Below are positions 1 to 64,000 of a stretch of 64,000 nt of DNA, piece after piece. The position numbers were made by a program, and so were the translations under genes. This DNA comes from Sphingobium sp. (lineage in GTDB: Bacteria > Pseudomonadota > Alphaproteobacteria > Sphingomonadales > Sphingomonadaceae): assembly GCA_017744605.1 (NCBI GenBank), contig JAGIAZ010000004.1, forward strand, positions 1 through 64,000, in the 5' to 3' direction. The notes under the pieces were generated by a model that saw nothing but the letters and a program-made list of their open reading frames with translations, did no database searches and was not told the DNA's origin. Positions within the stretch are counted from its first letter, which is position 1; every line of letters begins with the position of its first letter.

Positions 1-319
1 CCTGCGCCCTATCGGCACCGTCCGTATCGATCCCGAAGGCGTGGGCGGCGAGACGAAGCGCGGTGTCGCCATCCATCTCGCTCGCCGCGATCTTGACCGC
101 GGTCAGGCGCTTGGGATCGATCGTCGCCATGAGATGCGCGACCAGCGTCGTCTTGCCCGCGCCGATGTCGCCGGTGATGACGATGAGCCCCTCGCCCTGC
201 GCCAGGCCATAGCCCAGATAGGACATCGCCTTCCGGTGCGTCGCGCTCTCGAAATAGAAGCGCGGATCCGGCGTCAACTGGAATGGGCGCCCCGTGAGTT
301 TGTAATAGCTCGTGTACAT
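1..319 (-). CDS. ExeA-like AAA ATPase, XrtA/PEP-CTERM system-associated (partial)
   Basis: The N-terminal 106 residues are in the window; the rest lies beyond base 1. The protein opens with MYTSYYKLTGRPF followed by LTPDPRFYF, the opening typical of ExeA/GspA-type AAA ATPases, including the exosortase-A associated ATPase. A Walker A motif GDIGAGKTT sits at residues 50-58. The start at 319 is preceded by GGGGAAGGG at good spacing. In the exosortase system this ATPase lies among genes for exopolysaccharide export and PEP-CTERM sorting; the neighbouring decarboxylase, ligase and carrier protein fit that setting. The subfamily name rests on context; the ATPase assignment rests on sequence. Confidence 0.8.
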   Translation of the reverse strand, partial: MYTSYYKLTGRPFQLTPDPRFYFESATHRKAMSYLGYGLAQGEGLIVITGDIGAGKTTLVAHLMATIDPKRLTAVKIAASEMDGDTALRLAAHAFGIDTDGADRAQ

Positions 320-652
320 CGATCCCTTCCCCTGGGCTCGTCTACCGAAAATGGGGCATGCAAGTCGTCACGCGCTGCCGTGTGCGGCCCATGTCATGCC
401 TGCTCCTGTGAATGGAATGCAGAAGGCGCTCGCTCCGGAAAAATGACCGGAACAACGCAAAGGTCAAACGGCTGGCAAAGTTGCCCGCGTCACCCATGAT
501 TTGCGACCCGAAAGCCCCCATTTCGGTTTTCCTTGAGCGCTAATAGCTACCAATTGAATGGTTGCGTCAAGGGAGCCGACGTTGATCCCCATCAGTTTCG
601 GACGCAGGCGCAGTATTTTACACTTACGGCCGACCAATATGAGTCTTTTGAG
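320..652. other. Intergenic stretch between ATPase and decarboxylase genes
   Basis: No convincing gene is present in these 333 bases on either strand. They separate two minus-strand genes and so probably hold the promoter of the downstream ATPase gene. A TTGACC hexamer can be found on the minus strand but no matching -10 box is convincing. No hairpin followed by a T run was found after the decarboxylase stop. Confidence 0.4.
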
Positions 653-1888
653 TCACAGGAGCAGTTCTTGCGCGGGCTCGTGACCGAGGAAGGCTGATGG
701 GCTCGCGCTGGCGCCATAAGCGCCGGCCATGAAGATGGCGACGAGATCGCCGACCTCCGGCGCAGGCAAGGCAAGCGCCGCACCGAGCAAATCGAGCGGC
801 GTGCACAGGCAGCCGACGACAGTGGTCGGCACCTCGTCTGCGGGCGCACCGAAACGGTTCGCGATGGCCAGCGGATAGTTGCGGCGGATCACCGTCCCGA
901 AATTGCCGCTCGCTGCCAGCTGGTGGTGAAGGCCGCCATCCACGATCGCGAACCGTTCGCCTTGGCTCCATTTCACATCGACGACGCGGGTGAGATAGAC
1001 GCCAGCCTCCGCGACCACCCAGCGGCCCAGTTCGAGTGCGAATGCGCTGTTCCTGAGGACTGGCTCACGCATGTCCAATGCCTCGCCCAGTGCCGCACCG
1101 ATCCGCTCGATATCCAATTCCGCTTCGCCCGGAAAATACGGGACGCCAAAGCCGCCACCCAGATTGACCAGCGGGGGCGAGACCGCGACGTCGTCGGACA
1201 GGCGCGTTGCAAGCGCCAGCGTCTGCGCCTGTGCGGCGATGATGGCATCGGCATCCAGCGCCTGCGACCCGGCGAAGATGTGCCAACCGCGCCAGTCTGC
1301 GCCGGCGTCGATCACGCGCCGCGCAAGCGCCGCCGCGCGATCCGCATCGACGCCGAAGGGTTTGGCGCCGCCGCCCATGCGCATGCCCGATCCCTTGAGC
1401 TCGAAGTCGGGATTGACCCTGACGGCAAGGCGCGGCCGTGTTCCGAGACGATCCGCAATCGCAATCGCCCGCGCCGCCTCGCTTTCCGATTCCAGATTGA
1501 TCGTGACGCCGGCCGCCAGGGCAGTCTCCAATTCCCCATCCCGCTTGCCAGGCCCGGCGAAGCTGATCCGATCCGATACCATGCCCGCCGCTAACGCCAT
1601 TTCGAGCTCGCCGGCCGAGGCACTATCGAAGCCATCGATCTGACCGACCATCGCTGCCAGCAGCGGGGCGAAGGGATTGGCCTTGATCGCATAGTGGATG
1701 CTCAAGGCCGCCGGCATCGCAGCGCGCAGGGCGGCAATGCGCTTCCAGACCATGGCGCCGTCATAAACGAAGAGCGGCGTGTCGCTGGCAGAAGCCGACA
1801 ATTCACCAGCCGTTCGCCCCCCGATTATTAGTTGGCCGTCCTGGGCGGCAAAGCCTGGCGGGATCGGACCCATAGGCTTGGCGCTCAT
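653..1888 (-). CDS. PLP-dependent decarboxylase, exosortase A-associated
   Basis: A 411-residue fold-type III PLP enzyme of the ornithine/diaminopimelate/arginine decarboxylase 2 family. The PLP lysine is in HYAIKANPF (K69). The glycine loop that binds the PLP phosphate is GGGFGVPYFPGE in the middle of the protein. The C-terminal VGCLCTPLD and GAYGAS motifs complete the active site. The start codon overlaps the stop of the upstream acyl-CoA ligase by 4 bp (ATGA), so the two are translationally coupled. This decarboxylase-ligase pair is a recurrent marker of exosortase-A clusters. The physiological substrate is unknown; the pair may load an amino-acid-derived acyl group onto the adjacent carrier protein. 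Confidence 0.88.
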   Translation of the reverse strand: MSAKPMGPIPPGFAAQDGQLIIGGRTAGELSASASDTPLFVYDGAMVWKRIAALRAAMPAALSIHYAIKANPFAPLLAAMVGQIDGFDSASAGELEMALAAGMVSDRISFAGPGKRDGELETALAAGVTINLESESEAARAIAIADRLGTRPRLAVRVNPDFELKGSGMRMGGGAKPFGVDADRAAALARRVIDAGADWRGWHIFAGSQALDADAIIAAQAQTLALATRLSDDVAVSPPLVNLGGGFGVPYFPGEAELDIERIGAALGEALDMREPVLRNSAFALELGRWVVAEAGVYLTRVVDVKWSQGERFAIVDGGLHHQLAASGNFGTVIRRNYPLAIANRFGAPADEVPTTVVGCLCTPLDLLGAALALPAPEVGDLVAIFMAGAYGASASPSAFLGHEPAQELLL

Positions 1889-3414
1889 TCTGCCGGCTCC
1901 ATTGCCATGGCGGCAAGCGCAACCCGGTCGTGCTTGCCATTGGGGGTGCGTGGGATAGCCTTCAAAATGCGAATTTCCTTGGGCTGCATGAAATTGGGCA
2001 GCGACTTGCGCAGGCTGCTCGAGAGCCGGTCCAGCACGATCTCGGCATCCGTCTCACACAACGCCGCGTCGGCCCGCACGAAAAGCAGGATCGCCTGTCC
2101 CAGCCGTTCGTCGGCGATGCCCAGCGCGCAAGCCTCCGCAACGCCTGAAACGGCGAGCGCGGCCTCCTCTATCTCGGCCGGCGAAATGCGGTTGCCCGCG
2201 CTTTTGATCATCGCATCCTCGCGCGCCACAAAACTCAGCAGCCCATCCGCGTCACGAACTGCGGTATCGCCCGACCAGACAGCCGTCCCGCCATGAAGCG
2301 ACGCGGCCGGCGCCGGCCGAAAGCGCTCGGCCGTCTTTTCCGCGTTCTGCCAATAGCCTTTGGCCACCAACGGCCCGCAGTGAACCAACTCTCCCGCCTC
2401 ATCATCGGCCGTGACCGAACCATCCGGACGGACCACCAATATCTCGGCATCGGGGATAGCCATGCCGATGCTGGTGGGATGGTCGTCGAGTAACGCGGGA
2501 GGCAGCCAGGTCGAGCGAAAGGCTTCGGTGAGGCCGTACATCGCGACGATGTCGACGCCGGGGAATGTTGCGCGCAGCTTGGCGATCAGCGGCCGAGTCA
2601 GCGCACCGCCGCTGTTGGTGAGGCGCCGCAGATGCGCCCGCGCCTCGGCTGGCCAATTCGTCTCGACCAACTGCACCCAGAGCGGAGGCACGCCGGCGAG
2701 GGTCGTTATGCCATATGTGGCCGCCGCCTTCGCCACATGGCCCGGGAGCAGGTAATCGAGCGGTACGGCGCAGCCTCCCGCCCACCAGGTCGAGAAGAGT
2801 TGGTTCTGGCCATAGTCGAAACTTAGGGGCAGCAGCGCGAGCGTCCGGTCATCCGACGCCAGCGACAGATAGGAGGCGACCGAGCGCGCGCCGATCATGA
2901 GATTGGCGTGGCTGAGCATCACGCCCTTGGGCAGGCCCGTTGAACCGGAGGTATAGAGAATCTCGACCAGTGCATCCGGGTCGGCATCGCTCGGCGGCAA
3001 CACGGGGCCGTCCCGCAACGCCATGACAGTGTCGACATCCGGTTCGTAGATCAGCCGAACGGCCGGCCCGTCGCCGGGCTCGAGTGTTGCCAGCCGGGCC
3101 GCCTGGGAAATCAGCATCGCTGCGCCACTGTCGGCAAGGATGTGGGCGACCTGTGCGCGCTTGAGCAGCGGATTAACCGGAACGTAGACATGTCCCGCGC
3201 GCGCCATCGCGAGCGGCAGAATTGCTGCCGCCTGTCCCTTTGGCAACCACGCCGCAATACGGCTGCCGGGTGTCAGCCCCTGCCTGGTCAGCCACGCCGC
3301 CAGCCGCCCCGTCATCGCCTCCATCTCGGCATAGCTTATCGTGCCGGCCTTGCCCGCGATGGCCGGCGCATCGGATTTCCCAAGCAACGGCAAATGGTCG
3401 AGCGGGGCGATCAT
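1885..3414 (-). CDS. Acyl-CoA ligase (AMP-forming), exosortase A-associated
   Basis: A 509-residue member of the ANL adenylating superfamily. The P-loop YTSGSTGLPKG is at residues 154-164. Downstream are YGLTEAF, a core motif around SGDTAV, and the C-terminal hinge and lysine loop ending in RTPNGKHDR, where K is the expected catalytic lysine. It would activate a carboxylic acid as an acyl-adenylate and pass it to CoA or to a carrier protein. It is translated first in a two-gene operon with the PLP decarboxylase. An acyl carrier protein gene diverges 113 bp away, which suggests a ligase-ACP-decarboxylase module making a small modified amine or acyl group. Confidence 0.88.
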   Translation of the reverse strand: MIAPLDHLPLLGKSDAPAIAGKAGTISYAEMEAMTGRLAAWLTRQGLTPGSRIAAWLPKGQAAAILPLAMARAGHVYVPVNPLLKRAQVAHILADSGAAMLISQAARLATLEPGDGPAVRLIYEPDVDTVMALRDGPVLPPSDADPDALVEILYTSGSTGLPKGVMLSHANLMIGARSVASYLSLASDDRTLALLPLSFDYGQNQLFSTWWAGGCAVPLDYLLPGHVAKAAATYGITTLAGVPPLWVQLVETNWPAEARAHLRRLTNSGGALTRPLIAKLRATFPGVDIVAMYGLTEAFRSTWLPPALLDDHPTSIGMAIPDAEILVVRPDGSVTADDEAGELVHCGPLVAKGYWQNAEKTAERFRPAPAASLHGGTAVWSGDTAVRDADGLLSFVAREDAMIKSAGNRISPAEIEEAALAVSGVAEACALGIADERLGQAILLFVRADAALCETDAEIVLDRLSSSLRKSLPNFMQPKEIRILKAIPRTPNGKHDRVALAAMAMEPAE

Positions 3415-3527
3415 GAGTCCGGCTTAGCACTTTCACGCCACAATGGCAGGGTCGATGAACGGCGCTGCACGCGGTACGCACCCCTTTGCACTTCACTCGA
3501 CGGCACAAAAAGGCTAGTCGACCGCCG

Positions 3528-3821
3528 ATGAGCCACCATCCGCTCAAGACCAGACGGGACGACCTCCATTTGATCGCCGACGACAGCCTGCGGGCCAGCC
3601 TTGTCGCCGTGCTCGGCCTTTCCGCCGACCGCGTCGCCAAGTTCGATGACGAGACCCTTCTCTTCGGCGCGCTGCCGGAACTCGATTCCATGGCCGTGGC
3701 CAGCCTGCTCACCGATTTTGAGGATCGGCTCGGCATCCACATCGACGATGAGGATGTCGACGCGGAGAGCTTCGAAACCTTCGGCGCGCTGCGCGACATG
3801 CTGGCGCGCAAGTTGCGCTGA
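3528..3821 (+). CDS. Acyl carrier protein
   Basis: A 97-residue acidic protein of the phosphopantetheine-attachment family. The 4'-phosphopantetheine serine is in ELDSMAV (S54), in place of the usual DSL. The helix after it, LLTDFEDRLGIHIDDEDVD, is the typical acidic recognition helix. The ATG at 3528 is chosen because residues before it in the same frame look non-protein-like (HFTRRHKKASRP). It is divergent from the ligase gene and is the likely acceptor for that ligase. Stand-alone carrier proteins of this kind are common in exosortase-A clusters. Confidence 0.85.
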   Translation: MSHHPLKTRRDDLHLIADDSLRASLVAVLGLSADRVAKFDDETLLFGALPELDSMAVASLLTDFEDRLGIHIDDEDVDAESFETFGALRDMLARKLR

Positions 3822-3920
3822 TCCCTCGGCGGTGCAAAGGGGCTTGAGCGCAGCGCACCGAGTCTCAAGGACGGGGCGGCGCGCAAGCCAGGAGACAAGC
3901 CGGCCAGTAAGTAAGGCAGG

Positions 3921-4244
3921 TCAGTAGGTCGAGGACACCGTGTGCAGGAGCTTGGCAGTCTCGATCACCTGATTGGCGGTAAGGCCCCGAAGCATGCCGA
4001 TCGATTGCGGCGTCAACCGGTCACCGCCCTGGCTGAATCGGCGGTCTGTCGCCGAGAAGACGATCGTCGCAACTGCGCGATCGAATGCTTCCCGCCGGTC
4101 GGGTGAGATATTCGCCCGCACCATCTGGATGGATGACTGCATCTCGAGCGCCGTATCGCCACTGAGCGTCGTCGTCGTCTTCGTGGCACAACCCGCCAGA
4201 AGCAGCATGACGGCGGGGACGATGATCCCGCGTAGGCGCATCAC
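3921..4244 (-). CDS. Small lipoprotein (DUF6694-like), copy 2
   Basis: A 107-residue predicted lipoprotein. A signal peptide ends in the lipobox LLAG-C with the acylated cysteine at C19. The mature part contains SGDTALEMQSSIQMV, DRREAFDRAVATI and LTPQSIGMLRGLTANQVI. It is a clear paralogue of the gene just upstream, sharing the same blocks in the same order, and the two overlap by 4 bp. The family resembles DUF6694-type lipoproteins, which have no known function. The location would be the periplasmic side of the inner or outer membrane. Confidence 0.75.
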   Translation of the reverse strand: MMRLRGIIVPAVMLLLAGCATKTTTTLSGDTALEMQSSIQMVRANISPDRREAFDRAVATIVFSATDRRFSQGGDRLTPQSIGMLRGLTANQVIETAKLLHTVSSTY

Positions 4245-4564
4245 AGCGAAGCCGACGCGGAGCGGATCAGCTTGGCATTCTCGATCACCTGGCTGACCGT
4301 ACGTCCCTTCAAGAGGCTCATGGCCTGGGGGCTGAGCCGATCGCCATCCGCGGACAAACGCCGGTCCGTGGTCGAGAGCATGATCGTCTCGACGGCGCGC
4401 TCGAATTCTTCTCGGCGATCGGACGAAAGATTCTGGGAGAGCATCATGATGGACGACTGCATCTCATGTGCACTGTCGCCGGACAGCACCGCCGCGTGCT
4501 TCGACGAACAGCCGGCGACGAGCAGGAGCGAAATCGGGAGAATGATCTTATGAGCAATGCGCAC
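4241..4564 (-). CDS. Small lipoprotein (DUF6694-like), copy 1
   Basis: A 107-residue lipoprotein with a signal peptide ending LLVAG-C (C19). The mature region carries SGDSAHEMQSSIMML, DRREEFERAVETIML, TDRRLSADGDRLSPQA and LKGRTVSQVIENAKLI. Every block has a counterpart in the downstream gene, so this is a tandem duplication. The two are one operon. No enzymatic motif is visible. The DUF6694 name is from memory of the family pattern and should be treated as tentative. Confidence 0.75.
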   Translation of the reverse strand: MRIAHKIILPISLLLVAGCSSKHAAVLSGDSAHEMQSSIMMLSQNLSSDRREEFERAVETIMLSTTDRRLSADGDRLSPQAMSLLKGRTVSQVIENAKLIRSASASL

Positions 4565-4931
4565 GCCGAACCCCTTTGCTTGTCATTTGACGGCGGACTT
4601 TTGTCCGTCCGGGGCGCTGCTGAGCCGCGTCGACCATCGTCGTTTCGTCCCGACCATGCGCCGCTCCCAAACCCGCACGCGAAGAAAGGCGCACATGCGG
4701 GGCCCGGTTCGGACCGACAGCACATGCGACTCGGCTCGCCATCAGGCGAGCCGCCCAAACACCTCCCAAATCGGCATTTCTTCATGAGCGGGTTCTGTTC
4801 AGAACCACACACATAGCGCCCTAGAGTCCGCACCCTTGCCCGGACCTCAACAGCAATGGTTGCCGCGCGGCTAACCCCGATTTTTACGTAGCGTCAACAG
4901 CGGTTTAGCCGATCAGCCCGGACTGATCGGA
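4565..4931. other. Intergenic region upstream of the lipoprotein pair
   Basis: These 367 bases hold no supportable gene. They contain the promoter region of the lipoprotein pair on the minus strand and the 3' end of the trxB transcript. A hairpin with arms CCGATCAG (4909-4916) and CTGATCGG (4923-4930) lies directly after the trxB stop codon. It lacks a T run, so it could be a weak terminator or an mRNA-stabilising hairpin. Confidence 0.4.
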
Positions 4932-5903
4932 TCAGGCGGCGGCGTGCTCGGTCTTGGCCTCGAAATCGGCCTCGGCGAGAAATTTCTCGGCGTCGAGCGC
5001 GGCCATGCAGCCCATGCCGGCGGCCGTCACGGCCTGGCGGTAGATCTTGTCGGTGACGTCGCCCGCCGCGAACACGCCAGGGATGCCGGTGCGGCTCGTG
5101 CCCTTCTCGACAAGGAGATAGCCTTCGTCGAGCGGCAGCTTGTCCACGAACAGCTCGGTCGCCGGCTTGTGGCCGATCGCGACGAAAGCGCCATCGGCGG
5201 CGATGTGGCTCTTCTCGCCGGTCACCGTGTCAACAAGGTCGACACCGACCAATCCTTCCGGCTGGCCACCGCCGACGAATTGTTCGACCGCCTTGTTCCA
5301 CAGCACCTTGATGTTGGGATGAGCGAACAGCCGGTCCTGCAGGATCTTCTCGGCGCGGAAGCTGTCGCGGCGATGGATGAGCGTCACGTCATGGCTATGA
5401 TTGGTTAGGTAGAGCGCTTCCTCGACCGCCGTGTTACCGCCGCCGATGACCACGACCTTCTTGCCGCGATAGAAGAAGCCATCGCAGGTAGCGCAGGCGC
5501 TGACGCCCTTGCCCTGCAGCAGATGCTCGCTCTCGAGGCCCAGCCACTTGGCCTGCGCACCCGTCGCGATGACCAGCGTATCGCCGAAATAACGTGTGCC
5601 GCCGTCTCCGGTCAGCTTGAAGGGGCGCTCGGAGAGATCGACGTCGACGATATGGTCGTACATCATCTGCGCGCCGACATGCTCGGCCTGCGCCTGCATC
5701 TCTTCCATCAGCCACGGCCCCTGCACGACGTCACGGAAGCCGGGATAGTTCTCGACGTCCGTCGTGACCGTCAGCTGCCCGCCGGGCTGGATACCCTGCA
5801 CGACGATCGGCGCCATGCCCGCCCGCGCCGCATAGATCGCGGCAGACAGGCCTGCAGGGCCGGAGCCGAGGATGATCATGCGTGACGAATGGGTGGCGGT
5901 CAT
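4932..5903 (-). CDS. trxB: Thioredoxin-disulfide reductase
   Basis: A 323-residue low-molecular-weight thioredoxin reductase, the usual family length. It reduces thioredoxin with NADPH in the cytoplasm. The FAD dinucleotide motif GSGPAG is at residues 13-18. The redox-active pair is CATC (C137, C140). The NADPH-binding motif GGGNTAVEEAL starts at residue 154. The C-terminal FAD motif is GVFAAGDV. It seems to be a single gene, with the lipoprotein pair downstream and the Anbu operon upstream, all on the minus strand. Confidence 0.97.
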   Translation of the reverse strand: MTATHSSRMIILGSGPAGLSAAIYAARAGMAPIVVQGIQPGGQLTVTTDVENYPGFRDVVQGPWLMEEMQAQAEHVGAQMMYDHIVDVDLSERPFKLTGDGGTRYFGDTLVIATGAQAKWLGLESEHLLQGKGVSACATCDGFFYRGKKVVVIGGGNTAVEEALYLTNHSHDVTLIHRRDSFRAEKILQDRLFAHPNIKVLWNKAVEQFVGGGQPEGLVGVDLVDTVTGEKSHIAADGAFVAIGHKPATELFVDKLPLDEGYLLVEKGTSRTGIPGVFAAGDVTDKIYRQAVTAAGMGCMAALDAEKFLAEADFEAKTEHAAA

Positions 5904-5989
5904 AGCGGTCTTTCAGTGCGGAAGGAATATATCGAATCTGCCGGAACCATTTAGGTCGCCCGACAGCAATAGCAATGGCAGCGCCAACG

Positions 5990-6736
5990 CTAGTCGATCA
6001 GTGACGGCAGCGCCTCGAAGCCGCGCCTCAGCGCCGCGCCCCATGCCCGCGAAATCTGCGTGAATTCAGGGTCGTCAGCCTCGATCCTGCGCCGGACGCT
6101 GAACCGATATTCGTCGCGCGGGATGATGCTGAGATCGAGCGGCATGCCGACCGAGAGGTTGGAGCGCAACGTCGAATCCATCGAGACGCAGACGCATTTG
6201 GCGGCATCCGCAAGCGATGTCTCCCGCGTGATGATGCGATCGAGGATCGGCTTGCCATATTTATGCTCGCCGATCTGGAAGAACGGCGTATCGGCCGTCG
6301 CCTCGACGAAATTGCCTTCCGAATAGATCATATAGAGCCGCAGCTTGCCGCCCTTGCGCTGACCGGCGACGAGGATGCTGGCGCCGAGCAGATTGTCGTC
6401 GCCACTGATCATGCCGCTGCGCAACTCATGCTGCACAGCCTTCATCGCGTCGCCCACCAGATGCGCCGCGCGGTGCATCGTCGCGCAATTGAGGATCGTC
6501 TCGATACCGGCCTCGGGCTCGGCGGCGGCGTCCTTGAGCGCCCGCGAAAGCTTGGTCTTCACTTCCTGCGTCACCGAAAGATTGCCGGAGCACAGCAGCG
6601 CGATAGCCCGCTCGCCCGGCACCTCATAGGTGAAGGTCTTGCGGAACATGGCGATGTTATCGAGCCCCGCATTGGTCCGCGTGTCGGAGAGCATCACCAG
6701 CCCCGCCTCGACCCGCAAGGCCACGCAATAGGTCAT
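5990..6736 (-). CDS. Anbu-type proteasome-like peptidase
   Basis: A 248-residue member of the Anbu (ancestral beta-subunit, COG3484) family of proteasome-like Ntn hydrolases. The N-terminus is MTYCVAL, so Thr2 becomes the nucleophile once Met is removed. The expected partners Asp18 (LSDTRTN) and Lys33 (FRKTF) are in place. It is the last gene of a four-gene operon with a transglutaminase-like protein, an alpha-E protein and a circularly permuted ATP-grasp protein, the partners it has in many genomes. Anbu proteins form large open rings; the physiological substrate is not established. Confidence 0.9.
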   Translation of the reverse strand: MTYCVALRVEAGLVMLSDTRTNAGLDNIAMFRKTFTYEVPGERAIALLCSGNLSVTQEVKTKLSRALKDAAAEPEAGIETILNCATMHRAAHLVGDAMKAVQHELRSGMISGDDNLLGASILVAGQRKGGKLRLYMIYSEGNFVEATADTPFFQIGEHKYGKPILDRIITRETSLADAAKCVCVSMDSTLRSNLSVGMPLDLSIIPRDEYRFSVRRRIEADDPEFTQISRAWGAALRRGFEALPSLID

Positions 6737-6755
6737 GTCCGCATTCCCCCGCGAC

Positions 6756-7595
6756 TCACTGTTGTGTTTGCGTCTGAGCCTGCTGGTCTAGCGGCGGTGC
6801 GGCAATTTGCACATCGCTCGAAAGTCTGACGCCGCCACCGTGGCTGACGACGGCGCGGATGGGCGCGGCATCCTGCGCATCGAGCCCGACGGTCAGCCGC
6901 ACATGGCCTTCCACCGGACAATGGCCAAGGGACGGATCGAAGGCCACCCATCCCAGTTCCTCGACCCAGCCCTCCGCCCAGGCATGGGGATCGTGCTCGT
7001 CATCCGGCCGGTCGGGATCGCGCAGATAACCCGTCACGTACCGCGCCGGAATGCCGAGCAGCCGCGCGGCCGCAATGAACACATGCGCCTGATCCTGGCA
7101 GACGCCGGCGCCATGCTCCAGGGCCTGGTGAGCGGGTGTCTCGAACGTCGTGCTGCCGGGTCGGTATCGGATCGCCTCGTAGACGGCCGGGCAAAGGCGA
7201 TGCATGGAATCGAGCGGACCGGAGTCGCTGCGCGCGTCCTCGGCCAGGGCTTTCAGCGCATCCGACGGCTCGGTGAGCACCGTGTCGCGCAGGAAGAGCA
7301 GCGGCCGCACGGCAGCCCTGAGGTGGCGCGAAACCCCCGCAGTGTCGATCGTCGTGACCTCCCCCTCGGCGACGACGCGGATTTCACTGAGTTTTCCGTT
7401 CGCTCGCCAGAGCGCCTCGACATCATCATAGCCGCTCGCGATCCAACGCTCGATCGGCGCGCCGTTGACGCTAACCGCCCAGCTATGCACCGTTTGCGCA
7501 CTGGTATTGGACGGCATGAGACGGAGCCGCATGACGGCCCCCGTCGCCGGTTCCTCATAATCGTAGCTTGTCTCGTGCCGAATGCTGATCCGCAT
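6756..7595 (-). CDS. Transglutaminase-like cysteine protease (Anbu operon)
   Basis: A 279-residue COG1305 protein. The ATG at 7595 is preferred because GGAGGTGG lies 8 bases upstream and the protein then opens MRISIRHETSYDYEEP, the usual N-terminal beta-strand domain. The catalytic triad is C166 in GVCQDQAHVF, H204 in DPHAWAEGW, and D220 in WVAFDPS. Together with the alpha-E and ATP-grasp proteins this may form or break amide bonds on a peptide that Anbu acts on. That role is inferred from gene context. Confidence 0.9.
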   Translation of the reverse strand: MRISIRHETSYDYEEPATGAVMRLRLMPSNTSAQTVHSWAVSVNGAPIERWIASGYDDVEALWRANGKLSEIRVVAEGEVTTIDTAGVSRHLRAAVRPLLFLRDTVLTEPSDALKALAEDARSDSGPLDSMHRLCPAVYEAIRYRPGSTTFETPAHQALEHGAGVCQDQAHVFIAAARLLGIPARYVTGYLRDPDRPDDEHDPHAWAEGWVEELGWVAFDPSLGHCPVEGHVRLTVGLDAQDAAPIRAVVSHGGGVRLSSDVQIAAPPLDQQAQTQTQQ

Positions 7596-7612
7596 GGCGC
7601 GGCCACCTCCCG

Positions 7613-8545
7613 TCAGCCGAAATGATAGGCTTCGGCGATCTCGAAGCCCAGCTTGTTGCACTGGCCGAGCTTGCGCTGGATCACTTCATGAAGCCCTTCG
7701 GAAAAAATCTCGCCACTGGTGGTGCGCGCCAAGGCGGCGACCATCTCCTCGCTGCGCTTGTTGCAGTCCGAACGGCGGCCATGCCAGTGCGCGAGACGCT
7801 GCAACCGATAGGCCATCTGGTCGAAACAATAGAGCACGCTGCGCGGAAACTGACGGTTGAGCATGAGAAAGTCGGTGATCTGCCAAGGCGAATAGCTGCC
7901 GCCATAAACGTGATGGTAGGCGCGGCTGCCGGACAAGGCGTGGAGCACGCTCGTCCACTGATAATGGTCGCGATGCCCGCCGACGACCTCGGTCTCGGGC
8001 AGCAGGACATAATATTTGACGTCGAGCAGGCGCAGCGTCATCGACCCGCGCTCCAGCGCCCCGCCCGCCCGCAGGAAGTCGTGCCCCTCGTTGCGGAGAT
8101 GGCCGCTCTCGGTCGAGCCGCGGAAGATCATCGTGCGCGTCTTCACCCAATCGACGATCTCGGCCAGATCGCGCCGGGCATTGGCGACCGAGTAGGTTTC
8201 GAGCTTGCGCCAGCCCTCGTTAAGCGCCTCCCACATCTCCTGCGTCAGCGCCGTGCGAACCGATTTGCCGTTGGCGCGGGCGCGCGCGAGGCAGAAGCGG
8301 ATCGACGAGGGATTATCGGGATTGAGCAGCAGATGTTCGACGATGTCGCTCTCGCGAATGACGGTCTTGGGATCGAACCAGTTTTCGCCGCCGGTCACCT
8401 TGACGACCGAGCGCCATTCGTCGCGCAGCGTCGCGCCGGGCAGGATTGCCATGCGCTGTCCCATGGTGATCAGGCGCGCGGTCGCCTCGGCGCGTTCCAT
8501 ATAACGCGCAATCCAGAACAGGTTTTCGGCCGTGCGGCTCAGCAT
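7613..8545 (-). CDS. Alpha-E domain protein (COG2307)
   Basis: A 310-residue protein starting MLSRTAENLFWIARYMERAEATARL, the signature opening of the alpha-E family. The protein is largely helical and carries several conserved tryptophan/histidine segments (HDFLRAGGALERGSMTLRLLDV, RSVLYCFDQM). No catalytic motif is known. It is always found next to circularly permuted ATP-grasp proteins, sometimes fused to them, and is taken to work as their partner. It sits between the ATP-grasp and transglutaminase genes, 17 bp from the latter. Confidence 0.9.
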   Translation of the reverse strand: MLSRTAENLFWIARYMERAEATARLITMGQRMAILPGATLRDEWRSVVKVTGGENWFDPKTVIRESDIVEHLLLNPDNPSSIRFCLARARANGKSVRTALTQEMWEALNEGWRKLETYSVANARRDLAEIVDWVKTRTMIFRGSTESGHLRNEGHDFLRAGGALERGSMTLRLLDVKYYVLLPETEVVGGHRDHYQWTSVLHALSGSRAYHHVYGGSYSPWQITDFLMLNRQFPRSVLYCFDQMAYRLQRLAHWHGRRSDCNKRSEEMVAALARTTSGEIFSEGLHEVIQRKLGQCNKLGFEIAEAYHFG

Positions 8546-8603
8546 CCTAGGCCCTCCCTGAGCTTGCTCGGGGAGGATCTTGAAAGGTTGCGCATCCTCT
8601 CGC

Positions 8604-10013
8604 TCATGACCGCAGCACCCAGGTATCCTTGACCCCGCCGCCCTGGCTCGAATTCACGACCAGCGAGCCTTCGGTCAGCGCGACCCGCGTCAGACCGCCG
8701 GGGACGAGGCGGATATCCTTGCCGACGAGGCAATAGGGCCGGAAGTCGACATGCCGCCCGACGATGCCGGCATCGCTCAGGGTCGGGCTGGTCGACAGGT
8801 CGAGCGTTGGCTGGGCGATGAAGTCCGACGGGTCCGCCTTGATGCGCTGCGCATAGGCATCGATTTCCGCGCGCGTCGCCTTGGGGCCGATCAGCATGCC
8901 GTAGCCGCCCGAACCGTGCACCTCCTTGACCACCAGCTCATCGAGATGCTCGAGCACATATTTGAGATCGTCCGGCTTGCCGCACTGCCAGGTCTGGACA
9001 TTGTCCAGAATCGGCTCCTGCCCGAGGTAGAAGCGGATCATGTCCGGCACGTAGCAATAGATCGCCTTGTCGTCGGCGATGCCGGAGCCCGGCGCCGAGC
9101 AGAGCGTGACGCCGCCGGCGCGATAGGCATGAAAAAGGCCGGGAACCCCCAGGAGGCTGTCCGGCCGGAAGGCGAGCGGATCGATGAAATCGTCATCGAT
9201 GCGCCGGTATATGACGTCGACCCGTCTCGGCCCGTGGGTGGTCTTCATGTAGACCAGGCCTTCGTCGACGAAGAGATCGACCGGCTCGACCAGCTCCACG
9301 CCCATAAGATCGGCGAGATAGCTGTGCTCATAATAAGCGCTGTTGAAGGAACCGGGCGTCAGCACCACGCAGACGGGATCGCTCTTGCACGCGGGCGGGG
9401 CGACTTCCTTGAGCGTCGTGCGCAACAGGTCGGGATAGTTGTCGACCGGCGCCACGACGCGCTGCGCGAACAGGTCCGGGAACATGCGCGCCATGATCTC
9501 GCGGTTCTCCAGCATGTACGAAACGCCCGAGGGCGTGCGGCAATTATCCTCCAGCACCTGGAAGCCGTCGGGGCCGGTGCGCACGATATCGATGCCGACG
9601 ATGTGGCTGTAGACGCGCCCCGGCGGCGTGAAGCCGGCCATCTCCGCCTTATAGGCCTCGTTCCGGTAGACCAGCGCCTCGGGCATGATGCCGGCGCGGA
9701 TGATCTCGCCGCGATGATAGACGTCGAGCAGGAAGGCATTGAGCGCGGTCGCACGCTGGCGAATGCCGGCTTCAAGCCTGGTCCATTCGCCCATGGTGAA
9801 AATGCGCGGGAGCAGATCGAACGGTATGAGCCGTTCGGGATCGGCGTCCTCGCCATAGACCGCGAAGGTGATGCCGATGCGGCGAAAGATCGCCTCGGCT
9901 TCGATCATGCGGCGCTTGAGACCTTCGATGCCGGTTTCTTCGACCCAGTGCTGGACGGATGCGTAGCAGTCCCGCACCTCGTCTCCCTCGCCCAGCATTT
10001 CGAAGAATGTCAT
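8604..10013 (-). CDS. Circularly permuted type 2 ATP-grasp protein (COG2308)
   Basis: A 469-residue protein, the first gene of the Anbu operon. The ATG at 10013 (MTFFEMLGEGDEVRDCYASV) is chosen because this is the conserved start of the family; in-frame sequence upstream is unlike it. Recognisable blocks are FDLLPRIFTMGEW, EDNCRTPSGVSYMLENRE, LTPGSFNSAYYEHSYLADLMGVELVEP, YRRIDDDFIDPL and VKEVHGSGGYGMLIGP. The family is expected to form a peptide or amide bond using ATP. Together with the alpha-E and transglutaminase-like neighbours it is part of a peptide-synthesis and hydrolysis unit of unknown product. Confidence 0.92.
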   Translation of the reverse strand: MTFFEMLGEGDEVRDCYASVQHWVEETGIEGLKRRMIEAEAIFRRIGITFAVYGEDADPERLIPFDLLPRIFTMGEWTRLEAGIRQRATALNAFLLDVYHRGEIIRAGIMPEALVYRNEAYKAEMAGFTPPGRVYSHIVGIDIVRTGPDGFQVLEDNCRTPSGVSYMLENREIMARMFPDLFAQRVVAPVDNYPDLLRTTLKEVAPPACKSDPVCVVLTPGSFNSAYYEHSYLADLMGVELVEPVDLFVDEGLVYMKTTHGPRRVDVIYRRIDDDFIDPLAFRPDSLLGVPGLFHAYRAGGVTLCSAPGSGIADDKAIYCYVPDMIRFYLGQEPILDNVQTWQCGKPDDLKYVLEHLDELVVKEVHGSGGYGMLIGPKATRAEIDAYAQRIKADPSDFIAQPTLDLSTSPTLSDAGIVGRHVDFRPYCLVGKDIRLVPGGLTRVALTEGSLVVNSSQGGGVKDTWVLRS

Positions 10014-10140
10014 TTGCGTTCGCGTTCCGGTATCCCGTTGTGCATCGCAACACCATGCGCCCGCCAGATTCAAAATCAAGTCTAAAAATATGGCGGATTT
10101 CTGCGGCATTTCCTGCATATTTTTCGGGCATTCCGCGATC

Positions 10141-10333
10141 ATGCTGCTGAATATTCAGGCAACAAATGAGCGCTCGGCCAAGCCGGTCAAAAGCCTTCTG
10201 CTGGACTTGTTAATCCATCTGCGGCATAATAGCCTTGATGATGCTCCAGCAGCTCTCTGCTCGCCTTACGCGACTTATGCGCCCTTAGGGCGCACTATGC
10301 GGTTGCCGCAGGCGGCACGCTGCGCTTAAGGGC
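10141..10333 (+). promoter_or_regulatory. Possible leucine attenuator in the leuA leader
   Basis: An in-frame reading from ATG 10141 to TAA 10329 contains CTT CTG CTG GAC TTG TTA ATC CAT CTG at 10195-10221, which is six Leu codons in nine. TTA and TTG are rare in this GC-rich sequence. CTGCTGGA (10198-10205) in that run can pair with TCCAGCAG (10245-10252). A second possible stem pairs GCCCTTAGGGCGCA (10281-10294) with TGCGCTTAAGGGC (10321-10333). Ribosome stalling on Leu codons would open the first stem. No T run follows the second stem and no good ribosome site was found, so this is a hypothesis. Apart from this, the 416-base gap between the divergent operons shows nothing. Confidence 0.35.
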
Positions 10334-10429
10334 CAAATCCAGAGCGATACTCGAAAACACTGCCTCGCAGGGGCTTGCCGCGCAGCCTGACCGCCGCGCT
10401 CCTCAGGCGAACAAGAGACTAGCCGACCC

Positions 10430-12124
10430 ATGATGCTGAGCGATCCATCCGTAAAATACAGGCCGTTTCCCCAGGTCGACCTGCCCGACCGCCAATGGCC
10501 GTCCCGGACCATCACCAAGCCGCCCCGCTGGCTCTCCACGGATCTGCGCGACGGCAACCAGGCCCTCATCGACCCGATGGACAGCGAGAAGAAGACCCGC
10601 TTCTTCGATCTGCTGCTGAAGATCGGCGTCAAGGAAATCGAGGTCGGCTTCCCGTCGGCCGGCGCGACCGAGTTCGATTTCATCTCCGGCCTCGTCCAGT
10701 CTGGCCATATCCCCGACGACGTCATCATCCAGGTGCTGACGCAGGCCCGCCGCGATCTCATCGAGCGCACGTTCGAGAGCCTCAAGGGCGCACCCAAGGC
10801 AATCGTGCATGTCTACAACGCGGTCTCGCCCGCATGGCGGCAGGTCGTGTTCCAGATGGACAGGCCGCAGATCAAGCAGATCGCCATCGACGCCGCGAAG
10901 ATCATCCGGGACGAGGCCGCCAAGCAGCCGGACACCGACTGGCACTTCGAGTACAGCCCCGAGACCTTCTCGACCGCCGAGCTCGATTTCAGCCTGGAGT
11001 GCTGCGAGGCGGTGATGGACATTCTCCAGCCGACCGCGGAGAAGCCGCTGATCCTCAACCTCCCCGCCACGGTCGAGGCCGCAACGCCCAACATCTATGC
11101 CGATCAGATCGAGTGGTTCGGCCGCCATATCCGCAATCGCGACACGGTGTGCATCTCGCTCCATCCGCACAATGATCGCGGCACCGGCATCGCGGCCGCC
11201 GAGCTCGGCCTCATGGCGGGCGCCGACCGTGTCGAGGGCTGCCTGTTCGGCAATGGCGAGCGGACCGGCAATTGCGACCTCGTGACCGTCGCGCTCAACA
11301 TGTACACGCAGGGCATCAATCCCGGCCTCGACTTCTCCGACATGGAGGAGATCGTCCAGACCGCGACCTACTGCAACCAGCTGCCTGTCCACCCGCGCCA
11401 TCCCTATGCGGGCGATCTGGTGTTCACCGCCTTCTCCGGCAGCCATCAGGATGCGATCAAGAAGGGGTTCGCGGCGCAGGAAACACGCAACGACCAGTTG
11501 TGGAACGTGCCCTATCTGCCGATCGACCCGGCTGATATCGGCTGCTCCTACGAGGCGGTGATCCGCGTCAATTCGCAGTCCGGCAAGGGCGGCGTCGCAT
11601 GGGTGCTGCAGCAGGATAAGGGTCTCAAACTTCCCAAGCGCATGCAGGGCGATTTCAGCCGCGTCGTGCAGGAGCTGGCCGACCGCGCCAGCCGCGAGTT
11701 GCATGCCGCCGATATCTGGGCCGCGTTCGAGGCGCATTATTGCCTGGGCGCGGACCAGCCCTACAAGTTGATCGACTATCAGGAGAGCGGTCCGGCGGGC
11801 AGCCGCATGTTCATCGGCAAGATCGCGTTCGACGGCGACACGCGCAGTGTCTCGGGCCGCGGAAACGGCCTCATCTCGAGCGTGCTCGCCGCCCTGCGCG
11901 ACGAGCTCGGCATCGATCTCGAGGTTGTCGACTATAGCGAGCATGCGATCGGCGCCGGCACCGACGTGCACGCCGCGGCCTATGTCGAGTGCAAGGCGGC
12001 GGACGGTCGTACGGTCTACGGCGTCGGCCTCGACGAGGATGTCGCCACCGCATCGGTCCAGGCGATCCTCTCGGCGGCGAACGGCCTCGCACGGGATGCG
12101 GCTTCGGCCACCAAGGCGGCGTAA
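10430..12124 (+). CDS. leuA: 2-isopropylmalate synthase
   Basis: A 564-residue enzyme of the longer LeuA type. It condenses acetyl-CoA and 2-oxoisovalerate, the first committed step of leucine synthesis. The catalytic TIM barrel opens with [16 protein letters not shown] (residues 36-51), with the metal-site residues in RDGNQ and in [20 protein letters not shown] follows in the linker. The C-terminal third (FEAHYCLG to the end) matches the LeuA regulatory domain that binds leucine. The start is either ATG 10430 or the next ATG at 10433. Confidence 0.95.
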
Positions 12125-12127
12125 TGC

Positions 12128-12161
12128 CTTTATCCTCGCCCCTGAAGGGGCGAGGATAAAG
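12128..12161. terminator. Bidirectional terminator hairpin after leuA
   Basis: A perfect inverted repeat with arms CTTTATCCTCGCCCC and GGGGCGAGGATAAAG and the loop TGAA. It starts 4 bases after the leuA stop and ends 7 bases before the 3' end of the convergent receptor gene. The AT-rich ends of the stem can act as short A/T tracts in both directions. Confidence 0.8.
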
Positions 12162-12167
12162 CTTGTC

Positions 12168-14255
12168 TCACCGCCCGAACGCGATGCCGATCCAGAAGGT
12201 ACGCGGCGCGCCCAGATCGACGCTGGTGCCGACCTTACGCGTCAGCACGGTCTCATCGGTGATGTTCTCGACGCGCCCGACGATGCTGAACTTCCTGGCT
12301 AAGGGCACCCGGACATAGCCGTCGACGGTCGTCGCGCCGGGCAGCGTGTCGGTCTGCAGGTCGTCCTCGAACTGCGGCCCCATGTAACGCACCGTGGTGG
12401 CGATGCGGATCCTGTTCGGTCCGGTCCAGGCCAGCGTCGCGCTCGCCATGTGGCGAGGACTTTGCGCAGGTCGCAGCTTGTTCAGTTGCACAGCCGCGCC
12501 GCTGGCCTCGACCCTGCTGTCATTATAGGCATAAGAGGCGTCGAGGTCGAAATCGCCCGCCTTGATCGAGCCGCTGAGTTCGATGCCCTTGGCGACGATC
12601 GCATCGAGATTCTGGCGCTGCTTCAGGTTGGTGCCGATCGTCACATTGCCGATCGCGTTGCCCAGGCGATTGTAGAAGGCGGTCGCGGAGAACTGGACGC
12701 CAGGCAATGGCTTGAGATCGAAACCGACCTCGGCGCCGCGCAGGCGCTCCGGTCCCAGATTGGGGTTGGCCACGGTCCGCGTCGTGACGCCGTTGGCGGA
12801 TACAGCAAAGCTGCGATAAAGCTCGTTGAGGGTCGGCAAACGGAAACTCGTATAACCGGCCGCACGCAGATCGATCCCCGGCGCAGCATGCCAGATCAGG
12901 CCACCGCGGAAGCTGCCTTCCCAGCCATCGCGATCGGGATAGGCGAGAACCGTATTGGCCTGATTGATAGCGCCCGTCGCCGTACGCTCGATGAAATGCG
13001 CCTTGCTGATCGTCCAGCGATCGGCGCGCGCGCCGGCCGTCAGCACGACCGAACCCAGCGTCCAGTCATCTTCCGCATAGAAGCCGGTCGTCACCTGCTG
13101 GCCGGCGGCGTCGCGACGCGCCGTAATACCCGTGCAGCTGTCAGGGCTGGCGTTTGCGCAGGTCGCCGGCGCGATCGCATCCTCGAACATGTCAGCTTGC
13201 GCATAACGGCTGTCGGCCCCCAGGCGCAGGACATTGTCGGGGCCCGTCGGCGGGCGCAGCTCGATCTTGCCGCCCAGGCCCGTGGCGGGCGTGTTGCGCT
13301 GGTTGAGCGTCGGCTTGAACAGGGACGAGCTGATGACGACGTTGTTGAAATTGCGGAACTGCGCATAGGCCAGCGCCTCGACCTGCCAGTTGCCGCGCCA
13401 CAGGAAGCGCAGGCTGGCATCCTGCCCTTCGCTGCCGCTGTCTTGACCGGCAAGGCGAATGGTGCGGTCATCGCGGAAGACGGTGAAGCGCGACTGGATT
13501 TCGCCGTCAGCGCCGATTGGCGCCACGCCACGCAGGCTCGCGGTCCAGTTCTCGTAGCGCGCCGGCACATCGGCAATGCCGCGCTGCGCTGCCGGTGCCA
13601 TATAGAAGCCGTCCCCACGCGAATATTGCCCCGCGACGGAGATAAAGCCGCCGCCGATATCGGGCGACACGGCTGCGTTCACCTCCTGCGCGTTGCGCGA
13701 TCCGTAGAAGGCGCTGCCGGCATAGACCGGAAGCTGCGCGCGATCGGCGCTGAACAGTTCGATCGTCCCCGAGACCGCGCCCGCGCCAAATGCGCCCGCA
13801 CCGCCGCCGCGCGTGACGCGAGCCGCACCCAATGTGCTGCCATCGAACGCGGTGAAGGGAATGGAGCCAAAGAACGGATCGGATTGCGGCACGCCATCCA
13901 GCAGCACAAGCGCGCGGCTCGAGGCGTTGCCGCCGAGGGCGCGCAGCGTGACGCCCTGCGAAGAACCATTGGACGACCGGCTGTCCGATCGACGGAATTG
14001 CTGCAGGCCCGCAACATTGCCCAGCGAGTTCTCGACCATGCCGGACGAGGTTTCGTTCAGTGCGTCACGGTCGATCGTGATTGCGCCATAAGCGGGCGTG
14101 CCCGGCGGCATGGACAGGCCGCGGCCGAGGACGATGATCTCTTCTTCCTCCGGTGCCGCCGGCACCGCCGCATTCTGGGCGTGCAATGCGGTGATGGGGG
14201 CCGCGCCCGCCAGGAGCGCGAAGGTCAGAAGGCGGATGTTCGAGGCAGAATGCAT
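12168..14255 (-). CDS. TonB-dependent receptor, substrate unknown
   Basis: A 695-residue outer-membrane receptor. The start at 14255 gives a clean signal peptide (MHSASNIRLLTFALLAG to LHAQ). An IIVLGRG TonB-box-like segment follows. The plug domain runs to about residue 180 with VTLRALGGNASSRALVLLDGVPQ and GAGAFGAGAVSGTIELFS. The barrel ends in the typical aromatic C-terminus TFWIGIAFGR. The plug and the phrase FRLPTLNELYRSF recall the BtuB/heme-type group. I saw no cobalamin riboswitch upstream, so vitamin B12 is not supported as substrate. The next gene upstream, an SMP-30-like propeller gene on the same strand, may be co-expressed. Confidence 0.88.
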   Translation of the reverse strand: MHSASNIRLLTFALLAGAAPITALHAQNAAVPAAPEEEEIIVLGRGLSMPPGTPAYGAITIDRDALNETSSGMVENSLGNVAGLQQFRRSDSRSSNGSSQGVTLRALGGNASSRALVLLDGVPQSDPFFGSIPFTAFDGSTLGAARVTRGGGAGAFGAGAVSGTIELFSADRAQLPVYAGSAFYGSRNAQEVNAAVSPDIGGGFISVAGQYSRGDGFYMAPAAQRGIADVPARYENWTASLRGVAPIGADGEIQSRFTVFRDDRTIRLAGQDSGSEGQDASLRFLWRGNWQVEALAYAQFRNFNNVVISSSLFKPTLNQRNTPATGLGGKIELRPPTGPDNVLRLGADSRYAQADMFEDAIAPATCANASPDSCTGITARRDAAGQQVTTGFYAEDDWTLGSVVLTAGARADRWTISKAHFIERTATGAINQANTVLAYPDRDGWEGSFRGGLIWHAAPGIDLRAAGYTSFRLPTLNELYRSFAVSANGVTTRTVANPNLGPERLRGAEVGFDLKPLPGVQFSATAFYNRLGNAIGNVTIGTNLKQRQNLDAIVAKGIELSGSIKAGDFDLDASYAYNDSRVEASGAAVQLNKLRPAQSPRHMASATLAWTGPNRIRIATTVRYMGPQFEDDLQTDTLPGATTVDGYVRVPLARKFSIVGRVENITDETVLTRKVGTSVDLGAPRTFWIGIAFGR

Positions 14256-14396
14256 GATAAGATCGACAGTCCCTTTATGGCGAAGCCGGTGCCGCTCCCC
14301 CCGGCACAAACCTCTCTCGACATCGCCGCCTCTACCGACGGCGGCGCTCGAAGGTGGACTTAGTCAATTCAAATAGGCGGCCACAACGCCGGCGCT

Positions 14397-14447
14397 GTTA
14401 AACGCCCGGAAAACCGCCAGCCATCAGGCGTTAAACTGTAACGTTAC
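14397..14447. promoter_or_regulatory. Inverted repeats upstream of the TonB receptor
   Basis: Two 10-base arms, GTTAAACGCC (14397-14406) and GGCGTTAAAC (14427-14436), form a perfect inverted repeat around a 20-base spacer. Next to it is the palindrome GTAACGTTAC (14438-14447). They lie between the stop of the SMP-30-like gene and the start of the receptor gene, both on the minus strand. They could be operator sites for the receptor gene or a terminator of the upstream transcript. The regulator is unknown. Confidence 0.4.
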
Positions 14448-14503
14448 TTATGGCTCAAGCAGCGTCAGCGCCTGCGTCATGGGATCGATCCTCCTGGCGG
14501 CGG

Positions 14504-15472
14504 TCAGGGCAATGTGGCGGGCGACAGGCGGAAGGGCAGCGGCGGCGTCTGCGTGCGCAGCTGTGGACTGAATATGTAGCTGAGCAGGCCGGGCACATGC
14601 CAGACAGTCTTGCCCTCGACCGTCACGCCGGCAGCCGAAGGGAAGCCCTCGGCGATGGTCTTCACATCGGCCCTGTCACCCTGGATCGTGATCACGGAAA
14701 CCTTGCCCGATCCCTCGGCGACAGCAAGGCGCAGGCTTGCTGCGGACGCATCGATGATGCGCATGCCATCCGGAACTTCGAGCGGCCGCGAGGTCTGGAT
14801 AATCGTCACGCCGCCGGGGCTGCCATCCGTCGCGATCTTGACGCGAGCCAGCAGGTTGAGCCGCCAGTTGTTGACGATGAGATTGCCGTCCGGGCCCATG
14901 ACAATGCCGTCGAGCCCGCCATTATCATGTGCAGCATCTGCGAGCCTGGGATCGAAGAACCAGTCCGCCAACGCCGTGCCGGGTTTCCAGCGCAGGATTT
15001 GCGAGCGGTTGCTGTCCGCGACATAGAGCGTGCCGTCCTTCGCGACGGTGATGTCGTTGCAGAAGCCGTCGCTGGGCAGTGCAAGGCTGACCTTGCCCTT
15101 GCCGCTCCTGAGGTCGAAGCCCTTGACGCTCGAACCCTTGTCCGCGCCTACAATGGCGATACCGACGCCGCTCAGGTCGTTGTTGCAGGTCCACAGCATC
15201 TTGTGGACGGGATCGGCCAGGACGCCGAAGACCGAGGCCGATCCAAAGGTGCCGGGCTTGATGAACGGCTCGACCTTGCCGCTCGACAGCGTGACTTTGT
15301 AGACGCCGCCCTGCACGCTCGGCACATAGGCAGTGCCCTTGCCGTCGCTCGTCACGCTTTCCGGAAAGAAGCGATCGCCCGGCAGGTCGATCGGCTTTTG
15401 CGCATAGGCGCCCGCGCAGCACGCAACAGCCGGCAACAAGGATGCTTTGAGCCAGAACCCGAGCGTGCGCAT
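14504..15472 (-). CDS. Periplasmic SMP-30/gluconolactonase-like beta-propeller protein
   Basis: A 322-residue protein with a signal peptide (MRTLGFWLKASLLPAVACCAGAYA). The mature part has propeller-like repeats such as FPESVTSDGKGTAYV, FGVLADPVHKMLWTC, FCNDITVAKDGTLYVADS and LDGIVMGPDGNLIVNNW, typical of the SMP-30/NHL group. The NDI and DG-containing loops resemble calcium-binding blade loops of lactonase-type propellers. No exact enzyme is recognisable. It diverges from a PQQ-dependent dehydrogenase-like gene, and a sugar-oxidation or lactone role is possible but not shown. Confidence 0.75.
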   Translation of the reverse strand: MRTLGFWLKASLLPAVACCAGAYAQKPIDLPGDRFFPESVTSDGKGTAYVPSVQGGVYKVTLSSGKVEPFIKPGTFGSASVFGVLADPVHKMLWTCNNDLSGVGIAIVGADKGSSVKGFDLRSGKGKVSLALPSDGFCNDITVAKDGTLYVADSNRSQILRWKPGTALADWFFDPRLADAAHDNGGLDGIVMGPDGNLIVNNWRLNLLARVKIATDGSPGGVTIIQTSRPLEVPDGMRIIDASAASLRLAVAEGSGKVSVITIQGDRADVKTIAEGFPSAAGVTVEGKTVWHVPGLLSYIFSPQLRTQTPPLPFRLSPATLP

Positions 15473-15720
15473 CTCTCTTCATCCCCGCTTCGTTTGGTTG
15501 CTGCTGCCATAAGGTCGACCGCGACGGCTGTCTATCTGGCGGCGCATGTCGATCCCCGGCCGTTGCCCCCGCCTTTCGACATTCGGCATCGCGCGGCAAA
15601 TGTGAAACTTCTTCATTCCCTGCATCCGCCGCTGGCCTGCCCATTGCAAGGCGCGTCGGACAGGATAAACAAACCCCGGATGAAGACGCGCAAAGCACGC
15701 TTCAAACGGGAGGAAATGCG

Positions 15721-16998
15721 ATGAAATCATTGAGGTGGTCGGCGGCGATGGCCGTGCTGACCTTGTCCGGCGCTGCGGTTCTGGCGCAGCCGCCTGCAAG
15801 CGGCACAGCGACGCCACCTGCCGGAGACGCTGCCGGCGCCCCCCGCGCCGCCCCTCGCGGCATGCCGCCGGCAGCAAAGCTCGGCGAGGGCCCGTGGGAC
15901 ATCAAGACCGAGAAGCAGAACCTGCATGTCGAGGTGGTGGTGCGCGGTATCGACCATCCCTGGGGCCTCGCCTTCCTTCCCAACGGCGACATGCTGATCA
16001 CCCAGCGTGACGGCAAGCTGCGCGTGGTGCGCAAGGGCGTGCTCGATCCGAATCCGGTCACGGGGCTGCTGCCGGTCCTGCCCGGCGGCCTGGGCGGCCT
16101 GATGGACATCGCGCTGCACCCCAAATTCGCACAGAATCACTGGGTCTACATGACCTACACCAAGGGCGAGAAGGATCAGAACTCGACCGTCGCCGTGATG
16201 CGTGGCCGCTGGGACGGCACCAACACGCTCAAGGATGTGAAGGACATCTTCGTCGCCAAGGCCTGGTACGGCAAGGCACCGCTGCCGGTCCGCTGCTGCG
16301 GCCAGGGCCCGCAATCGGGCAGCTATGGTTCGCGCATCGCCTTCGGCAAGGACGGCAAGCTCTATATGACATCGGGCGACCGCAACTATGGCGAGCTGGC
16401 TCAGCTCAAGGGCACGCATATCGGCAAGATCCTGCGCCTCAACGACGATGGCACGGTGCCCCGGGACAATCCGTTCGTCGGCCAGAAGGAATGGCTGCCC
16501 GAGATCTGGACGCTCGGCCACCGCAACCCGCTCGGTCTGACTTTCAACCCCGTGACCGGCGCACTCTGGGAGACCGAGTTCGGCCCGCGCGGCGGCGACG
16601 AGCTCAACATCATCGAGAAGGGCAAGAATTACGGCTGGATCACAGTGACCCAGGGCTTCCACTATAATGGCGAGCCGGCCAAGGGCATCAAGGGCGTGGA
16701 CGGCTATACCGATCCGGTCATCGCCTTTGGCCCGCCGTCGATCAATCCGGGCAATCCCGTCTGGGTCACGGGCACCAGGTTTCCGGGCTGGAAAGGTGAC
16801 TTGATCCTGCCGACGATGTCGCGCAGCGCGGTCCGTATCTCATTCGATGCCAGCGGCCGGGTCGCGACACATCAGGAGCTGATGTTGCAGGAGCTCAAGC
16901 AGCGCTTCCGCGATTCCCGCATGGGGCCGGACGGCTATATCTACATCCTGACCGATGAGACGGATGGTGCACTGCTCAGGATCAAACCGGGCAGCTGA
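15721..16998 (+). CDS. PQQ-dependent sugar (glucose/sorbosone) dehydrogenase-like protein
   Basis: A 425-residue secreted beta-propeller of the GSDH/YliI family. The signal peptide ends near AAVLAQ and is followed by a low-complexity Ala/Pro/Gly linker to about residue 50. The family signature DHPWGLAFLPNGDMLITQRDGKLR is present from about residue 78. GLMDIALHPKFAQNHWVYMTYT, GKILRLNDDGTVPRDNPF, HRNPLGLTFNPVTGALWETEFGPRGGDELNII and KNYGW are the usual substrate- and PQQ-binding loops. The family oxidises aldoses or related polyols in the periplasm with PQQ. A GGAGG ribosome site lies 5 bases before the ATG. Confidence 0.9.
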   Translation: MKSLRWSAAMAVLTLSGAAVLAQPPASGTATPPAGDAAGAPRAAPRGMPPAAKLGEGPWDIKTEKQNLHVEVVVRGIDHPWGLAFLPNGDMLITQRDGKLRVVRKGVLDPNPVTGLLPVLPGGLGGLMDIALHPKFAQNHWVYMTYTKGEKDQNSTVAVMRGRWDGTNTLKDVKDIFVAKAWYGKAPLPVRCCGQGPQSGSYGSRIAFGKDGKLYMTSGDRNYGELAQLKGTHIGKILRLNDDGTVPRDNPFVGQKEWLPEIWTLGHRNPLGLTFNPVTGALWETEFGPRGGDELNIIEKGKNYGWITVTQGFHYNGEPAKGIKGVDGYTDPVIAFGPPSINPGNPVWVTGTRFPGWKGDLILPTMSRSAVRISFDASGRVATHQELMLQELKQRFRDSRMGPDGYIYILTDETDGALLRIKPGS

Positions 16999-17088
16999 TC
17001 GATCAATCATGCTTAACGCGCTATCGTCGGCGCGAGAGGCAATGGCATAAGGCACGCGGGGACGCCGACGAGGATATTGACCTTGCCG

Positions 17089-17637
17089 ATGTGGTCCCGT
17101 GTGCCCTGGACCGGGGCAGGCCAGATTCTTGCGATGCTGGACGGCGACGACGCCGAAACCCGCACATCGGCCGTCCAGGACCCCAAAGCCTATTTCGACG
17201 GTCTCGTCGCCGATGGTGCGCTCGAGCGGGCCATCGGCTTCCTCAGCGTCGCATTGCCCGCGCGGGAAGCGATCCAATGGGCATGGCGCATGCTGCTCTT
17301 CACCGCCGCGCCGGTCGACGATCAATGGCGTGCGCGCCTGCGCGAGCATATCGCCGACTGGCTTGCCCACCCGTCGGAAGGGCTTCGCAGGACGATCTGG
17401 TCGATCGCCAAGGAGCGCGACGAAAGCTGGCCCGAAAAGCTGCTGGCAGGCGCCATCTTCTTTTCGGGCGGATCGATCGGGCCGGAAAATGGCTCGCGGA
17501 TCGAGCCGCCGCGCGCGATCGCCGGAAAGCTGGCCGGCTCTGCCATCATCGCGGCGGCGCATGGCAGCGGGTCTGCGGCGGCATTGCTGCGCCTTGCAGT
17601 GATCGACGGCAGCCGGATCGCCGAGGGTGAGCTCTGA
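17089..17637 (+). CDS. DUF6931-like protein of unknown function
   Basis: About 182 residues from ATG 17089; a TTG at 17077 in the same frame is an alternative start. Recognisable blocks are DPKAYFDGLVADGALERAIGFLSVALPAREAIQWAWRM in the first half and GAIFFSGGSIGPENGSRIEPPRAIAGKLAGSAIIAAA in the second. These fit my recollection of DUF6931, a family of small helical cytoplasmic proteins often seen near type VI secretion or contractile-type loci. No such genes are here. No catalytic motif was found. Codon use and composition match the neighbourhood. Confidence 0.6.
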   Translation: MWSRVPWTGAGQILAMLDGDDAETRTSAVQDPKAYFDGLVADGALERAIGFLSVALPAREAIQWAWRMLLFTAAPVDDQWRARLREHIADWLAHPSEGLRRTIWSIAKERDESWPEKLLAGAIFFSGGSIGPENGSRIEPPRAIAGKLAGSAIIAAAHGSGSAAALLRLAVIDGSRIAEGEL

Positions 17638-17644
17638 GAACTGT

Positions 17645-17737
17645 CGTCATTGCGAGCCCGGCGGATGCCGGGTGAAGCAATCCAGGGCTCTCAGGCCTGG
17701 CCTGGATTGCCGCGCGACTTCGTCGCTCGCAATGACG
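17645..17737. repeat. Palindromic intergenic repeat element
   Basis: A 93-base element bounded by perfect 13-base arms CGTCATTGCGAGC and GCTCGCAATGACG. Inside is a second pair of arms, CAATCCAGG and CCTGGATTG. This type of extragenic palindrome (TCATTGCGAG...CAATCCAG) recurs in many alphaproteobacterial genomes. It lies between two convergent genes, where it may also act as a transcript end. No second copy was seen in this window. Confidence 0.75.
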
Positions 17738-17753
17738 GCTCAACCTGGATGGA

Positions 17754-18434
17754 TCAGGTCTCGGCCCATTGGCGCAGCAAATTATGATAGACGTTGCTGA
17801 GATTATCGAGTGCATCATGACCGGCATGATCGGCCGTCAGGGCCTGGATCGCGCAATCCAGCTCGAAGAGGATGCGGCGCTGCTGGTCGTCGCGGATCAT
17901 GCTCTGCGTGAAAAAGAATGAGGCGAAGCGGGTGCCGCGTGTCACGGGGTTCACCCGGTGCACGCTGCTGCTGGGATAGAGGATCATGTCGCCCGCCGAC
18001 AGCTTGATGCGCTGCTCGCCGAACGTGTCCTCGATCACCAGTTCGCCGCCCTCATAATCGTCCGGATCGCTGAAGAAGATCGTCGTCGAGAGATCGGTGC
18101 GCAGCTTCAGCGGCGTGCCGGGGATCGGGAAGATCGCATTGTCGACATGATTGCCGTAGGTGCCGCCGCCCTCATAGCGGTTGAAGCGCGGCGGATAGAC
18201 CTTTTGCGGCAGCGCCGCGGCAATGAAGAGCGGCGTCCTGGCCAGCCGGTCGAGGATGCGGTCGCCAAGCGCGCGGGTGGCCGGGTCCGTCTCGGGAAGC
18301 TGGAGGTTCTTCTTGACGCCGACGGCGCGGTGACCGGCGGTGACGCGGCCATCCTCCCAGTCCGCTGCCTCGAGCGCGGCACGGATCTCCCCCACCTCGT
18401 CAGGGGAGAAGATCTGGGGAATCTGGAGGAGCAT
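17754..18434 (-). CDS. Fe(II)/2-oxoglutarate dioxygenase, PKHD-type (YbiX/PiuC family)
   Basis: A 226-residue PKHD-type hydroxylase. The iron ligands are H96 and D98 (GNHVDNAIF) and H159 (SSSVHRVNPVTRGTR), and the 2-oxoglutarate-binding arginine is R166 or R169. The family length is about 225. Homologues YbiX and PiuC are encoded beside Fiu/PiuA-type siderophore receptors and are iron-repressed, as here, where a Fiu-like receptor lies 116 bp upstream on the same strand. The natural substrate of these hydroxylases is not settled. Confidence 0.93.
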   Translation of the reverse strand: MLLQIPQIFSPDEVGEIRAALEAADWEDGRVTAGHRAVGVKKNLQLPETDPATRALGDRILDRLARTPLFIAAALPQKVYPPRFNRYEGGGTYGNHVDNAIFPIPGTPLKLRTDLSTTIFFSDPDDYEGGELVIEDTFGEQRIKLSAGDMILYPSSSVHRVNPVTRGTRFASFFFTQSMIRDDQQRRILFELDCAIQALTADHAGHDALDNLSNVYHNLLRQWAET

Positions 18435-18550
18435 ATATCTGGACTCTCGCGAAGCCGGCGTGCCGGGATTTTAGCGGCCGTCCTCCGGCACGAAAAGCAA
18501 AAGGGACGGCGGTCCCACATCCGCCGTCCCGGATCGCTTCAGAGCGGGGC

Positions 18551-20986
18551 TCAGTAGCGATAGTTGATCGTCAGCACCGCCGAGCGGCCTTCGCCGACCC
18601 GCGCCCATTGGGTGTTGGTCGTCGCGCCATTGCGCACGCCGGTGAAGTACTTCTTGTCGGTCAGGTTCTTGACGTTGACCTGCGCCGAAATGGCGTCGCT
18701 CAGCTTGTAGGACAAGGACGCATTCTGGATGAGATAGTCCTTCACCTGGTACAACGCAGTACCCGAGTTGTTCATGTAGAACTTGCCCTGATAGGTGAAG
18801 CCGTAACCGAGCACGAGCCCGAAGGGCAGCGTGTAGTTGGTGTAGACGCTGCCGCTGTGCTTCGGCGTATTGGTGAGCGGGTTGCCGGCCACAGGATCGG
18901 TGGCGACGCCAACCGCCACGCTGCGCAGCACCTTACTGTCGAGATAGGTATAGTTGGCGGTGACGGTCCAGTTCGGCGTAATCCTGCCATTGGCACTCAA
19001 TGCCACGCCGTTCACCCGCGACTTGCCGTCGAGTTGCTGATCGGGAACAGTCGGATCGGCATTGTTGACCCTGTAGTTGCTGCGCTCGTTACGGAAGAGT
19101 GCCGCGGTGAGCAGCACGCCCTCGCCCAGTTCCGCCTTGACGCCGACCTCGTAATTGACGGCCGTTTCCGGCTTCACGCTGCAGCTTGAGACCGTCGCCC
19201 CGTTGACGCCGGCAATCGTGCAGGCACCGTTGACCGCGCTCTTCGATGGCGTCTTGCTGTTGCCATAAGCGGCATAGATGCTGATCGCCTCGATCGGCTT
19301 GTAGTTGAGGCCGAAGCGGTAGGAGAACAGATCGTCCTCGTTCCAGACCTTGGTGCCGAGCGTGGTCGTGCCGGGACTGGTCGCCGTCTGGCCGACGATG
19401 GTGTCGGGGCGATACCAGCCCTTGTTCTTCTCGTAACGCAGGCCAAGGCTGAACTCAAACTGCGGCCCCAGCTTCATCGTGTCGAATATATAGGCAGCAT
19501 AGTTTTTGAGCTCGCCATTCTGCGCCGCCGTGTTGATGACGTTGACGGGGCCCTTATAGACATTGTTGCCATAGACGCCGCCGACGACCGCCGGGCCGGG
19601 CACGACCGCATCGGGATTGGCGATGTTGAGATAGGGCATGTGCGCATTGCCGCTCGGCGCGGACGGATTGAATGCCAGCGGGTTGGTGCCGTCGGCTGCG
19701 CGCTGAAAATTGCCCGAGGTGAGCGTGTAGGCTTCCCAGCTGAGCGCGCCGCCGAACACGAGCGTGTGCTCGATGCCGCCGGTGTTGAACGTGGCCGAGA
19801 GGTCGGTCTGGGTGAAGGCGAGCTGGTTGCGGCTGTCGCGCACGGCGCCGCGCGGACCGCCCTGCGGCAGATAATAGCCGGCCGGGACCGTGATGTTGAA
19901 CACCTGCGTGGCACCGGTACGGGTGTCGAGATCGACCGTGCATGGCGTGCCATTGGCCTGGAGGCCGGTCGAGGCGAGGCACCAGATGCCCTCGGGCCCG
20001 TCGACCCAGGTGGTTTGCCTGACGTCCTGGTAGCGTGTCAGATTGCGGATCTTCACATTGTCCGAGACATCATGTTCGGCAATCACCGTGAACTGATCGG
20101 TACCGATCTTCTGCTTGTCGACGTTCCTGAAGCCATAATAGGCGCTGTAGCTGGCGCCCGGCAGCAGGCCGCCCAGCGCATTCACATAGGGCGCGCCATA
20201 TTCCGGAATATTGTCGTCGTCCTGGTGCAGATATTGCAGCGTCAGGCGCGTCGGCCCGTTGATGCCGATGGTGACCGACGGCGCGATGCCCCAGCGCTTG
20301 AAATTCTCGACGTCGCGGCCGGCAATGTCGTTGCGATGGCCCATGGCGTTGAGCCGGAACGCCACCATGTCGCCCACCGGGAGATTGGCGTCGATGGTGC
20401 CGCGGTAATAATTGTCGGTGCCGATGCCGGCGCTCGCGACGATCGACTTGTCGGCCTTGGGACGCTTGGTCACGATATTGATCGAGCCGCCGACCGCGCC
20501 CGCGCCAGACGTCACCGAATTGGCGCCGTTGGTCACCTCGATCTGCTCGGTATTGAACGGATCGGTGCGCGAATATTGGCCGCTGTCGCGCACGCCGTCC
20601 TGGGTGATGTCGCTTGTGGCGGTGTAGCCGCGCAGCGTGGGGCCGTCGCCGAAGCCGGCGCCAGCTTCGCCGGCCGCGAAGGTGATGCCGGGAACGGTCT
20701 GGAGGATCTCACGGAAGGTGAGCAGATTCTGCTGCTCGATGGTCTCATTGGTCAGGATCGTGACCGTTTGTGGCGTATCGCGAACCGGGCGGGTCGCCTT
20801 GGGGCTTTCCTGCCGACGACCGGGCGCATCGTCGATCGCCGTATCCGTCACGGTCACGCCACCCAGTGCCGGCGCCTGCTGTTCCGTCGGCGCGACCTGG
20901 GCCACGGCCGGCGAAAGAACGGATCCAACGCAAGACAGCGCCAAAAAGGCCTGGGTCTTGCCGCTGCGCGTCGAGAGCAAAGTCAT
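18551..20986 (-). CDS. fiu: TonB-dependent catecholate siderophore receptor (Fiu-like)
   Basis: An 811-residue outer-membrane receptor. ATG 20986 is chosen because GGGGGAA lies just upstream; a TTG 12 bases earlier is unlikely. A signal peptide ends near SPAVAQ. The plug has SPKATRPVRDTPQTVTILTNE, LRGYTATSDITQDGVRDSGQYSRTDPFNTEQIEVTNGANSV and GSINIVTKRPK, the classic pattern of catecholate siderophore receptors. The barrel ends in AVLTINYRY with a terminal aromatic residue. It imports ferric siderophores or their breakdown products with TonB, which is encoded by the next gene upstream. Two Fur-box-like palindromes lie in front. Confidence 0.9.
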   Translation of the reverse strand: MTLLSTRSGKTQAFLALSCVGSVLSPAVAQVAPTEQQAPALGGVTVTDTAIDDAPGRRQESPKATRPVRDTPQTVTILTNETIEQQNLLTFREILQTVPGITFAAGEAGAGFGDGPTLRGYTATSDITQDGVRDSGQYSRTDPFNTEQIEVTNGANSVTSGAGAVGGSINIVTKRPKADKSIVASAGIGTDNYYRGTIDANLPVGDMVAFRLNAMGHRNDIAGRDVENFKRWGIAPSVTIGINGPTRLTLQYLHQDDDNIPEYGAPYVNALGGLLPGASYSAYYGFRNVDKQKIGTDQFTVIAEHDVSDNVKIRNLTRYQDVRQTTWVDGPEGIWCLASTGLQANGTPCTVDLDTRTGATQVFNITVPAGYYLPQGGPRGAVRDSRNQLAFTQTDLSATFNTGGIEHTLVFGGALSWEAYTLTSGNFQRAADGTNPLAFNPSAPSGNAHMPYLNIANPDAVVPGPAVVGGVYGNNVYKGPVNVINTAAQNGELKNYAAYIFDTMKLGPQFEFSLGLRYEKNKGWYRPDTIVGQTATSPGTTTLGTKVWNEDDLFSYRFGLNYKPIEAISIYAAYGNSKTPSKSAVNGACTIAGVNGATVSSCSVKPETAVNYEVGVKAELGEGVLLTAALFRNERSNYRVNNADPTVPDQQLDGKSRVNGVALSANGRITPNWTVTANYTYLDSKVLRSVAVGVATDPVAGNPLTNTPKHSGSVYTNYTLPFGLVLGYGFTYQGKFYMNNSGTALYQVKDYLIQNASLSYKLSDAISAQVNVKNLTDKKYFTGVRNGATTNTQWARVGEGRSAVLTINYRY

Positions 20987-21027
20987 CTGTTCCCCCAAAT
21001 TATGGATTGAGTTCGATAAGGTTCGTT

Positions 21028-21075
21028 ATTGCGAGTCATTATCGACGTCAACAGCTATTGCGAACCATTCGCAAT
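21028..21075 (-). promoter_or_regulatory. Two Fur-box-like palindromes upstream of fiu
   Basis: ATTGCGAGTCATTATCGA at 21028-21045 and the near-perfect palindrome ATTGCGAACCATTCGCAAT at 21057-21075 lie 42 to 89 bases before the fiu start. They match each other and the two sites in front of tonB and the PepSY operon. The pattern TTGCGA-N-TCGCAA fits an alphaproteobacterial Fur site. Iron repression is inferred. Confidence 0.65.
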
Positions 21076-21185
21076 TTATATCGGGATCGCAGCGATGCGG
21101 ACAGGGAGCCGAGCCGACACCGCGGCAGCGGCCCCTCTCCTTTTGTTTTCAATATGCTGGAAAAGCCTGGACGGCCGGAAGACCG

Positions 21186-21980
21186 TCAGGTCCGTCCGAA
21201 ATCGGCACCGCCGCCATCCGGGCTATTGTCACCGCCGTCGCGATGACCACGGTCACGTCCATGCCCGCGACCGGAGCCGCCGTCGCCACCCTGGAGCACG
21301 AACGGGATGGTCACGACGCCACGCACCGTCACGGCGCTGCCGTCACGCAAGAGCGGCGACCAGCGCCAGTCGCGAACGGCATCGAGCGCGGCACGATCCA
21401 GGCGTGAAAAGCCGCTGCTCCGCATTACGCTGATATCCGACACGCGGCCATCGGTGGAGAGCAGAACCGAGAGAACCACCGTGCCCTGCTCATGCGCCCG
21501 GCGGGAATCCATCGGATAGCGCGGTGGCTTGGCCGAGATCATCTTGGCGGAAATCTCGCCGAGATTTTCGGGACCACGCGGGGCCGGCACGGGCGGGGCT
21601 GGTGCGACTTGCGGCGCAGGCGGCGACGGCTTCGCAACGTCCATCTGCGCGACCTGCGGCGCGGCGGGTTGCGGCAACGCGACCTGCGGCGGCGGGGTCA
21701 CGATCGCGACGGGTGGCGGCGCGGACTTGTCGAGTTCGGGTTGCGGCTGCTCGGGCGGCGGATTGTCGGGAAGCGAAAGCAAGGTCACGACGGTGGGCGC
21801 CACGGTCTGCTTCTTCACGAAGATCGGCGACATAGACACGAAGGCACTGCCGACCAGCCCGACGAGCGCCAGGGCGGCAGCCGTCACAATGGGATCCTGG
21901 CCGCGCGCACGGCGATAGGCAGAGCGCTCCAACGGCTCGGCGCGCCTTGCGCGGAAGTCGATGTCGAACGACGCCTTCAT
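21186..21980 (-). CDS. tonB: Energy transducer TonB
   Basis: A 264-residue TonB. One N-terminal membrane helix is near residues 30-50 (VTAAALALVGLVGSAFVSM). A Pro-rich periplasmic linker covers about residues 60-135. The C-terminal TonB domain contains KPPRYPMDSRRAHEQGTVVLSVLLSTDGRVSDISVMRSSGFSRLDRAALDAVRDWRW. After the domain there is an unusual Gly/Arg/His/Asp-rich tail of about 35 residues. No exbB or exbD is adjacent. It would energise the neighbouring receptors; two Fur-box-like sites are in its divergent promoter region. Confidence 0.92.
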   Translation of the reverse strand: MKASFDIDFRARRAEPLERSAYRRARGQDPIVTAAALALVGLVGSAFVSMSPIFVKKQTVAPTVVTLLSLPDNPPPEQPQPELDKSAPPPVAIVTPPPQVALPQPAAPQVAQMDVAKPSPPAPQVAPAPPVPAPRGPENLGEISAKMISAKPPRYPMDSRRAHEQGTVVLSVLLSTDGRVSDISVMRSSGFSRLDRAALDAVRDWRWSPLLRDGSAVTVRGVVTIPFVLQGGDGGSGRGHGRDRGHRDGGDNSPDGGGADFGRT

Positions 21981-22020
21981 TCGCCTGCCACTACATCCTG
22001 TTCGTCCGTGACGGACTGTA

Positions 22021-22173
22021 ATTGCGAGTCATTCGCATAAGCTAGTTGAATCGGATCGTCCAGACTCAATCAAGCTTAATCGTCCCATTATTTGGAGCCG
22101 AGCGGCGCGAACCATGGAGCGGCCAAGGCAAGATGATCCGCTCGACGCCATCTCTCTTGCGAATGCGTCGCAA
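22021..22173. promoter_or_regulatory. Fur-box-like palindromes between tonB and the PepSY operon
   Basis: ATTGCGAGTCATTCGCAT lies at 22021-22038, 41 bases before the tonB start, and TTGCGAATGCGTCGCAA at 22157-22173, 77 bases before the PepSY gene. Each divergent unit therefore has one site nearby. Both share the TTGCGA/TCGCAA arms with the two fiu sites, which suggests a common iron-responsive repressor (Fur). Confidence 0.65.
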
Positions 22174-22249
22174 TAAAGGCAAAGAGCCTTTCATGGAGTG
22201 ATGATTCGAGTGCCGCCTCCCGGTTGCGGCGTCTCGCCAAGGAATGACG

Positions 22250-22918
22250 ATGGACGCGCGAACCTCGATGGACGAATTGCGCAGCAAAGCGCCCGCGCCC
22301 CGTGCGTCGCGCAAGGTGCGCAGCTGGTGGCTGAAGCAGCTTCACAGCTGGCACTGGATCAGTGCGGCCGTCTCGCTCATCGGCATGATGCTCTTCGCCA
22401 TCACCGGTTTCACGCTCAATCATGCGGCCTCGATCGGCGCGACGCCCAAGGTCACGCAGAACGAGGCGACGCTCGCCGCGCCGCTGCTCGCGCAGCTCGA
22501 GGCGACGCCGGCTGCCAGGGACGCCCCCCTGCCCGACGCTGTCGCCGATGCGGTGACGAAGGCCGTCCATCTCGATCCGCGCGGCAGGGCCGCGGAATGG
22601 TCGGAGGACGAGGTCTATGTCGCCATGCCCGGCCCAGGCCGCGATGCCTGGGTCAGCATCGACCGTACGAGCGGCGCCATCTCGTCCGAGCTGACCGACC
22701 GCGGCTGGATTTCCTACATCAACGATCTCCACAAGGGCCGCAACACCGGCAGCGCCTGGTTCTGGTTCATCGACGTTTTCGCCGCCGCCTGCATCGTCTT
22801 CACGCTGACCGGGCTGCTGCTGCTCCAGCTCCATGCCCGCCATCGCCCCAGCACCTGGCCGCTGGTCGGCGTCGGCCTGGCCATTCCGCTCATCATCGCG
22901 CTCTTCTTCATTCACTGA
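22250..22918 (+). CDS. PepSY-associated transmembrane protein
   Basis: About 222 residues. ATG 22250 is preferred over ATG 22244 because AAGGA at 22239-22243 is then 6 bases away. It has the PepSY-associated architecture: a KQLHSWHWISAAVSLIGMMLFAITGFTLNH first helix with histidines that may bind heme, a periplasmic domain with RGAWVS-like strands, a second helix WFWFIDVFAAACIVFTLTGLLLLQLHARHR and a third at the C-terminus. Such proteins are thought to take part in electron transfer or reduction of ferric siderophores. It is first in an operon with DUF2271, DUF4198 and ApbE proteins, a known iron-related grouping. Confidence 0.88.
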   Translation: MDARTSMDELRSKAPAPRASRKVRSWWLKQLHSWHWISAAVSLIGMMLFAITGFTLNHAASIGATPKVTQNEATLAAPLLAQLEATPAARDAPLPDAVADAVTKAVHLDPRGRAAEWSEDEVYVAMPGPGRDAWVSIDRTSGAISSELTDRGWISYINDLHKGRNTGSAWFWFIDVFAAACIVFTLTGLLLLQLHARHRPSTWPLVGVGLAIPLIIALFFIH

Positions 22919-22935
22919 AAGGGTCCAGTCCTCCG

Positions 22936-23406
22936 ATGCGCAAGTCCCCTCTGCTCGTTGCCGGTCTCCTCGCCGCGCCCGCCACGGCCGCAAGCGTCAG
23001 CATCACCGTCCCGCAGCTCAAGGTCGCGGAATATCACCGCCCCTATCTGGCGGCCTGGCTCGAACCCGCCGCCGGCGGCGACGCACGCACGCTGGTTGTC
23101 TGGTATGACGTGAAGAAGACCGGCGCCGAACCCGGCACCAAATGGCTCGCGGATCTGCGCAGCTGGTGGCGCAAGGGCGGACGCAGCCTCAAGCTCCCGG
23201 CCGACGGCGTCAGCGGCGCGACCCGCGCGCCGGGCACCTATCAGATCCCCCTGCCCGGCAACCTCAAGCCGGGCACCTATGTCCTCCATGTCGAGGCCGC
23301 GCGGGAGGCCGGTGGGCGCGAGATCGTCTCCGTGCCGGTCAACTTTCCCGTCGCTTCGGGCTCCGCCGCCGGCAAGGCCGAGCTCGGCTCGATCACCATT
23401 CGCTGA
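22936..23406 (+). CDS. DUF2271 periplasmic protein
   Basis: A 156-residue exported protein with the signal peptide MRKSPLLVAGLLAAPATA. The mature part, with LVVWYDVKKTGAEPGTKWLADLRSWWRKGGR and GTYQIPLPGNLKPGTYVLHVEAAREAGGRE, matches DUF2271. These proteins accompany PepSY and ApbE proteins, and ApbE may covalently flavinylate a partner in such systems. No clear ApbE target motif was identified here. The gene starts 17 bases after the PepSY stop. Confidence 0.88.
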   Translation: MRKSPLLVAGLLAAPATAASVSITVPQLKVAEYHRPYLAAWLEPAAGGDARTLVVWYDVKKTGAEPGTKWLADLRSWWRKGGRSLKLPADGVSGATRAPGTYQIPLPGNLKPGTYVLHVEAAREAGGREIVSVPVNFPVASGSAAGKAELGSITIR

Positions 23407-23420
23407 AGAGGAAACGTCTC

Positions 23421-24287
23421 ATGCGCTTCAAGTCCAGCCTCATCGCGGCCTCCGCCCTGCTTATGCTCGCCACGCCCGGCATGGCCCACCGCAACTGGCT
23501 GCTGCCCTCGGCGACCATCTTTTCGGCCGGCGACGATTGGGTGACGATCGATGCCGCGGAATCGAGCGACCTGTTCTTCGCCGATCACCGGCCGCTGCAG
23601 CTCAACAATGTGAAGGTCTGGGCGCCGGACGGCACGGAAAGCAAGATCGAGAACGGCTCGAGCGGCCGCGTGCGCTCGACCTTCGACGTGCATCTCGACA
23701 AGCCCGGCACCTGGCGCATCGCCATGGTCCAGTCCGGCGCCAATGGCAGCTTCAAGGTCAATGGCGAGGAATGGCGCCTCGGCGGTCGGCGCCCGGCACC
23801 GATAGCGCCAGCGGGCGGCGGTGCGGCACCTGCCCCGGCGCCGAAGTTCGTCTCCAGCATCGATGAAATTCCGGCCAATGCGACCGACGTCAAGATCACG
23901 GAAATGTCGGGCCGCAACGAAGTGTTCGCGACGAACGGCGAGCCCACCGACACGGTCTTCCAGACGACCGGCAAGGGTCTCGAAATGGTGCCGGTCACGC
24001 ATCCGGCCGAGCTGGTGAAGGGTGAACCGGCACGCCTGAAGTTTCTCGTCGACGGCAAGCCGGCGCAGGGACTCAAGCTGACGGTGATGCCGGGCCTGAA
24101 GCGCTATCGCGACGGCGACGGCTCGTTCGAGATCATGACCGGCGCGGACGGCATCGCGACCATCGACTTCCCGGAGGCGGGCATGTTCTGGATGACGACC
24201 AGCCTGACCGACGACAAGCCGGCCAATCCCAAGGCGACCGCGCGGCGCATGAGCTGGACGGCGACGATGGAGGTCATGGCGCCCTGA
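23421..24287 (+). CDS. DUF4198 periplasmic protein
   Basis: A 288-residue exported protein with signal peptide MRFKSSLIAASALLMLATPGMA and a mature N-terminus HRNWLLPS. That start after cleavage at HR/HxWL is typical of DUF4198 (NikM-like/CbiK-like) proteins and may bind a metal through the terminal histidine. An Ala/Pro-rich stretch near residue 130 splits two Ig-like beta domains. GAGGAAACG precedes the ATG. It overlaps the apbE start by one base. Confidence 0.87.
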   Translation: MRFKSSLIAASALLMLATPGMAHRNWLLPSATIFSAGDDWVTIDAAESSDLFFADHRPLQLNNVKVWAPDGTESKIENGSSGRVRSTFDVHLDKPGTWRIAMVQSGANGSFKVNGEEWRLGGRRPAPIAPAGGGAAPAPAPKFVSSIDEIPANATDVKITEMSGRNEVFATNGEPTDTVFQTTGKGLEMVPVTHPAELVKGEPARLKFLVDGKPAQGLKLTVMPGLKRYRDGDGSFEIMTGADGIATIDFPEAGMFWMTTSLTDDKPANPKATARRMSWTATMEVMAP

Positions 24288-25270
24288 TGGCGCTGGCCAC
24301 CCCACGAATTGCAGTCCCGCCAGCGCTCGATCCGCGCGCGCTGACCGGGCTCGACCCCAAGGCGCGTGTCGCCGATCTCGGCGGCGAGACGATGGGCACC
24401 TATTGGCGCGTGCGCCTTGCAGCAGCGCCGGACCTCGATCTCGGTGCCGTTCGAGCCGCCATCGTGGCGCGGCTCGACGGCATCGTCGCGGAGATGAGCC
24501 ATTGGGCGCCCGACTCGTTGCTCAGCCGCTTCAATGAAGCGTCGGGCGGCAGCTGGACGGCCCTTCCGGCCGACTTCGCTGCCGTGATGGAGTGCGGCCT
24601 TGCCATTGCGCAGCGGAGCGCCGGCGCTTTCGATCCGGCGATCGGACGGCTGACCGATCTCTACGGCCTGGGCCCCAATCCCGCAGCCGGCGAACCCGGC
24701 ACGACCGGTCACGCCGCCGCATTGGCGGTTTCGGGCTGGCAGCGCCTTGCCCTCGATGCCGAGGCGCGCCGCCTGCGCCAGCCGGGCGGTCTCTGGCTCG
24801 ACCTGTCCGGCATCGCCAAAGGCCATGCCGCCGATGTCGTCGCCGACCTGCTTGGCCGAATGGGCGTGCGCCATGCGCTGGTCGAGATCGGCGGCGAATG
24901 CGTCGGGCGTGGGCTGCGGCCGGACAGCGACCCTTGGTGGGTGGACCTGGAGACGCCGCCAGGCCTGTCGCTGCCGCCCTTGCGCATCGCGCTGCACCAG
25001 CTCGCCGTCGCCACCTCAGGCAATTATGTGCGCGGGGACCATACGCTCGATCCGCGCACGGGGCTGCCGGTGCGCAACGGGATCGTGTCGGTCAGCGTGC
25101 TCCACGCCTCGGCCATGCGGGCGGACGCCTGGGCGAGCGCACTGACCGTGCTCGGACTGCCTCAAGGCCCCGTCCTGGCCGAGCGCGAGGGCCTGGCCGC
25201 GCGGTTCGTCATCGCACGCGGCGGCGTTGCGGAAGAATGGCTCAGCCCGGCGCTCAAGCTGATGCTCTGA
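24287..25270 (+). CDS. apbE: FAD:protein FMN transferase
   Basis: A 327-residue ApbE-family flavinyltransferase, which attaches FMN from FAD to Ser/Thr of partner proteins. GGETMGTYWRVRL is the family opening. ERF-like CGLAIAQRSAGAFDPAIG, GIAKGHAADVVADLL, EIGGECVGRG, ATSGNYVRGDHTLDPRTG and ADAWASALTVLG are the usual flavin- and metal-binding blocks. No signal peptide or lipobox is obvious, in contrast to many ApbE proteins, so export is uncertain. It closes the iron-linked operon, overlapping the DUF4198 gene by one base. Confidence 0.92.
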   Translation: MALATPRIAVPPALDPRALTGLDPKARVADLGGETMGTYWRVRLAAAPDLDLGAVRAAIVARLDGIVAEMSHWAPDSLLSRFNEASGGSWTALPADFAAVMECGLAIAQRSAGAFDPAIGRLTDLYGLGPNPAAGEPGTTGHAAALAVSGWQRLALDAEARRLRQPGGLWLDLSGIAKGHAADVVADLLGRMGVRHALVEIGGECVGRGLRPDSDPWWVDLETPPGLSLPPLRIALHQLAVATSGNYVRGDHTLDPRTGLPVRNGIVSVSVLHASAMRADAWASALTVLGLPQGPVLAEREGLAARFVIARGGVAEEWLSPALKLML

Positions 25271-25304
25271 GCCGTAACAGTCGCTTCAGCACGCGGAAGC
25301 TTTG

Positions 25305-25455
25305 TATGGTGAGAAATTAAAGCCCGCTCGCCAACTCCAAGCGAACCAATAGTCGGCAAAGTAACCGGAATCTGAGTTCCGTACCCGGAGTTGACTGAGA
25401 TCGATACGCACGCTCCCGCGCCGCCCGATCCGTTAAGGAGAAAGTCGACTCCATC
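25305..25455 (+). repeat. Left copy of a diverged direct repeat flanking the metal island
   Basis: Begins with TATGGTGAGAAATTAAAG (25305-25322), identical to bases 35615-35632. Further shared pieces in the same order are GGAGTTGACT with GATCG after it, and AAAGTCGACTC near 25445. The copies have drifted in between. Both lie in non-coding DNA in the same orientation. The 390-base gap from apbE to the antitoxin holds this repeat and the antitoxin promoter; I saw no gene in it. Confidence 0.55.
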
Positions 25456-25602
25456 GTCCTAACGATATCCACAAATTGCCCCCTGTCCCGGATTCTCCCC
25501 CGGCCAGAACGAGAGATCCGGCGCTTCATCGGCCGGGGTTAAGACGCCCTCGAAACATTTCTGAAACACCGGCAGGAGGGCCAAGCCGCCCACCGGCCCA
25601 CA

Positions 25603-25650
25603 TTGAAAAATTGAGACATCGGTGTATATGTGTGAAAACACTTTAACACC
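25603..25650 (+). promoter_or_regulatory. Promoter and likely autoregulatory operator of the toxin-antitoxin pair
   Basis: TTGAAA (25603-25608) and TATATG (25625-25630) are spaced by 16 bases, a fair sigma70 promoter. Overlapping the -10 box are nested palindromic arms GGTGT (25621) and ACACC (ending 25650), with GTGTGAAAACAC inside. That is a likely site for the ribbon-helix-helix antitoxin encoded next. A GGAG ribosome site follows at 25651. Confidence 0.5.
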
Positions 25651-25660
25651 GGAGTTTGTA

Positions 25661-25900
25661 ATGTCCTCTGTGCGCTGGAACATCGCTGTATCGCCCGACA
25701 CGGATCAATCCGTGCGGATGTTCCTTGCCGCCCAGGGTGGAGGCCGGAAGGGCGATCTTTCGCGCTTTATCGAACAGGCCGTTCGCTCCTATTTGTTCGA
25801 ACAGGCCGTCGAGCAGGCCAAGGGCGCCACCGCCGGCATGAATGAGGGCGAATTGGCAACGCTGATCGACGAGGCTGTCCAATGGGCGCGCCATAACTGA
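25661..25900 (+). CDS. Ribbon-helix-helix antitoxin (CopG-like)
   Basis: A 79-residue protein. ATG 25661 has GGAG 7 bases upstream. The N-terminal MSSVRWNIAVSPDTDQSVRMFLAAQGGGRKGDLSRFIEQAVRSYLFEQAV is a ribbon-helix-helix DNA-binding fold, with a C-terminal helical arm (GELATLIDEAVQWARHN) that would wrap the toxin. It overlaps the PIN toxin start by one base, the usual arrangement for this module. Confidence 0.85.
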   Translation: MSSVRWNIAVSPDTDQSVRMFLAAQGGGRKGDLSRFIEQAVRSYLFEQAVEQAKGATAGMNEGELATLIDEAVQWARHN

Positions 25901-26328
25901 TGCGTGTCGTTCTCGACACGAATGTCCTGATCGCTGCCCTGATCTTCCAATATGGTCCGCCAGACACGATCTATCGGGCCTGGCGCGCGGGGCGCTTCGA
26001 ACTGGTGACATCCCATCTTCAGCTTGATGAGCTGCGGCGGATCAGCCGTTACCCCAAGCTCAAGGCCATTCTGCCGAACCACCGTATCGGCATGATGATC
26101 AACCACCTCAACCGGGCGATCGTCCTCGATCATCTCCCGCCCTTGCCCAATGGTGTGGAAGCGGATGACCCGGATGACAATTTCCTGCTGAGCATGATCC
26201 TCGCCAGTGACGCGGATTTTCTCGTGACCGGCGACCGCCGCGCGGGGCTTTTGCGGCGAGGCAGCTTCCAGCGCGCAAGGATTTTGCCGCCCGCCGGATT
26301 TTGTGATGAAGCGATCCCGGGCGGATAA
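25900..26328 (+). CDS. PIN-domain toxin
   Basis: A 142-residue PIN-domain ribonuclease of the class annotated as toxin component, PIN family. The acidic metal-site residues are D6 (VVLDTNVLI), E45 (QLDELRRI), D88-D93 (ADDPDDNFLL) and D108 (DADFLVTGDRR). It would cleave RNA when freed from the antitoxin. Start and stop overlap (TGATG) with the antitoxin gene. It lies at one edge of the segment between the two repeats, where addiction modules are often found. Confidence 0.9.
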   Translation: MRVVLDTNVLIAALIFQYGPPDTIYRAWRAGRFELVTSHLQLDELRRISRYPKLKAILPNHRIGMMINHLNRAIVLDHLPPLPNGVEADDPDDNFLLSMILASDADFLVTGDRRAGLLRRGSFQRARILPPAGFCDEAIPGG

Positions 26329-26466
26329 GGCTAACGCGCCGGTCGCCCCCGACATCACTTTCCCCGCCGCTCAATGAAACGTGGAGAAAGCTTCCACGAA
26401 ATACGGCCGAAACCGCATCATGAAAAATGCCTGCATGCGCTCGATATCCGAATGCGGGAGATAAAA

Positions 26467-26553
26467 ATGGAAAGCGTGAAGCGGCTCCATCTGGGATTTT
26501 CCGGCCTCGTTCTGGTCACGATCCTCACTCTTGGCGGTTCGCTGGTTCACTGA
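26467..26553 (+). CDS. Small single-span membrane protein (28 residues)
   Basis: A short reading frame with a good ribosome site (GGGAG 7 bases upstream). It encodes a charged N-terminus (MESVKRLHLGF) followed by a hydrophobic span of about 17 residues (SGLVLVTILTLGGSLVH) ending at the stop. This is the look of a small inner-membrane accessory peptide such as those that assist transporters. It lies about 300 bases upstream of the VIT-family transporter. No homologue is recognised. Confidence 0.45.
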   Translation: MESVKRLHLGFSGLVLVTILTLGGSLVH

Positions 26554-26794
26554 CCATCACCCCATTATTACAACATCGGCCTCTCTTCTCCTCAGGATGC
26601 GGCCAGCTATTTGACCGAGCGCAAAGCCCTCGAACCAAGAGGTGAAGCATGATCGCGCGGGAGGGTGCGGCGCATCATAAGGCGGCCGCCCCCCTGCTCC
26701 GAGTTCGGTAAATTAGGTGGAGGGCAAGTGACCAAGGTAATGAACATCAAGCGCTTCAAGCTGTGCTCGACGAACAGGTTCTGGCATCATCCAC
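26554..26794. other. Intergenic region upstream of the VIT-family gene
   Basis: No supportable gene. A 20-codon frame at 26649-26711 has a GAGGTG site but a non-protein-like sequence and was not called. The region leads into the direct-repeat operator at 26795-26812. Confidence 0.3.
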
Positions 26795-26812
26795 GGTCAG
26801 GCTTCGGTCAGG
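26795..26812 (+). promoter_or_regulatory. Direct-repeat operator for the response regulator, site 1
   Basis: GGTCAGGCTTCGGTCAGG consists of two GGTCAGG units with an 11-base period, one helical turn apart. OmpR-family regulators such as PmrA and QseB bind this kind of tandem half-site. It lies 43 bases before the VIT-family start. A matching site lies before the efflux adaptor gene. Confidence 0.6.
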
Positions 26813-26854
26813 AAAATCTGATGGCCTGACACGCATATGTTTCAAGAGGTTGCC

Positions 26855-27559
26855 ATGAGCCGGCTGAGATCACATCCCGAACGCCATGCAGTGTCGCGCA
26901 TCGGCTGGCTGCGCGCGGCGGTGCTGGGCGCCAATGACGGTCTCGTCTCGACCGCGAGCCTGATCGTCGGTGTCGCTGCCTCCGGGGCGGAAAAGGGCAG
27001 CATCTATGTAGCGGGCGCTGCCGCGCTGGTGGCGGGTGCGATGTCGATGGCGGCTGGCGAATATGTTTCGGTCAGCTCGCAGGCGGATACCGAGAAGGCC
27101 GACCTTTCCCGCGAAAAGAGCGAGCTTGCCGGCCAGCCGGATCTGGAACGGCAGGAACTCACCGATATCTATGTCGCGCGCGGACTGGATGAAAATCTGG
27201 CGCGACAAGTGGCCGACCAGCTTATGGCCAACGACGCGCTAGGCGCCCATGCGCGTGACGAGCTTGGAATCTCCGAGGTCGTGACCGCCCGCCCGTTACA
27301 GGCCGCCCTGACCTCCGCGGTGACCTTCAGCGCCGGCGCGCTCATGCCGTTGGCGCTGGTCGCGGCCGTGCCGCAGGAGCGCCTCGTGCCGATCGAGATC
27401 GCCGCGACGCTGCTTTTCCTCGCCCTGCCGGGCGCGCTCGGGGCCTGGGCCGGCGGCGCACCGCCCACGCGCTCCGTCATGCGCGTCACCTTCTGGGGCG
27501 CGCTTGCCATGGCGGCCACCACCGGCATCGGACATCTGTTCGGCACGGTTGTGCAGTAA
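26855..27559 (+). CDS. VIT1/CCC1-family Fe/Mn transporter
   Basis: A 234-residue integral membrane protein. ATG 26855 is preferred because AAGAGG is 6 bases upstream; an in-frame ATG at 26837 has no such site. The family signature RAAVLGANDGLVSTASLIVGVAASG and GAMSMAAGEYVSVSSQADTEKADL, with the metal-binding acidic helix between spans 2 and 3, are clear. Three C-terminal spans follow. Relatives export or sequester Fe2+ or Mn2+. It precedes a two-component system by 13 bases and is probably part of the same metal-responsive unit. Confidence 0.9.
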   Translation: MSRLRSHPERHAVSRIGWLRAAVLGANDGLVSTASLIVGVAASGAEKGSIYVAGAAALVAGAMSMAAGEYVSVSSQADTEKADLSREKSELAGQPDLERQELTDIYVARGLDENLARQVADQLMANDALGAHARDELGISEVVTARPLQAALTSAVTFSAGALMPLALVAAVPQERLVPIEIAATLLFLALPGALGAWAGGAPPTRSVMRVTFWGALAMAATTGIGHLFGTVVQ

Positions 27560-27572
27560 AGCGCCCTCCCCG

Positions 27573-28250
27573 ATGCGCCTGCTTGTGATCGAGGACAATG
27601 AGCGGATGGCTGCCCTCGTCGCCGATGGTCTCCAGAGGCGAGGTTTCGTATGCGACGTCGCGCACGATCTCGCCCATGCCGACGATGCGATGGCGGGGGC
27701 GCGCTATGACGCCATCGTCCTCGACCTTGGCCTGCCCGATGGCGACGGGATCGACTGGCTCGCGAGCCGCCGCAAATATCATCAGATGCCGCCGGCGATC
27801 ATCCAGACCGCGCGCGGAGCGCTGGAAGATCGCGTCACCGGCCTCGATGCCGGCGCGGACGATTATGTGGTGAAGCCGGTCGAGATCGAAGAACTCGCCG
27901 CGCGTGTCCGCGCTCTGTTGCGCCGCCCGGGCACCCGGATGCAGCCGGTCATCGCAGTCGACACACTTCGTTTCGATACGGCAAACCGCACCGCAAGCGC
28001 CGCCAGCCGCACGATCGATCTCTCTCGCCGCGAGGCCGATCTGCTCGAGCTGCTGATGCGGCGCGCGGGCACGGTGGTTCACCGGGAAGTGATCGAAAAT
28101 GCGCTTTACAGCTATAGCGATCCCGTGACCCCCAATGCAGTGGAAGCCGCCATCTCCCGCCTGCGCCGCAAGCTGGAGGAAGCTGGTGTCAGCGGCGCGC
28201 TTCATACCGTCCGGGGCGTCGGCTATATGCTGAAGGAGGGCGGCACATGA
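27573..28250 (+). CDS. OmpR-family response regulator, metal-responsive (QseB/PmrA/CzcR type)
   Basis: A 225-residue two-domain regulator. The receiver has the phosphorylation site D51 (IVLDLGLPDGDG), acidic pair E7-D8 and K101 (YVVKPVE). The C-terminal winged-helix domain includes SRREADLLELLMRRAGTVVHREVIENALY and ISRLRRKLEEAG and VRGVGYML. It overlaps its cognate histidine kinase by 4 bp. I infer that it binds the two GGTCAGG direct repeats flanking the transporter genes. Confidence 0.93.
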   Translation: MRLLVIEDNERMAALVADGLQRRGFVCDVAHDLAHADDAMAGARYDAIVLDLGLPDGDGIDWLASRRKYHQMPPAIIQTARGALEDRVTGLDAGADDYVVKPVEIEELAARVRALLRRPGTRMQPVIAVDTLRFDTANRTASAASRTIDLSRREADLLELLMRRAGTVVHREVIENALYSYSDPVTPNAVEAAISRLRRKLEEAGVSGALHTVRGVGYMLKEGGT

Positions 28251-29263
28251 CTTATCGCCGATCGGTATCGCGCCGCCTGAAACGCGGGCTGGGCCTGATC
28301 GGGTTGGTCGGCACCTTCCTGCTGCTGGCAGCGGTCGCCTTCTTCTACAGCTTTACCTTCACGCATCTCGATCCGCAGGCCGCGATGGTCCGCGCGATCA
28401 AGGAGATGCTGGAGCATGTCGCGCTGCCGCTCGTCGTGCTGCTGGTGCCAGTCACGATCATGGTGCTGCGGGCGATCCGTCAGGCATTCCGGCCACTGGA
28501 AGAAGCCGCCGCCGAGATCGAGGCCGCGCGAGGCCATGAGCGGGGCTATCGCATCGATAGCTCGACAATGCCCGCCGAAGCCCTGCCCTTCACATATGCC
28601 GTCAACGATCTGCTCGGCCGCCTCGACGATGCCGCTACGCGCCAGGAAGCCTTTGCCGCCGATGTCGCACACGAACTGCGCACACCGCTCGCGCTGCTGT
28701 TGCTCGAACTCGACCGGCTCGATCATGCCGACGCGGCCCGCCTGAAGGAAGACGTGGCTGCAATGCGCCGGCTGATCGACCAACTCATGCTGCTGGCGCA
28801 GATCGATGCGGCAACCGCCGCGCAAACGCCGCTTGAAGCAGTTTCTCTGGTAGATGTCGCGCGGCTTGTCGTCAGTTCGGTCGCACCGGGCATCATCGCC
28901 GAAGGCAAGACCATCGCGCTCGATATCGACGACAAGGCGCCCTTCGTGAACGGCCGGCGCGAGGCGATTGCCGCCGCGCTGCGCAACCTGATTGAGAATG
29001 CCGTGCGCGTGACGCCGGCCGGAGGCGGGATACAGGTCTTCGCCGGTCCCGGCGCAATGCTGCGTGTGCGCGACGAAGGACCAGGCCTGCCCGCGGAGAG
29101 ACTGCGCGAGTTGGTCCAGCGCCACCACCGCGCCGATCATGCAAGTAAGGATGGGGCGGGCCTCGGCCTTGCGATCGTCGACCGGATCATGGCCGCGCAT
29201 GGCGGTGAACTGCTGACCGAGTCCGCCAAGAACGAACTCATCCTGCGCTTCCCCGACACCTGA
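28247..29263 (+). CDS. Sensor histidine kinase
   Basis: A 338-residue kinase. Two membrane helices at about residues 15-37 and 57-77 enclose a periplasmic loop of only about 20 residues (TFTHLDPQAAMVRAIKEMLEH), so it may sense within the membrane or through a small loop. The H box is VAHELRTPLALLL (H142). The ATPase domain has N box NLIENAV, G1 DEGPGLP and G2 GAGLGLAIV. The pair with the response regulator, next to a CzcCBA-type pump, suggests heavy-metal sensing. Confidence 0.92.
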   Translation: MTYRRSVSRRLKRGLGLIGLVGTFLLLAAVAFFYSFTFTHLDPQAAMVRAIKEMLEHVALPLVVLLVPVTIMVLRAIRQAFRPLEEAAAEIEAARGHERGYRIDSSTMPAEALPFTYAVNDLLGRLDDAATRQEAFAADVAHELRTPLALLLLELDRLDHADAARLKEDVAAMRRLIDQLMLLAQIDAATAAQTPLEAVSLVDVARLVVSSVAPGIIAEGKTIALDIDDKAPFVNGRREAIAAALRNLIENAVRVTPAGGGIQVFAGPGAMLRVRDEGPGLPAERLRELVQRHHRADHASKDGAGLGLAIVDRIMAAHGGELLTESAKNELILRFPDT

Positions 29264-29279
29264 TCCCAGCTTTTCGTTT

Positions 29280-29297
29280 CGTCAGGATTCGGTCAGG
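29280..29297 (+). promoter_or_regulatory. Direct-repeat operator for the response regulator, site 2
   Basis: CGTCAGGATTCGGTCAGG differs from site 1 at only two positions and keeps the 11-base period. It lies 22 bases before the adaptor start, so the efflux operon probably has its own regulated promoter between the kinase and adaptor genes. Confidence 0.6.
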
Positions 29298-29319
29298 CAC
29301 CCTGCATAGCCGCAGGAGC

Positions 29320-30432
29320 ATGTGGAGACGAACTTACCTGATTTCGGGCGTCGCAGCGATAGCTCTCATGCTGGTTGGCTTGTGGTGGCTCAACGTCCAC
29401 AATGCCGAGCAACCTGCTTCGCAGCCGACCGCAAACGCTCATACAGTCGATGGCCGGTTGGCGGTGGACAAGCAGCGCGTAGCACAAATGGGCATCCGTC
29501 TCGCTCCGGCGATCGCGGCCGGCGAAACCCCTCTTGCCACCATCCCCGCCGTCATCCAGCCGCCCGCCAACGCCCGCGTTGCCGTGGCGGCGACCTTTCC
29601 CGGCACAGTACTGCGGACCCTGGTGGTCGAAGGCGACAGCGTGCGGCGTGGCCAACCATTGGCGATCATCGCGAGCCGCGAGGTGCTGACGATGGGGGCG
29701 GACCTGACTCGCGCCCATGCCCGCAACGGCGTGGCGGCCGCGAACGCATCGCGCCTCGCCCAGCTTAGCCGCGAAGGCATTATCGCTGGCGCGCGGGCGG
29801 ACGAGGCGAACGCCGTCGCCGCCGAGGCGCGCGCCGATGTCTCGGAAAAATCCCGTATACTGCGCATGGTGAACGGGTCCGGGAGTAGCGGTTCCTATAC
29901 GCTCACCGCCCCCATCGCGGGGCGCATCACCAGCGCCACGATCCAGGCGGGCAATCCGGTGGACGGCACGACAGCGCCTTATGTGATCGACGCGGCGGAT
30001 CGCTATGAGGTGGTGGGCCAGTTGCCCGAGCGGTTGGTCGGACAGGTGCATCCCGGCATGAGCGTGCGGCTGCTCCCCAACCTCACCGGTCGGATCGTCG
30101 CGGTAGGATCGACGATCGATCCCACGACCCGCTCGGCCAGCCTCAAGGCGGAAATCCCTGCCGGCCCCGGCATCGTGGCCGGGCGCACAACCAGCATCGT
30201 GATCGCCGACCCCGCTCCGGCGAGCGCGGTCAGTGTGCCCGATGCCGCCGTGACGATGATCGACGGCAAGCCCGTGGTGTTCGTGGCCGCGCGCGGCGGC
30301 TTCGCGGCCCACCCCGTGACCAGCGGCGGGAACAGCGATGGCCGCACCATCCTGCTTTCCGGCGTCAAGCCCGGCGAGCAGGTCGTCGTCTCCGGCACGA
30401 GCGCGCTCAAGGCGCTCGCCACTACGCGATAG
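29320..30432 (+). CDS. RND efflux periplasmic adaptor subunit (CzcB-like)
   Basis: A 370-residue membrane-fusion protein. An N-terminal membrane anchor (residues 7-25) has no lipobox cysteine. The mature part has the split lipoyl/barrel-sandwich motif (VAATFPGTVLRTLVVEGDSVRRGQPLAIIAS, then TLTAPIAGRITSATIQAGNPVDGT), an alpha-hairpin between and a beta-barrel with PERLVGQVHPGMSVRLL. It links the inner-membrane pump encoded next to the outer-membrane channel. The pump gene follows after 10 bases. Confidence 0.93.
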   Translation: MWRRTYLISGVAAIALMLVGLWWLNVHNAEQPASQPTANAHTVDGRLAVDKQRVAQMGIRLAPAIAAGETPLATIPAVIQPPANARVAVAATFPGTVLRTLVVEGDSVRRGQPLAIIASREVLTMGADLTRAHARNGVAAANASRLAQLSREGIIAGARADEANAVAAEARADVSEKSRILRMVNGSGSSGSYTLTAPIAGRITSATIQAGNPVDGTTAPYVIDAADRYEVVGQLPERLVGQVHPGMSVRLLPNLTGRIVAVGSTIDPTTRSASLKAEIPAGPGIVAGRTTSIVIADPAPASAVSVPDAAVTMIDGKPVVFVAARGGFAAHPVTSGGNSDGRTILLSGVKPGEQVVVSGTSALKALATTR

Positions 30433-30442
30433 GCCCGGTTCG

Positions 30443-33400
30443 ATGCTGCGTTCGCTCGTTGCCACGGCGCTGTCCTATCGCCTGCTCGTCCTGCTGCTCG
30501 CTATTGCGACGGCGGGGCTCGGGGTCTGGGCCTTCGTCAATCTGCCGGTCGATGCCTATCCCAATATCGCGCAGACGCAGGTGAAGCTGATCCTGAAGGC
30601 CCCCGGCATGACGCCCGAGGAGGTCGAGAGCCGCGTCATCACGCCGATCGAGACGGAGATGCTCGGCGTCCCCCATCAGGCGATCCTGCGCTCGACCGCC
30701 AAATATGCCATCGCCGACATCACCATCGACTTCACCGACGGCACCGACATCTATTGGGCGCGCCAGCAGGTCGCCGAGCGATTGTCCGGCGTGATGGGCG
30801 ATCTGCCCGCTTCCGTGAGCGGCGGCCTCGCGCCGATCTCGACGCCCTTGTCCGATGTCTACATGTTCACGATCGAGGGGCCGTTGTCGCTGCAGCAGAA
30901 GCGCGAATTGCTCGACTGGACGATCCGCCCAGCACTGCGCACCGTGCCAGGCGTCGCTGACGTCAACGCACTGGGCGGCTATGTTCGCACTTTCGAGGTG
31001 AGGCCCGATCCCGTCGCGCTCGCAGGCGCGAAGCTCTCCGTGGCTGATCTGCGCACCGCGATCGAAAGCGGCAACCGCAACGATGGCGCGGGCCGGCTCA
31101 CCAATGGCGAGGAAGCACTGATCGTTCGCGCCGTGGGAGCGATCCGCAGCGTGGAGGATCTACAAGCGCTGGTCATCGCCAGCCGCGATGGGCGCATCGT
31201 CCGCTTGGGCGACGTTGCCACGGTCGGCACCGGCAGCCTCACCCGCTACGGCGCGGTTACACGCGGCGGCGAGGCCGAGGCGGTGGAGGGTCTCGTCATC
31301 GCGCTGCGCGGCGCGGACGCTAGGTCGGTGGTGGATGGCGTGCGGGCGCGGCTGGGCGAGCTTCAGCATAGCTTGCCCACGGGCACGTCCATCAATGTCT
31401 TCTACGACCGCTCCGACCTGATCGCGCGCGCGGTCGGCACGGTCGAGGAAGCGCTGCTGGAGGCGACCGTGCTGGTCGTCGTGTTGCTCATCCTGTTCCT
31501 GGACGACTGGCGCGCCGCCGCGATCGTTGCGGTGACGCTGCCGATGGCGGCGCTCATTACCTTCCTGTTCATGCGCGGCATGGGGCTGTCCGCCAATCTG
31601 ATGAGCCTCGGCGGCCTCGCCATCGCGATCGGGATGCTGGTCGACGGCGCGGTGGTGGTGGTCGAGAATGTCGTCGAGCGTCTGGGCCGCGCCCATGACG
31701 AGGATACGCCCCGACTCAACCACGTCTTCCGCGCGACGAGCGAGGTGATCGTACCGGTCTCGGCGGGCATCCTCATCATCGCCCTCGTGTTCCTGCCGCT
31801 GCTCTCGTTACAGGGGCTGGAAGGAAAGCTGTTCGCGCCCGTTGCGCTCACCATCGTGTTCGCACTCGCCGGCTCTCTGCTGCTCGCGCTGACCCTGGTC
31901 CCGGTGCTCGCTTCCTTCGGCCTCAAGAGCGGACAGCATGGCGATCCATGGATCATGCGTCAGATCGGCCCCCGCTATCGCGTGCTGCTTGATGGAGCCT
32001 TTACCCGCAAGCCTGTCGTCTATGGCCTCTCGATCATCGGACTGGTGCTGGCGGGCCTGGCCTATGGCGCGGTCGGCAAGACCTTCATGCCGACAATGGA
32101 TGAGGGCTCGGTGATCGTCCAACTCGCCAAGCTACCCTCGATCAACCTCGCGCAATCGGTCACGGGCGACCTTGCCGTGCAGCGGGCGCTGCGCACCGTG
32201 CCGGAGGTCGAAGATGTGATCGCCCGCGTCGGCTCCGACGAGATCGGCCTCGATCCGATGGGGCCGAATGAAACCGACAGCTTCGTCCAGTTGAAGCCGC
32301 GCTCCGAATGGCGCGGCGACAAGGATTTCGTGGTCGAGGAAATCCGCAAGGCGCTCGATGGGCTGCCCGGTATCCAGCCGAGTTTCACCCAGCCGATCGA
32401 GATGCGCGTCTCGGAGATGCTCACCGGCGCGCGCGGCGATCTGGCGGTGAAGATCTTCGGCCCCGATACCCGGACGCTCGCGGAACTGGCCGGCCAGGTC
32501 CAGCATGAACTGTCCGGCATAAGCGGCGCCTCGGAGGTGTTGACGGTCGCCAACGACAGCGTGGATTATCTCCAGCTCGATATCGATCGCGCGGCGGCGG
32601 GGCGGTTCGGGATGCCGGTCGACCAGATGCAGGATGCGCTGCGCGCGCAGGTCGAGGGCGTCCATGCCGGAATCGTGGCCGAGGGGCAGAAGCGCATCCC
32701 CATCCTCATCCGCGGCGACGACGATATCCGAAGCGATCCGGCGCGCTTCGCCGACCTGCAACTGCGCATGCCCGATGGCAACCTGGCGCGCGTCAGCGAT
32801 ATGGCGCGGGTCGAGCGCACCCAGGGGCCGGTCAAGCTCGACCATGAGAACGGCTCGCGCTTCGCGCTGGTGCAGGCCTTCGTCTCAGGTCGCGACCTGG
32901 TCGGCTATGTCGATGAGGCGAAAGCGGCGGTGGCGGCGAAGGTGCGGCTCCCGGCGGGCTACAATATCGTCTGGGGTGGGCAGTTCGAGAACCAGCAGCG
33001 CGCCTCGGCCCGGCTGATGCTGGTGGTGCCGATCGCGCTGGCGCTCATCTTCCTCGTCCTGCTGGCGACATTGCGCTCGCTGCGCGCCTCGCTGCTGATC
33101 CTTGCCAACATCCCCTTCGCGATGGTCGGCGGGCTGATCTCGCTCTGGGGATCGGGTGAGTATCTCTCGGTCCCCGCCTCGGTCGGGTTCATTGCGCTCC
33201 TCGGCATCGCGGTGCTCAACGGGCTGGTGCTGGTCGCCTATTTCCGCCAGCTCCGCGCCGAAGGGCTGAGCATGGCCGAGACCGTGCGGCTCGGCGCGCA
33301 GCGGCGGCTGCGGCCGGTGCTGATGACCGCCAGCATCACCGCCTTCGGCCTCGTGCCCCTGCTGTTCGCCAGCGGGCCGGGATCGGAGATCCAGCGGCCG

Positions 33401-33514
33401 CTCGCCATCGTCGTGATCGGCGGCCTCATCACCTCCACCTTGCTGACGCTGATCCTGCTGCCGATCCTGTTCGAGCGCTTCGGCGAAAGCGCTGCGGATA
33501 TCGCCGATGCCTGA
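30443..33514 (+). CDS. CzcA/CusA-family heavy-metal RND efflux pump
   Basis: A 1023-residue inner-membrane RND transporter of the heavy-metal (HME) class, full length. The start MLRSLVATALSYRLLVLLLAIA begins span 1. NLPVDAYPNIAQTQVKLILKAPGMTPEEVESRVITPIE is the HME-type periplasmic opening. Span 4 has GMLVDGAVVVVENVVERL with the proton-relay aspartate. HEVYSTRYGP-like metal loops are not obvious, so the metal cannot be read with confidence. Spans 7-12 end in LLTLILLPILFERFGES. The DUF3240 gene overlaps its last 8 bases. Confidence 0.95.
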   Translation: MLRSLVATALSYRLLVLLLAIATAGLGVWAFVNLPVDAYPNIAQTQVKLILKAPGMTPEEVESRVITPIETEMLGVPHQAILRSTAKYAIADITIDFTDGTDIYWARQQVAERLSGVMGDLPASVSGGLAPISTPLSDVYMFTIEGPLSLQQKRELLDWTIRPALRTVPGVADVNALGGYVRTFEVRPDPVALAGAKLSVADLRTAIESGNRNDGAGRLTNGEEALIVRAVGAIRSVEDLQALVIASRDGRIVRLGDVATVGTGSLTRYGAVTRGGEAEAVEGLVIALRGADARSVVDGVRARLGELQHSLPTGTSINVFYDRSDLIARAVGTVEEALLEATVLVVVLLILFLDDWRAAAIVAVTLPMAALITFLFMRGMGLSANLMSLGGLAIAIGMLVDGAVVVVENVVERLGRAHDEDTPRLNHVFRATSEVIVPVSAGILIIALVFLPLLSLQGLEGKLFAPVALTIVFALAGSLLLALTLVPVLASFGLKSGQHGDPWIMRQIGPRYRVLLDGAFTRKPVVYGLSIIGLVLAGLAYGAVGKTFMPTMDEGSVIVQLAKLPSINLAQSVTGDLAVQRALRTVPEVEDVIARVGSDEIGLDPMGPNETDSFVQLKPRSEWRGDKDFVVEEIRKALDGLPGIQPSFTQPIEMRVSEMLTGARGDLAVKIFGPDTRTLAELAGQVQHELSGISGASEVLTVANDSVDYLQLDIDRAAAGRFGMPVDQMQDALRAQVEGVHAGIVAEGQKRIPILIRGDDDIRSDPARFADLQLRMPDGNLARVSDMARVERTQGPVKLDHENGSRFALVQAFVSGRDLVGYVDEAKAAVAAKVRLPAGYNIVWGGQFENQQRASARLMLVVPIALALIFLVLLATLRSLRASLLILANIPFAMVGGLISLWGSGEYLSVPASVGFIALLGIAVLNGLVLVAYFRQLRAEGLSMAETVRLGAQRRLRPVLMTASITAFGLVPLLFASGPGSEIQRPLAIVVIGGLITSTLLTLILLPILFERFGESAADIADA

Positions 33515-33806
33515 CCTGCTGTTCACCCTCCACTGCGCCACCCGCGATACCGAGCTTCTCGTGGACGCGATCCGCACCGTCTCCGACGCGCCAATCCATG
33601 TCCGTAACGAAGCCGTGCGCGGCCGTGACTTCGGTGATGCTGGAACCGCCGAGCGCGTCTCCGGCGAATTGAAGCGTTCGACGCTCGAACTGATCGTGAG
33701 CGCGGACGCGGTGCCCGACCTGCTCCGCACCGTAAAAGACGCGCGGCGCGATCTGCCGGTCCGGTGGCGCACGACGCCCCTGCTCGATCATGGAAGGATC
33801 GCCTGA
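33507..33806 (+). CDS. DUF3240 PII-like protein
   Basis: A 99-residue protein with a ferredoxin-like, PII/CutA-like pattern (MPDLLFTLHCATRDTELLVDAIRTVSDAPIHVRNEAVRG, then STLELIVSADAVPDLLRTVKDARRDLPVRWRTTPLLDHGRI). DUF3240 genes are regularly found with CzcCBA pumps in alpha- and betaproteobacteria. A regulatory or metal-sensing role in the cytoplasm is likely but unproven. It overlaps both its neighbours. Confidence 0.87.
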   Translation: MPDLLFTLHCATRDTELLVDAIRTVSDAPIHVRNEAVRGRDFGDAGTAERVSGELKRSTLELIVSADAVPDLLRTVKDARRDLPVRWRTTPLLDHGRIA

Positions 33807-35041
33807 TGCGGATCGCCTTCGCCGCTCTCAGCCTTCTCGCGGTCGCGCCTGCCCTGGCCCAGCATACCGATCTGCCGCCTGCCGACAAGGTCGACGAAGC
33901 GCTCGACAATCATCCCAGCATCGCCGCCGCCATCGCCCGCGTCGAGGCAGCCCGCGCGCGCGGCGACATGCTGCGCAAGGGGGCGCATGAGGTGACGGTC
34001 AGCGGCAGCTACATTCGCCGAACCGTCGACCACGAAGGCGGGTTCAACGAGTTCGACACGACGCTCAGCCGCCCGTTCCGCCTGCCGGGCAAGGCCGCGC
34101 TCGACCGCGAGGCCGGGGCGCTCGGCATCGAGGTCGCGGAAAACCAGATGGAGGATGTCCGCCATCAGACCGCGCTGCTGCTGGCCGGCTATTGGCACGA
34201 CTGGCTCACGGCAGGGAGCCATTATCGCAACGATCTCGATACCGTCCGCGGGCTGGAGGAGGCAATCGCCGCCATAAGGCGCCGGGTCGCGCTGCGCGAC
34301 GCCGCCCAGCTCGACCTCGATCAGGCGCAGGCGGCGCTGGCGCAGGCGCGCGCGCAGGCTGCATCATCGCTCTCGCTGCGCGAACAGGCACGCGTGACTT
34401 TCGCAGCGTCTTTTCCCGAAATCCCGCTCCCCTCCGAGCCACCGGAATTGGCCGAACCTGTGCTCTCTGCAGAAGGGCTGGAAGCAATGCGCGACCTGGT
34501 GATTGAGCGCAGTCACGAAATCCGCGCCGCCGACAAGGAAGCGCAGCGTCTGGGCGTGACTTCGCGCCGGGTGCGGGCGGAGCGCATCGCCGATCCTTCA
34601 TTCGGCGTTCGCCTGTTCAGCGAGCGCGGTGGCATCGAGAAAGGTGCCGGTATCGTCGCCTCGATTCCGCTGGGTGGTGGCTATCGCCGCGCCGCGGCCG
34701 ATCAGGCATCGGCCGAGGCCAATGCCGCGCGCATGGAGCTGGCAGCGGTGCAACGCACCGTCCGTGCCGTCGCCGATGCCGACCTCTCCAATGCCCGCAC
34801 CCGACTTGATGCCTGGCGCAATGCCGGAGCGTCGGCCCGGAGCGCAGCTGACGCGGCAGAGCGGACGGCGCGCGGCTATCAACTCGGGCAGATCGACCTC
34901 AGCGATCTTCTCTATGCCCGACGGCAAGCCAATGACGCACGCCGCATGGAGATCGATGCCCGCTCAGGAGCCGACCGCGCGCTGCTCAAGCTCCAGATCG
35001 ACTCGCATACGATCTGGGCGCCGGATGAGGAGAAACGGTGA
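33806..35041 (+). CDS. TolC-family outer membrane channel (CzcC-like)
   Basis: A 411-residue outer membrane factor, last gene of the pump operon. The start at 33806 overlaps the DUF3240 stop and gives a signal peptide MRIAFAALSLLAVAPALAQ. The mature protein has two long heptad-like helical halves, with HPSIAAAIARVEAARARGDMLRKGA in the first and SHEIRAADKEAQRLGVTSRRVRAERIADPSFGV in the second. It completes an adaptor-pump-PII-channel order. Metal specificity could be Cd/Zn/Co or Ni; it is not readable here. Confidence 0.9.
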   Translation: MRIAFAALSLLAVAPALAQHTDLPPADKVDEALDNHPSIAAAIARVEAARARGDMLRKGAHEVTVSGSYIRRTVDHEGGFNEFDTTLSRPFRLPGKAALDREAGALGIEVAENQMEDVRHQTALLLAGYWHDWLTAGSHYRNDLDTVRGLEEAIAAIRRRVALRDAAQLDLDQAQAALAQARAQAASSLSLREQARVTFAASFPEIPLPSEPPELAEPVLSAEGLEAMRDLVIERSHEIRAADKEAQRLGVTSRRVRAERIADPSFGVRLFSERGGIEKGAGIVASIPLGGGYRRAAADQASAEANAARMELAAVQRTVRAVADADLSNARTRLDAWRNAGASARSAADAAERTARGYQLGQIDLSDLLYARRQANDARRMEIDARSGADRALLKLQIDSHTIWAPDEEKR

Positions 35042-35095
35042 TCCTCTAGCGCGGTAATCGGTATGGGAAGGGCAGAACCGGGGAATCATGCGAGG

Positions 35096-35449
35096 ATGAC
35101 GTTTTTCTTCATCGGATCAATTGTGATCGCTTCGATCGTCGTCGCGCTGCTGGTCCTGGATGCAGCCGACCAGCGCGCGGAGGCGCGGGAAGCATGGATT
35201 GCCCCGATTATCAGCGGATCAAAGCCTGGCAGATACCGGCGCCCCCGGGAGGGCTTCCTTTGGGCCATGCGGACACGGTCCGGCCTGCCGCTATCCGGCT
35301 CAGACGGCGCGCACTGGACACGTTTTCGCCTGTTCGGCCTGATCCCCGTTGCTCGTCTCGGCGGATCGCCGGACCACGCACGCCCAGCCTTTTGCCGTTA
35401 TGCGGCGGAAGCGATCTTCTGGACGCCCGCCGCCATGCTCCTGCATTGA
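35096..35449 (+). pseudogene. Truncated DUF6920/DUF6544-like remnant
   Basis: A 117-residue frame with one membrane helix (FFIGSIVIASIVVALLVLDAAD) followed at once by REGFLWAMRTRSGLPLSGSD, RFRLFGLIPVARLGG and AEAIFWTPAAMLLH. The latter blocks match, from memory, the middle and later parts of DUF6920/DUF6544-type proteins, which are normally about 250-300 residues. The segment between the helix and these blocks is missing and the end is cut short. It looks like an internally deleted leftover at the edge of the island. Confidence 0.45.
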
Positions 35450-35787
35450 AGCGTTCGCACGACTTCGTACCACCCAGGAGGGTGGCTAAATCAATTACGC
35501 GGTGTCCGACAAAGCGGACGCGCAGCCACGCTCGAAATTCCCGTGTTGGAAATCCGGCTCTCACAGGGTGAACTTTGTTCTTTTGAGCGGACCTTATTTT
35601 AGGACCACATTCGCTATGGTGAGAAATTAAAGTCGGCTCTGGCAACCGGTCGATCGCGCCACCCTGGCGGTAAAGGGAAGCTTGCGAAATCGCTCGAAGT
35701 TGACTCACAGATCGCCGGGGCATTTCTGCAGAGCGCAGACGACGGAAAAGAATGTCGACTCAACGCACGCCGACAGTCTGAAGCGCG
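35450..35787. repeat. Intergenic stretch with right copy of the flanking repeat (about 35615-35765)
   Basis: No gene is visible. From 35615 the sequence repeats TATGGTGAGAAATTAAAG and then, in order, AGTTGACT with GATCGC after it, and AATGTCGACTC near 35752, matching the copy near 25.3 kb in the same direction. The 10.3-kb interval between the copies holds the toxin-antitoxin pair and the whole metal-efflux system. Confidence 0.55.
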
Positions 35788-36390
35788 CTAAAGAAGCGCC
35801 CCGTGAGCGCGCAGTGTCTCGGCGACGCGGGATTGGGCAAGGCCCAGCGGATCGCTCTCGCCCATCAGTGCAAAGCTTCCGCCAAGCGCGAAGCTGCAAT
35901 GCCCGTGAACGGTGGCGATCAGCGACCGGGCCAGCCGGACAGCGTCGCCCCTCGTCTCCTGCGGCAGGACCGCCTCGACCTCGCGCGAGATGATCCCGGT
36001 CAGCCCTACACGTTCATTCACCAGCCGGTCTCGCATCTCCATGTCCTCCGGCACGCGATGCTCATAGATTGCGGCCCAGAGATTGCGGTTCGCCTCCGCA
36101 AAATCGAAATAGCCCTGAACGAGGCTTTTGATCCGCTCCGCGCCGGCGACGCCGCTTAGGCGCTTTTCCAGCCACTCTGCCCAAAGCGCGAATGTCCGGC
36201 TGTTGATGGCCATCACCAGGCCATCAACATTGCCGAAAACGTTCATGATCGTGCCGACCGAATAGCCGATGCGCTTGGCGACCTCTCGCGCGGAGAAGCG
36301 ACCATAGCCGACTTCCGCCATCAACTGCTGTCCGGCATCGAGAATGAGCGCTTCCAGTTCATCCCGGCCATGGTCCGATCGCCTGCCCAT
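35788..36390 (-). CDS. TetR-family transcriptional regulator
   Basis: A 200-residue repressor. The N-terminal HTH is LILDAGQQLMAEVGYGRFSAREVAKRIGYSVGTIMNVFGNVDGLVMAINSRTF. The C-terminal ligand domain resembles the WHG/TetR_C group (LWAAIYEHRVPEDMEMRDRLVNERVGLTGIISREV). It diverges from the DUF2339-like gene across a perfect 12-base inverted repeat, the likely operator, so it probably represses itself and the divergent gene. The ligand is unknown. Confidence 0.9.
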   Translation of the reverse strand: MGRRSDHGRDELEALILDAGQQLMAEVGYGRFSAREVAKRIGYSVGTIMNVFGNVDGLVMAINSRTFALWAEWLEKRLSGVAGAERIKSLVQGYFDFAEANRNLWAAIYEHRVPEDMEMRDRLVNERVGLTGIISREVEAVLPQETRGDAVRLARSLIATVHGHCSFALGGSFALMGESDPLGLAQSRVAETLRAHGALL

Positions 36391-36410
36391 ATCGCCGCTC
36401 TAACTCGCAT

Positions 36411-36450
36411 ATTGAACACTGTCTAATTTTATAATTGCACAGTGTTCAAT
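36411..36450. promoter_or_regulatory. TetR operator: long inverted repeat
   Basis: Perfect arms ATTGAACACTGT (36411-36422) and ACAGTGTTCAAT (36439-36450) surround an AT-rich 16-base spacer. The repeat starts 21 bases before the tetR start and ends 42 bases before the divergent DUF2339-like start. It probably covers both promoters. Confidence 0.75.
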
Positions 36451-36492
36451 TTTAGCTTACGTCGAGGGTCATCGGAGTTTGGGGGTAGCGCC

Positions 36493-38358
36493 ATGACGCT
36501 GATTCTGTTTGTCGCCATTGTGGTTCTCGGCTTTATTCTCGCGAACACGCGCAGCCGACTGTCCCGGCTCGAGCGTGAGATCGAGGACCAGCACGATGCA
36601 GAGCGCATCGCGCGCTGGCAGGCCATTTCGGCCGGCCCGGCGCCCCTTGGAGACAACGATCAGGCATATGACGGGCCCGCCCGAATTATAGCGCAAAAGC
36701 AGGTGGCCGAGACGGGCATGGAGTCGGAGCCGCCGGTGCTCACGACAGAGCCTGCGGACGAAATGTTTGCTGAAACCGAAGATCTGCCAATGGAACCGGA
36801 GACGCAGCCCGAATCCCCGTGGGATGAGCCGGACACTGTTGACGAGGATCGTAAACCGGCGACCGGCTTCGAGGATTTGTTCGGGCGCCGCCTCCCGATC
36901 TGGGCCGGCGGGGTTACCCTGATCGTCGCGGCCGTTCTGCTAGTTAAATATTCAATGGACGCAGGCCTGCTCTCGCCCTGGGTGCGCGTGACGCTGGGCC
37001 TGGTCTTCGGCGCCGGGCTGATCACCGCCGCCGAATTGGCCCGCAGGATGGAGCGCTTCGTCCAGGACGACCGCGTGGCTCAGTCGCTGGCGGGGGCTGG
37101 CATCGGCAGCCTCTATGCGGCCATGCTGGCCGCCAGCAGCCTCTACCATCTCATAGCGCCTGGTACGGCCTTCGCAGGTCTCAGCGCGATCACCACTCTG
37201 GCTATGGGGCTGGCATTGCGCTTCGGCGCTCCCTGCGCCGTGCTTGCGCTGGTCGGCGGCCTTGCCACGCCCGCGCTTGTCCAGAGCGGCGCACCCAACA
37301 TCCCGCTGCTGAGTGGCTATCTCGCCATGGTCATCGGCAGCCTGACCGTGCTCTCGCGCCGCCAGCGCTGGTTCTGGCTGGGCGCCTTAGCACTGGCCGG
37401 CGGCATGGGCTGGACCACGCTCGTCATCGTCATGGGCGAACTCAGCCAGTTCTCGACCCCTTCTATCGGCCTCCTCGTGCTGCTGCTCGGCATTGCCCTG
37501 CCGGTCGTGACGGCAAACGAGGATCGCGGTGTCATGCTGCGCGCTGTCGCAGCCGGCGCGGCCTCGCTGCAACTCGCCCTTCTCGTATCGCAAGGCGGTT
37601 ACGACGCACTGAACTGGGGCCTCTACGGCCTACTCTCGCTGGCTTTCCTGTGGCTGACGCAGCGCGTGCCTGTGCTTCGTCCCATGATGGTCGTGCCGCT
37701 CGGCGTAAGCATCTTTCTCGCATATCTTTGGCCTGCGCCGCCCGTGGCGCTGTTTGGCTCGGTCATCACCGGCATCGCGCTGATCTTCGGCGGCGGCGCG
37801 CTCTGGCGGCTGTGGCGTCCCAACGGATCGGTTGTCGAAGCCGGACAGCTCGTGGCGATCGCCATCGGCGGCTATTTCGTGACCCTCCACCAGCATTTCG
37901 GCGCGCCCGATGCGACTTATGCCTGGCTGGGCGTCGCATTCGCGTCCCTGCCAGCAATCGGCTCGGCGTTCGGGTGGCGCTCGGCCGAGCGACAGGGCGA
38001 CTGGCGCTTCCCCACGCTCGCGCTCGCTTCGGGCTTCCTCCTGATTTGGGCCGCGTTCTTCGGTTTCGACGACTGGTTCCTGCCCATCGCCATGGCCGCC
38101 GTCTCGGCCATGCTGCTGCTGGTTTCTTGCCTGTCGCAATGTCGTCGTGTCCCGACAGTCCGCTTTTGGGTTTTAACCTCGAAAGCCGGACACCTTCTCG
38201 CCATGCCGAACGTGTTGCGCTGCGCCTGCTCCCGCCCCCAACACCAACTTCTCCCGCGTGACGAAAGGTGCCTCGACGCACTATGTATCCTGAAACAAAT
38301 TCAGGATGACGAGTCTCATATGAAAAGCTCGTCCGACGGAGAGGCCGAGAAGACATGA
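36493..38358 (+). CDS. DUF2339 multi-span membrane protein, C-terminally truncated
   Basis: A 621-residue frame. An N-terminal helix and acidic linker lead to FEDLFGRRLPIWAGGVTLIVAAVLLVKYSMDAGLLSPWVRVTLGLVFG, the DUF2339 core, and then many membrane spans up to about residue 543. Full-length relatives are about 850-950 residues. Near base 38122 the sequence changes abruptly to a low-hydrophobicity, Cys/Arg-rich tail of about 78 residues, translated from repeat-like intergenic DNA (ATCCTGAA/TTCAGGAT palindrome at 38287-38307). The gene therefore seems to have lost its 3' third by deletion. ATG 36493 has GGGGGT upstream. Confidence 0.7.
   Translation: MTLILFVAIVVLGFILANTRSRLSRLEREIEDQHDAERIARWQAISAGPAPLGDNDQAYDGPARIIAQKQVAETGMESEPPVLTTEPADEMFAETEDLPMEPETQPESPWDEPDTVDEDRKPATGFEDLFGRRLPIWAGGVTLIVAAVLLVKYSMDAGLLSPWVRVTLGLVFGAGLITAAELARRMERFVQDDRVAQSLAGAGIGSLYAAMLAASSLYHLIAPGTAFAGLSAITTLAMGLALRFGAPCAVLALVGGLATPALVQSGAPNIPLLSGYLAMVIGSLTVLSRRQRWFWLGALALAGGMGWTTLVIVMGELSQFSTPSIGLLVLLLGIALPVVTANEDRGVMLRAVAAGAASLQLALLVSQGGYDALNWGLYGLLSLAFLWLTQRVPVLRPMMVVPLGVSIFLAYLWPAPPVALFGSVITGIALIFGGGALWRLWRPNGSVVEAGQLVAIAIGGYFVTLHQHFGAPDATYAWLGVAFASLPAIGSAFGWRSAERQGDWRFPTLALASGFLLIWAAFFGFDDWFLPIAMAAVSAMLLLVSCLSQCRRVPTVRFWVLTSKAGHLLAMPNVLRCACSRPQHQLLPRDERCLDALCILKQIQDDESHMKSSSDGEAEKT
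38287..38307. repeat. Short palindromic repeat (ATCCTGAA/TTCAGGAT)
   Basis: Arms ATCCTGAA and TTCAGGAT around a 5-base loop, followed by GACG. It is a common type of intergenic palindrome in alphaproteobacteria. Here it is inside the aberrant 3' end of the DUF2339-like frame, which supports the view that this end is former non-coding DNA. Confidence 0.55.
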
Positions 38359-39482
38359 TCCTCAACGAGACCCAGCAGGCCGTGCGGGAGGCCATCCGCG
38401 CCTTTGCGCAGGAGCAGGTCCGACCACGCAGCGCGCAGTTCGAAGCGGCGGGCGGCTATCCACCGGAATTGTTCACCCGGATGGGGGAACTCGGCCTCAT
38501 GGGCATCACCGCGCCCGAGGAAGAGGGGGGCGCCGGGCTGGACATGGTGAGCTATGCGCTCGCGCTCATCGAGATCGCGGCGGCGGACGGGGCGCTCTCG
38601 ACGATCATGTCCGTGCAGAACTCGCTCGTGATCTCAGGATTGCTGCGCGAAGGCAGCGCGGAACAGAAGGCGCGCTTCCTGCCCGACCTCATCGCCGGGC
38701 GCAGCATCGGCGCCTTCGCGCTCACCGAGGAGAATGCCGGCTCCGATGCTTCGGCGATCCGGACGCGGGCGGTGCGCGACGGCAATCACTGGGTGATAAC
38801 CGGCGCCAAGCAATTCATCACCTCGGGCAGGATCGCGGGTCTCACCATCGTTTTCGCGGTCACGGATCCGGCCGCCGGCAAGCAGGGGCAGAGCGCATTT
38901 CTCGTGCCGACCGACACGACCGGCTATCTGGTGGACAAGGTGGAGCACAAGCTCGGCCAGGGCGCGTCCGACACCTGCGCGCTTCGTTTCGACAATATGC
39001 GCCTGCCGCTCGATCTCATGCTCGGGCCGGAGGGCGCGGGCTATCGCATCGCGCTGGCCAATCTCGAGGTCGGACGCATCGGCATCGCGGCGCAGTCGGT
39101 CGGCATGGCGCAGGCCGCGCTGGAAATCGCGGTACAATATGCCAAGGACCGGCAGAGCTTCGGCAAGCCGATCATCCAGCACCAGGCTGTCGGCCATCGC
39201 CTCGCCGATCTCGCGACAAGGCTGGAGGCGGCGCGACAGATGGTGCTGCATGCGGCGGCGGTGAAGGATGCCGGCCTTCCAGCCCTTAAGGAGGCAAGCA
39301 TGGCCAAGCTCTTCGCCAGCGAAACGGCGGAGGCGATCGTCTCCGGCGCGATCCAGACGCTCGGGGGCTATGGCTATCTTGAAGAATTCGGCCTCGCCCG
39401 CATCTATCGGGATGTGCGCGTCTGCCAGATATATGAGGGCACGTCCGACATCCAGCGGATGGTGATCGCGCGGGGGCTTTGA
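38355..39482 (+). CDS. Acyl-CoA dehydrogenase
   Basis: A 375-residue flavoprotein that introduces the alpha-beta double bond in acyl-CoA and passes electrons to ETF. The two family signatures are present: GAFALTEENAGSDASAIRT near residue 118 and ALGGYGYLEE-type QTLGGYGYLEEFGLARIYRDVRVCQIYEGTSDIQRMVIARGL at the C-terminus. E361 in YEGTSDIQ is the likely catalytic base. The short-chain/branched-chain type is most likely. With the thiolase downstream it forms part of a beta-oxidation or amino-acid degradation route. The ATG overlaps the end of the truncated upstream frame, probably by chance after the deletion. Confidence 0.93.
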   Translation: MILNETQQAVREAIRAFAQEQVRPRSAQFEAAGGYPPELFTRMGELGLMGITAPEEEGGAGLDMVSYALALIEIAAADGALSTIMSVQNSLVISGLLREGSAEQKARFLPDLIAGRSIGAFALTEENAGSDASAIRTRAVRDGNHWVITGAKQFITSGRIAGLTIVFAVTDPAAGKQGQSAFLVPTDTTGYLVDKVEHKLGQGASDTCALRFDNMRLPLDLMLGPEGAGYRIALANLEVGRIGIAAQSVGMAQAALEIAVQYAKDRQSFGKPIIQHQAVGHRLADLATRLEAARQMVLHAAAVKDAGLPALKEASMAKLFASETAEAIVSGAIQTLGGYGYLEEFGLARIYRDVRVCQIYEGTSDIQRMVIARGL

Positions 39483-39489
39483 ATTGTCC

Positions 39490-39566
39490 CTATCCGTTCG
39501 GTTCGAGCGAAGTCGAGAACCATTGGCACTATCCGTGTCTCGACTTCGCTCGACACGAACGGATAG
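39490..39566. repeat. Long inverted-repeat intergenic element
   Basis: Arms of 29 bases (39490-39518 and 39538-39566) are complementary except at two positions. Key pieces are CTATCCGTTCG and TCGAGCGAAGTCGAGA. The pattern CCGTTCG...GAGCGAAGTCGA recurs as intergenic palindromes in sphingomonads. It lies between the dehydrogenase and thiolase genes and could process or end the dehydrogenase transcript. Confidence 0.7.
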
Positions 39567-39599
39567 GTTGATTGGAATTTGCGCGAGTAAGGAAAGTTC

Positions 39600-40781
39600 A
39601 TGACCGACCCCATCGTCATTGCCGGCATGGCACGCACGCCCATGGGCAGCTTTCAGGGCGAGCTGTCGGCTGTGAAGGCGACCGATCTCGGTGCTGTTGC
39701 GGTGCGCGCAGCGGTCGAGCGCGCCGGCATCCAACCCGCCATGATCGAGCAAATCGTGATGGGTTGCGTACTCCCCGCCGGCCTCGGCCAGGCGCCCGCG
39801 CGGCAAGCCGCCATTTATGCCGGCCTTGGCGAGCATGTCCAGGCGACGACCGTCAACAAGATGTGCGGCTCGGGCATGCAGGCGGCCATGCTCGCGCATG
39901 ACATGCTGCGTGCAGGCTCGGCGGACATCCTCGTGGCCGGCGGCATGGAGAGCATGACCGGCGCGCCCTATCTCCTCCCCAAGCATCGCGGCGGCGCGCG
40001 CATCGGCCATGATGTCGTCAAGGATTCGATGTTCCTCGACGGGCTCGAGGATGCCTATGAAACCGGCAAGCTGATGGGCGCTTTCGCCGAGGAGACGGCG
40101 CGCGCCTATCAGTTTTCGCGCGAAGAGCAGGACGCCTTCGCGATCCGTTCGCTCTCCCGCGCCCAGACCGCGCAAGCAGACGGCGCCTTCGACGCCGAGA
40201 TCACGCCGGTGACGGTCGAGACGCGCAAAGGTGCCGTATCGATCACCGCCGATGAGCAGCCGGGCAAGGCAAACATCGACAAGATCCCGACATTGAAGCC
40301 TGCTTTCTCCAAGGACGGCACGATCACCGCGGCCAATGCCTCATCCATTTCGGACGGCGCGGCGGCACTGGTGATGACACGATCAAGGGTGGCCGAGCGG
40401 CTGGGCCTCAAGCCGATTGCCAGGATCGTCGGCCATGCCGCCCATGCCCATGCACCGGCCCTGTTCACGACCGCTCCCGTCGCGGCGATGCGGACGCTGC
40501 TCGACCGGGTCGGCTGGAGCGTCGCGGATGTCGACCTGTTCGAGGTCAATGAGGCGTTCGCGGTCGTCGCGCTCATCGCCCAGCGCGAACTCGGCATAAC
40601 CGACGACAAGCTCAACGTGAACGGTGGCGCGTGCGCGCTCGGCCACCCCATCGGCGCGTCCGGCGCGCGCATCCTGGTGACGCTGATCGCGGCACTGCAA
40701 GCCCGCGGCCTCAAACGCGGCGTCGCGAGCCTCTGCATCGGCGGCGGCGAGGCGACGGCGATGGCGGTTGAGCTGGTTTAG
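39600..40781 (+). CDS. Acetyl-CoA C-acyltransferase (thiolase)
   Basis: A 393-residue thiolase. The acyl-accepting cysteine is in VNKMCGSGMQAA (C89), the GHP histidine in GGACALGHPIGASGARI and the second active-site Cys in SLCIGGGEATAM. NEAFAVV is the third conserved block. It breaks 3-ketoacyl-CoA to acetyl-CoA or makes acetoacetyl-CoA. The start has GGAAAG 5 bases upstream. Whether it is biosynthetic or degradative cannot be told from sequence; the neighbouring dehydrogenase favours degradation. Confidence 0.94.
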   Translation: MTDPIVIAGMARTPMGSFQGELSAVKATDLGAVAVRAAVERAGIQPAMIEQIVMGCVLPAGLGQAPARQAAIYAGLGEHVQATTVNKMCGSGMQAAMLAHDMLRAGSADILVAGGMESMTGAPYLLPKHRGGARIGHDVVKDSMFLDGLEDAYETGKLMGAFAEETARAYQFSREEQDAFAIRSLSRAQTAQADGAFDAEITPVTVETRKGAVSITADEQPGKANIDKIPTLKPAFSKDGTITAANASSISDGAAALVMTRSRVAERLGLKPIARIVGHAAHAHAPALFTTAPVAAMRTLLDRVGWSVADVDLFEVNEAFAVVALIAQRELGITDDKLNVNGGACALGHPIGASGARILVTLIAALQARGLKRGVASLCIGGGEATAMAVELV

Positions 40782-41068
40782 CCTGATCGGGATCGCCCGA
40801 ACTCTTCCTCCGTCATCCGGACCTGATCGGTGATATCCCGTTGGAACAGTTGGCTGTTCCCCGGCGCGGGCCGGGGCCCTGTCTCGACGCGAAGCGTCGA
40901 ATGCCGGCTATAGCCCTGCGTCTCACCGGACACGGTCACTTCGAATGGTTGGAAATGACCCCAGCGCGCCGCTCTTCGCGCAGAGGGTGCAGTTGCACTC
41001 ATGGATGAATCGGGCCGCTTGGTGACCTCGATGCGGACGTTGCCGCACATGCAGGAAAGATTCAACAT
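40778..41068 (-). pseudogene. Frameshifted GFA-family (glutathione-dependent formaldehyde-activating-like) gene
   Basis: The first residues, MLNLSCMCGNVRIEVTKRPD, match the N-terminus of GFA/CENP-V zinc proteins. After that the open frame reads SSMSATAPSARRAARWGHF, whereas the shifted frame reads HECNCTLCAKSGA, the expected zinc-binding segment. The original frame resumes with WGHFQPFEVTVSGETQGYSRH. At least two compensating indels are therefore present. After GYSRH the sequence is GC-rich and repeat-like and no longer resembles the family, so the rest of the domain is lost. It is convergent with the thiolase. Confidence 0.7.
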
Positions 41069-41071
41069 TTT

Positions 41072-41953
41072 TCAGGGCTTAGCACGAGCCGTCTTGTTCC
41101 GCCAATAAGCCTGCGTACCGCGCTTGAACAGGCGATCGTCCGGCAGAACGTCGGGGGGCGCGAGATCGTCCAGCGTTTCGAGCGCAGCATAGACGGGGGC
41201 GAAGTCAGCCTCCGCAGTCGCTTTCAGCAATGCCTCGAAGCTGGGGATTACGAAATAGCTCTGCTGGTAATCGTCGATCCGATAGTTCGTTCGCATGACC
41301 CGCAGCAGGTCGAAGGCAATGCGGTTGGGGCTCGGATCGTCGAGCGCGAATTCGCTCTCGCCATGGCTCGAGACGATGCCGGCGCCGAACAGCTTGAGCC
41401 GGTCGGCCTCCTCGATCAGCCCGAATTCGACCGTATACCAGTAAAGTCGCGCGAGCTTGTGGATCGCGCCGAATTCGAGGCTGCGCAGGCCGCCTAGGCC
41501 ATAGGCCTGCATGTAATCGGCATAGATCGGGTCGGCGAGCAGCGGGACATGGCCGAATACATCGTGAAAGACATCCGGTTCCTCCAGATAGTCGAGCTGG
41601 TCAGGCCGCCTTATGAAATTGCCCGCGACGAAGCGGCGATTGGCGAGATGGTCGAAGAAGACGGCATCGGGGACGAGGCCAGGCACGGCAACCACCTGCC
41701 AGCCGGTGAGCTTCGTGAGGCGATCGGACAGCTCCGCGAAGTCCGGGATTCCCGGCCTGGAGAGAGACAGCACGTCGAGTCCGCGCAAATAGGCCTCGCA
41801 AGCTCTGCCCTGGAGCTGCGCTGTCTGCCGCGCGAACAGCAAGTCCCAGACGGCATGCTCCTGCGCGTCGTAATGCGACCAGTCCTGCGGGACGGTCCAG
41901 TCCGGCCCAGCGCCTTCGGGTGGCGTTTCGTGGATGTGAAGCCCGTCGCTCAT
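41072..41953 (-). CDS. phhA: Phenylalanine 4-monooxygenase
   Basis: A 293-residue bacterial phenylalanine hydroxylase, which makes tyrosine from phenylalanine with tetrahydropterin. The iron ligands are H130 and H135 (VFHDVFGHVPLL) and E176 (YWYTVEFGLI). RRPDQLDYLEEPD and SHGESEFAL are also conserved. It lies 37 bases downstream of an Lrp-type regulator on the same strand and diverges from hppD, so phenylalanine is funnelled to tyrosine and on to homogentisate. No pterin dehydratase gene is nearby. Confidence 0.95.
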   Translation of the reverse strand: MSDGLHIHETPPEGAGPDWTVPQDWSHYDAQEHAVWDLLFARQTAQLQGRACEAYLRGLDVLSLSRPGIPDFAELSDRLTKLTGWQVVAVPGLVPDAVFFDHLANRRFVAGNFIRRPDQLDYLEEPDVFHDVFGHVPLLADPIYADYMQAYGLGGLRSLEFGAIHKLARLYWYTVEFGLIEEADRLKLFGAGIVSSHGESEFALDDPSPNRIAFDLLRVMRTNYRIDDYQQSYFVIPSFEALLKATAEADFAPVYAALETLDDLAPPDVLPDDRLFKRGTQAYWRNKTARAKP

Positions 41954-41990
41954 CGCTGCAACATGGGTTCCGTGCTGCGGTGCTTCAACA

Positions 41991-42458
41991 TCACGGCCGC
42001 GCCGCGGGCAATGGCAGTGCTGTGGTGCGTTTCACGCGATTGAGGACGATGTTCGAGCGGACGTTGGCAATGTCCCCATGACCGAGAAGCTCATCGTTGA
42101 TGAGGTGCGACAATGAGGGCAGGTCGCGCGCCATGAGGTGCAGCAAATAATCGCTGTCGCCGGTCAGGGCGCAGCATTCGACGACCTCGGCCAAGCCGAT
42201 CATGCGCTTGTGGAAAGCTTCGGCGACACCCTTTGCATAGCTCGCGAGGCTGACCAACACATAGGCCTCGACATGGAGACCGAGACTGTCGGGGTCGAGC
42301 AGCGCGACCTGGCGGCGGATGACGGAGTCCTGCGCGAGCCGCTGGATACGGCGCGACACCTGGGACGCGGACAGGCCGACTTGCTCGCCCAACTCCGCGT
42401 GAGAGACGGATGCGTCATCCTGGAGACGCGCAAGAATCCTGAGGTCGAGTCGATCCAT
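41991..42458 (-). CDS. Lrp/AsnC-family regulator of the Phe/Tyr genes
   Basis: A 155-residue regulator. ATG 42458 (MDRLDLRILARLQDDASVSHAELGEQVGLSASQVSRRIQRL) gives the standard N-terminal HTH. The C-terminal RAM domain has AYVLVSLASYAKGVAEAFHKRM and VVECCALTGDSDYLLHLMARDLPSLSHLI, with GDSDYLL typical for effector binding. It lies between phhA and the divergent hppD operon and very probably senses an aromatic amino acid and controls both. Confidence 0.92.
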   Translation of the reverse strand: MDRLDLRILARLQDDASVSHAELGEQVGLSASQVSRRIQRLAQDSVIRRQVALLDPDSLGLHVEAYVLVSLASYAKGVAEAFHKRMIGLAEVVECCALTGDSDYLLHLMARDLPSLSHLINDELLGHGDIANVRSNIVLNRVKRTTALPLPAARP

Positions 42459-42585
42459 ATGCGACAAACATGTGCAAATTTCATCATATGCGCAATAGAC
42501 GCGTAAAATTGCTGCGGGTGACCGCGAAGATCGCGCGGATATTGCGGGCTGATCATGCTATTCTTCGCGCACAGGAGAGCTGCCC
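42459..42585. promoter_or_regulatory. Divergent lrp/hppD control region
   Basis: AT-rich for this genome. It contains TGTGCAAATTTCATCA, a TG-N3-AAATT-N-CA type partial palindrome as seen in Lrp/AsnC sites, and two TATGCG repeats (CATATGCGACA and CATATGCGCAA). GGAGAG before 42586 is the hppD ribosome site. The operator call is inferred from position and motif shape. Confidence 0.4.
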
Positions 42586-43719
42586 ATGACTGCCCCCATG
42601 ACCGTTCCTGCCCGCGATATGGCACAAGCCGGATTCGACAATCCGCTCGGCCTCGACGGCTTCGAGTTCATCGAATTCTGCGCCCCCGAGCGCGGCACGC
42701 TCGAGCCGGTCTTTACCGCCATGGGCTTCACCCGCGTCGCCCATCACCGCTCCAAGGACGTCGACCTGTGGCGGCAGGGCGAGATCAACCTCATCGCCAA
42801 TTACGAACCGCGCAGCCCCGCCGCCTATTTCGCGGCCGAGCACGGTCCTTCCGCCTGCGGCATGGGCTTTCGCGTCAACGATGCGGCGCGCGCCTATGAA
42901 CTGGCGATCGAGCGCGGCGCCGAGCCGGTCGAGATCAGGACCGGCCCCATGGAGCTGCGGCTCCCCGCCATCCGCGGCATCGGCGGCGCCATCATCTATT
43001 TCATAGATCGCTATGCGACGATGGACGAGCCTGACGCCCTGTCAGTCTATGACATCGATTTCCGGTATCTGCCGGACGTCGAGCGCCACCCCCCCGGCGC
43101 GGGCTTCACGCTTGTCGACCACCTGACGCACAATGTCTATGGCGGCCGCATGTCCTATTGGGCCGGCTATTATGAGCGGATCTTCGGCTTCCGCGAGATC
43201 CGCTATTTCGATATCAAGGGCGAATATACCGGGCTCACGAGCAAGGCGATGACCGCGCCCGACGGCAAGATCCGCATCCCCCTCAACGAGGAGGGGAAGG
43301 CCGGTGGCGGGCAGATCGAGGAATTCCTGCGCGCCTATAATGGCGAGGGCATCCAGCACATCGCCTTCATCTGCGACGATCTGCTCGCATGCTGGGACAA
43401 GCTCAAGGCGCTCGGCACGCCCTTCATGACGCCGCCGCCCGACACGTATTACGAGATGCTCGACGAACGCCTGCCGGGCCATGGCGAACCGGTCGCCGAA
43501 CTTCGGAAGCGCGGCATCCTCCTCGACGGCTCGACGGAGACAGGCGATCCCCGCCTGCTCCTCCAGATCTTCTCGGAAACGATGATCGGCCCGGTGTTCT
43601 TCGAATTCATCCAGCGCAAGAAGGATGAGGGCTTCGGCGAAGGCAATTTCACCGCGCTGTTCCAGTCGATGGAGCGCGACCAGATGCGCCGAGGCGTGCT
43701 GCAGGGAGAAGCGCAATGA
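42586..43719 (+). CDS. hppD: 4-hydroxyphenylpyruvate dioxygenase
   Basis: A 377-residue VOC-fold non-heme iron dioxygenase that turns 4-hydroxyphenylpyruvate into homogentisate. Iron ligands are the His of [12 protein letters not shown], the His of [13 protein letters not shown] and the Glu of [11 protein letters not shown] near the C-terminus. [44 protein letters not shown] is the conserved C-terminal gate helix region. It is first in a four-gene operon with a VOC protein, fahA and maiA, all overlapping by 4 bp. Confidence 0.96.
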
Positions 43720-44291
43720 CCACTGCTCCCACCCTCTCGCGCATTCATCACGTCGCCTATCGTTGCCGCGATGCGAAGGAGACGGTGGACTGGTACGAGC
43801 GCGTGCTCGGCATGCGCTACACGACCGCTTTCGCCGAGGATCATGTGCCCTCCACGGGCGAATATGATCCTTACATGCATGTCTTCCTCGACTGCGGCGG
43901 GGGCAACGTCCTCGCCTTCTTCGAACTGCCCAACCAGCCCGCGATGGGCAAGGATCCGAATACGCCGGCCTGGGTGCAGCATATCGCATTCGAAGTCTCC
44001 GATCTCGACGCACTGCTCGCGGCGAAGGCGCATCTCGAAGCGCATGGCATCAAGGTGCTGGGCCCGACCTATCACGGTCTGTTTCGCTCCATCTATTTCT
44101 TCGATCCCAACGGTCATCGGCTCGAGCTTGCCTGCAACATCGGCACGGCGGAGCAGATCATCGAGGCCGAGAGCGTCGCGCCGGCCATGCTGGACGAATG
44201 GAGCCAGACCAGGAAGGCGCCGCGCATGGCCAGCTGGCTGCATCAGGAGCCGGGCCACGAAAGCCCCGCAAGCACGGAGACGCGCAGTTGA
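43716..44291 (+). CDS. VOC-family protein in the tyrosine catabolic operon
   Basis: A 191-residue single-module-pair VOC (glyoxalase/extradiol dioxygenase fold) protein. Metal ligands are plausible at H11/H12 ([10 protein letters not shown]), H93 (WVQHIAFEV) and E141 (GHRLELAC), the H-H-E pattern of VOC metalloenzymes. It overlaps hppD and fahA. The operon position is where the ring-cleaving homogentisate dioxygenase would be expected, and hmgA is not in the window. It could be an alternative ring-cleaving or isomerising enzyme, or an accessory glyoxalase; the sequence does not decide. Confidence 0.85.
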
Positions 44292-45586
44292 TCGGTCTCA
44301 ATTATAGTCACTGCCCGCAGGCGAAGAGCTGGGTCGACGGATCAGAAGGCCACAGCGAATTTCCGATCCAGAACCTGCCCTTCGGCATCTTCTCGCCCTC
44401 GGGCTCGGACCTGCCGCGCGGGGGCATCGCGATTGGCGATTTTGTGTTGGATGTCGCTGCCATGGCGGACCTACTGCCGCCAGCGGCCGGGAAGACCGCG
44501 CGGCAGGCCGATGCGCCGAGCCTCAATGGCCTGTTCGCGCTCGGCAATGAGGCCATGCGCGCGCTACGCCTCGCTTTGTTCGACCTGCTCGCCGATGCCA
44601 AGCACGAGGCGGCCGTTCGTCCGCATCTCCATGCCGCCGCCGACTGCCAAATGCATTTGCCCTTTGCGATCGGCGACTACACGGATTTCTACGCCGGCAT
44701 CCATCATGCCGAGAATATCGGCCGCCAATTTCGCCCCGAGAACCCGCTGCTGCCCAACTATAAATTTGTGCCCATCGGCTATCATGGCCGCAGCTCCTCG
44801 ATCCGGCCGAGCGGCGTAAACGTGGTCCGCCCGCAAGGCCAGAGCCGCGGACCCGGCATGGAGGTGCCCCGCTTCGGCCCGACTGGACGCCTCGACTATG
44901 AGCTGGAAATGGCGGTCTGGATCGGCACCGGCAACACGCTCGGCAAGCCGATTTCGATCGGCAAGGCCGCCGACCATATCGCCGGCCTGTCGCTGCTCAA
45001 CGACTGGTCGGCCCGTGACGTGCAGGCCTGGGAGTACCAGCCGCTCGGCCCTCTCCTCTCCAAGAATTTCCACACGACGGTCTCGCCCTGGGTCGTCACG
45101 ACATGTGCGCTCGCGCCCTTCCGCATGGCGCAGCCCACACGGCCGGACGGAGACCCCGCCCCCCTCCCTTATCTGAACGACGCGGCAGATCAGGGCCACG
45201 GCGCTTTTTCGGTCAGCATCGAAGTCGCGATCCAGACCGAGCGCATGCGCGCCGAGGGCAAGGCAGCCGAGCGGATCAGCAAGGGCAGCATGGCGGCCAT
45301 GTATTGGACCGTCGCCCAGCTCGTGACCCATCACACGGTCGGCGGCTGCAACCTGCGGCCCGGCGACCTGCTCGGCACAGGTACGCTCTCCGGCGAGGAC
45401 CGGACAAGCTGGGGCAGCCTCGCCGAATTGACCGAAGGCGGAAAGATGCCCATTCAGCTCAGTAATGGCGAGAAGCGGACTTTCCTCGAAGACGGCGACG
45501 AAATCGTGATGACGGCGCATGCCGAACAGGACGGCTGTGTACCCATCGGCTTCGGCGAATGCCGCGCACGGATCGTGCGCGGGTGA
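44288..45586 (+). CDS. fahA: Fumarylacetoacetase
   Basis: A 432-residue fumarylacetoacetate hydrolase, which splits fumarylacetoacetate to fumarate and acetoacetate. A TTG start at 44288 overlaps the previous stop (TTGA). The N-terminal FAA domain reads PFGIFS, and the catalytic domain has DFYAGIHHAENIGRQFRP, PIGYHGRSSSIRPSG, LDYELEMAVWIG, LLNDWSARDVQAWEYQPLGPLLSKNFHTTVSPWV and GSMAAMYWTVAQLVTHHTVGGCNLRPGDLLGTGTLSG. The calcium-binding acidic residues are in DYTDFYAG-type D and the E of LEMAVWIG. Confidence 0.96.
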   Translation: MIGLNYSHCPQAKSWVDGSEGHSEFPIQNLPFGIFSPSGSDLPRGGIAIGDFVLDVAAMADLLPPAAGKTARQADAPSLNGLFALGNEAMRALRLALFDLLADAKHEAAVRPHLHAAADCQMHLPFAIGDYTDFYAGIHHAENIGRQFRPENPLLPNYKFVPIGYHGRSSSIRPSGVNVVRPQGQSRGPGMEVPRFGPTGRLDYELEMAVWIGTGNTLGKPISIGKAADHIAGLSLLNDWSARDVQAWEYQPLGPLLSKNFHTTVSPWVVTTCALAPFRMAQPTRPDGDPAPLPYLNDAADQGHGAFSVSIEVAIQTERMRAEGKAAERISKGSMAAMYWTVAQLVTHHTVGGCNLRPGDLLGTGTLSGEDRTSWGSLAELTEGGKMPIQLSNGEKRTFLEDGDEIVMTAHAEQDGCVPIGFGECRARIVRG

Positions 45587-46227
45587 CCGGCGAACCGCGC
45601 CTTGTCCTTCACGACTATGCGCGCTCCTCGGCCGCCTATCGCGTTCGGATCGCGCTCAACCTGAAGGGCCTTGCCTACGAGCAGGTCAGCCATGACCTCC
45701 GCGCCGGCGAGCAGCGTGCCCTGGACTATCTCGCGCTCAATCCTCAGGGGCTTGTTCCCGCTCTTGATACCGGCAGCGGGATCATCGCCCAGAGCGGCGC
45801 CATCATGGAGTGGCTGGAGGAGCGCTATCCGCAAAAGCCGCTCCTGCCCTCGGACGCTGGTGGACGCGCCATCGTCCGATCGATGGCGCAGATCATTGCC
45901 TGCGACATCCATCCCCTGAACAATCTGCGCGTGCAGATCTATCTCCGCGACAAGTTCACCGCCGACGATGCGCAGATGTCGGACTGGATCGCCACCTGGA
46001 TGCGCGAAGGTTTCGCGGCGGTCGAGGAACTGATTGCGTGCCATGGCGGACAATTCGCCTTTGGCGACAGCCCGACGATGGCGGACTGCTATCTGGTGCC
46101 GCAGGTCTATTCGGCAAACCGCTATAATGTCGCTCTGGACGCCTGGCCGCGCATGACTGCGGTTGCATCGCGGACGGCGGCGCTGGAACCGGTCCAGCGC
46201 GCCCATCCCGACCGCAACAAGGCCTGA
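45583..46227 (+). CDS. maiA: Maleylacetoacetate isomerase (zeta-class GST)
   Basis: A 214-residue zeta-class glutathione transferase. The start is GTG 45583, overlapping the fahA stop (GTGA). The signature active-site motif is YARSSAAYRVRIALNLKGL, with SS-type residues that bind glutathione. NPQGLVPALDTGSGIIAQSGAIMEWLEERYP binds the gamma-glutamyl part. It isomerises maleylacetoacetate to fumarylacetoacetate. The same family acts as maleylpyruvate isomerase, so it may also serve the convergent gentisate cluster, which has no isomerase of its own. Confidence 0.93.
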   Translation: MTGEPRLVLHDYARSSAAYRVRIALNLKGLAYEQVSHDLRAGEQRALDYLALNPQGLVPALDTGSGIIAQSGAIMEWLEERYPQKPLLPSDAGGRAIVRSMAQIIACDIHPLNNLRVQIYLRDKFTADDAQMSDWIATWMREGFAAVEELIACHGGQFAFGDSPTMADCYLVPQVYSANRYNVALDAWPRMTAVASRTAALEPVQRAHPDRNKA

Positions 46228-46298
46228 CGCAAGGCGCTTATTCTCCCGCGAGGGCTGGCACCGGCTACGACTCGTTCAGTCGTGCGTGCCGCTTGCCT

Positions 46299-47408
46299 CT
46301 ATACGACGGGAACGACGGTCCGGCTGACGTCGCCGGCCCGGTCGCGCCGGTCTTCGACGAGGTAGCCCAGCACGCGCAGCGCGGGCGCATCGGTGACCGA
46401 ATAGAGGACCGAATCCCGCGCGCCATTCTCGTGGCGCGCCCAGGTCCAACCCGGGACCAGGAAGACGTCGTTGCGGCCCCAGTTGAGCGTCACGCCGCCC
46501 ACGGTCGTGGCGCCGCTGCCCTCAAGGCAGACATAGATACGCGCCGCGGTGCTGCGCTGCTCCAGCGTCTGCTCGCCGGCACGCAGCATCTGCATGTGGA
46601 CACCCAGCGTCCGCAGCACGCTGCCGCCGGTTTCGGGACTATAATATTCGACGACGATGCCGTCATGCGGCGATCCCTCCTCGTCGCGCAGGCGGTCGAG
46701 CAGTTCACGCGTCGGCTCATATTTGTACAGGAATTGCGGCGACCCATTGCCGCCCGAGATGCGATGCGAAATCCATGCGGGGCGCACGCCACCAACACCA
46801 TAAGCCGTCGCCGACCAGTCGAGGCGCGGTTTGACCGTCTGGTGCTTGAGGATCGTCGGCGCACCGTCCACCACTTCCCTATAATCATTGTAGAAGAAGT
46901 TGGTCGCCATGCTGCGGGTAAACGGCAGGTCGAGCGTGTCGAACCACATGATGGACTCATTGCCTTCATTGCCGGTCTCGTGCCAGGCGCCGCTTGGATT
47001 GGTGACGACATCGCCACGCTCCAGAGCGCACTTGTCACCTTCGACCGTCGTGTAGGCGCCGCTCCCCTCGAGCATCACGCGCGCCGCCGCGCCGACATGG
47101 CGATGCACGGACGAAAGTTCGCCAGGCGGGATCACCTGCACGCCGCCGAACAGTCGTCGCGTGATCGTGCCGCTGCCGGGCAGGCCCGGATTGGAGAACA
47201 TGAGGTTGCGGCGATCAGCCTCCTCGATGGGGATCACCTCGGTCGACGCGAAGCCGAGCGGCGCATAGTCACTGTAGCGCCAGAGGCCGGGCTTCTCCGG
47301 GTTCTCCGGCTCGAAGGATTCATAATCGTGCTTGAGCTTCCAGAAGCCGACAATGTCCTGCTCCTGAAGCGCGGCATCGAGCTGGTCGCGGTTGGCGATG
47401 TCGGACAT
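46299..47408 (-). CDS. Gentisate 1,2-dioxygenase
   Basis: A 369-residue bicupin. ATG 47408 has GGAGACT upstream and gives MSDIANRDQLDAALQEQDIVGFWKL. The first cupin has PPGELSSVHRHVGAAARVMLEGSGAYTTVEGDKCALERGDVVTNPSGAWHETGNEG with the iron histidines HRH and a later H. The second cupin (RSTAARIYVCLEGSGATTVGGVTLNWGRNDVFLVPGWTWARHENG) is degenerate. It cleaves gentisate to maleylpyruvate. It is co-directed with an MFS transporter and a fumarylpyruvate-type hydrolase, together a gentisate pathway. Confidence 0.92.
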   Translation of the reverse strand: MSDIANRDQLDAALQEQDIVGFWKLKHDYESFEPENPEKPGLWRYSDYAPLGFASTEVIPIEEADRRNLMFSNPGLPGSGTITRRLFGGVQVIPPGELSSVHRHVGAAARVMLEGSGAYTTVEGDKCALERGDVVTNPSGAWHETGNEGNESIMWFDTLDLPFTRSMATNFFYNDYREVVDGAPTILKHQTVKPRLDWSATAYGVGGVRPAWISHRISGGNGSPQFLYKYEPTRELLDRLRDEEGSPHDGIVVEYYSPETGGSVLRTLGVHMQMLRAGEQTLEQRSTAARIYVCLEGSGATTVGGVTLNWGRNDVFLVPGWTWARHENGARDSVLYSVTDAPALRVLGYLVEDRRDRAGDVSRTVVPVV

Positions 47409-47421
47409 GCGAGTCTCCTGT

Positions 47422-48732
47422 CTAGATCGTGCCGGCATTGCGGGCCGGAACCGGGCGGCGCTCGTCGCGCGGCGCGATCAGCAAGCCCAGAAGGCTGATG
47501 AAACCGCAGCCGGAAAGATAGAGGCCGACGGGTGCCAAGCCGCCCGCCTGCGCCATGGTCTGCGCCACGAACGGTGCGATTGCGCCGCCCAGAATGGCGC
47601 CGATATTGAAGGCCACCGAGGCACCGGTATAGCGCACCCGCGCCGGAAACAGACCGGGCAGCCAGGCGCCAAGCGGGCCATAAGCAAGCCCCATGCACAG
47701 CAGCGCAATCGACAGATAGACGAAGCAGAGGCCGATGGATCCGCTCTCGATCATCGGCGCCATAAGTGGCCCAGCCAGCGCCAGCGTGCCCGCACAGCCG
47801 AGCATCAGCACGACACGCGGCGAATAACGGTCCGACAGCGCCCCCGAAAGTGCGATGCCGAAGGCAAGGAACACCGTGCCGCCAATCTGTGCGAGGAGAA
47901 ATTCACCGCGGCCATAGCCCAGTGCCGTCGTTCCGTAGCCGAGCAGGAAGGCGGTCGCCAGATAGAAGATGGCGAAGCAGGTGATGCCGCCGAGCGTGCC
48001 GGACAGAACCGCATGAAGATGCCCGCGAAACACGGTCGCGATCGGCACGATTTCCGGCGGCGCTTCCTTGAGCGCGGCGGCAAAGGCCGGCGTTTCGGTC
48101 AGCTTGAGGCGCACCCACAGGCCGACGCCGACAAGGAGCGCACTCGCCAGGAACGGAATACGCCAGCCCCAGCGCAACATCTCATCCGGCCCGAGTTGCG
48201 TGCCGAGCAAAAGGAAGACGCCGTTCGCGGCAATGAACCCGATCGGCGCACCGAGCTGGGGCACCATGCCGAAACGTCCGCGCCAACCCTGCGGTGCGTT
48301 CTCGACCGCCAGCAATGCCGCGCCGCCCCATTCGCCGCCAAGTCCCAGCCCCTGCCCCATGCGGAGCGCACAGAGCATCAGTGAGGCGCCCCAGCCAATA
48401 TCGTCATAGGTCGGCAGGAACGCGATCAGCGTGGTGGATCCACCCATCAGCAGCAGCGACGCAACGAGCGTCGACTTGCGGCCGATCCGATCGCCGAAAT
48501 GACCGAACAGGATCGCCCCGACAGGGCGCGCCACGAACGCAAGGCCGAAGCTGGCGTAGGACGCAAGCAATTGAGCCGAGGGCGACGAGGATGGGAAAAA
48601 CAGCGGCCCCAGAAACAGGCTCGCCGCGACGGCGTAGATGAAGAAGTCGTAGAACTCGACCGATGTGCCGACCAGGCTGGCGAGCAGCACGCGGCGCTGG
48701 CTGGCTGTGGATGCAGGTCCCGGTTCGCTCAT
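47422..48732 (-). CDS. MFS transporter, MHS (metabolite:H+ symporter) family
   Basis: A 436-residue transporter with 12 spans. The MHS-family opening LLASLVGTSVEFYDFFIYAVAASLFLGPLFFP, the loop motif GHFGDRIGRKSTLVASLLLMG and LCALRMGQGLGLGGEWGGAALLAVENAP are clear. Such symporters take up carboxylates such as shikimate, citrate or aromatic acids. Its place between gentisate dioxygenase and the hydrolase suggests uptake of gentisate or a related hydroxybenzoate. Confidence 0.9.
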   Translation of the reverse strand: MSEPGPASTASQRRVLLASLVGTSVEFYDFFIYAVAASLFLGPLFFPSSSPSAQLLASYASFGLAFVARPVGAILFGHFGDRIGRKSTLVASLLLMGGSTTLIAFLPTYDDIGWGASLMLCALRMGQGLGLGGEWGGAALLAVENAPQGWRGRFGMVPQLGAPIGFIAANGVFLLLGTQLGPDEMLRWGWRIPFLASALLVGVGLWVRLKLTETPAFAAALKEAPPEIVPIATVFRGHLHAVLSGTLGGITCFAIFYLATAFLLGYGTTALGYGRGEFLLAQIGGTVFLAFGIALSGALSDRYSPRVVLMLGCAGTLALAGPLMAPMIESGSIGLCFVYLSIALLCMGLAYGPLGAWLPGLFPARVRYTGASVAFNIGAILGGAIAPFVAQTMAQAGGLAPVGLYLSGCGFISLLGLLIAPRDERRPVPARNAGTI

Positions 48733-48750
48733 GTCGATCCCTTCCAGCGC

Positions 48751-49599
48751 TCAGCGCACGTCGTTCACGAGGCGTCCAAGCCCGTCGATCTCGACAGTCA
48801 CGCGGTCGCCCGGACGCAGGAAGCGCGGCGGATCGAAGCCAAGGCCGACACCGGCCGGCGTGCCGGTCGCGATGATGTCGCCCGGCTGCAACGTGATGCC
48901 GGCGGAGAGTGTCTCGATGAGGATCGGGATATCGAAAATGAGATCGGCGGTGTTGGCATCCTGCCGCAACTCGTCATTGACCCAGCAGCGTATGCCGAGG
49001 TTCGCCACGTCAACCTCATCCGCTGTCACCAGCCACGGGCCCATCGGGCAGAAGCTGTCGAGCGATTTGCCGATCAGCCATTGTTTGTGCAGCGACTGAA
49101 GGTCGCGCGCCGTGACGTCGTTGACGATCGTATAGCCGAACACATGGTCATAGGCGTCGCTGCGGTCGATGCCGCGACCACCGACGCCGATCACGACGGC
49201 CAGCTCCGCCTCATAATCGATCTTGTCGCTGAGACCGCGCGGATAGAGGATCGGCTCTCCGGACGCGATGACGCTCTGCGGCACCTTGGTAAAGATGATC
49301 GGGGCTTCGGGAATCGTCTCCGCCTCGCTCTTCGCGGAACTGTCGAAGCCGCTGCGCGTGAACTCCTGCGCATGGGCGCGGTAATTCTTGCCGACGCAGA
49401 AGATGTTGCGCGCAGGAAGCGGGATGGGCGCGAGGATCGCCACCGAGGACAGAGGGAGGCCGCGGCTGGTCGGCTCAGGCATCTGCCCAAGCATGATCAG
49501 CGTCGTCATGTCGATGCCTAGCGGAAAGGCCAGCCCGGCCTCTTCGTCGATCATGGCGGCCTCGGTCGCCAAGCCATGTTTGATGGTCGCCAGTTTCAA
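48751..49599 (-). CDS. FAH-family hydrolase, probable fumarylpyruvate hydrolase
   Basis: A 282-residue FAA-hydrolase domain protein. The catalytic core has IFCVGKNYRAHAQEF, KVPQSVIASGEPI, IDYEAELAVVIG (acidic metal ligands), GYTIVNDVTARDLQ, KSLDSFCPMGPWLV and IATGTPAGVGLG. The length and the gentisate context point to fumarylpyruvate hydrolase (fumarate plus pyruvate), but related acylpyruvases look alike. It is the promoter-proximal gene of the three-gene gentisate cluster. Confidence 0.85.
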   Translation of the reverse strand: MKLATIKHGLATEAAMIDEEAGLAFPLGIDMTTLIMLGQMPEPTSRGLPLSSVAILAPIPLPARNIFCVGKNYRAHAQEFTRSGFDSSAKSEAETIPEAPIIFTKVPQSVIASGEPILYPRGLSDKIDYEAELAVVIGVGGRGIDRSDAYDHVFGYTIVNDVTARDLQSLHKQWLIGKSLDSFCPMGPWLVTADEVDVANLGIRCWVNDELRQDANTADLIFDIPILIETLSAGITLQPGDIIATGTPAGVGLGFDPPRFLRPGDRVTVEIDGLGRLVNDVR

Positions 49600-49722
49600 A
49601 GCGCGAGCCCTCCCCCCATCGCGCGGCCTTTTTGGCCGCCTGCTTCAGGACGAAGCATGGACCATGCCAACCGGCCCTATAGGCACAAACGCTGCTTTCC
49701 GATGGCGCCGCGTCATCCATGA

Positions 49723-49769
49723 TGTCACCTTTGACAAGTAGGGTGACACCCTTCTCCCCAATGGTGACA
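49723..49769 (+). promoter_or_regulatory. Putative enhancer (UAS) upstream of the PQQ-propeller/DUF1080 operon
   Basis: TGTCACC (49723-49729) and GGTGACA (49742-49748) form a perfect inverted pair, and a further GGTGACA lies at 49763-49769. They are 58 to 104 bases upstream of the sigma54 promoter at 49827, the usual place for enhancer-binding proteins. Related TGTYAC/GTRACA pairs stand before the other two sigma54 promoters of this region. Confidence 0.55.
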
Positions 49770-49826
49770 GTGTCGGCCCCTCGGAGATGCTCCGTGCTTC
49801 ATCGGGAACTGCGGCTCAACGAGGTC

Positions 49827-49842
49827 TGGCACGGTTCATGCA
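49827..49842 (+). promoter_or_regulatory. Sigma54 promoter of the PQQ-propeller/DUF1080 operon
   Basis: TGGCACGGTTCATGCA carries the invariant GG (-24) and GC (-12) with correct 10-base spacing, against the consensus TGGCACG-N4-TTGCA. The expected transcription start is near 49854, giving a leader of about 215 bases that holds a small reading frame at 49890. The rest of the 469-base gap from 49600 shows nothing else. Confidence 0.7.
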
Positions 49843-49889
49843 CCTGAGCCATCGGGAACCCGCGGCAAGCGGGTCTAGGAGGGGACGCC

Positions 49890-49991
49890 ATGTCTCATGC
49901 GCCAAAGATCAAGGCCGTTGCAGCCTGCCGGACATGTTGCGTCTCGTCCGCTTACAATCGAAGAGACAAGCAGTTGAGCCAGCGACGGTGA
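49890..49991 (+). CDS. Putative 33-residue leader peptide with a CRTCC motif
   Basis: ATG 49890 has an excellent ribosome site AGGAGGGG 6 bases upstream. The frame reads MSHAPKIKAVAACRTCC and ends after an Arg-rich tail. It is the first start codon with a strong ribosome site after the sigma54 promoter and lies 77 bases before the propeller gene. Nothing in it marks a signal peptide or a membrane span. It could be a translated leader, a small metal-binding peptide, or chance. No homologue is recognised. Confidence 0.35.
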   Translation: MSHAPKIKAVAACRTCCVSSAYNRRDKQLSQRR

Positions 49992-50068
49992 GCCGCGCGG
50001 CGTCGGGCCGACGCTGCACACCCACACGAACAGATGGCTACAGAAAAGAACGACATGAGGGGAAGCCA

Positions 50069-51892
50069 ATGATCCGCAAAACCAGCACCGCCTTTCTGAC
50101 TGCGGCGATCCTCGCCTTCCCCGCGACGTCGGGCATGGCGCAGAAGGTCGCTGCACCGGCAGCCGCTCCGGCTGTCGACAAGGTCATGGCGCACAACGAT
50201 CGTGGGCGATCCGGCTGGAACGACAAGGAAACCGTGCTCAATCCCGCCAATGTCGCCGGCGGCAGCTTCGGGCCGCTTTGGGCCTCGCCGCAGTTCGACA
50301 GCTTCAATGCCACGCCGCCGCGCCTCTTCTCCGCGCCGCTCTACCTGCATGCCGTCAAGATGACCGCCGGGCCGGCCAGGGGTCAGACGCTGGGCGTGAC
50401 CTATGTGAGCACGACCGCGGGCTATGCCTATGCCGTGGCGACCAGGGGCGGCAAAGGCATCGCGCCGGGCACCATCCTCTGGAAGACGCGCCTCACCGAG
50501 GCACCCTGCAACAAGGGCCAGATGGGCAATTACGGCACGGGCATTCTCGATCCCAAGACCAATCGCTTCTACGTCACGAGCTGCGGCAACACGAAGAATA
50601 CCGATTCGAGCGGCAACATGTGGAACGCCCATGCGCTCGACCTCGGAACCGGCCAGCAACTCGCTGGCTGGCCGGTTGCGCTCAGCCAGACGATGATCGA
50701 CAATCCGGCGCTCAACCGCAACGGCAAGCGCACCTGGCGCATGGCCGAAAATCTGCGCTACGTGCAACGCGGCGCGCTCAACCTGAGCGCCGACGGACAG
50801 CGTCTTTACCTCGCCTTCGGCGCCGACAGCGTGGGCTGGATGCTGGTGCTCGACACGGTCCAGAAAAAGGTCGTCTCAGCCTTCTCCGCGACGCCCGACG
50901 ACGAGCAGAACGGCGGCGGCATGTGGGCTCAGGGCGGCCCTGCCGTCGACGAGCAGGGACGGCTCTACGTCTCAACCGGCTCCAACCTCAACGACGGTAT
51001 CGCCATGGGCTATACCAGCATGCACCCCGACCAGCCGAACAGCTGGGCGCACTCTATCCTGCAATTCCAGGACGACCGTACCAATGGCCTGATCCTGACC
51101 GGGACCTATACGCCCTATAATTACTGCCAATCCGGCAAGGCCGATATCGACATCGGCTCGAGCCCCGTCATCGTCGTCGACCTTCCGGCCGGGAGCTCGG
51201 CGACGACGCGCCTGTTGAGCCTGGGCGGCGGCAAGCAGGGCAACATCTACCTGCTCGACCGCGACCGCATGCCAGGCGGCGCCTATAAGCGCCACGGCTG
51301 CCAGCTCGATCCTGCCGAGGATCTGTCGCTGCTCGCGCCGGAAGTGCAGCCTGAATGGAAGCGGCGCGGCCCGATCAATCTGTTCAAGCCCTTTTCCGAC
51401 GAGTTCGGCGCCTATGACCAGGCCAAGAGCCGCACCTCCGCGTCCTATTATCGCGACGATGCCGGCAAGACCTGGATCTACGTGAACGGCGCCAGCAAGA
51501 AGGGCGAGAGCTTCAACACGTCGATGCCGCCGGGCCTCGCCAAGGTCGCCGTGATCGCGAGCCCGGGCGCGGATGCCTTCCTGCGCGTCGACAAGCTCGA
51601 GATGACGAAGACCTTTCACAATCCGGGCTCGCCCGTGATCAGCAGCAATGCCGGCCGCGACGCGATCATCTGGATGATCGACCAGAATGCACCGCGCACG
51701 GTCAACCTGTTCGGCACCAAGCCGCCGCAGCCCTTGCTCTATGCCTTCGATGCCGCGACCCTGAAGCCGATCTACCAAAGCGAGGTGGGCCAGCTCTTCC
51801 CGACGGGCAATTATGGCGAACCCAGCGTCGTCGAGGGCATGGTGCTGATCGGCACCGACCGGCTCCAGGCTTTCGGCCTCAAGGCCAAGTGA
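50069..51892 (+). CDS. Secreted PQQ-type beta-propeller protein
   Basis: A 607-residue exported protein. The signal peptide is MIRKTSTAFLTAAILAFPATSGMAQ. The mature N-terminus HNDRGRSGWNDKETVLNPANVAGGSFGPLW is typical of large PQQ-like/quinoprotein-type propellers. Blades carry WKTRLTEAP, LYLAFGADSVGWMLVLD, GRLYVSTGSNLNDG and IDIGSSPVIVVDLP. Cysteines at CNKGQ, TSCGN, YNYCQ and HGCQL could form disulfides; no CXXCH heme motif exists. Oxidoreductase activity is possible but the PQQ ligands were not identified, so a binding or scaffold role is also open. It is translationally coupled to the first DUF1080 gene. Confidence 0.85.
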   Translation: MIRKTSTAFLTAAILAFPATSGMAQKVAAPAAAPAVDKVMAHNDRGRSGWNDKETVLNPANVAGGSFGPLWASPQFDSFNATPPRLFSAPLYLHAVKMTAGPARGQTLGVTYVSTTAGYAYAVATRGGKGIAPGTILWKTRLTEAPCNKGQMGNYGTGILDPKTNRFYVTSCGNTKNTDSSGNMWNAHALDLGTGQQLAGWPVALSQTMIDNPALNRNGKRTWRMAENLRYVQRGALNLSADGQRLYLAFGADSVGWMLVLDTVQKKVVSAFSATPDDEQNGGGMWAQGGPAVDEQGRLYVSTGSNLNDGIAMGYTSMHPDQPNSWAHSILQFQDDRTNGLILTGTYTPYNYCQSGKADIDIGSSPVIVVDLPAGSSATTRLLSLGGGKQGNIYLLDRDRMPGGAYKRHGCQLDPAEDLSLLAPEVQPEWKRRGPINLFKPFSDEFGAYDQAKSRTSASYYRDDAGKTWIYVNGASKKGESFNTSMPPGLAKVAVIASPGADAFLRVDKLEMTKTFHNPGSPVISSNAGRDAIIWMIDQNAPRTVNLFGTKPPQPLLYAFDAATLKPIYQSEVGQLFPTGNYGEPSVVEGMVLIGTDRLQAFGLKAK

Positions 51893-52743
51893 CCGAACCG
51901 GCGTCTATCCGGGCCGCACCGCTCGTGCGCAGGCCATTGCCGATCCTGCTCGGGATCGCGGCGTTCGCCTGCGCGACGGCGGCGGGCGGCGCGCCTTGGG
52001 CGCACAGCAAGGGCTTTACGCCCCTGTTCGACGGCAAGACGCTGAAGGGCTGGAAAGGCGACATGACGCTCTGGAGCGTCAAGGACGGGGCGATCACGGG
52101 CGGTTTCGACGCGCCGCGCAAGGACATGACCTTCCTCGTCCACGACGGCAGCTATTCGAACTTCGAGCTGCATTTCAAATATCGCTTCGCCAGCAAGGAC
52201 GGCAATAGTGGCGTCCAATACCGCAGCAAGCCGCGCCCGGACGTCAATCCCTATATGGTCGAGGGCTACCAGGCCAATGTCGTCCCGCCCGACCAGCTGG
52301 TGCGCTACGGCATGCTCTACGAAAATCTCGGCCGCAACGAGATCGGGCTGCTCAGCGAGGATGTCGAGATCGGCCGCGACAGCGGTGGCAAGCTCACGCG
52401 CAAGATCAAGGGCTCGGTCAATCCGGTCGGCACCCTGCTCGCCGACTATCGACCTTATCCGCAGTGGAACGACTATGTGGTCATTGCCTATGGCAACCGC
52501 CTCATCCACGCGATCAACGGCAAGCTGGCGCTGATCGCGACGGACAACGATCCGGCACGCCTGAAAAGCGGCCAGTTCGCCCTTCAGCTCGACCCCTTTC
52601 TGGCGCTCCGCGTCGAATTCAAGGATATCGAGGTCAAGCGCCTCACCGCAGAACCTTCAATTGCAGGACGGTTCGTGACGAAGGCCGGTCCCCCGGAGAC
52701 CACGTCCGAAATCCCGAAGCGCCCGGCAAAGCCGCCGCAATGA
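51889..52743 (+). CDS. DUF1080 (3-keto-disaccharide hydrolase family) protein A
   Basis: A 284-residue exported or membrane-anchored protein. A GTG start overlaps the propeller stop (GTGA). A hydrophobic segment (PLPILLGIAAFACATAAGG) follows a short positively charged N-terminus. The concanavalin-like DUF1080 domain has FTPLFDGKTLKGWKGDMTLWSVKDGAI, FELHFKYRFASKDGNSGVQYRSK, GYQANVV and the C-terminal strand VEFKDIEVKRL. It lacks the Gln/Met-rich QEMALLGQKA loop of paralogues B-D. Some members of this family hydrolyse 3-keto-glycosides; the activity here is inferred. Confidence 0.88.
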   Translation: MTEPASIRAAPLVRRPLPILLGIAAFACATAAGGAPWAHSKGFTPLFDGKTLKGWKGDMTLWSVKDGAITGGFDAPRKDMTFLVHDGSYSNFELHFKYRFASKDGNSGVQYRSKPRPDVNPYMVEGYQANVVPPDQLVRYGMLYENLGRNEIGLLSEDVEIGRDSGGKLTRKIKGSVNPVGTLLADYRPYPQWNDYVVIAYGNRLIHAINGKLALIATDNDPARLKSGQFALQLDPFLALRVEFKDIEVKRLTAEPSIAGRFVTKAGPPETTSEIPKRPAKPPQ

Positions 52744-52857
52744 CCATGCTCTCCCGGACTTTGCGGCCCATGCCGGCCGTCGCCGCCGTGCTACGCGGCG
52801 GCGGCCAACCTTGCCCGCCCGACCCTTTTTCCACTCATCTGGAAGGATTGAACTGAA

Positions 52858-53733
52858 ATGATCCGCAGCATTTCCCGGGCCGGCGCGTCCGCACTCGCTC
52901 TCGGCGGCCTCGCCTTTGCCGTCATTCCGCCGGCCGCGGCGCAGACCGACAAGGCGCCGGCCGGCTTCGTCTCGCTGTTCGACGGCAAGACACTCAAGGG
53001 CTGGCGTGGAGACATGACCGTATGGTCGGTCAAGGACGGCGCGATCCAGGGCGGCTCGCCCACGCCAATCCCGCACAACACGTTCCTCGTCGGCGAGAAG
53101 AACTACGCGAATTTCGAGCTGCGCTTCAAATATCGCTGGCTGACGCCCGAGGGCAATTCGGGCATGCAGTTCCGCAGCGCCCAGACCGAAGGGCCATATG
53201 CCATGACCGGCTACCAGGCCAATGTGGTGCCCACCAATGCGCCGCCCGAACGCTTCGGGATGCTCTACAACGAGCTTGGCGACCGCCAGGAAATGGCGCT
53301 GCTGGGCCAGAAGGCGACGATCACCCGCCGCCCTGCCGGCGCGGGCGGTCGCGGCCGCGTCGTGCGCACCGTCAGCGAGATGGTGAATTCGCGCGAAGCG
53401 ATCATCGGCTCGATCAAGCCGGCGCCCGAATGGACGGAAGTCGTCGTGATCGCTTACGGCAATCACATCGTCGCTGCGATCAACGGCCTGCTCGCCTTCG
53501 ACGCGATCGACAACGATCCCGTGCGGATGAAGGATGGCGTGTTCGGCATCCAGGCCCATTCCGGCCCCGCGATGATCGTCCAGTACAAGGACATCTACGT
53601 GAAGCCCCTGACTGCGGCGCCGAATCTTGCCGGGCGCTTCCGCACCAATCCGACGCCGGCGCCCGAACCGCGCCAGACCTTCAAAGATTCAACCAAAGCG
53701 GCGATGCCCGACGAGGCACTGCCGAAAGAATAA
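52858..53733 (+). CDS. DUF1080 (3-keto-disaccharide hydrolase family) protein B
   Basis: A 291-residue secreted protein with a signal peptide ending AAAQ. The domain motifs are FVSLFDGKTLKGWRGDMTVWSVKDGAIQGG, FELRFKYRWLTPEGNSGMQFRSAQ, GYQANVVPTN, FGMLYNELGDRQEMALLGQKATITRR and VQYKDIYVKPL. It is closest to paralogue D by the shared QEM-LLGQKA and VRTVSEMVNSREAI blocks. It lies 114 bases after paralogue A; the gap has a GC-rich hairpin (GCCGCC / GGCGGC) that may tune expression between the genes. Confidence 0.9.
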   Translation: MIRSISRAGASALALGGLAFAVIPPAAAQTDKAPAGFVSLFDGKTLKGWRGDMTVWSVKDGAIQGGSPTPIPHNTFLVGEKNYANFELRFKYRWLTPEGNSGMQFRSAQTEGPYAMTGYQANVVPTNAPPERFGMLYNELGDRQEMALLGQKATITRRPAGAGGRGRVVRTVSEMVNSREAIIGSIKPAPEWTEVVVIAYGNHIVAAINGLLAFDAIDNDPVRMKDGVFGIQAHSGPAMIVQYKDIYVKPLTAAPNLAGRFRTNPTPAPEPRQTFKDSTKAAMPDEALPKE

Positions 53734-53743
53734 GGAGGGTGAA

Positions 53744-54643
53744 ATGAGGACCTTGATCGGCGCCACCTTGGCGGGATCGGCCATGCTCGCCGGTCTCGCC
53801 GCCATGGCCACATCCGCGCAGACATCCGGGCGAGCCGCCACGCAGGCACCGGTGCCCGCGGGCTTCACATCGCTGTTCGACGGCAAGACACTGAATGGTT
53901 GGCGCGGCGACACGAAGGTGTGGTCGGTCAAGGACGGCACCATCCAATCGGACTCCGGCGAAGGCCTCAAGTACAACACCTTCCTCATCCTCAACAAACC
54001 CTACCCCAATTTCGAGCTTCGCCTGAAATACCGCTTCGTCACGAGGGTCGGCAATTCGGGCCTGCAGTTCCGCAGTGGGCAAGTTGAGGGCAATCATGTG
54101 CTTGCGGGCATGCAATCGAACATCACGCCAGCCAATTTCACTGCGTGCGGCCTGCCCTCCTGCGGTGAAGAGCGCTTCGGCATGCTGTACGAGGAGCTCA
54201 ATCGGCTCGAACTGGCCATGCTCGGCGAGCGTGTGGAGATCACGCGGCGCCAGGCGACGACCGGCGGCCAGGGCGCGATCGTGCGTACGCTACTCGGCAC
54301 GACCAACCCGCGCGAGGCCATCATTGCCACGGTGAAGCAATATCCCGAATGGAACGAGGACGTGGTGATCGTTCACGGTAACCGCATCGTCCATGCCCTC
54401 AACGGCTATCTGGTCTTCGATGCGACCGACAACGACCCGCTCGGCGCGAAGAACGGCCTGCTCGGGCTACAGGCGCATGCCGGCCCGCCGAGCGTCGCGC
54501 AGTTCAAGGACATCGTGATCAAGCCACTGACCGCCATGCCCAACATCACCGGGCGCTTCATCACCAAGCCCACGACCGTGACGCCTGTGCGCACCCAGCT
54601 CAACATCAAGATGGAAAAAGCGGAAGCGCCCAAGGCGCCCTGA
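53744..54643 (+). CDS. DUF1080 (3-keto-disaccharide hydrolase family) protein C
   Basis: A 299-residue secreted protein with an ideal ribosome site AAGGAGGGTGAA before the ATG. After the signal peptide come FTSLFDGKTLNGWRGDTKVWSVKDGTIQ, FELRLKYRFVTRVGNSGLQFRSGQVEGN and VAQFKDIVIKPLTAMPNITGRFITKP. It has an insert with two cysteines (CGLPSCGEERFGMLYEEL) not found in the other three. The last 25 residues of the domain are nearly identical to paralogue D. It is the last gene of the operon, followed by a strong terminator. Confidence 0.9.
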   Translation: MRTLIGATLAGSAMLAGLAAMATSAQTSGRAATQAPVPAGFTSLFDGKTLNGWRGDTKVWSVKDGTIQSDSGEGLKYNTFLILNKPYPNFELRLKYRFVTRVGNSGLQFRSGQVEGNHVLAGMQSNITPANFTACGLPSCGEERFGMLYEELNRLELAMLGERVEITRRQATTGGQGAIVRTLLGTTNPREAIIATVKQYPEWNEDVVIVHGNRIVHALNGYLVFDATDNDPLGAKNGLLGLQAHAGPPSVAQFKDIVIKPLTAMPNITGRFITKPTTVTPVRTQLNIKMEKAEAPKAP

Positions 54644-54693
54644 CCGCGCCTTGCCGGGGGCGTTTCCCGACGTTCACTTCCAGCAAAACAAGC

Positions 54694-54737
54694 GAGCCCA
54701 GGCACCGGGAGGAGTTGGTGCCTGGGCTCTAGTTTTT
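54694..54737 (+). terminator. Rho-independent terminator of the propeller/DUF1080 operon
   Basis: Arms GAGCCCAGGCACC (54694-54706) and GGTGCCTGGGCTC (54717-54729) form a perfect 13-bp stem with a 10-base loop, followed by TAGTTTTT. It ends the plus-strand operon 50 bases after paralogue C and separates it from the convergent paralogue D. Confidence 0.93.
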
Positions 54738-54786
54738 CGCGCCCACAGGAGAGGAAGGCGCAAAAGGGCTTCGATGCCGAGCCCTC

Positions 54787-55668
54787 TTATTCGAGCGGCT
54801 TGTCGGCGATGTTGACCTGCGTCGAATCCTTGTAGGTCTTGCGCGGCTCCGGTGCCGGCGATGGCTTGGTAATGAAGCGCCCGGTGATGTTGGGCATGGC
54901 GGTCAGCGGCTTGATCACGATGTCCTTGAACTGCACCGTCGAGGGCGGCCCCTTGTGGAACTGCCAGCCGAGCAGGCCCGAGCGGATGCTGAGCGGATCA
55001 TTGTCGGTCGCATCGAAGGCGAGATAGCCGTTCACCGCGTGCCACATGCGATTGCCGTAGACGATCAGCACATCCTCGTTCCACTCGCCGGTCGGCTTGA
55101 TGTGATCGAGGATCTCGTCGCGCGAATTGATGGTCTCGCTGACCGTCCGCACGATGCGCCCCTGGCCGCCGCCGGCCGCCTGGGCCCGCGTGATCTCGGC
55201 CTTCTGGCCAAGCAGCACCATTTCCTGGCGCTCGCCAATTTCCTCATAGAGCATCGCAAAGCGCTCCGGGGACTTGCGGTTGATGGGCGTCACATTGGCC
55301 TGGAGCCCGCCAAGGATATAGTTGCCCGCAACCTGGCCGCTGCGGAACTGCAGGCCCGAATTGCCGGCGTCCGTCAGGAAGCGATATTTGAACCGGATCT
55401 CGAAATTGGCGTAAGGCTTGTCGTAGATCAGATAGGTGTTGAGCGGGATCGGCTCCGCGGAATGTCCCTGGATCGCGCCATCCTGGACCGACCAGATCGT
55501 AGGATCGCCTTTCCAGCCCTTCAGCGTCTTGCCATCGAATATCGAAGTGAAACCTGGCGGCACAGGCGACTGCGCATGGCCTTGCGCGGCGAGCGGCACG
55601 AGCATGCATGCCGCGAGAGCGGCAAATCCCGTTGATTTCAGAAACGTCCTGCTACGTGCAGCGATCAT
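54787..55668 (-). CDS. DUF1080 (3-keto-disaccharide hydrolase family) protein D
   Basis: A 293-residue secreted protein. ATG 55668 is preferred because GGAGGG is then 6 bases away; ATG 55674 would be too close. After the signal peptide (to about GHAQ) come FTSIFDGKTLKGWKGDPTIWSVQDGAIQGH, FEIRFKYRFLTDAGNSGLQFRSGQVAGN, GLQANVTP, ERQEMVLLGQKAEITRAQ and VQFKDIVIKPLTAMPNITGRFITKP. It is a single-gene unit convergent with the other three and has its own sigma54 promoter and upstream palindromes. Confidence 0.9.
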   Translation of the reverse strand: MIAARSRTFLKSTGFAALAACMLVPLAAQGHAQSPVPPGFTSIFDGKTLKGWKGDPTIWSVQDGAIQGHSAEPIPLNTYLIYDKPYANFEIRFKYRFLTDAGNSGLQFRSGQVAGNYILGGLQANVTPINRKSPERFAMLYEEIGERQEMVLLGQKAEITRAQAAGGGQGRIVRTVSETINSRDEILDHIKPTGEWNEDVLIVYGNRMWHAVNGYLAFDATDNDPLSIRSGLLGWQFHKGPPSTVQFKDIVIKPLTAMPNITGRFITKPSPAPEPRKTYKDSTQVNIADKPLE

Positions 55669-55798
55669 GGCCATCCCTCCTTGCCCCTTGTGGCCGGACT
55701 GTCGGGATGGCAGCCACGCGCGCTAACCTGTGCGGCCTGGCCGGCTCGACCCGCATGTCCCGTCGTCGTTACCCGCAGCGCGGGCTCCCGGGCACCGT

Positions 55799-55814
55799 AG
55801 CATGGAGTGTGCCA
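55799..55814 (-). promoter_or_regulatory. Sigma54 promoter of DUF1080 gene D
   Basis: Read on the minus strand this is TGGCACACTCCATGCT, with the -24 GG and -12 GC at the right spacing. The expected start lies near 55788, giving a leader of about 120 bases. The surrounding gap (55675-55978) otherwise holds only the upstream palindromes and a hairpin. Confidence 0.7.
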
Positions 55815-55879
55815 ACTCTCGCGAACGCGCTTTCATGCACGGATCGCGCATTCCACACGTCCAACCGGCCGCAATTCGT

Positions 55880-55916
55880 TGTCACCCCTGTTTCGTTTGA
55901 AACAAGAGAGGTAACA
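55880..55916 (-). promoter_or_regulatory. Putative enhancer (UAS) upstream of DUF1080 gene D
   Basis: Outer arms TGTCACC (55880-55886) and GGTAACA (55910-55916) enclose inner arms TGTTTC (55889-55894) and GAAACA (55899-55904). The nested palindrome is centred about 90 bases upstream of the sigma54 promoter. The outer arms match those at 49723-49748 and near 57780-57820. Confidence 0.55.
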
Positions 55917-55922
55917 GAAGGA

Positions 55923-55942
55923 AACAGGCGTCCTCGCCTGTT
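55923..55942 (-). terminator. Hairpin after the sigma54 activator gene
   Basis: AACAGGCG and CGCCTGTT form a perfect 8-bp stem with a 4-base loop. On the minus strand it follows the activator stop by 36 bases. The T run after it is short (TTTCC), so termination is plausible but not strong. Confidence 0.5.
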
Positions 55943-55978
55943 CGAAATTATATGATTTTTTCAGCGCATTACGGATGA

Positions 55979-57757
55979 TCAAGCCAGTTCCGTAGCATCA
56001 CTGCCGGTCAAGGCGGCTTCGAGCTTGGCGTACAGCGTCTTACGGCTGATCCGCAGCGCCGCAGCCGCGACGCTCTTATTGCCACCCGCCTGTTCGATCG
56101 CGCGATGGATGTCATCGATCGTGACGCGGCGCGAGGCGGCATGACCGGACGGAAGCGGCTTGCTGCCGCCGTCGGGCTGGAAATAGGTGCCGCGAAGGAC
56201 CGGGCCATCCTCCAGGATCGCTGAGCGCGCCAGGACCTGGCGCAGCTCGCGAATATTGCCCGGCCAGCTATGCCGCGCGAGTTCTTCCTCGAAACGCTGG
56301 GACATAGCGAGATTCTGGAGCCCCATCTCGGCCGCGATCTGGCGCAGGAAATGCCCGGTCAGGACCGGCAGGTCGGCAATGCGCTCGCGGAGCGGCGGAA
56401 TGGTCAACGTGACCGTACTGAGGCGATAATAGAGGTCCGACCGGAATTTGCCCTCCTGCACCAGTTCGGCAAGCGAGCGGTTGGTCGCCGCGATGACGCG
56501 CACATTGACCGGTATCGGATTGTCCGCGCCGACACGAACGATCTCGCGCTGCTGCAACACACGCAGCAATGCCACCTGTGCCGCCGGGCTGAGGTCAGCG
56601 ATTTCATCGAGCAGCAGCGTGCCGCGATTGGCCAGCTCGAACTTGCCGATCCGCCGCCGATCGGCGCCAGTGAAGGCACCGCGCTCGTGGCCGAACAGCT
56701 CACTCTCCAGAAGACCGGACGGAATAGCCCCGCAATTCAATGTGATAAGAGGCTGCTCGGAGCGCGGGCTCAACGAATGGATGAGACTCGCGGCGACTTC
56801 CTTGCCAACGCCCGTTTCGCCTTCGATCACGACATTCGCATCATATGGCGCGACACGCTTCACCGTCCGCATGAGATCCTGATAGGCGGCCGACCGGCCC
56901 AGCATCTCCCATTTGGCGGGCTCGTCGACTTCGGAATCGACGAGCCGCAACGTCTTGCATCGCCGCACGAAATTCGACGTGATCGCCTGCACGGGGAGGC
57001 GCTCGAACACCGAGCCGCCGGCAATGCCGTCGACCCTGAGCTGGCGGAACAAGGTCGTGAAATCCTCGACGTCCGTGAAGGGGCCACCGTAAATCAGACA
57101 GAGCGGCCGGTGCGCCGCGCCTTCCACGACAGCGAGCATTCGCTTGATGTGCGTGATCGAATCCTGCAGCCGGTCGCGGCGATCACCGACCGCGAACTGC
57201 AGCGGCGTAAGGCCGGCATTGATGATATAGGCGTCAACCCCCGCTGGCGCAAAACGGCGCATGTCGCTCTCGTTGAGGACGAAAGCAAAGGTCGCCATAC
57301 CCATTTTGTGGGCCTTGGCGAGCAACTCGATTTCCGTTTCGATGCCAACCCCCGCTTCCTCGAAGGCTTCGCGGATCTTGCCGTCGATAAAGCCGACGGT
57401 CGGCCAGTTGGTCACGCCATGCACGCCCATACGCTGGAGCTGAAGGAGGCGTGTTTCAATCTCGATGCCCGGATCGCTGCCCATCACACCGGCAATCACC
57501 GGCAGCTTGCCTGCATTAGGCAGGATGTGGCGGCGCAGCAGTTCTTCGGTCTGTTCGTTGGCATTGCCATAGGCCAGCAATGAGGCCAGCGAACCATGAC
57601 CGAGGCTTCGATAAAGCCCTGCATTCAAAGCTAAAAGCAGGTCGGCACCGGCTTCCACGACATATTCGGCAATCTGGCCCGATCCTGCCGATACCGCGAG
57701 CACCGGAGACCCGGTCTGCTTGGTGCCCCGCACAAGCTCCCGCACGATGTTGTGCAT
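55979..57757 (-). CDS. Sigma54 enhancer-binding activator with TIM-barrel (PEP hydrolase-like) sensor domain
   Basis: A 592-residue three-domain regulator. ATG 57757 has GGAGAGG 8 bases upstream. Residues 1 to about 270 are a TIM-barrel domain of the phosphoenolpyruvate hydrolase-like (PF09370) type, with [34 protein letters not shown] and GGSVFERLPVQAI. Residues 285-515 are the AAA+ domain: Walker A GETGVGKE (313-320), GAFTGA (360-365) and Walker B LLLDE (381-385). A Fis-type HTH (VAAAALRISRKTLYAKL) ends the protein. The barrel is a paralogue of the protein encoded at 59194. An intact GAFTGA loop means it can contact sigma54. It probably controls the three sigma54 promoters nearby. Confidence 0.93.
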   Translation of the reverse strand: MHNIVRELVRGTKQTGSPVLAVSAGSGQIAEYVVEAGADLLLALNAGLYRSLGHGSLASLLAYGNANEQTEELLRRHILPNAGKLPVIAGVMGSDPGIEIETRLLQLQRMGVHGVTNWPTVGFIDGKIREAFEEAGVGIETEIELLAKAHKMGMATFAFVLNESDMRRFAPAGVDAYIINAGLTPLQFAVGDRRDRLQDSITHIKRMLAVVEGAAHRPLCLIYGGPFTDVEDFTTLFRQLRVDGIAGGSVFERLPVQAITSNFVRRCKTLRLVDSEVDEPAKWEMLGRSAAYQDLMRTVKRVAPYDANVVIEGETGVGKEVAASLIHSLSPRSEQPLITLNCGAIPSGLLESELFGHERGAFTGADRRRIGKFELANRGTLLLDEIADLSPAAQVALLRVLQQREIVRVGADNPIPVNVRVIAATNRSLAELVQEGKFRSDLYYRLSTVTLTIPPLRERIADLPVLTGHFLRQIAAEMGLQNLAMSQRFEEELARHSWPGNIRELRQVLARSAILEDGPVLRGTYFQPDGGSKPLPSGHAASRRVTIDDIHRAIEQAGGNKSVAAAALRISRKTLYAKLEAALTGSDATELA

Positions 57758-57778
57758 GCCTGTACCTCTCCATCCTGC

Positions 57779-57827
57779 TTTTGTTACTTTCGGCTCGAAA
57801 CATCTCACAAGGTAACAAAAGTGACAA
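57779..57827 (+). promoter_or_regulatory. Putative enhancer (UAS) between the activator and the Tm-1-like operon
   Basis: TTTTGTTAC (57779-57787) and GTAACAAAA (57812-57820) are perfect inverted arms, with GAAACA (57797-57802) between them and GTGACA just after. This lies 22 bases before the activator start and 55 to 103 bases before the sigma54 promoter of the divergent operon. It could serve both activation of the operon and autoregulation. Confidence 0.55.
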
Positions 57828-57881
57828 CCCCATCCGGGCCAACGCGGGGCTCACGGCCCCGAATGGCTGAAATTCTGGACT

Positions 57882-57897
57882 TGGCACGATCCCTGCT
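57882..57897 (+). promoter_or_regulatory. Sigma54 promoter of the Tm-1-like operon
   Basis: TGGCACGATCCCTGCT fits TGGCACG-N4-TTGCW with one mismatch and keeps the GG/GC pair. The start would be near 57909, about 35 bases before the GTG start of the first gene. Confidence 0.72.
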
Positions 57898-57943
57898 TCA
57901 CTGAGGTCGGCCCGCGATGACGGGTATCTGGAGGGGGTAGGCT

Positions 57944-59164
57944 GTGAGCACATTGGCGCCGGTTTATGTTTTCGCCACGCTCGATACGAAGTTCGACGAA
58001 GCGAACTTCCTTGCCGAAGCCATTCGCGGCGAGGGCGTTTCGGCCGTGCTCGTGGATGTCGGCACCCTCAATCCCGCAGCCGGCGAAGCCGGCGTCGACC
58101 GTGCGGCCGTCGCGGCATTCCATCCCGACGGTGCAGGCGCCGTTCTCGGCAATACCGATCGCGGCACCGCCGTCATCGCGATGAGCAAGGCTCTGCGCGG
58201 TTTCATGATCGACGCGCAGCGCTCGGGCAAGATGTCCGGCGCGGTCGGCCTGGGCGGCACGGGCGGCACCTCGATGATCGCCAATGCGATGCGCGGTCTG
58301 CCCATCGGCTTTCCCAAGCTCATGGTCTCGACCGTCGCGAGCGGCGACACCAGCAGCTATATCGGCACGAGCGACATCACGATGATGTTCTCCGTGGTGG
58401 ACGTCGCCGGCCTCAATCGCGTCTCGCGGCAGGTCTACCGCAATGCGGGCGGCGCCATCGCCGGCATGGCGCGGATGAAGCCCGCCGCCGACGAGAGCAA
58501 GCCCGCCCTCGGTCTCACCATGTTCGGCGTCACCACGCCATGCGTCACCCAGGTCCGCGAAATCCTCGAGCCCGAGGGCTATGACACGCTCGTCTTCCAT
58601 GCGACCGGCGTCGGCGGACGGGCGATGGAAGAACTCGCGGCCAGCGACATGCTCGATGGCGTCCTCGACATCACCACGACCGAGGTCGCGGACGAAGTGG
58701 TCGGCGGCGTCTTTGCCGGCGGCCCTGCCCGTCTCGACATCATGCTCGAGAAGCGCCTGCCTTATGTGCTGTCGCTCGGCGCGCTCGACATGGTCAATTT
58801 TGGCGCCATGGAGACAGTCCCGGAGAAATTCCGCGGCCGCAATCTCTACGTCCATAATGCCGCCGTCACGCTCATGCGGACGACGGTGGAAGAAAATATC
58901 GAGTTCGCCCGCTGGATCGCGCGCAAGCTCAACGCGCATCCCGAAGCGAGCTTCACGCTGCTGATTCCGGAAGGCGGTGTCTCGGCGATCGATGCGCCCG
59001 GCAAGCCCTTCCACGATCCGGAAGCGGACGCCGCCCTTTTCTCGGAACTCGAGCGTGCGGTCGACCAAGGTCCGACGCGCCGCATCGTCCGTTACCCCTT
59101 TCACATCAATGACCCGGCTTTTGCCCAGGCAATCGTCGCGGAATATCGCGCGGTGGCGCGCTGA
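57944..59164 (+). CDS. UPF0261 (Tm-1-like ATP-binding) family protein
   Basis: A 406-residue cytoplasmic protein, GTG start with GGAGGGGG upstream. The family opening is [96 protein letters not shown] and [38 protein letters not shown] are core blocks. The C-terminus has [25 protein letters not shown]. Tomato Tm-1 is a fusion of this family with the TIM-barrel family encoded next, so the two proteins very likely work together. The reaction is not known to me. Confidence 0.93.
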
Positions 59165-59193
59165 CCATGTCTCACCCTTTGCCCGGAGGCCGT

Positions 59194-60033
59194 ATGCGCT
59201 GGAAACGTCAGGAAATTCTCGACCGGTTTCACAAGAAGATCGCTGCAGGAATGCCGATCGTCGGAAGCGGTGCGGGGACTGGCATTTCCGCGAAATGTGC
59301 CGAACAAGGCGGCGCGGACCTTCTGATCATCTATAATTCGGGACGTTTCCGCATGGCCGGACGCGGATCACTCTGTGGCTTGCTCGCCTACGGCAACGCC
59401 AATGAGATCGTCGTCGACATGGGCAAGGAAATCCTGTCGATCGTGGAGAACACGCCGGTTCTCGCCGGCGTCAACGGCACCGATCCGTTCCTGCTGACCG
59501 ACCGCTTCCTGCGCGAACTCATCGAAATGGGCTTCGCCGGCGTCCAGAACTTCCCGACTGTCGGCCTGATCGACGGCTCCTTCCGGCTCAACCTGGAAGA
59601 GACCGGCATGAGCTTCAGCAAGGAAGTCGACATGATCGCCGCTGCTCACGAAGTCGGCCTGCTGACCACGCCTTATGTCTTCGACACCGAGCAGGCCAAG
59701 CATATGACCCATGCCGGCGCGGACATCGTGGTCGCGCATATGGGCCTCACGACCGGTGGCCAGATCGGCGCCAAGACGGCGATGAACCTGGACCAGGCGG
59801 CCATGCATGTGAACGAGATCATCGCCGCTGCCCGCGGCGAACGCCCGGACGTGATCGTGCTCTGCCATGGCGGCCCGATTTCCTCGCCCGAAGATGTCGA
59901 GGTGATGCTGCGGAAATGCCCGGATGTGGACGGCTTCTTCGGTGCGACATCGATGGAGCGTTTGCCTGCCGAGATCGCGATCACGGAACAGGTCCGCAAG
60001 TTCGCCAGCCTGCCGTTGAGGAAGAAATCATGA
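59194..60033 (+). CDS. TIM-barrel protein, phosphoenolpyruvate hydrolase-like family
   Basis: A 279-residue protein. ATG 59194 is preferred because CGGAGG is 5 bases upstream; an in-frame ATG at 59167 adds 9 residues. It is a PF09370-type TIM barrel with [78 protein letters not shown] and [12 protein letters not shown]. The same blocks occur in the sensor domain of the divergent activator. It matches the C-terminal half of plant Tm-1. It follows the UPF0261 gene closely and overlaps the ThuA-cupin gene by 4 bp. Confidence 0.9.
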
Positions 60034-61268
60034 GGCAGACCCGTTCGCTCCTGACCCGCGCCCTGATCGCGGCAAGCCTTCTCGCCATGGCTGCGCCGCT
60101 CGTGGCGCAGCCGACGATCGTGCTGATCGGCGGCAAGAAGCAAGGCATGAACAAGGGCGAGCATGATTTCCCCGACGGCATTCTGAAGCTCGAGCGTATC
60201 ATCAAAGCCTCGCCCGATTTCGCGAAGCTCAAGCCCATCGTGAAGAGCTATCCGGTCGGCTTCCCGCGCAATCTGTCCGAGATCGACGACGCAACCGTCG
60301 TCGTCATGTATTTCGGGCCTGTCGCCGGCGCCGATGGCAAGAGCGCGAGTCCCGTCCAGGATCCCGCCGTCGCGGCCGAGCTCGACAAGCTTGCCAAGCG
60401 CGGCGTGGGCTTCGTTGCGTTGCACCAGGCCTTCACGATGCCGAGCGATGCCACAGGCCCCTCGCCTTTCATGGCGCTGCTCGGCGCCACGCGTCCGTCC
60501 GGAAGCGATTATTCGATCGAAGCGGCGCCCGTTTCGGTGACCGAAACGACGAAGCTGGTGACGCGCGGTGTCGAACAGTTCGACTATCTCGACGAATATT
60601 ATTCTGGCATCACCTTCGGCAATGTGAACCCCGTCCTGGGCGCACGTTCCCATGTCCAGTTCAAGGCTGGCAAAGGCGCCTATGAAGAGCCGTCGCGCAA
60701 CCGGACCATCGCCTGGACATTCAACCGTCCCGACGGCGGCCGCTCCTTCAGCTTCACCGGCGGTCATTATCTGACGACGCTCGATCAGCCGCAGGCGCGG
60801 ACTGTCCTGCTCAATGCGATCCTGTGGGCTGCCAAGGAAGATGTGCCCCAGGCCGGGGCGCAGTCGGCTCTTCCGACCGCGTCGCGCATGGGCATGGCGC
60901 CGCCACCCGAGCCACAGCTCGTCGTCTATCCGGCCGAGAATGTGAAGGTCGAAGCCCAGCCCTGGGGCAAGCTCGAATGGTTCGCACACCGCTCGATCGG
61001 CAACTCGAGCAACGTCACGATCGGTCAGGCGACGTTCAACCCCGGCAAGGGCAACGCGGCTCACTGGCACCCGAATTGCGACGAGGTGCTGCACGTCCTC
61101 AAGGGGCGCGTCGTCAACAAGATTGGCGACAAGGAATATGAAATGAAAGCCGGCGACACAATGACCATTCCGGAGGGCGTCATGCACAGCACGCGCAACA
61201 TCGGTACGGACGAGGCCATTGTCGCCATTTCCTACAATTCGGCCGATCGCATCGCGATAGGAGAGTGA
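60030..61268 (+). CDS. Secreted ThuA-like/cupin fusion protein
   Basis: A 412-residue exported protein; the ATG overlaps the previous stop. Signal peptide [27 protein letters not shown]. Residues about 30-275 are a ThuA-like class I amidotransferase-type fold ([71 protein letters not shown]). Residues about 305-405 are a cupin with [49 protein letters not shown], where H, H, E and H can bind a metal. ThuA proteins are tied to 3-keto-disaccharide metabolism in rhizobia, which agrees with the DUF1080 neighbours. Confidence 0.9.
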
Positions 61269-61270
61269 CG

Positions 61271-61366
61271 ATGGGCCTCGCATTTTTTCGTTTCGGGATC
61301 GTCCGTTCGGGCCGGGCCCGCATGCGAGGGGTGGAAGCAGGAATGAGGCGCCTGAAGCCCGGTTAA
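61271..61366 (+). other. Possible 31-codon frame and intergenic region before the TonB receptor
   Basis: An ATG at 61271 with GGAGAG upstream opens a 31-codon Arg/Gly-rich frame ending at 61366. The ribosome site is inside the end of the previous gene and the peptide has no recognisable feature, so it is probably chance. An inverted repeat AGGCGCC/GGCGCCT overlaps its end and may be a weak transcript end for the Tm-1-like operon. Confidence 0.2.
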
Positions 61367-61413
61367 GCGGCGCCTGCATGTGATTTTGGGTTGAGAAACG
61401 ACTGATTTCCCAG

Positions 61414-61434
61414 AGCGAAAACATGTTTTTCGCT
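61414..61434 (+). promoter_or_regulatory. Palindromic operator candidate before the TonB receptor
   Basis: Arms AGCGAAAA and TTTTCGCT flank the centre CATGT, giving a 21-base near-perfect palindrome 57 bases before the receptor start. Its shape (GCGAAAAC...GTTTTTCGC) resembles LacI/GntR-type operators. No matching site was found in the other operons of the region, so the receptor may have an extra regulator. Confidence 0.45.
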
Positions 61435-61491
61435 TCGGCGGAGCTGTGCCCACGCAGATCCGGAAGAAACAAAATAGATAGGGGATGAGAA

Positions 61492-64000
61492 ATGCAGAAA
61501 ATCTCTCGGAAGGACTATTTGAGTTCCGCAGCCGCACTGGCGATGATCCTGGCATGGTCCTGCCCCGCGCAAGCGCAGAACCGGCCAGCGCCCGCCCAAT
61601 CCGGTGATAGCGCGAACGCCGAAGACTCGGGAGCCAACGATCAGAACACGATCGTCGTCACCGGCACCAGCATCAAGGGCGCTCCCGCTGTCGGCTCGAA
61701 CCTGATCAGCGTCGGCCGAGACGCGATCGAGGACAATGCCGTGCAGACCGTGCAGCAGCTCCTCAAGACGGTCCCGGCGATCTGGGGCGGCAATGCCGCC
61801 GGCCAGGGCGGCTTCGCGGCGAATGACTCCGCCGGCGCCTCGGTCCCGCAAATCCACGGCCTCGGCGGCTCGAACAGCTCCTCCACGCTGGTCGTGATCG
61901 ACGGCCACCGCTTCCCGCTGACCGGCATCATCCGCAACCTGCCGGACCCGAACTTCATCCCGCCCAACGCCATCGAGCGCGTCGAAGTGCTCGCCGAGGG
62001 CGCATCGTCGATCTACGGTTCGGACGCGGTCGCGGGTGTGCTCAACTTCATCACGCGCCGCAAGTTCGAAGGCGTCGAAGCCAATGCCCAATATGGCTTT
62101 GGCGACAAATATTCGACCTGGACGGCAAGCCTGGCGCTCGGCACGCGCTGGCAGGATGGTGGCGCCGCCCTCTTCTATACCTTTTCCGATCGCGGAAACC
62201 TGCTCGGTTCCGATCGTCCGCGCACGCTATCCGATCAGCGGAGCCAGGGCGGCAGCAATTTCGGCAATTTCAACTGCTCGCCGGCCAGCATCCAGCCACA
62301 GGGGGACTCGCAGATCTATCTGTATCCTTATCCTGCGGCGGGCGCCGGTGTCGCAAACACCCAGGCCAATGCGCCTTGCGAACAGTCTAAATATACCGAC
62401 CTGATTCCGCAGGAGCGCCGGCACTCGATCATGGTCAAGATCGACCAGAAGGTTGGCGACAAGCTTACGCTCAATGGAGACATCGTCTTCTCGAACCGCG
62501 TCAACGTGCAGCGCAACTCCGTGACGATCGCTTCCAGCACCGGCGCCACACCGTCCGGTCAGACGATCACTGCAACGGCTTTCGGCCCTCTCAGCGGCAA
62601 GGGCGGGCAGATCAACCCCTTCTATACCAACCCGTCGGGATCGACTGCGGGCCAGCAGACAATCCGCTTCGATGCCAACGACCTCTTCCCGGATGGGGCT
62701 CGCGCCACCGGCCTTAGCGAGACGTTCTACGGCTATCTCAACGCCAACTACGACTTCACTGACAAGTGGAGCGCGACGGCCTTCGTGATGGCGGGCGTCA
62801 ATACCGCCAAGACCACGATCACGGGCTCGATTTGCCAGAGCTGCCTGTTGCTCGCCCTCAATGGCACGACCAACGCAAACGGCAATCTGACGCAGCCGTC
62901 CATTCCCAACACCAACGTCCTCGTGACCAATGTGCCGCTCACCACGGCCAACGCGATCGACGTCTGGAACCCGCGTGCGACGAACCGGACATCCCCGGCT
63001 GTCCTCGCCCAGCTGATGGACAGCGCGAATTACCAGGGCGCGCGCCAGGTCATTCAGCAATATAATCTGAAGGTCACCGGCTCGCTCTTCGCACTGCCGG
63101 CCGGGGATCTCAAAGTCGCGCTCGGTGGCGACATAACCAAATATCAGGTCGACACCGAAGTGGTCGAGCCGAACAACACCGGCCCGTCCAGCACCGGCTC
63201 GGGCTACAACCGCTTCCGCTACCTGCGCGACGTCAAGTCGCTCTACGCGGAAGCATTGATCCCGATCGTCTCGCCCGAGATGGGCGTCGGGTTTGCCCGC
63301 CGGATCGATCTCAGCATTTCCGGACGCTACGATCACTATAGCGACTTCGGAGACATCACGAATCCGAAGTTCGGCCTGACCTGGGAGGTCACCGACGGCG
63401 TCAAGCTGCGCGGCAACTACGCCACCTCGTTCGTGGCGCCGCAATTCTCGACCTACGGCCCTGACGTCTTGAGCGGTATCAACGGCCGCAGCGTCGACAC
63501 CTTCTTCGGTCCCCAGAACGGCACCCTCAACGTGCCGCTCGACAAATATCCCGAAGCGCGAACCATCCCGGGTTGCAACACGCCGGGCCAGGTCACCTGC
63601 ATCCTCGGTACGGCCAGCATCGCCGGTATGCGTCTCGACGGCGCCAACCCCGACGTGAAGCCAGCCCAAGGCAAGACCTGGCAGTTCGGCATCGACCTCA
63701 ACCCGCGCTTCATACCGGGGCTGAGCGCCAGCTTCACCTACTGGCACACGACCCTGGAGGGCACGAGCGGCTCGCCACCGCTGACCATCGTGATCAACTC
63801 GGACGCCTTCCACAACCTGCTGAAAATCTATCCAAACGGCGCCACTGCCGCGGAGATCGAGGCCTATCGCGGCGGCCGCCGCCAGCGCTCGCCGCTGTCC
63901 TCCGGTCCGATCTACTTCGGCCTCGATTTCCGTAACTACAATGTCTACACCGTCTATGTCGAAGGCATCGACTTCGATGTCCACTACCGCCACAAGTTTG
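61492..64000 (+). CDS. TonB-dependent receptor (3' end outside window)
   Basis: At least 836 residues without a stop before the window ends. A signal peptide ends near CPAQAQ. NTIVVTGTSIKG is the TonB-box-like segment. The plug has VQQLLKTVPAIWGGNAAGQGG, IHGLGGSNSSSTLVVIDGHRFP and IERVEVLAEGASSIYGSDAVAGVLNFITRRKFEG, a pattern common in large sphingomonad receptors for complex carbohydrates or plant compounds. It follows the ThuA-cupin gene in the same direction after 223 bases and is the likely uptake gate for the substrate of the system. Confidence 0.9.
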   Translation, partial: MQKISRKDYLSSAAALAMILAWSCPAQAQNRPAPAQSGDSANAEDSGANDQNTIVVTGTSIKGAPAVGSNLISVGRDAIEDNAVQTVQQLLKTVPAIWGGNAAGQGGFAANDSAGASVPQIHGLGGSNSSSTLVVIDGHRFPLTGIIRNLPDPNFIPPNAIERVEVLAEGASSIYGSDAVAGVLNFITRRKFEGVEANAQYGFGDKYSTWTASLALGTRWQDGGAALFYTFSDRGNLLGSDRPRTLSDQRSQGGSNFGNFNCSPASIQPQGDSQIYLYPYPAAGAGVANTQANAPCEQSKYTDLIPQERRHSIMVKIDQKVGDKLTLNGDIVFSNRVNVQRNSVTIASSTGATPSGQTITATAFGPLSGKGGQINPFYTNPSGSTAGQQTIRFDANDLFPDGARATGLSETFYGYLNANYDFTDKWSATAFVMAGVNTAKTTITGSICQSCLLLALNGTTNANGNLTQPSIPNTNVLVTNVPLTTANAIDVWNPRATNRTSPAVLAQLMDSANYQGARQVIQQYNLKVTGSLFALPAGDLKVALGGDITKYQVDTEVVEPNNTGPSSTGSGYNRFRYLRDVKSLYAEALIPIVSPEMGVGFARRIDLSISGRYDHYSDFGDITNPKFGLTWEVTDGVKLRGNYATSFVAPQFSTYGPDVLSGINGRSVDTFFGPQNGTLNVPLDKYPEARTIPGCNTPGQVTCILGTASIAGMRLDGANPDVKPAQGKTWQFGIDLNPRFIPGLSASFTYWHTTLEGTSGSPPLTIVINSDAFHNLLKIYPNGATAAEIEAYRGGRRQRSPLSSGPIYFGLDFRNYNVYTVYVEGIDFDVHYRHKF

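Follow-up and report, generated by a model that had tools for sequence, protein, structure and literature searches.

The window, a stretch of 64,000 nucleotides from Sphingobium sp., holds a glycoside-type gene cluster that is real and was understated when it was noticed from the sequence alone. Its best explanation, to which we give a probability of about one half, is a regulon of four sigma54-dependent operons for the catabolism of a glycoside, probably a phenolic one. The window carries four promoters with common upstream repeats, an activator whose sigma54-contact loop is intact, a gene set that recurs in three loci, and an operon of the gentisate-dioxygenase family with the same promoter and repeats. 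Support for a common regulon in the window is strong. For the chemistry, which we infer, the most likely route starts with uptake of a phenolic glycoside, continues with its oxidation and cleavage in the periplasm, and ends with opening of the ring of a gentisate-type aglycone. Among the open-access titles and abstract openings listed, none describes this gene combination. The GC content of the cluster genes is 0.61-0.66, against 0.65 in the first 42 kb of the window; without a contrast between the two, a recent foreign origin judged from GC was rejected.

Sigma54 promoters, repeats and activator

The strict site TGGCAYN6TGCW, a pattern written after seeing the sites, has four matches in the window, compared with a mean of 0.58 and a maximum of 3 in 200 Markov-1 sequences. 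These are TGGCATGGTCCATGCT (49669-49654, minus strand) before the FAH-MFS-bicupin operon, TGGCACGGTTCATGCA (49827-49842, plus) before the propeller-DUF1080 operon, TGGCACACTCCATGCT (55814-55799, minus) before K4, and TGGCACGATCCCTGCT (57882-57897, plus) before the UPF0261 operon. The last three had been claimed by the sequence-only reading and are present, each as a strict match with half-sites; its count of three promoters and units fell short, as it missed the first site and the operon behind it (49599-46299). That site has a counterpart in related locus L017, at 19689 on the plus strand; this locus (L017/L062) belongs to S. colocasiae JCM 31229, an isolate that carries the full cluster.

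TGTYAC/GTRACA half-sites, the predicted activator sites, lie 59-104 bp upstream at all four promoters. A single set (TGTCACC...GGTGACA...GGTGACA, 49723-49769) stands between two divergent promoters and is common to both, with half-sites at -104, -84, and -63 of the propeller promoter and at -100, -79, and -59 of the FAH promoter. Half-sites are found at -102 and -71 of the K4 promoter (repeats at 55880-55916) and at -100, -70, and -61 of the UPF0261 promoter (57782-57826). The latter repeats, also just upstream of the likely start of the activator, are 73% identical to L017, compared with 28% and 41% in the flanks. Similar sets occur at seven promoters in three related loci, giving 11 promoters in four genomes with the window included.

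It is very improbable that the repeats and sites reflect chance or another regulator, with no common regulon. The loose sigma54 consensus, at two mismatches, gives 83 matches in the window against 71.8 expected, and 5 of 100 shuffles reach 83; because this is barely above chance, our case rests on the composite of strict site and upstream half-sites. Four composites fall within 8.2 kb of the window, but none was found in 200 Markov-1 sequences or in 771 kb of other loci searched, and the composite is confined to the cluster in all four genomes in which this activator is known. Across the order it occurs in about a fifth of genomes (80 of 396), and a backwards control matches approximately 43 when the table is counted by hand; a composite standing alone therefore carries no weight. 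Composites lie close together in only two of the order genomes scanned, G000 and G318; eight others have two or three, located on separate contigs or separated by over 90 kb.

The exact textbook sequence, TGGCACN5TTGC, has one match in the window, at 61065 on the plus strand, inside the ThuA-cupin gene and 413 bp before the TonB receptor. Since it lies over the codons of the HWHPNC motif and has no TGTYAC/GTRACA in the preceding 125 bases, it was set aside as a promoter, and we read it as part of the sequence that codes for the cupin metal motif.

The activator gene (55979-57757, minus) encodes a PF09370 TIM-barrel sensor (247.8 bits), an AAA+ domain (Sigma54_activat, PF00158, 229.2 bits), and a Fis-type helix-turn-helix (HTH_8, 30.7 bits). 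Counted from a start at 57808, where the open frame begins, Walker A (GETGVGK) is at 330, GAFTGA at 377, and LLLDE at 398. Relatives start as at the ATG at 57757 (MHN...), which is probably the true start and thus leaves the repeats upstream of the activator. The Walker motifs and GAFTGA of the AAA+ domain, the helix-turn-helix, and the predicted sites at four of four promoters are, at the sequence level, those of a sigma54 enhancer-binding activator. PF09370 is a head domain of such activators in Pfam's text. The barrel is probably a paralog, no longer catalytic, of the TIM protein encoded nearby. The genome has one rpoN match (PF04552, 225.3 bits, contig C10). Linkage in Sphingomonadales, proposed earlier as a check, proved real but rare, with the activator fusion in 2 of 396 order genomes plus two named genomes; no PF09370 match passed the cut-off in 60 near relatives.

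Proteins of the glycoside operons

The first gene behind the propeller promoter (50069-51892, plus) encodes a secreted propeller-like protein, a candidate PQQ-type periplasmic dehydrogenase. Its earlier description as a PQQ-type propeller draws on relatives and motifs. At E ≤ 0.01 Pfam assigns the protein to no family, and it misses the cut-off of the PQQ repeat family, which only one of seven relatives scanned passes (L124; PF13360, 32.0 bits, cut-off 27.6). Residues D359/D361 and K389 are invariant in nine relatives and align, at E 0.0027 and a probability of 11%, to the DxD...K motif in a protein annotated as PQQ glucose dehydrogenase. A fold model from three sequences reached a pLDDT of 39, a PDB search with a nine-sequence profile gave nothing credible (one match, E 0.96), and the annotated glucose dehydrogenase had no PDB match at E ≤ 1e-50. 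No relatives of the propeller were found among viral contigs. Because the relative in L055 is a fusion of ThuA, propeller, and cytochrome c, we regard the propeller as a candidate glycoside oxidase, and the glycoside therefore need not arrive already oxidized.

Four secreted DUF1080 (PF06439) proteins had been proposed, and all score far over the cut-off of 26.8 bits: K1 (51889-52743, plus, 117.2 bits), K2 (52858-53733, plus, 121.7 bits), K3 (53744-54643, plus, 116.5 bits), and K4 (54787-55674, minus, 106.7 bits). Secretion of the cluster proteins was read from hydrophobic N-termini. These four are the only PF06439 matches of the genome, and K2 had no plasmid match at E ≤ 1e-5. Family membership is seen in both score and fold: an AlphaFold2 model of K4 (pLDDT 80.8) matches the 3-keto-glycoside eliminase/hydratases 9fbe, 8rr2, and 8tda. 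The DUF1080 proteins may cleave or hydrate 3-keto-glycosides. Of the coordinated pathway for an oxidized glycoside that was first suggested, two parts stand: a single sigma54 regulon, with several operons under one local activator and with recurrence in related loci, and the modeled DUF1080 fold. The fourth operon is added, and the oxidized state of the incoming glycoside is no longer required.

The UPF0261 operon was placed by Pfam as claimed. It begins with a cytosolic UPF0261 protein of the Tm-1 N-terminal type (57944-59164, plus; PF06792, 201.5 bits; PF23189, 304.7 bits; solved relatives 3wry, which is Tm-1, and 9mpy), followed after 2 bases by a stand-alone cytosolic PF09370 TIM-barrel protein, presumed to be an enzyme (59167-60033, plus; 418.8 bits; solved relative 2p10). 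A secreted ThuA-cupin fusion (60030-61268, plus; ThuA, PF06283, 61.4 bits, cut-off 33.4; Cupin_2, 55.4 bits) overlaps the TIM gene by 4 bases. Tm-1 combines UPF0261 and PF09370 in one protein, and here there are two genes; the sequence-only reading had called this "split", but separate genes are described as the usual state in bacteria (PMC5028733). The TonB-dependent receptor, with plug and barrel by Pfam (61492-64000, plus), runs off the window. It is a conserved neighbor, 80% identical in L017, and is linked to the regulon by position only: no strict sigma54 site with repeats precedes it, and no sigma70 promoter or terminator was found between it and the ThuA-cupin gene. Among 10 order genomes with UPF0261-TIM neighborhoods, six were viewed more widely (L045-L050), and in none of these is there a propeller, a ThuA-cupin, or the activator fusion. 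The L046 neighborhood contains a sigma54-type AAA protein, and L047 has DUF1080 nearby.

An ordinary locus for a sugar or sugar acid would also account for TonB uptake, secreted sugar-processing proteins, and a UPF0261-TIM core, with DUF1080 in binding or hydrolysis, a structural or lactonase-like propeller, and no oxidation-elimination. We consider this unlikely, since the best characterized fold matches of DUF1080 are 3-keto-glycoside eliminase/hydratases, the ThuA-propeller-cytochrome c fusion suggests redox chemistry, and it would leave unexplained why a ring-cleavage operon has matching promoter elements.

Ring-cleavage operon and proposed route

This fourth operon reads on the minus strand. 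An FAH-family hydrolase with a TTG start (48751-49599), fumaryl- or maleylpyruvate hydrolase-like and with maleylpyruvate hydrolase 6jvv among its solved relatives, is followed by a shikimate-transporter-like MFS metabolite/H+ symporter (47422-48732; TIGR00883, 385.9 bits, below the cut-off of 443.45) and, last, a gentisate 1,2-dioxygenase-family bicupin (46299-47438). The bicupin scores 246.5 bits against the TIGR02272 equivalog, short of its cut-off of 442.1; because its best solved relatives are the gentisate 1,2-dioxygenases 3bu7 and 2d40, it may work like one. Copies beside FAH-MFS are 77% identical in L062 and 74% in L063, and the symporter is conserved in L062 and present in L063 as two tblastn pieces. 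The operon would serve ring cleavage of a gentisate-type compound. The Phe/Tyr genes at 41072-46227, which also include a hydroxylase and HPPD, were not counted in the cluster: they have no strict site with repeats, and the three used as queries (glyoxalase, fumarylacetoacetase, and isomerase) have no counterpart within 16 kb after the L062 bicupin.

Glycoside and gentisate catabolism might instead be two unrelated capacities, co-regulated as their compounds occur together, for example on plant surfaces, in which case the ring would not come from the glycoside as its aglycone. Gentisate pathways often occur by themselves, and L043 has the glycoside set with two composites and no ring-cleavage operon. 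We nevertheless see this as a minority possibility, though the least improbable of the alternatives: the divergent ring-cleavage and propeller operons share one repeat set in two diverged loci, and FAH homologs also lie approximately 4 kb from UPF0261-TIM in L117, L121, and L122.

On the preferred reading, a glycoside would enter the periplasm via the TonB receptor, and its sugar would be oxidized by the propeller, probably by PQQ-type chemistry with a cytochrome as acceptor. The DUF1080 proteins, in eliminase and hydratase roles, and the ThuA-cupin would then split the keto-glycoside and go on to process the keto-sugar. The released gentisate-type acid could be imported by the MFS symporter, its ring opened by the bicupin, and the product split by the FAH hydrolase, and UPF0261 and the TIM protein would convert a sugar-derived acid in the cytosol. 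Binding of the TIM enzyme's substrate or product by the activator's PF09370 barrel would switch on all four operons.

Taken jointly, and with a lower probability than the preferred reading, the propeller would be a new soluble PQQ-type periplasmic glycoside dehydrogenase replacing LacABC, DUF1080 and ThuA-cupin proteins would cleave keto-glycosides of plant phenolics whose aglycone is ring-cleaved inside the cell, and the sigma54 activator would sense through a dead copy of the pathway's PF09370 enzyme. Examples of such phenolics would be gentisic acid 5-O-glucoside or -xyloside, products of salicylate breakdown. If true, this would give a first function to UPF0261/PF09370, the bacterial relatives of plant Tm-1. 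The cluster ties these two poorly understood parts of the tomato resistance protein to a defined regulon whose chemistry can be tested, puts forward a candidate oxidase for oxidation-elimination breakdown of glycosides, and joins that route to gentisate-type phenolic ring cleavage.

Comparison with known systems

K1-K4 share the PF06439 family, and K4 the modeled fold, with 3-keto-glycoside eliminase/hydratase proteins of Bacteroides and Alistipes (PDB 8rr2, 9fbe, 8tda, and 8v31), though identity is 20-29%, varying with the aligner, the genetic setting differs, and the activity here is predicted. In Caulobacter, the proposed role of a DUF1080 protein is a periplasmic step that follows oxidation of lactose at C3 by LacABC, which is also important on salicin, with more than one DUF1080 gene nearby (PMC9007349). 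LacABC is the oxidase there, whereas the window's cluster has no PF13618 (LacABC-type glycoside 3-dehydrogenase) subunit, has another regulator, and adds ring cleavage; PF13618 is found elsewhere in three of the four genomes, with no match in S. colocasiae. The Agrobacterium 3-keto-phlorizin beta-eliminase, AtOGE, likewise belongs to a two-step oxidation-elimination of plant phenolic glucosides, but it is Mn2+-dependent, and DUF1080 is absent from the main text of that report (PMC10628242).

Gentisate ring-cleavage operons resemble the window's in combining a bicupin dioxygenase, an FAH hydrolase, and an MFS transporter; ours differs in that its bicupin scores below the curated gentisate cut-off and in that its sigma54 promoter has repeats in common with a glycoside operon reading the other way. 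PF09370-AAA-HTH regulators of Azospirillum, Qingshengfaniella, and other Alphaproteobacteria (L064, L066, and L115-L122) adjoin UPF0261-TIM as the activator does. The domain order is the same by Pfam in L064, L066, and L116 (L117 is without AAA) and by alignment in the other six, but these regulators are 26-31% identical to the activator and lack a GAFTGA-like loop in 10 of 10 cases, and are therefore probably not sigma54 activators. Finally, bacterial UPF0261 and PF09370 (TBST) pairs are described with their genes together, as in the window (PMC5028733). Plant Tm-1 is a fusion, whereas in the window the two bacterial genes are separate, stand behind a sigma54 promoter, and have genes for secreted glycoside proteins as neighbors.

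Promoters of the gene cluster

The window corresponds to contig C44 of a 3.37-Mb draft genome (80.8% complete, 5.3% contamination) that looks Sphingomonadaceae-like from its closest kin and in which one rpoN copy was found. The cluster spans 46299–64000 and begins on the minus strand with genes for a GDO-family bicupin, an MFS symporter, and an FAH-family hydrolase. A secreted propeller (50069–51892, a candidate PQQ-type dehydrogenase) and three secreted DUF1080 proteins are encoded on the plus strand, a fourth secreted DUF1080 protein (K4, 54787–55674) and a sigma54 activator that carries a PF09370 sensor (55979–57757) on the minus strand, and UPF0261, a PF09370 TIM-barrel protein (TIM), and a secreted ThuA-cupin protein on the plus strand, almost without gaps between genes. 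A TonB receptor gene, cut by the window end, closes the cluster, which holds all four PF06439 (DUF1080) matches of the genome.

A loose sigma54 pattern gave 83 matches in the window against 71.8 expected, a count reached by 5 of 100 shuffles, and is poor evidence alone. The strict pattern TGGCAYN6TGCW, drawn up after the sites had been seen, matched four times (mean 0.58, maximum 3 in 200 Markov-1 sequences). TGTYAC or GTRACA half-sites lay upstream of all four; counted from the −24 box, the farthest ones fell at −100 to −104 and the nearest at −59 to −71. These four include every one of the three promoters proposed in the sequence-only reading; the additional site, at 49669–49654 on the minus strand, is oriented toward the FAH-MFS-bicupin operon and has one set of repeats (49723–49769) in common with the propeller promoter. 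The window's only exact TGGCACN5TTGC match (61065–61079, plus strand) is part of the ThuA-cupin coding sequence, over the codons for the cupin metal motif. It lies 413 bp upstream of the TonB receptor, and no repeats were found with it.

We rate a single activator regulon comprising all four operons as about 0.9 probable. The genes, promoters, and activator described earlier were borne out, and widened by the fourth promoter and its operon.

Recurrence in other genomes

Similar half-site sets occur at four promoters in Sphingomonas colocasiae locus L017 (FAH, propeller, second propeller-K4, UPF0261) and at one in L018, a MAG fragment; L043 has looser sets at two (−58, and −80/−68). Genome-wide, composites of strict site and half-sites numbered four promoters (five pattern matches) in the window's genome and four, one, and two in those of L017, L018, and L043, all confined to the cluster, with zero in the backwards control. 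The composite alone is not specific, because 80 of 396 genomes of the order have at least one match; besides the genomes of the window and L043, eight had two to three, all on separate contigs or >90 kb apart. The specific feature is the clustering of composites. In an ungapped window-L017 comparison, half-sites and promoter core stood out at three promoters, and at the K4 promoter the core alone was in register. L017 also carries a second propeller paralog (11997–13823, 54%) with its own sigma54 site, ahead of a K4-type DUF1080 gene.

Linkage of these gene families across Sphingomonadales recurs in three loci (window, L017, L043) and is rare. L017 shares 63–86% identity with the window and has one extra propeller; FAH adjoins MFS there, with the bicupin directly next in L062 of the same species. 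A separate contig of the L018 MAG (L063) holds a partial FAH and the bicupin, as well as the MFS gene, which tblastn recovered in two pieces. L043 encodes, all on one strand, a TonB receptor different from the window's, propeller, one DUF1080, ThuA-cupin, TIM, UPF0261, and activator; no FAH, MFS, or bicupin was found at this locus. PF09370 scored above threshold in 12 of the 396 genomes of the order (activator fusion in 2) and in none of the 60 near relatives, and the propeller occurred in 4 of 398 phylum-sample genomes, own genome counted. The distribution is rare and patchy, and GC gave no sign of the cluster's recent import. In another Sphingomonadales genome, a DUF1080-like stretch (~30% identity, L047:16436–17083) lies ~5 kb from a UPF0261-TIM pair.

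The putative glycoside

Six plasmid UPF0261-TIM neighborhoods (L064–L069) were opened. Sugar ABC, Gfo/Idh, and cupin genes were present in three (L065, L066, L068) and sugar ABC and cupin genes in L067; neither sugar ABC nor cupin genes were found in L064 or L069. The cupin of Kim5 (L068) is a 36% relative of the cupin part of ThuA-cupin. These neighbors point to UPF0261-TIM acting on oxidized sugars. In L055 (8597–11512, minus strand; genome G699), ThuA, propeller, and cytochrome c domain are fused in one frame, and by eye the neighbors resemble an ABC sugar ATPase and glucokinase.

The proposed coordinated import and splitting of an oxidized glycoside is supported in part: several operons share promoter elements and probably a local activator, and the probable sigma54 regulon gains a ring-cleavage operon. 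The secreted part probably oxidizes and cleaves a glycoside; that the cleaved ring is its aglycone is a more tentative proposal. A gentisate-type aglycone is plausible, given the ring-cleavage operon, and gentisic acid builds up in plants as 5-O-glucosides and xylosides (PMC9706870). The bicupin scored under the curated gentisate cut-off, so the ring substrate may be a substituted gentisate or another hydroxybenzoate. An FAH homolog (49–63%) lies ~4 kb from UPF0261-TIM in three of eight other alphaproteobacterial loci. In L121, one row of genes combines UPF0261-TIM with ABC transporter genes, flotillin, SRPBCC proteins, and an FAH hydrolase; L117 and L122 are similar by resemblance. Adjoining the gentisate-type operon, 41072–46227 encodes a biopterin-dependent hydroxylase, 4-hydroxyphenylpyruvate dioxygenase, a glyoxalase-like protein, fumarylacetoacetase, and maleylacetoacetate isomerase, and no strict sigma54 site with repeats was found at these genes.

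The activator and related regulators

In an alignment with 10 stand-alone PF09370 proteins, the four activator sensor barrels keep the NxG, YGNAN, D106, and N128 positions but have Leu in place of R60, Asn in place of H191, and Tyr in place of H234, a pattern from which we infer a dead enzyme that may have become a sensor.

Short PF09370-like proteins (166–231 aa) lie beside GAFTGA-less regulators at L064:4228–4857, L066:12767–13267, and L121:6153–6848, and in the L117 regulator the AAA domain is no longer detected by Pfam at E ≤ 1e-5.

The window activator has GAFTGA and Walker motifs; GAFTGA is kept in L017 and L018 and reads GSFTGA in L043. Neither form was found in the 10 other PF09370 fusion regulators examined (L064, L066, and eight, L115–L122, chosen by score and frame length). 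These loop-less regulators also adjoin UPF0261-TIM, so a PF09370-barrel regulator beside the pair is a wider habit, and sigma54 control looks particular to the activator group of the window, L017, L018, and L043.
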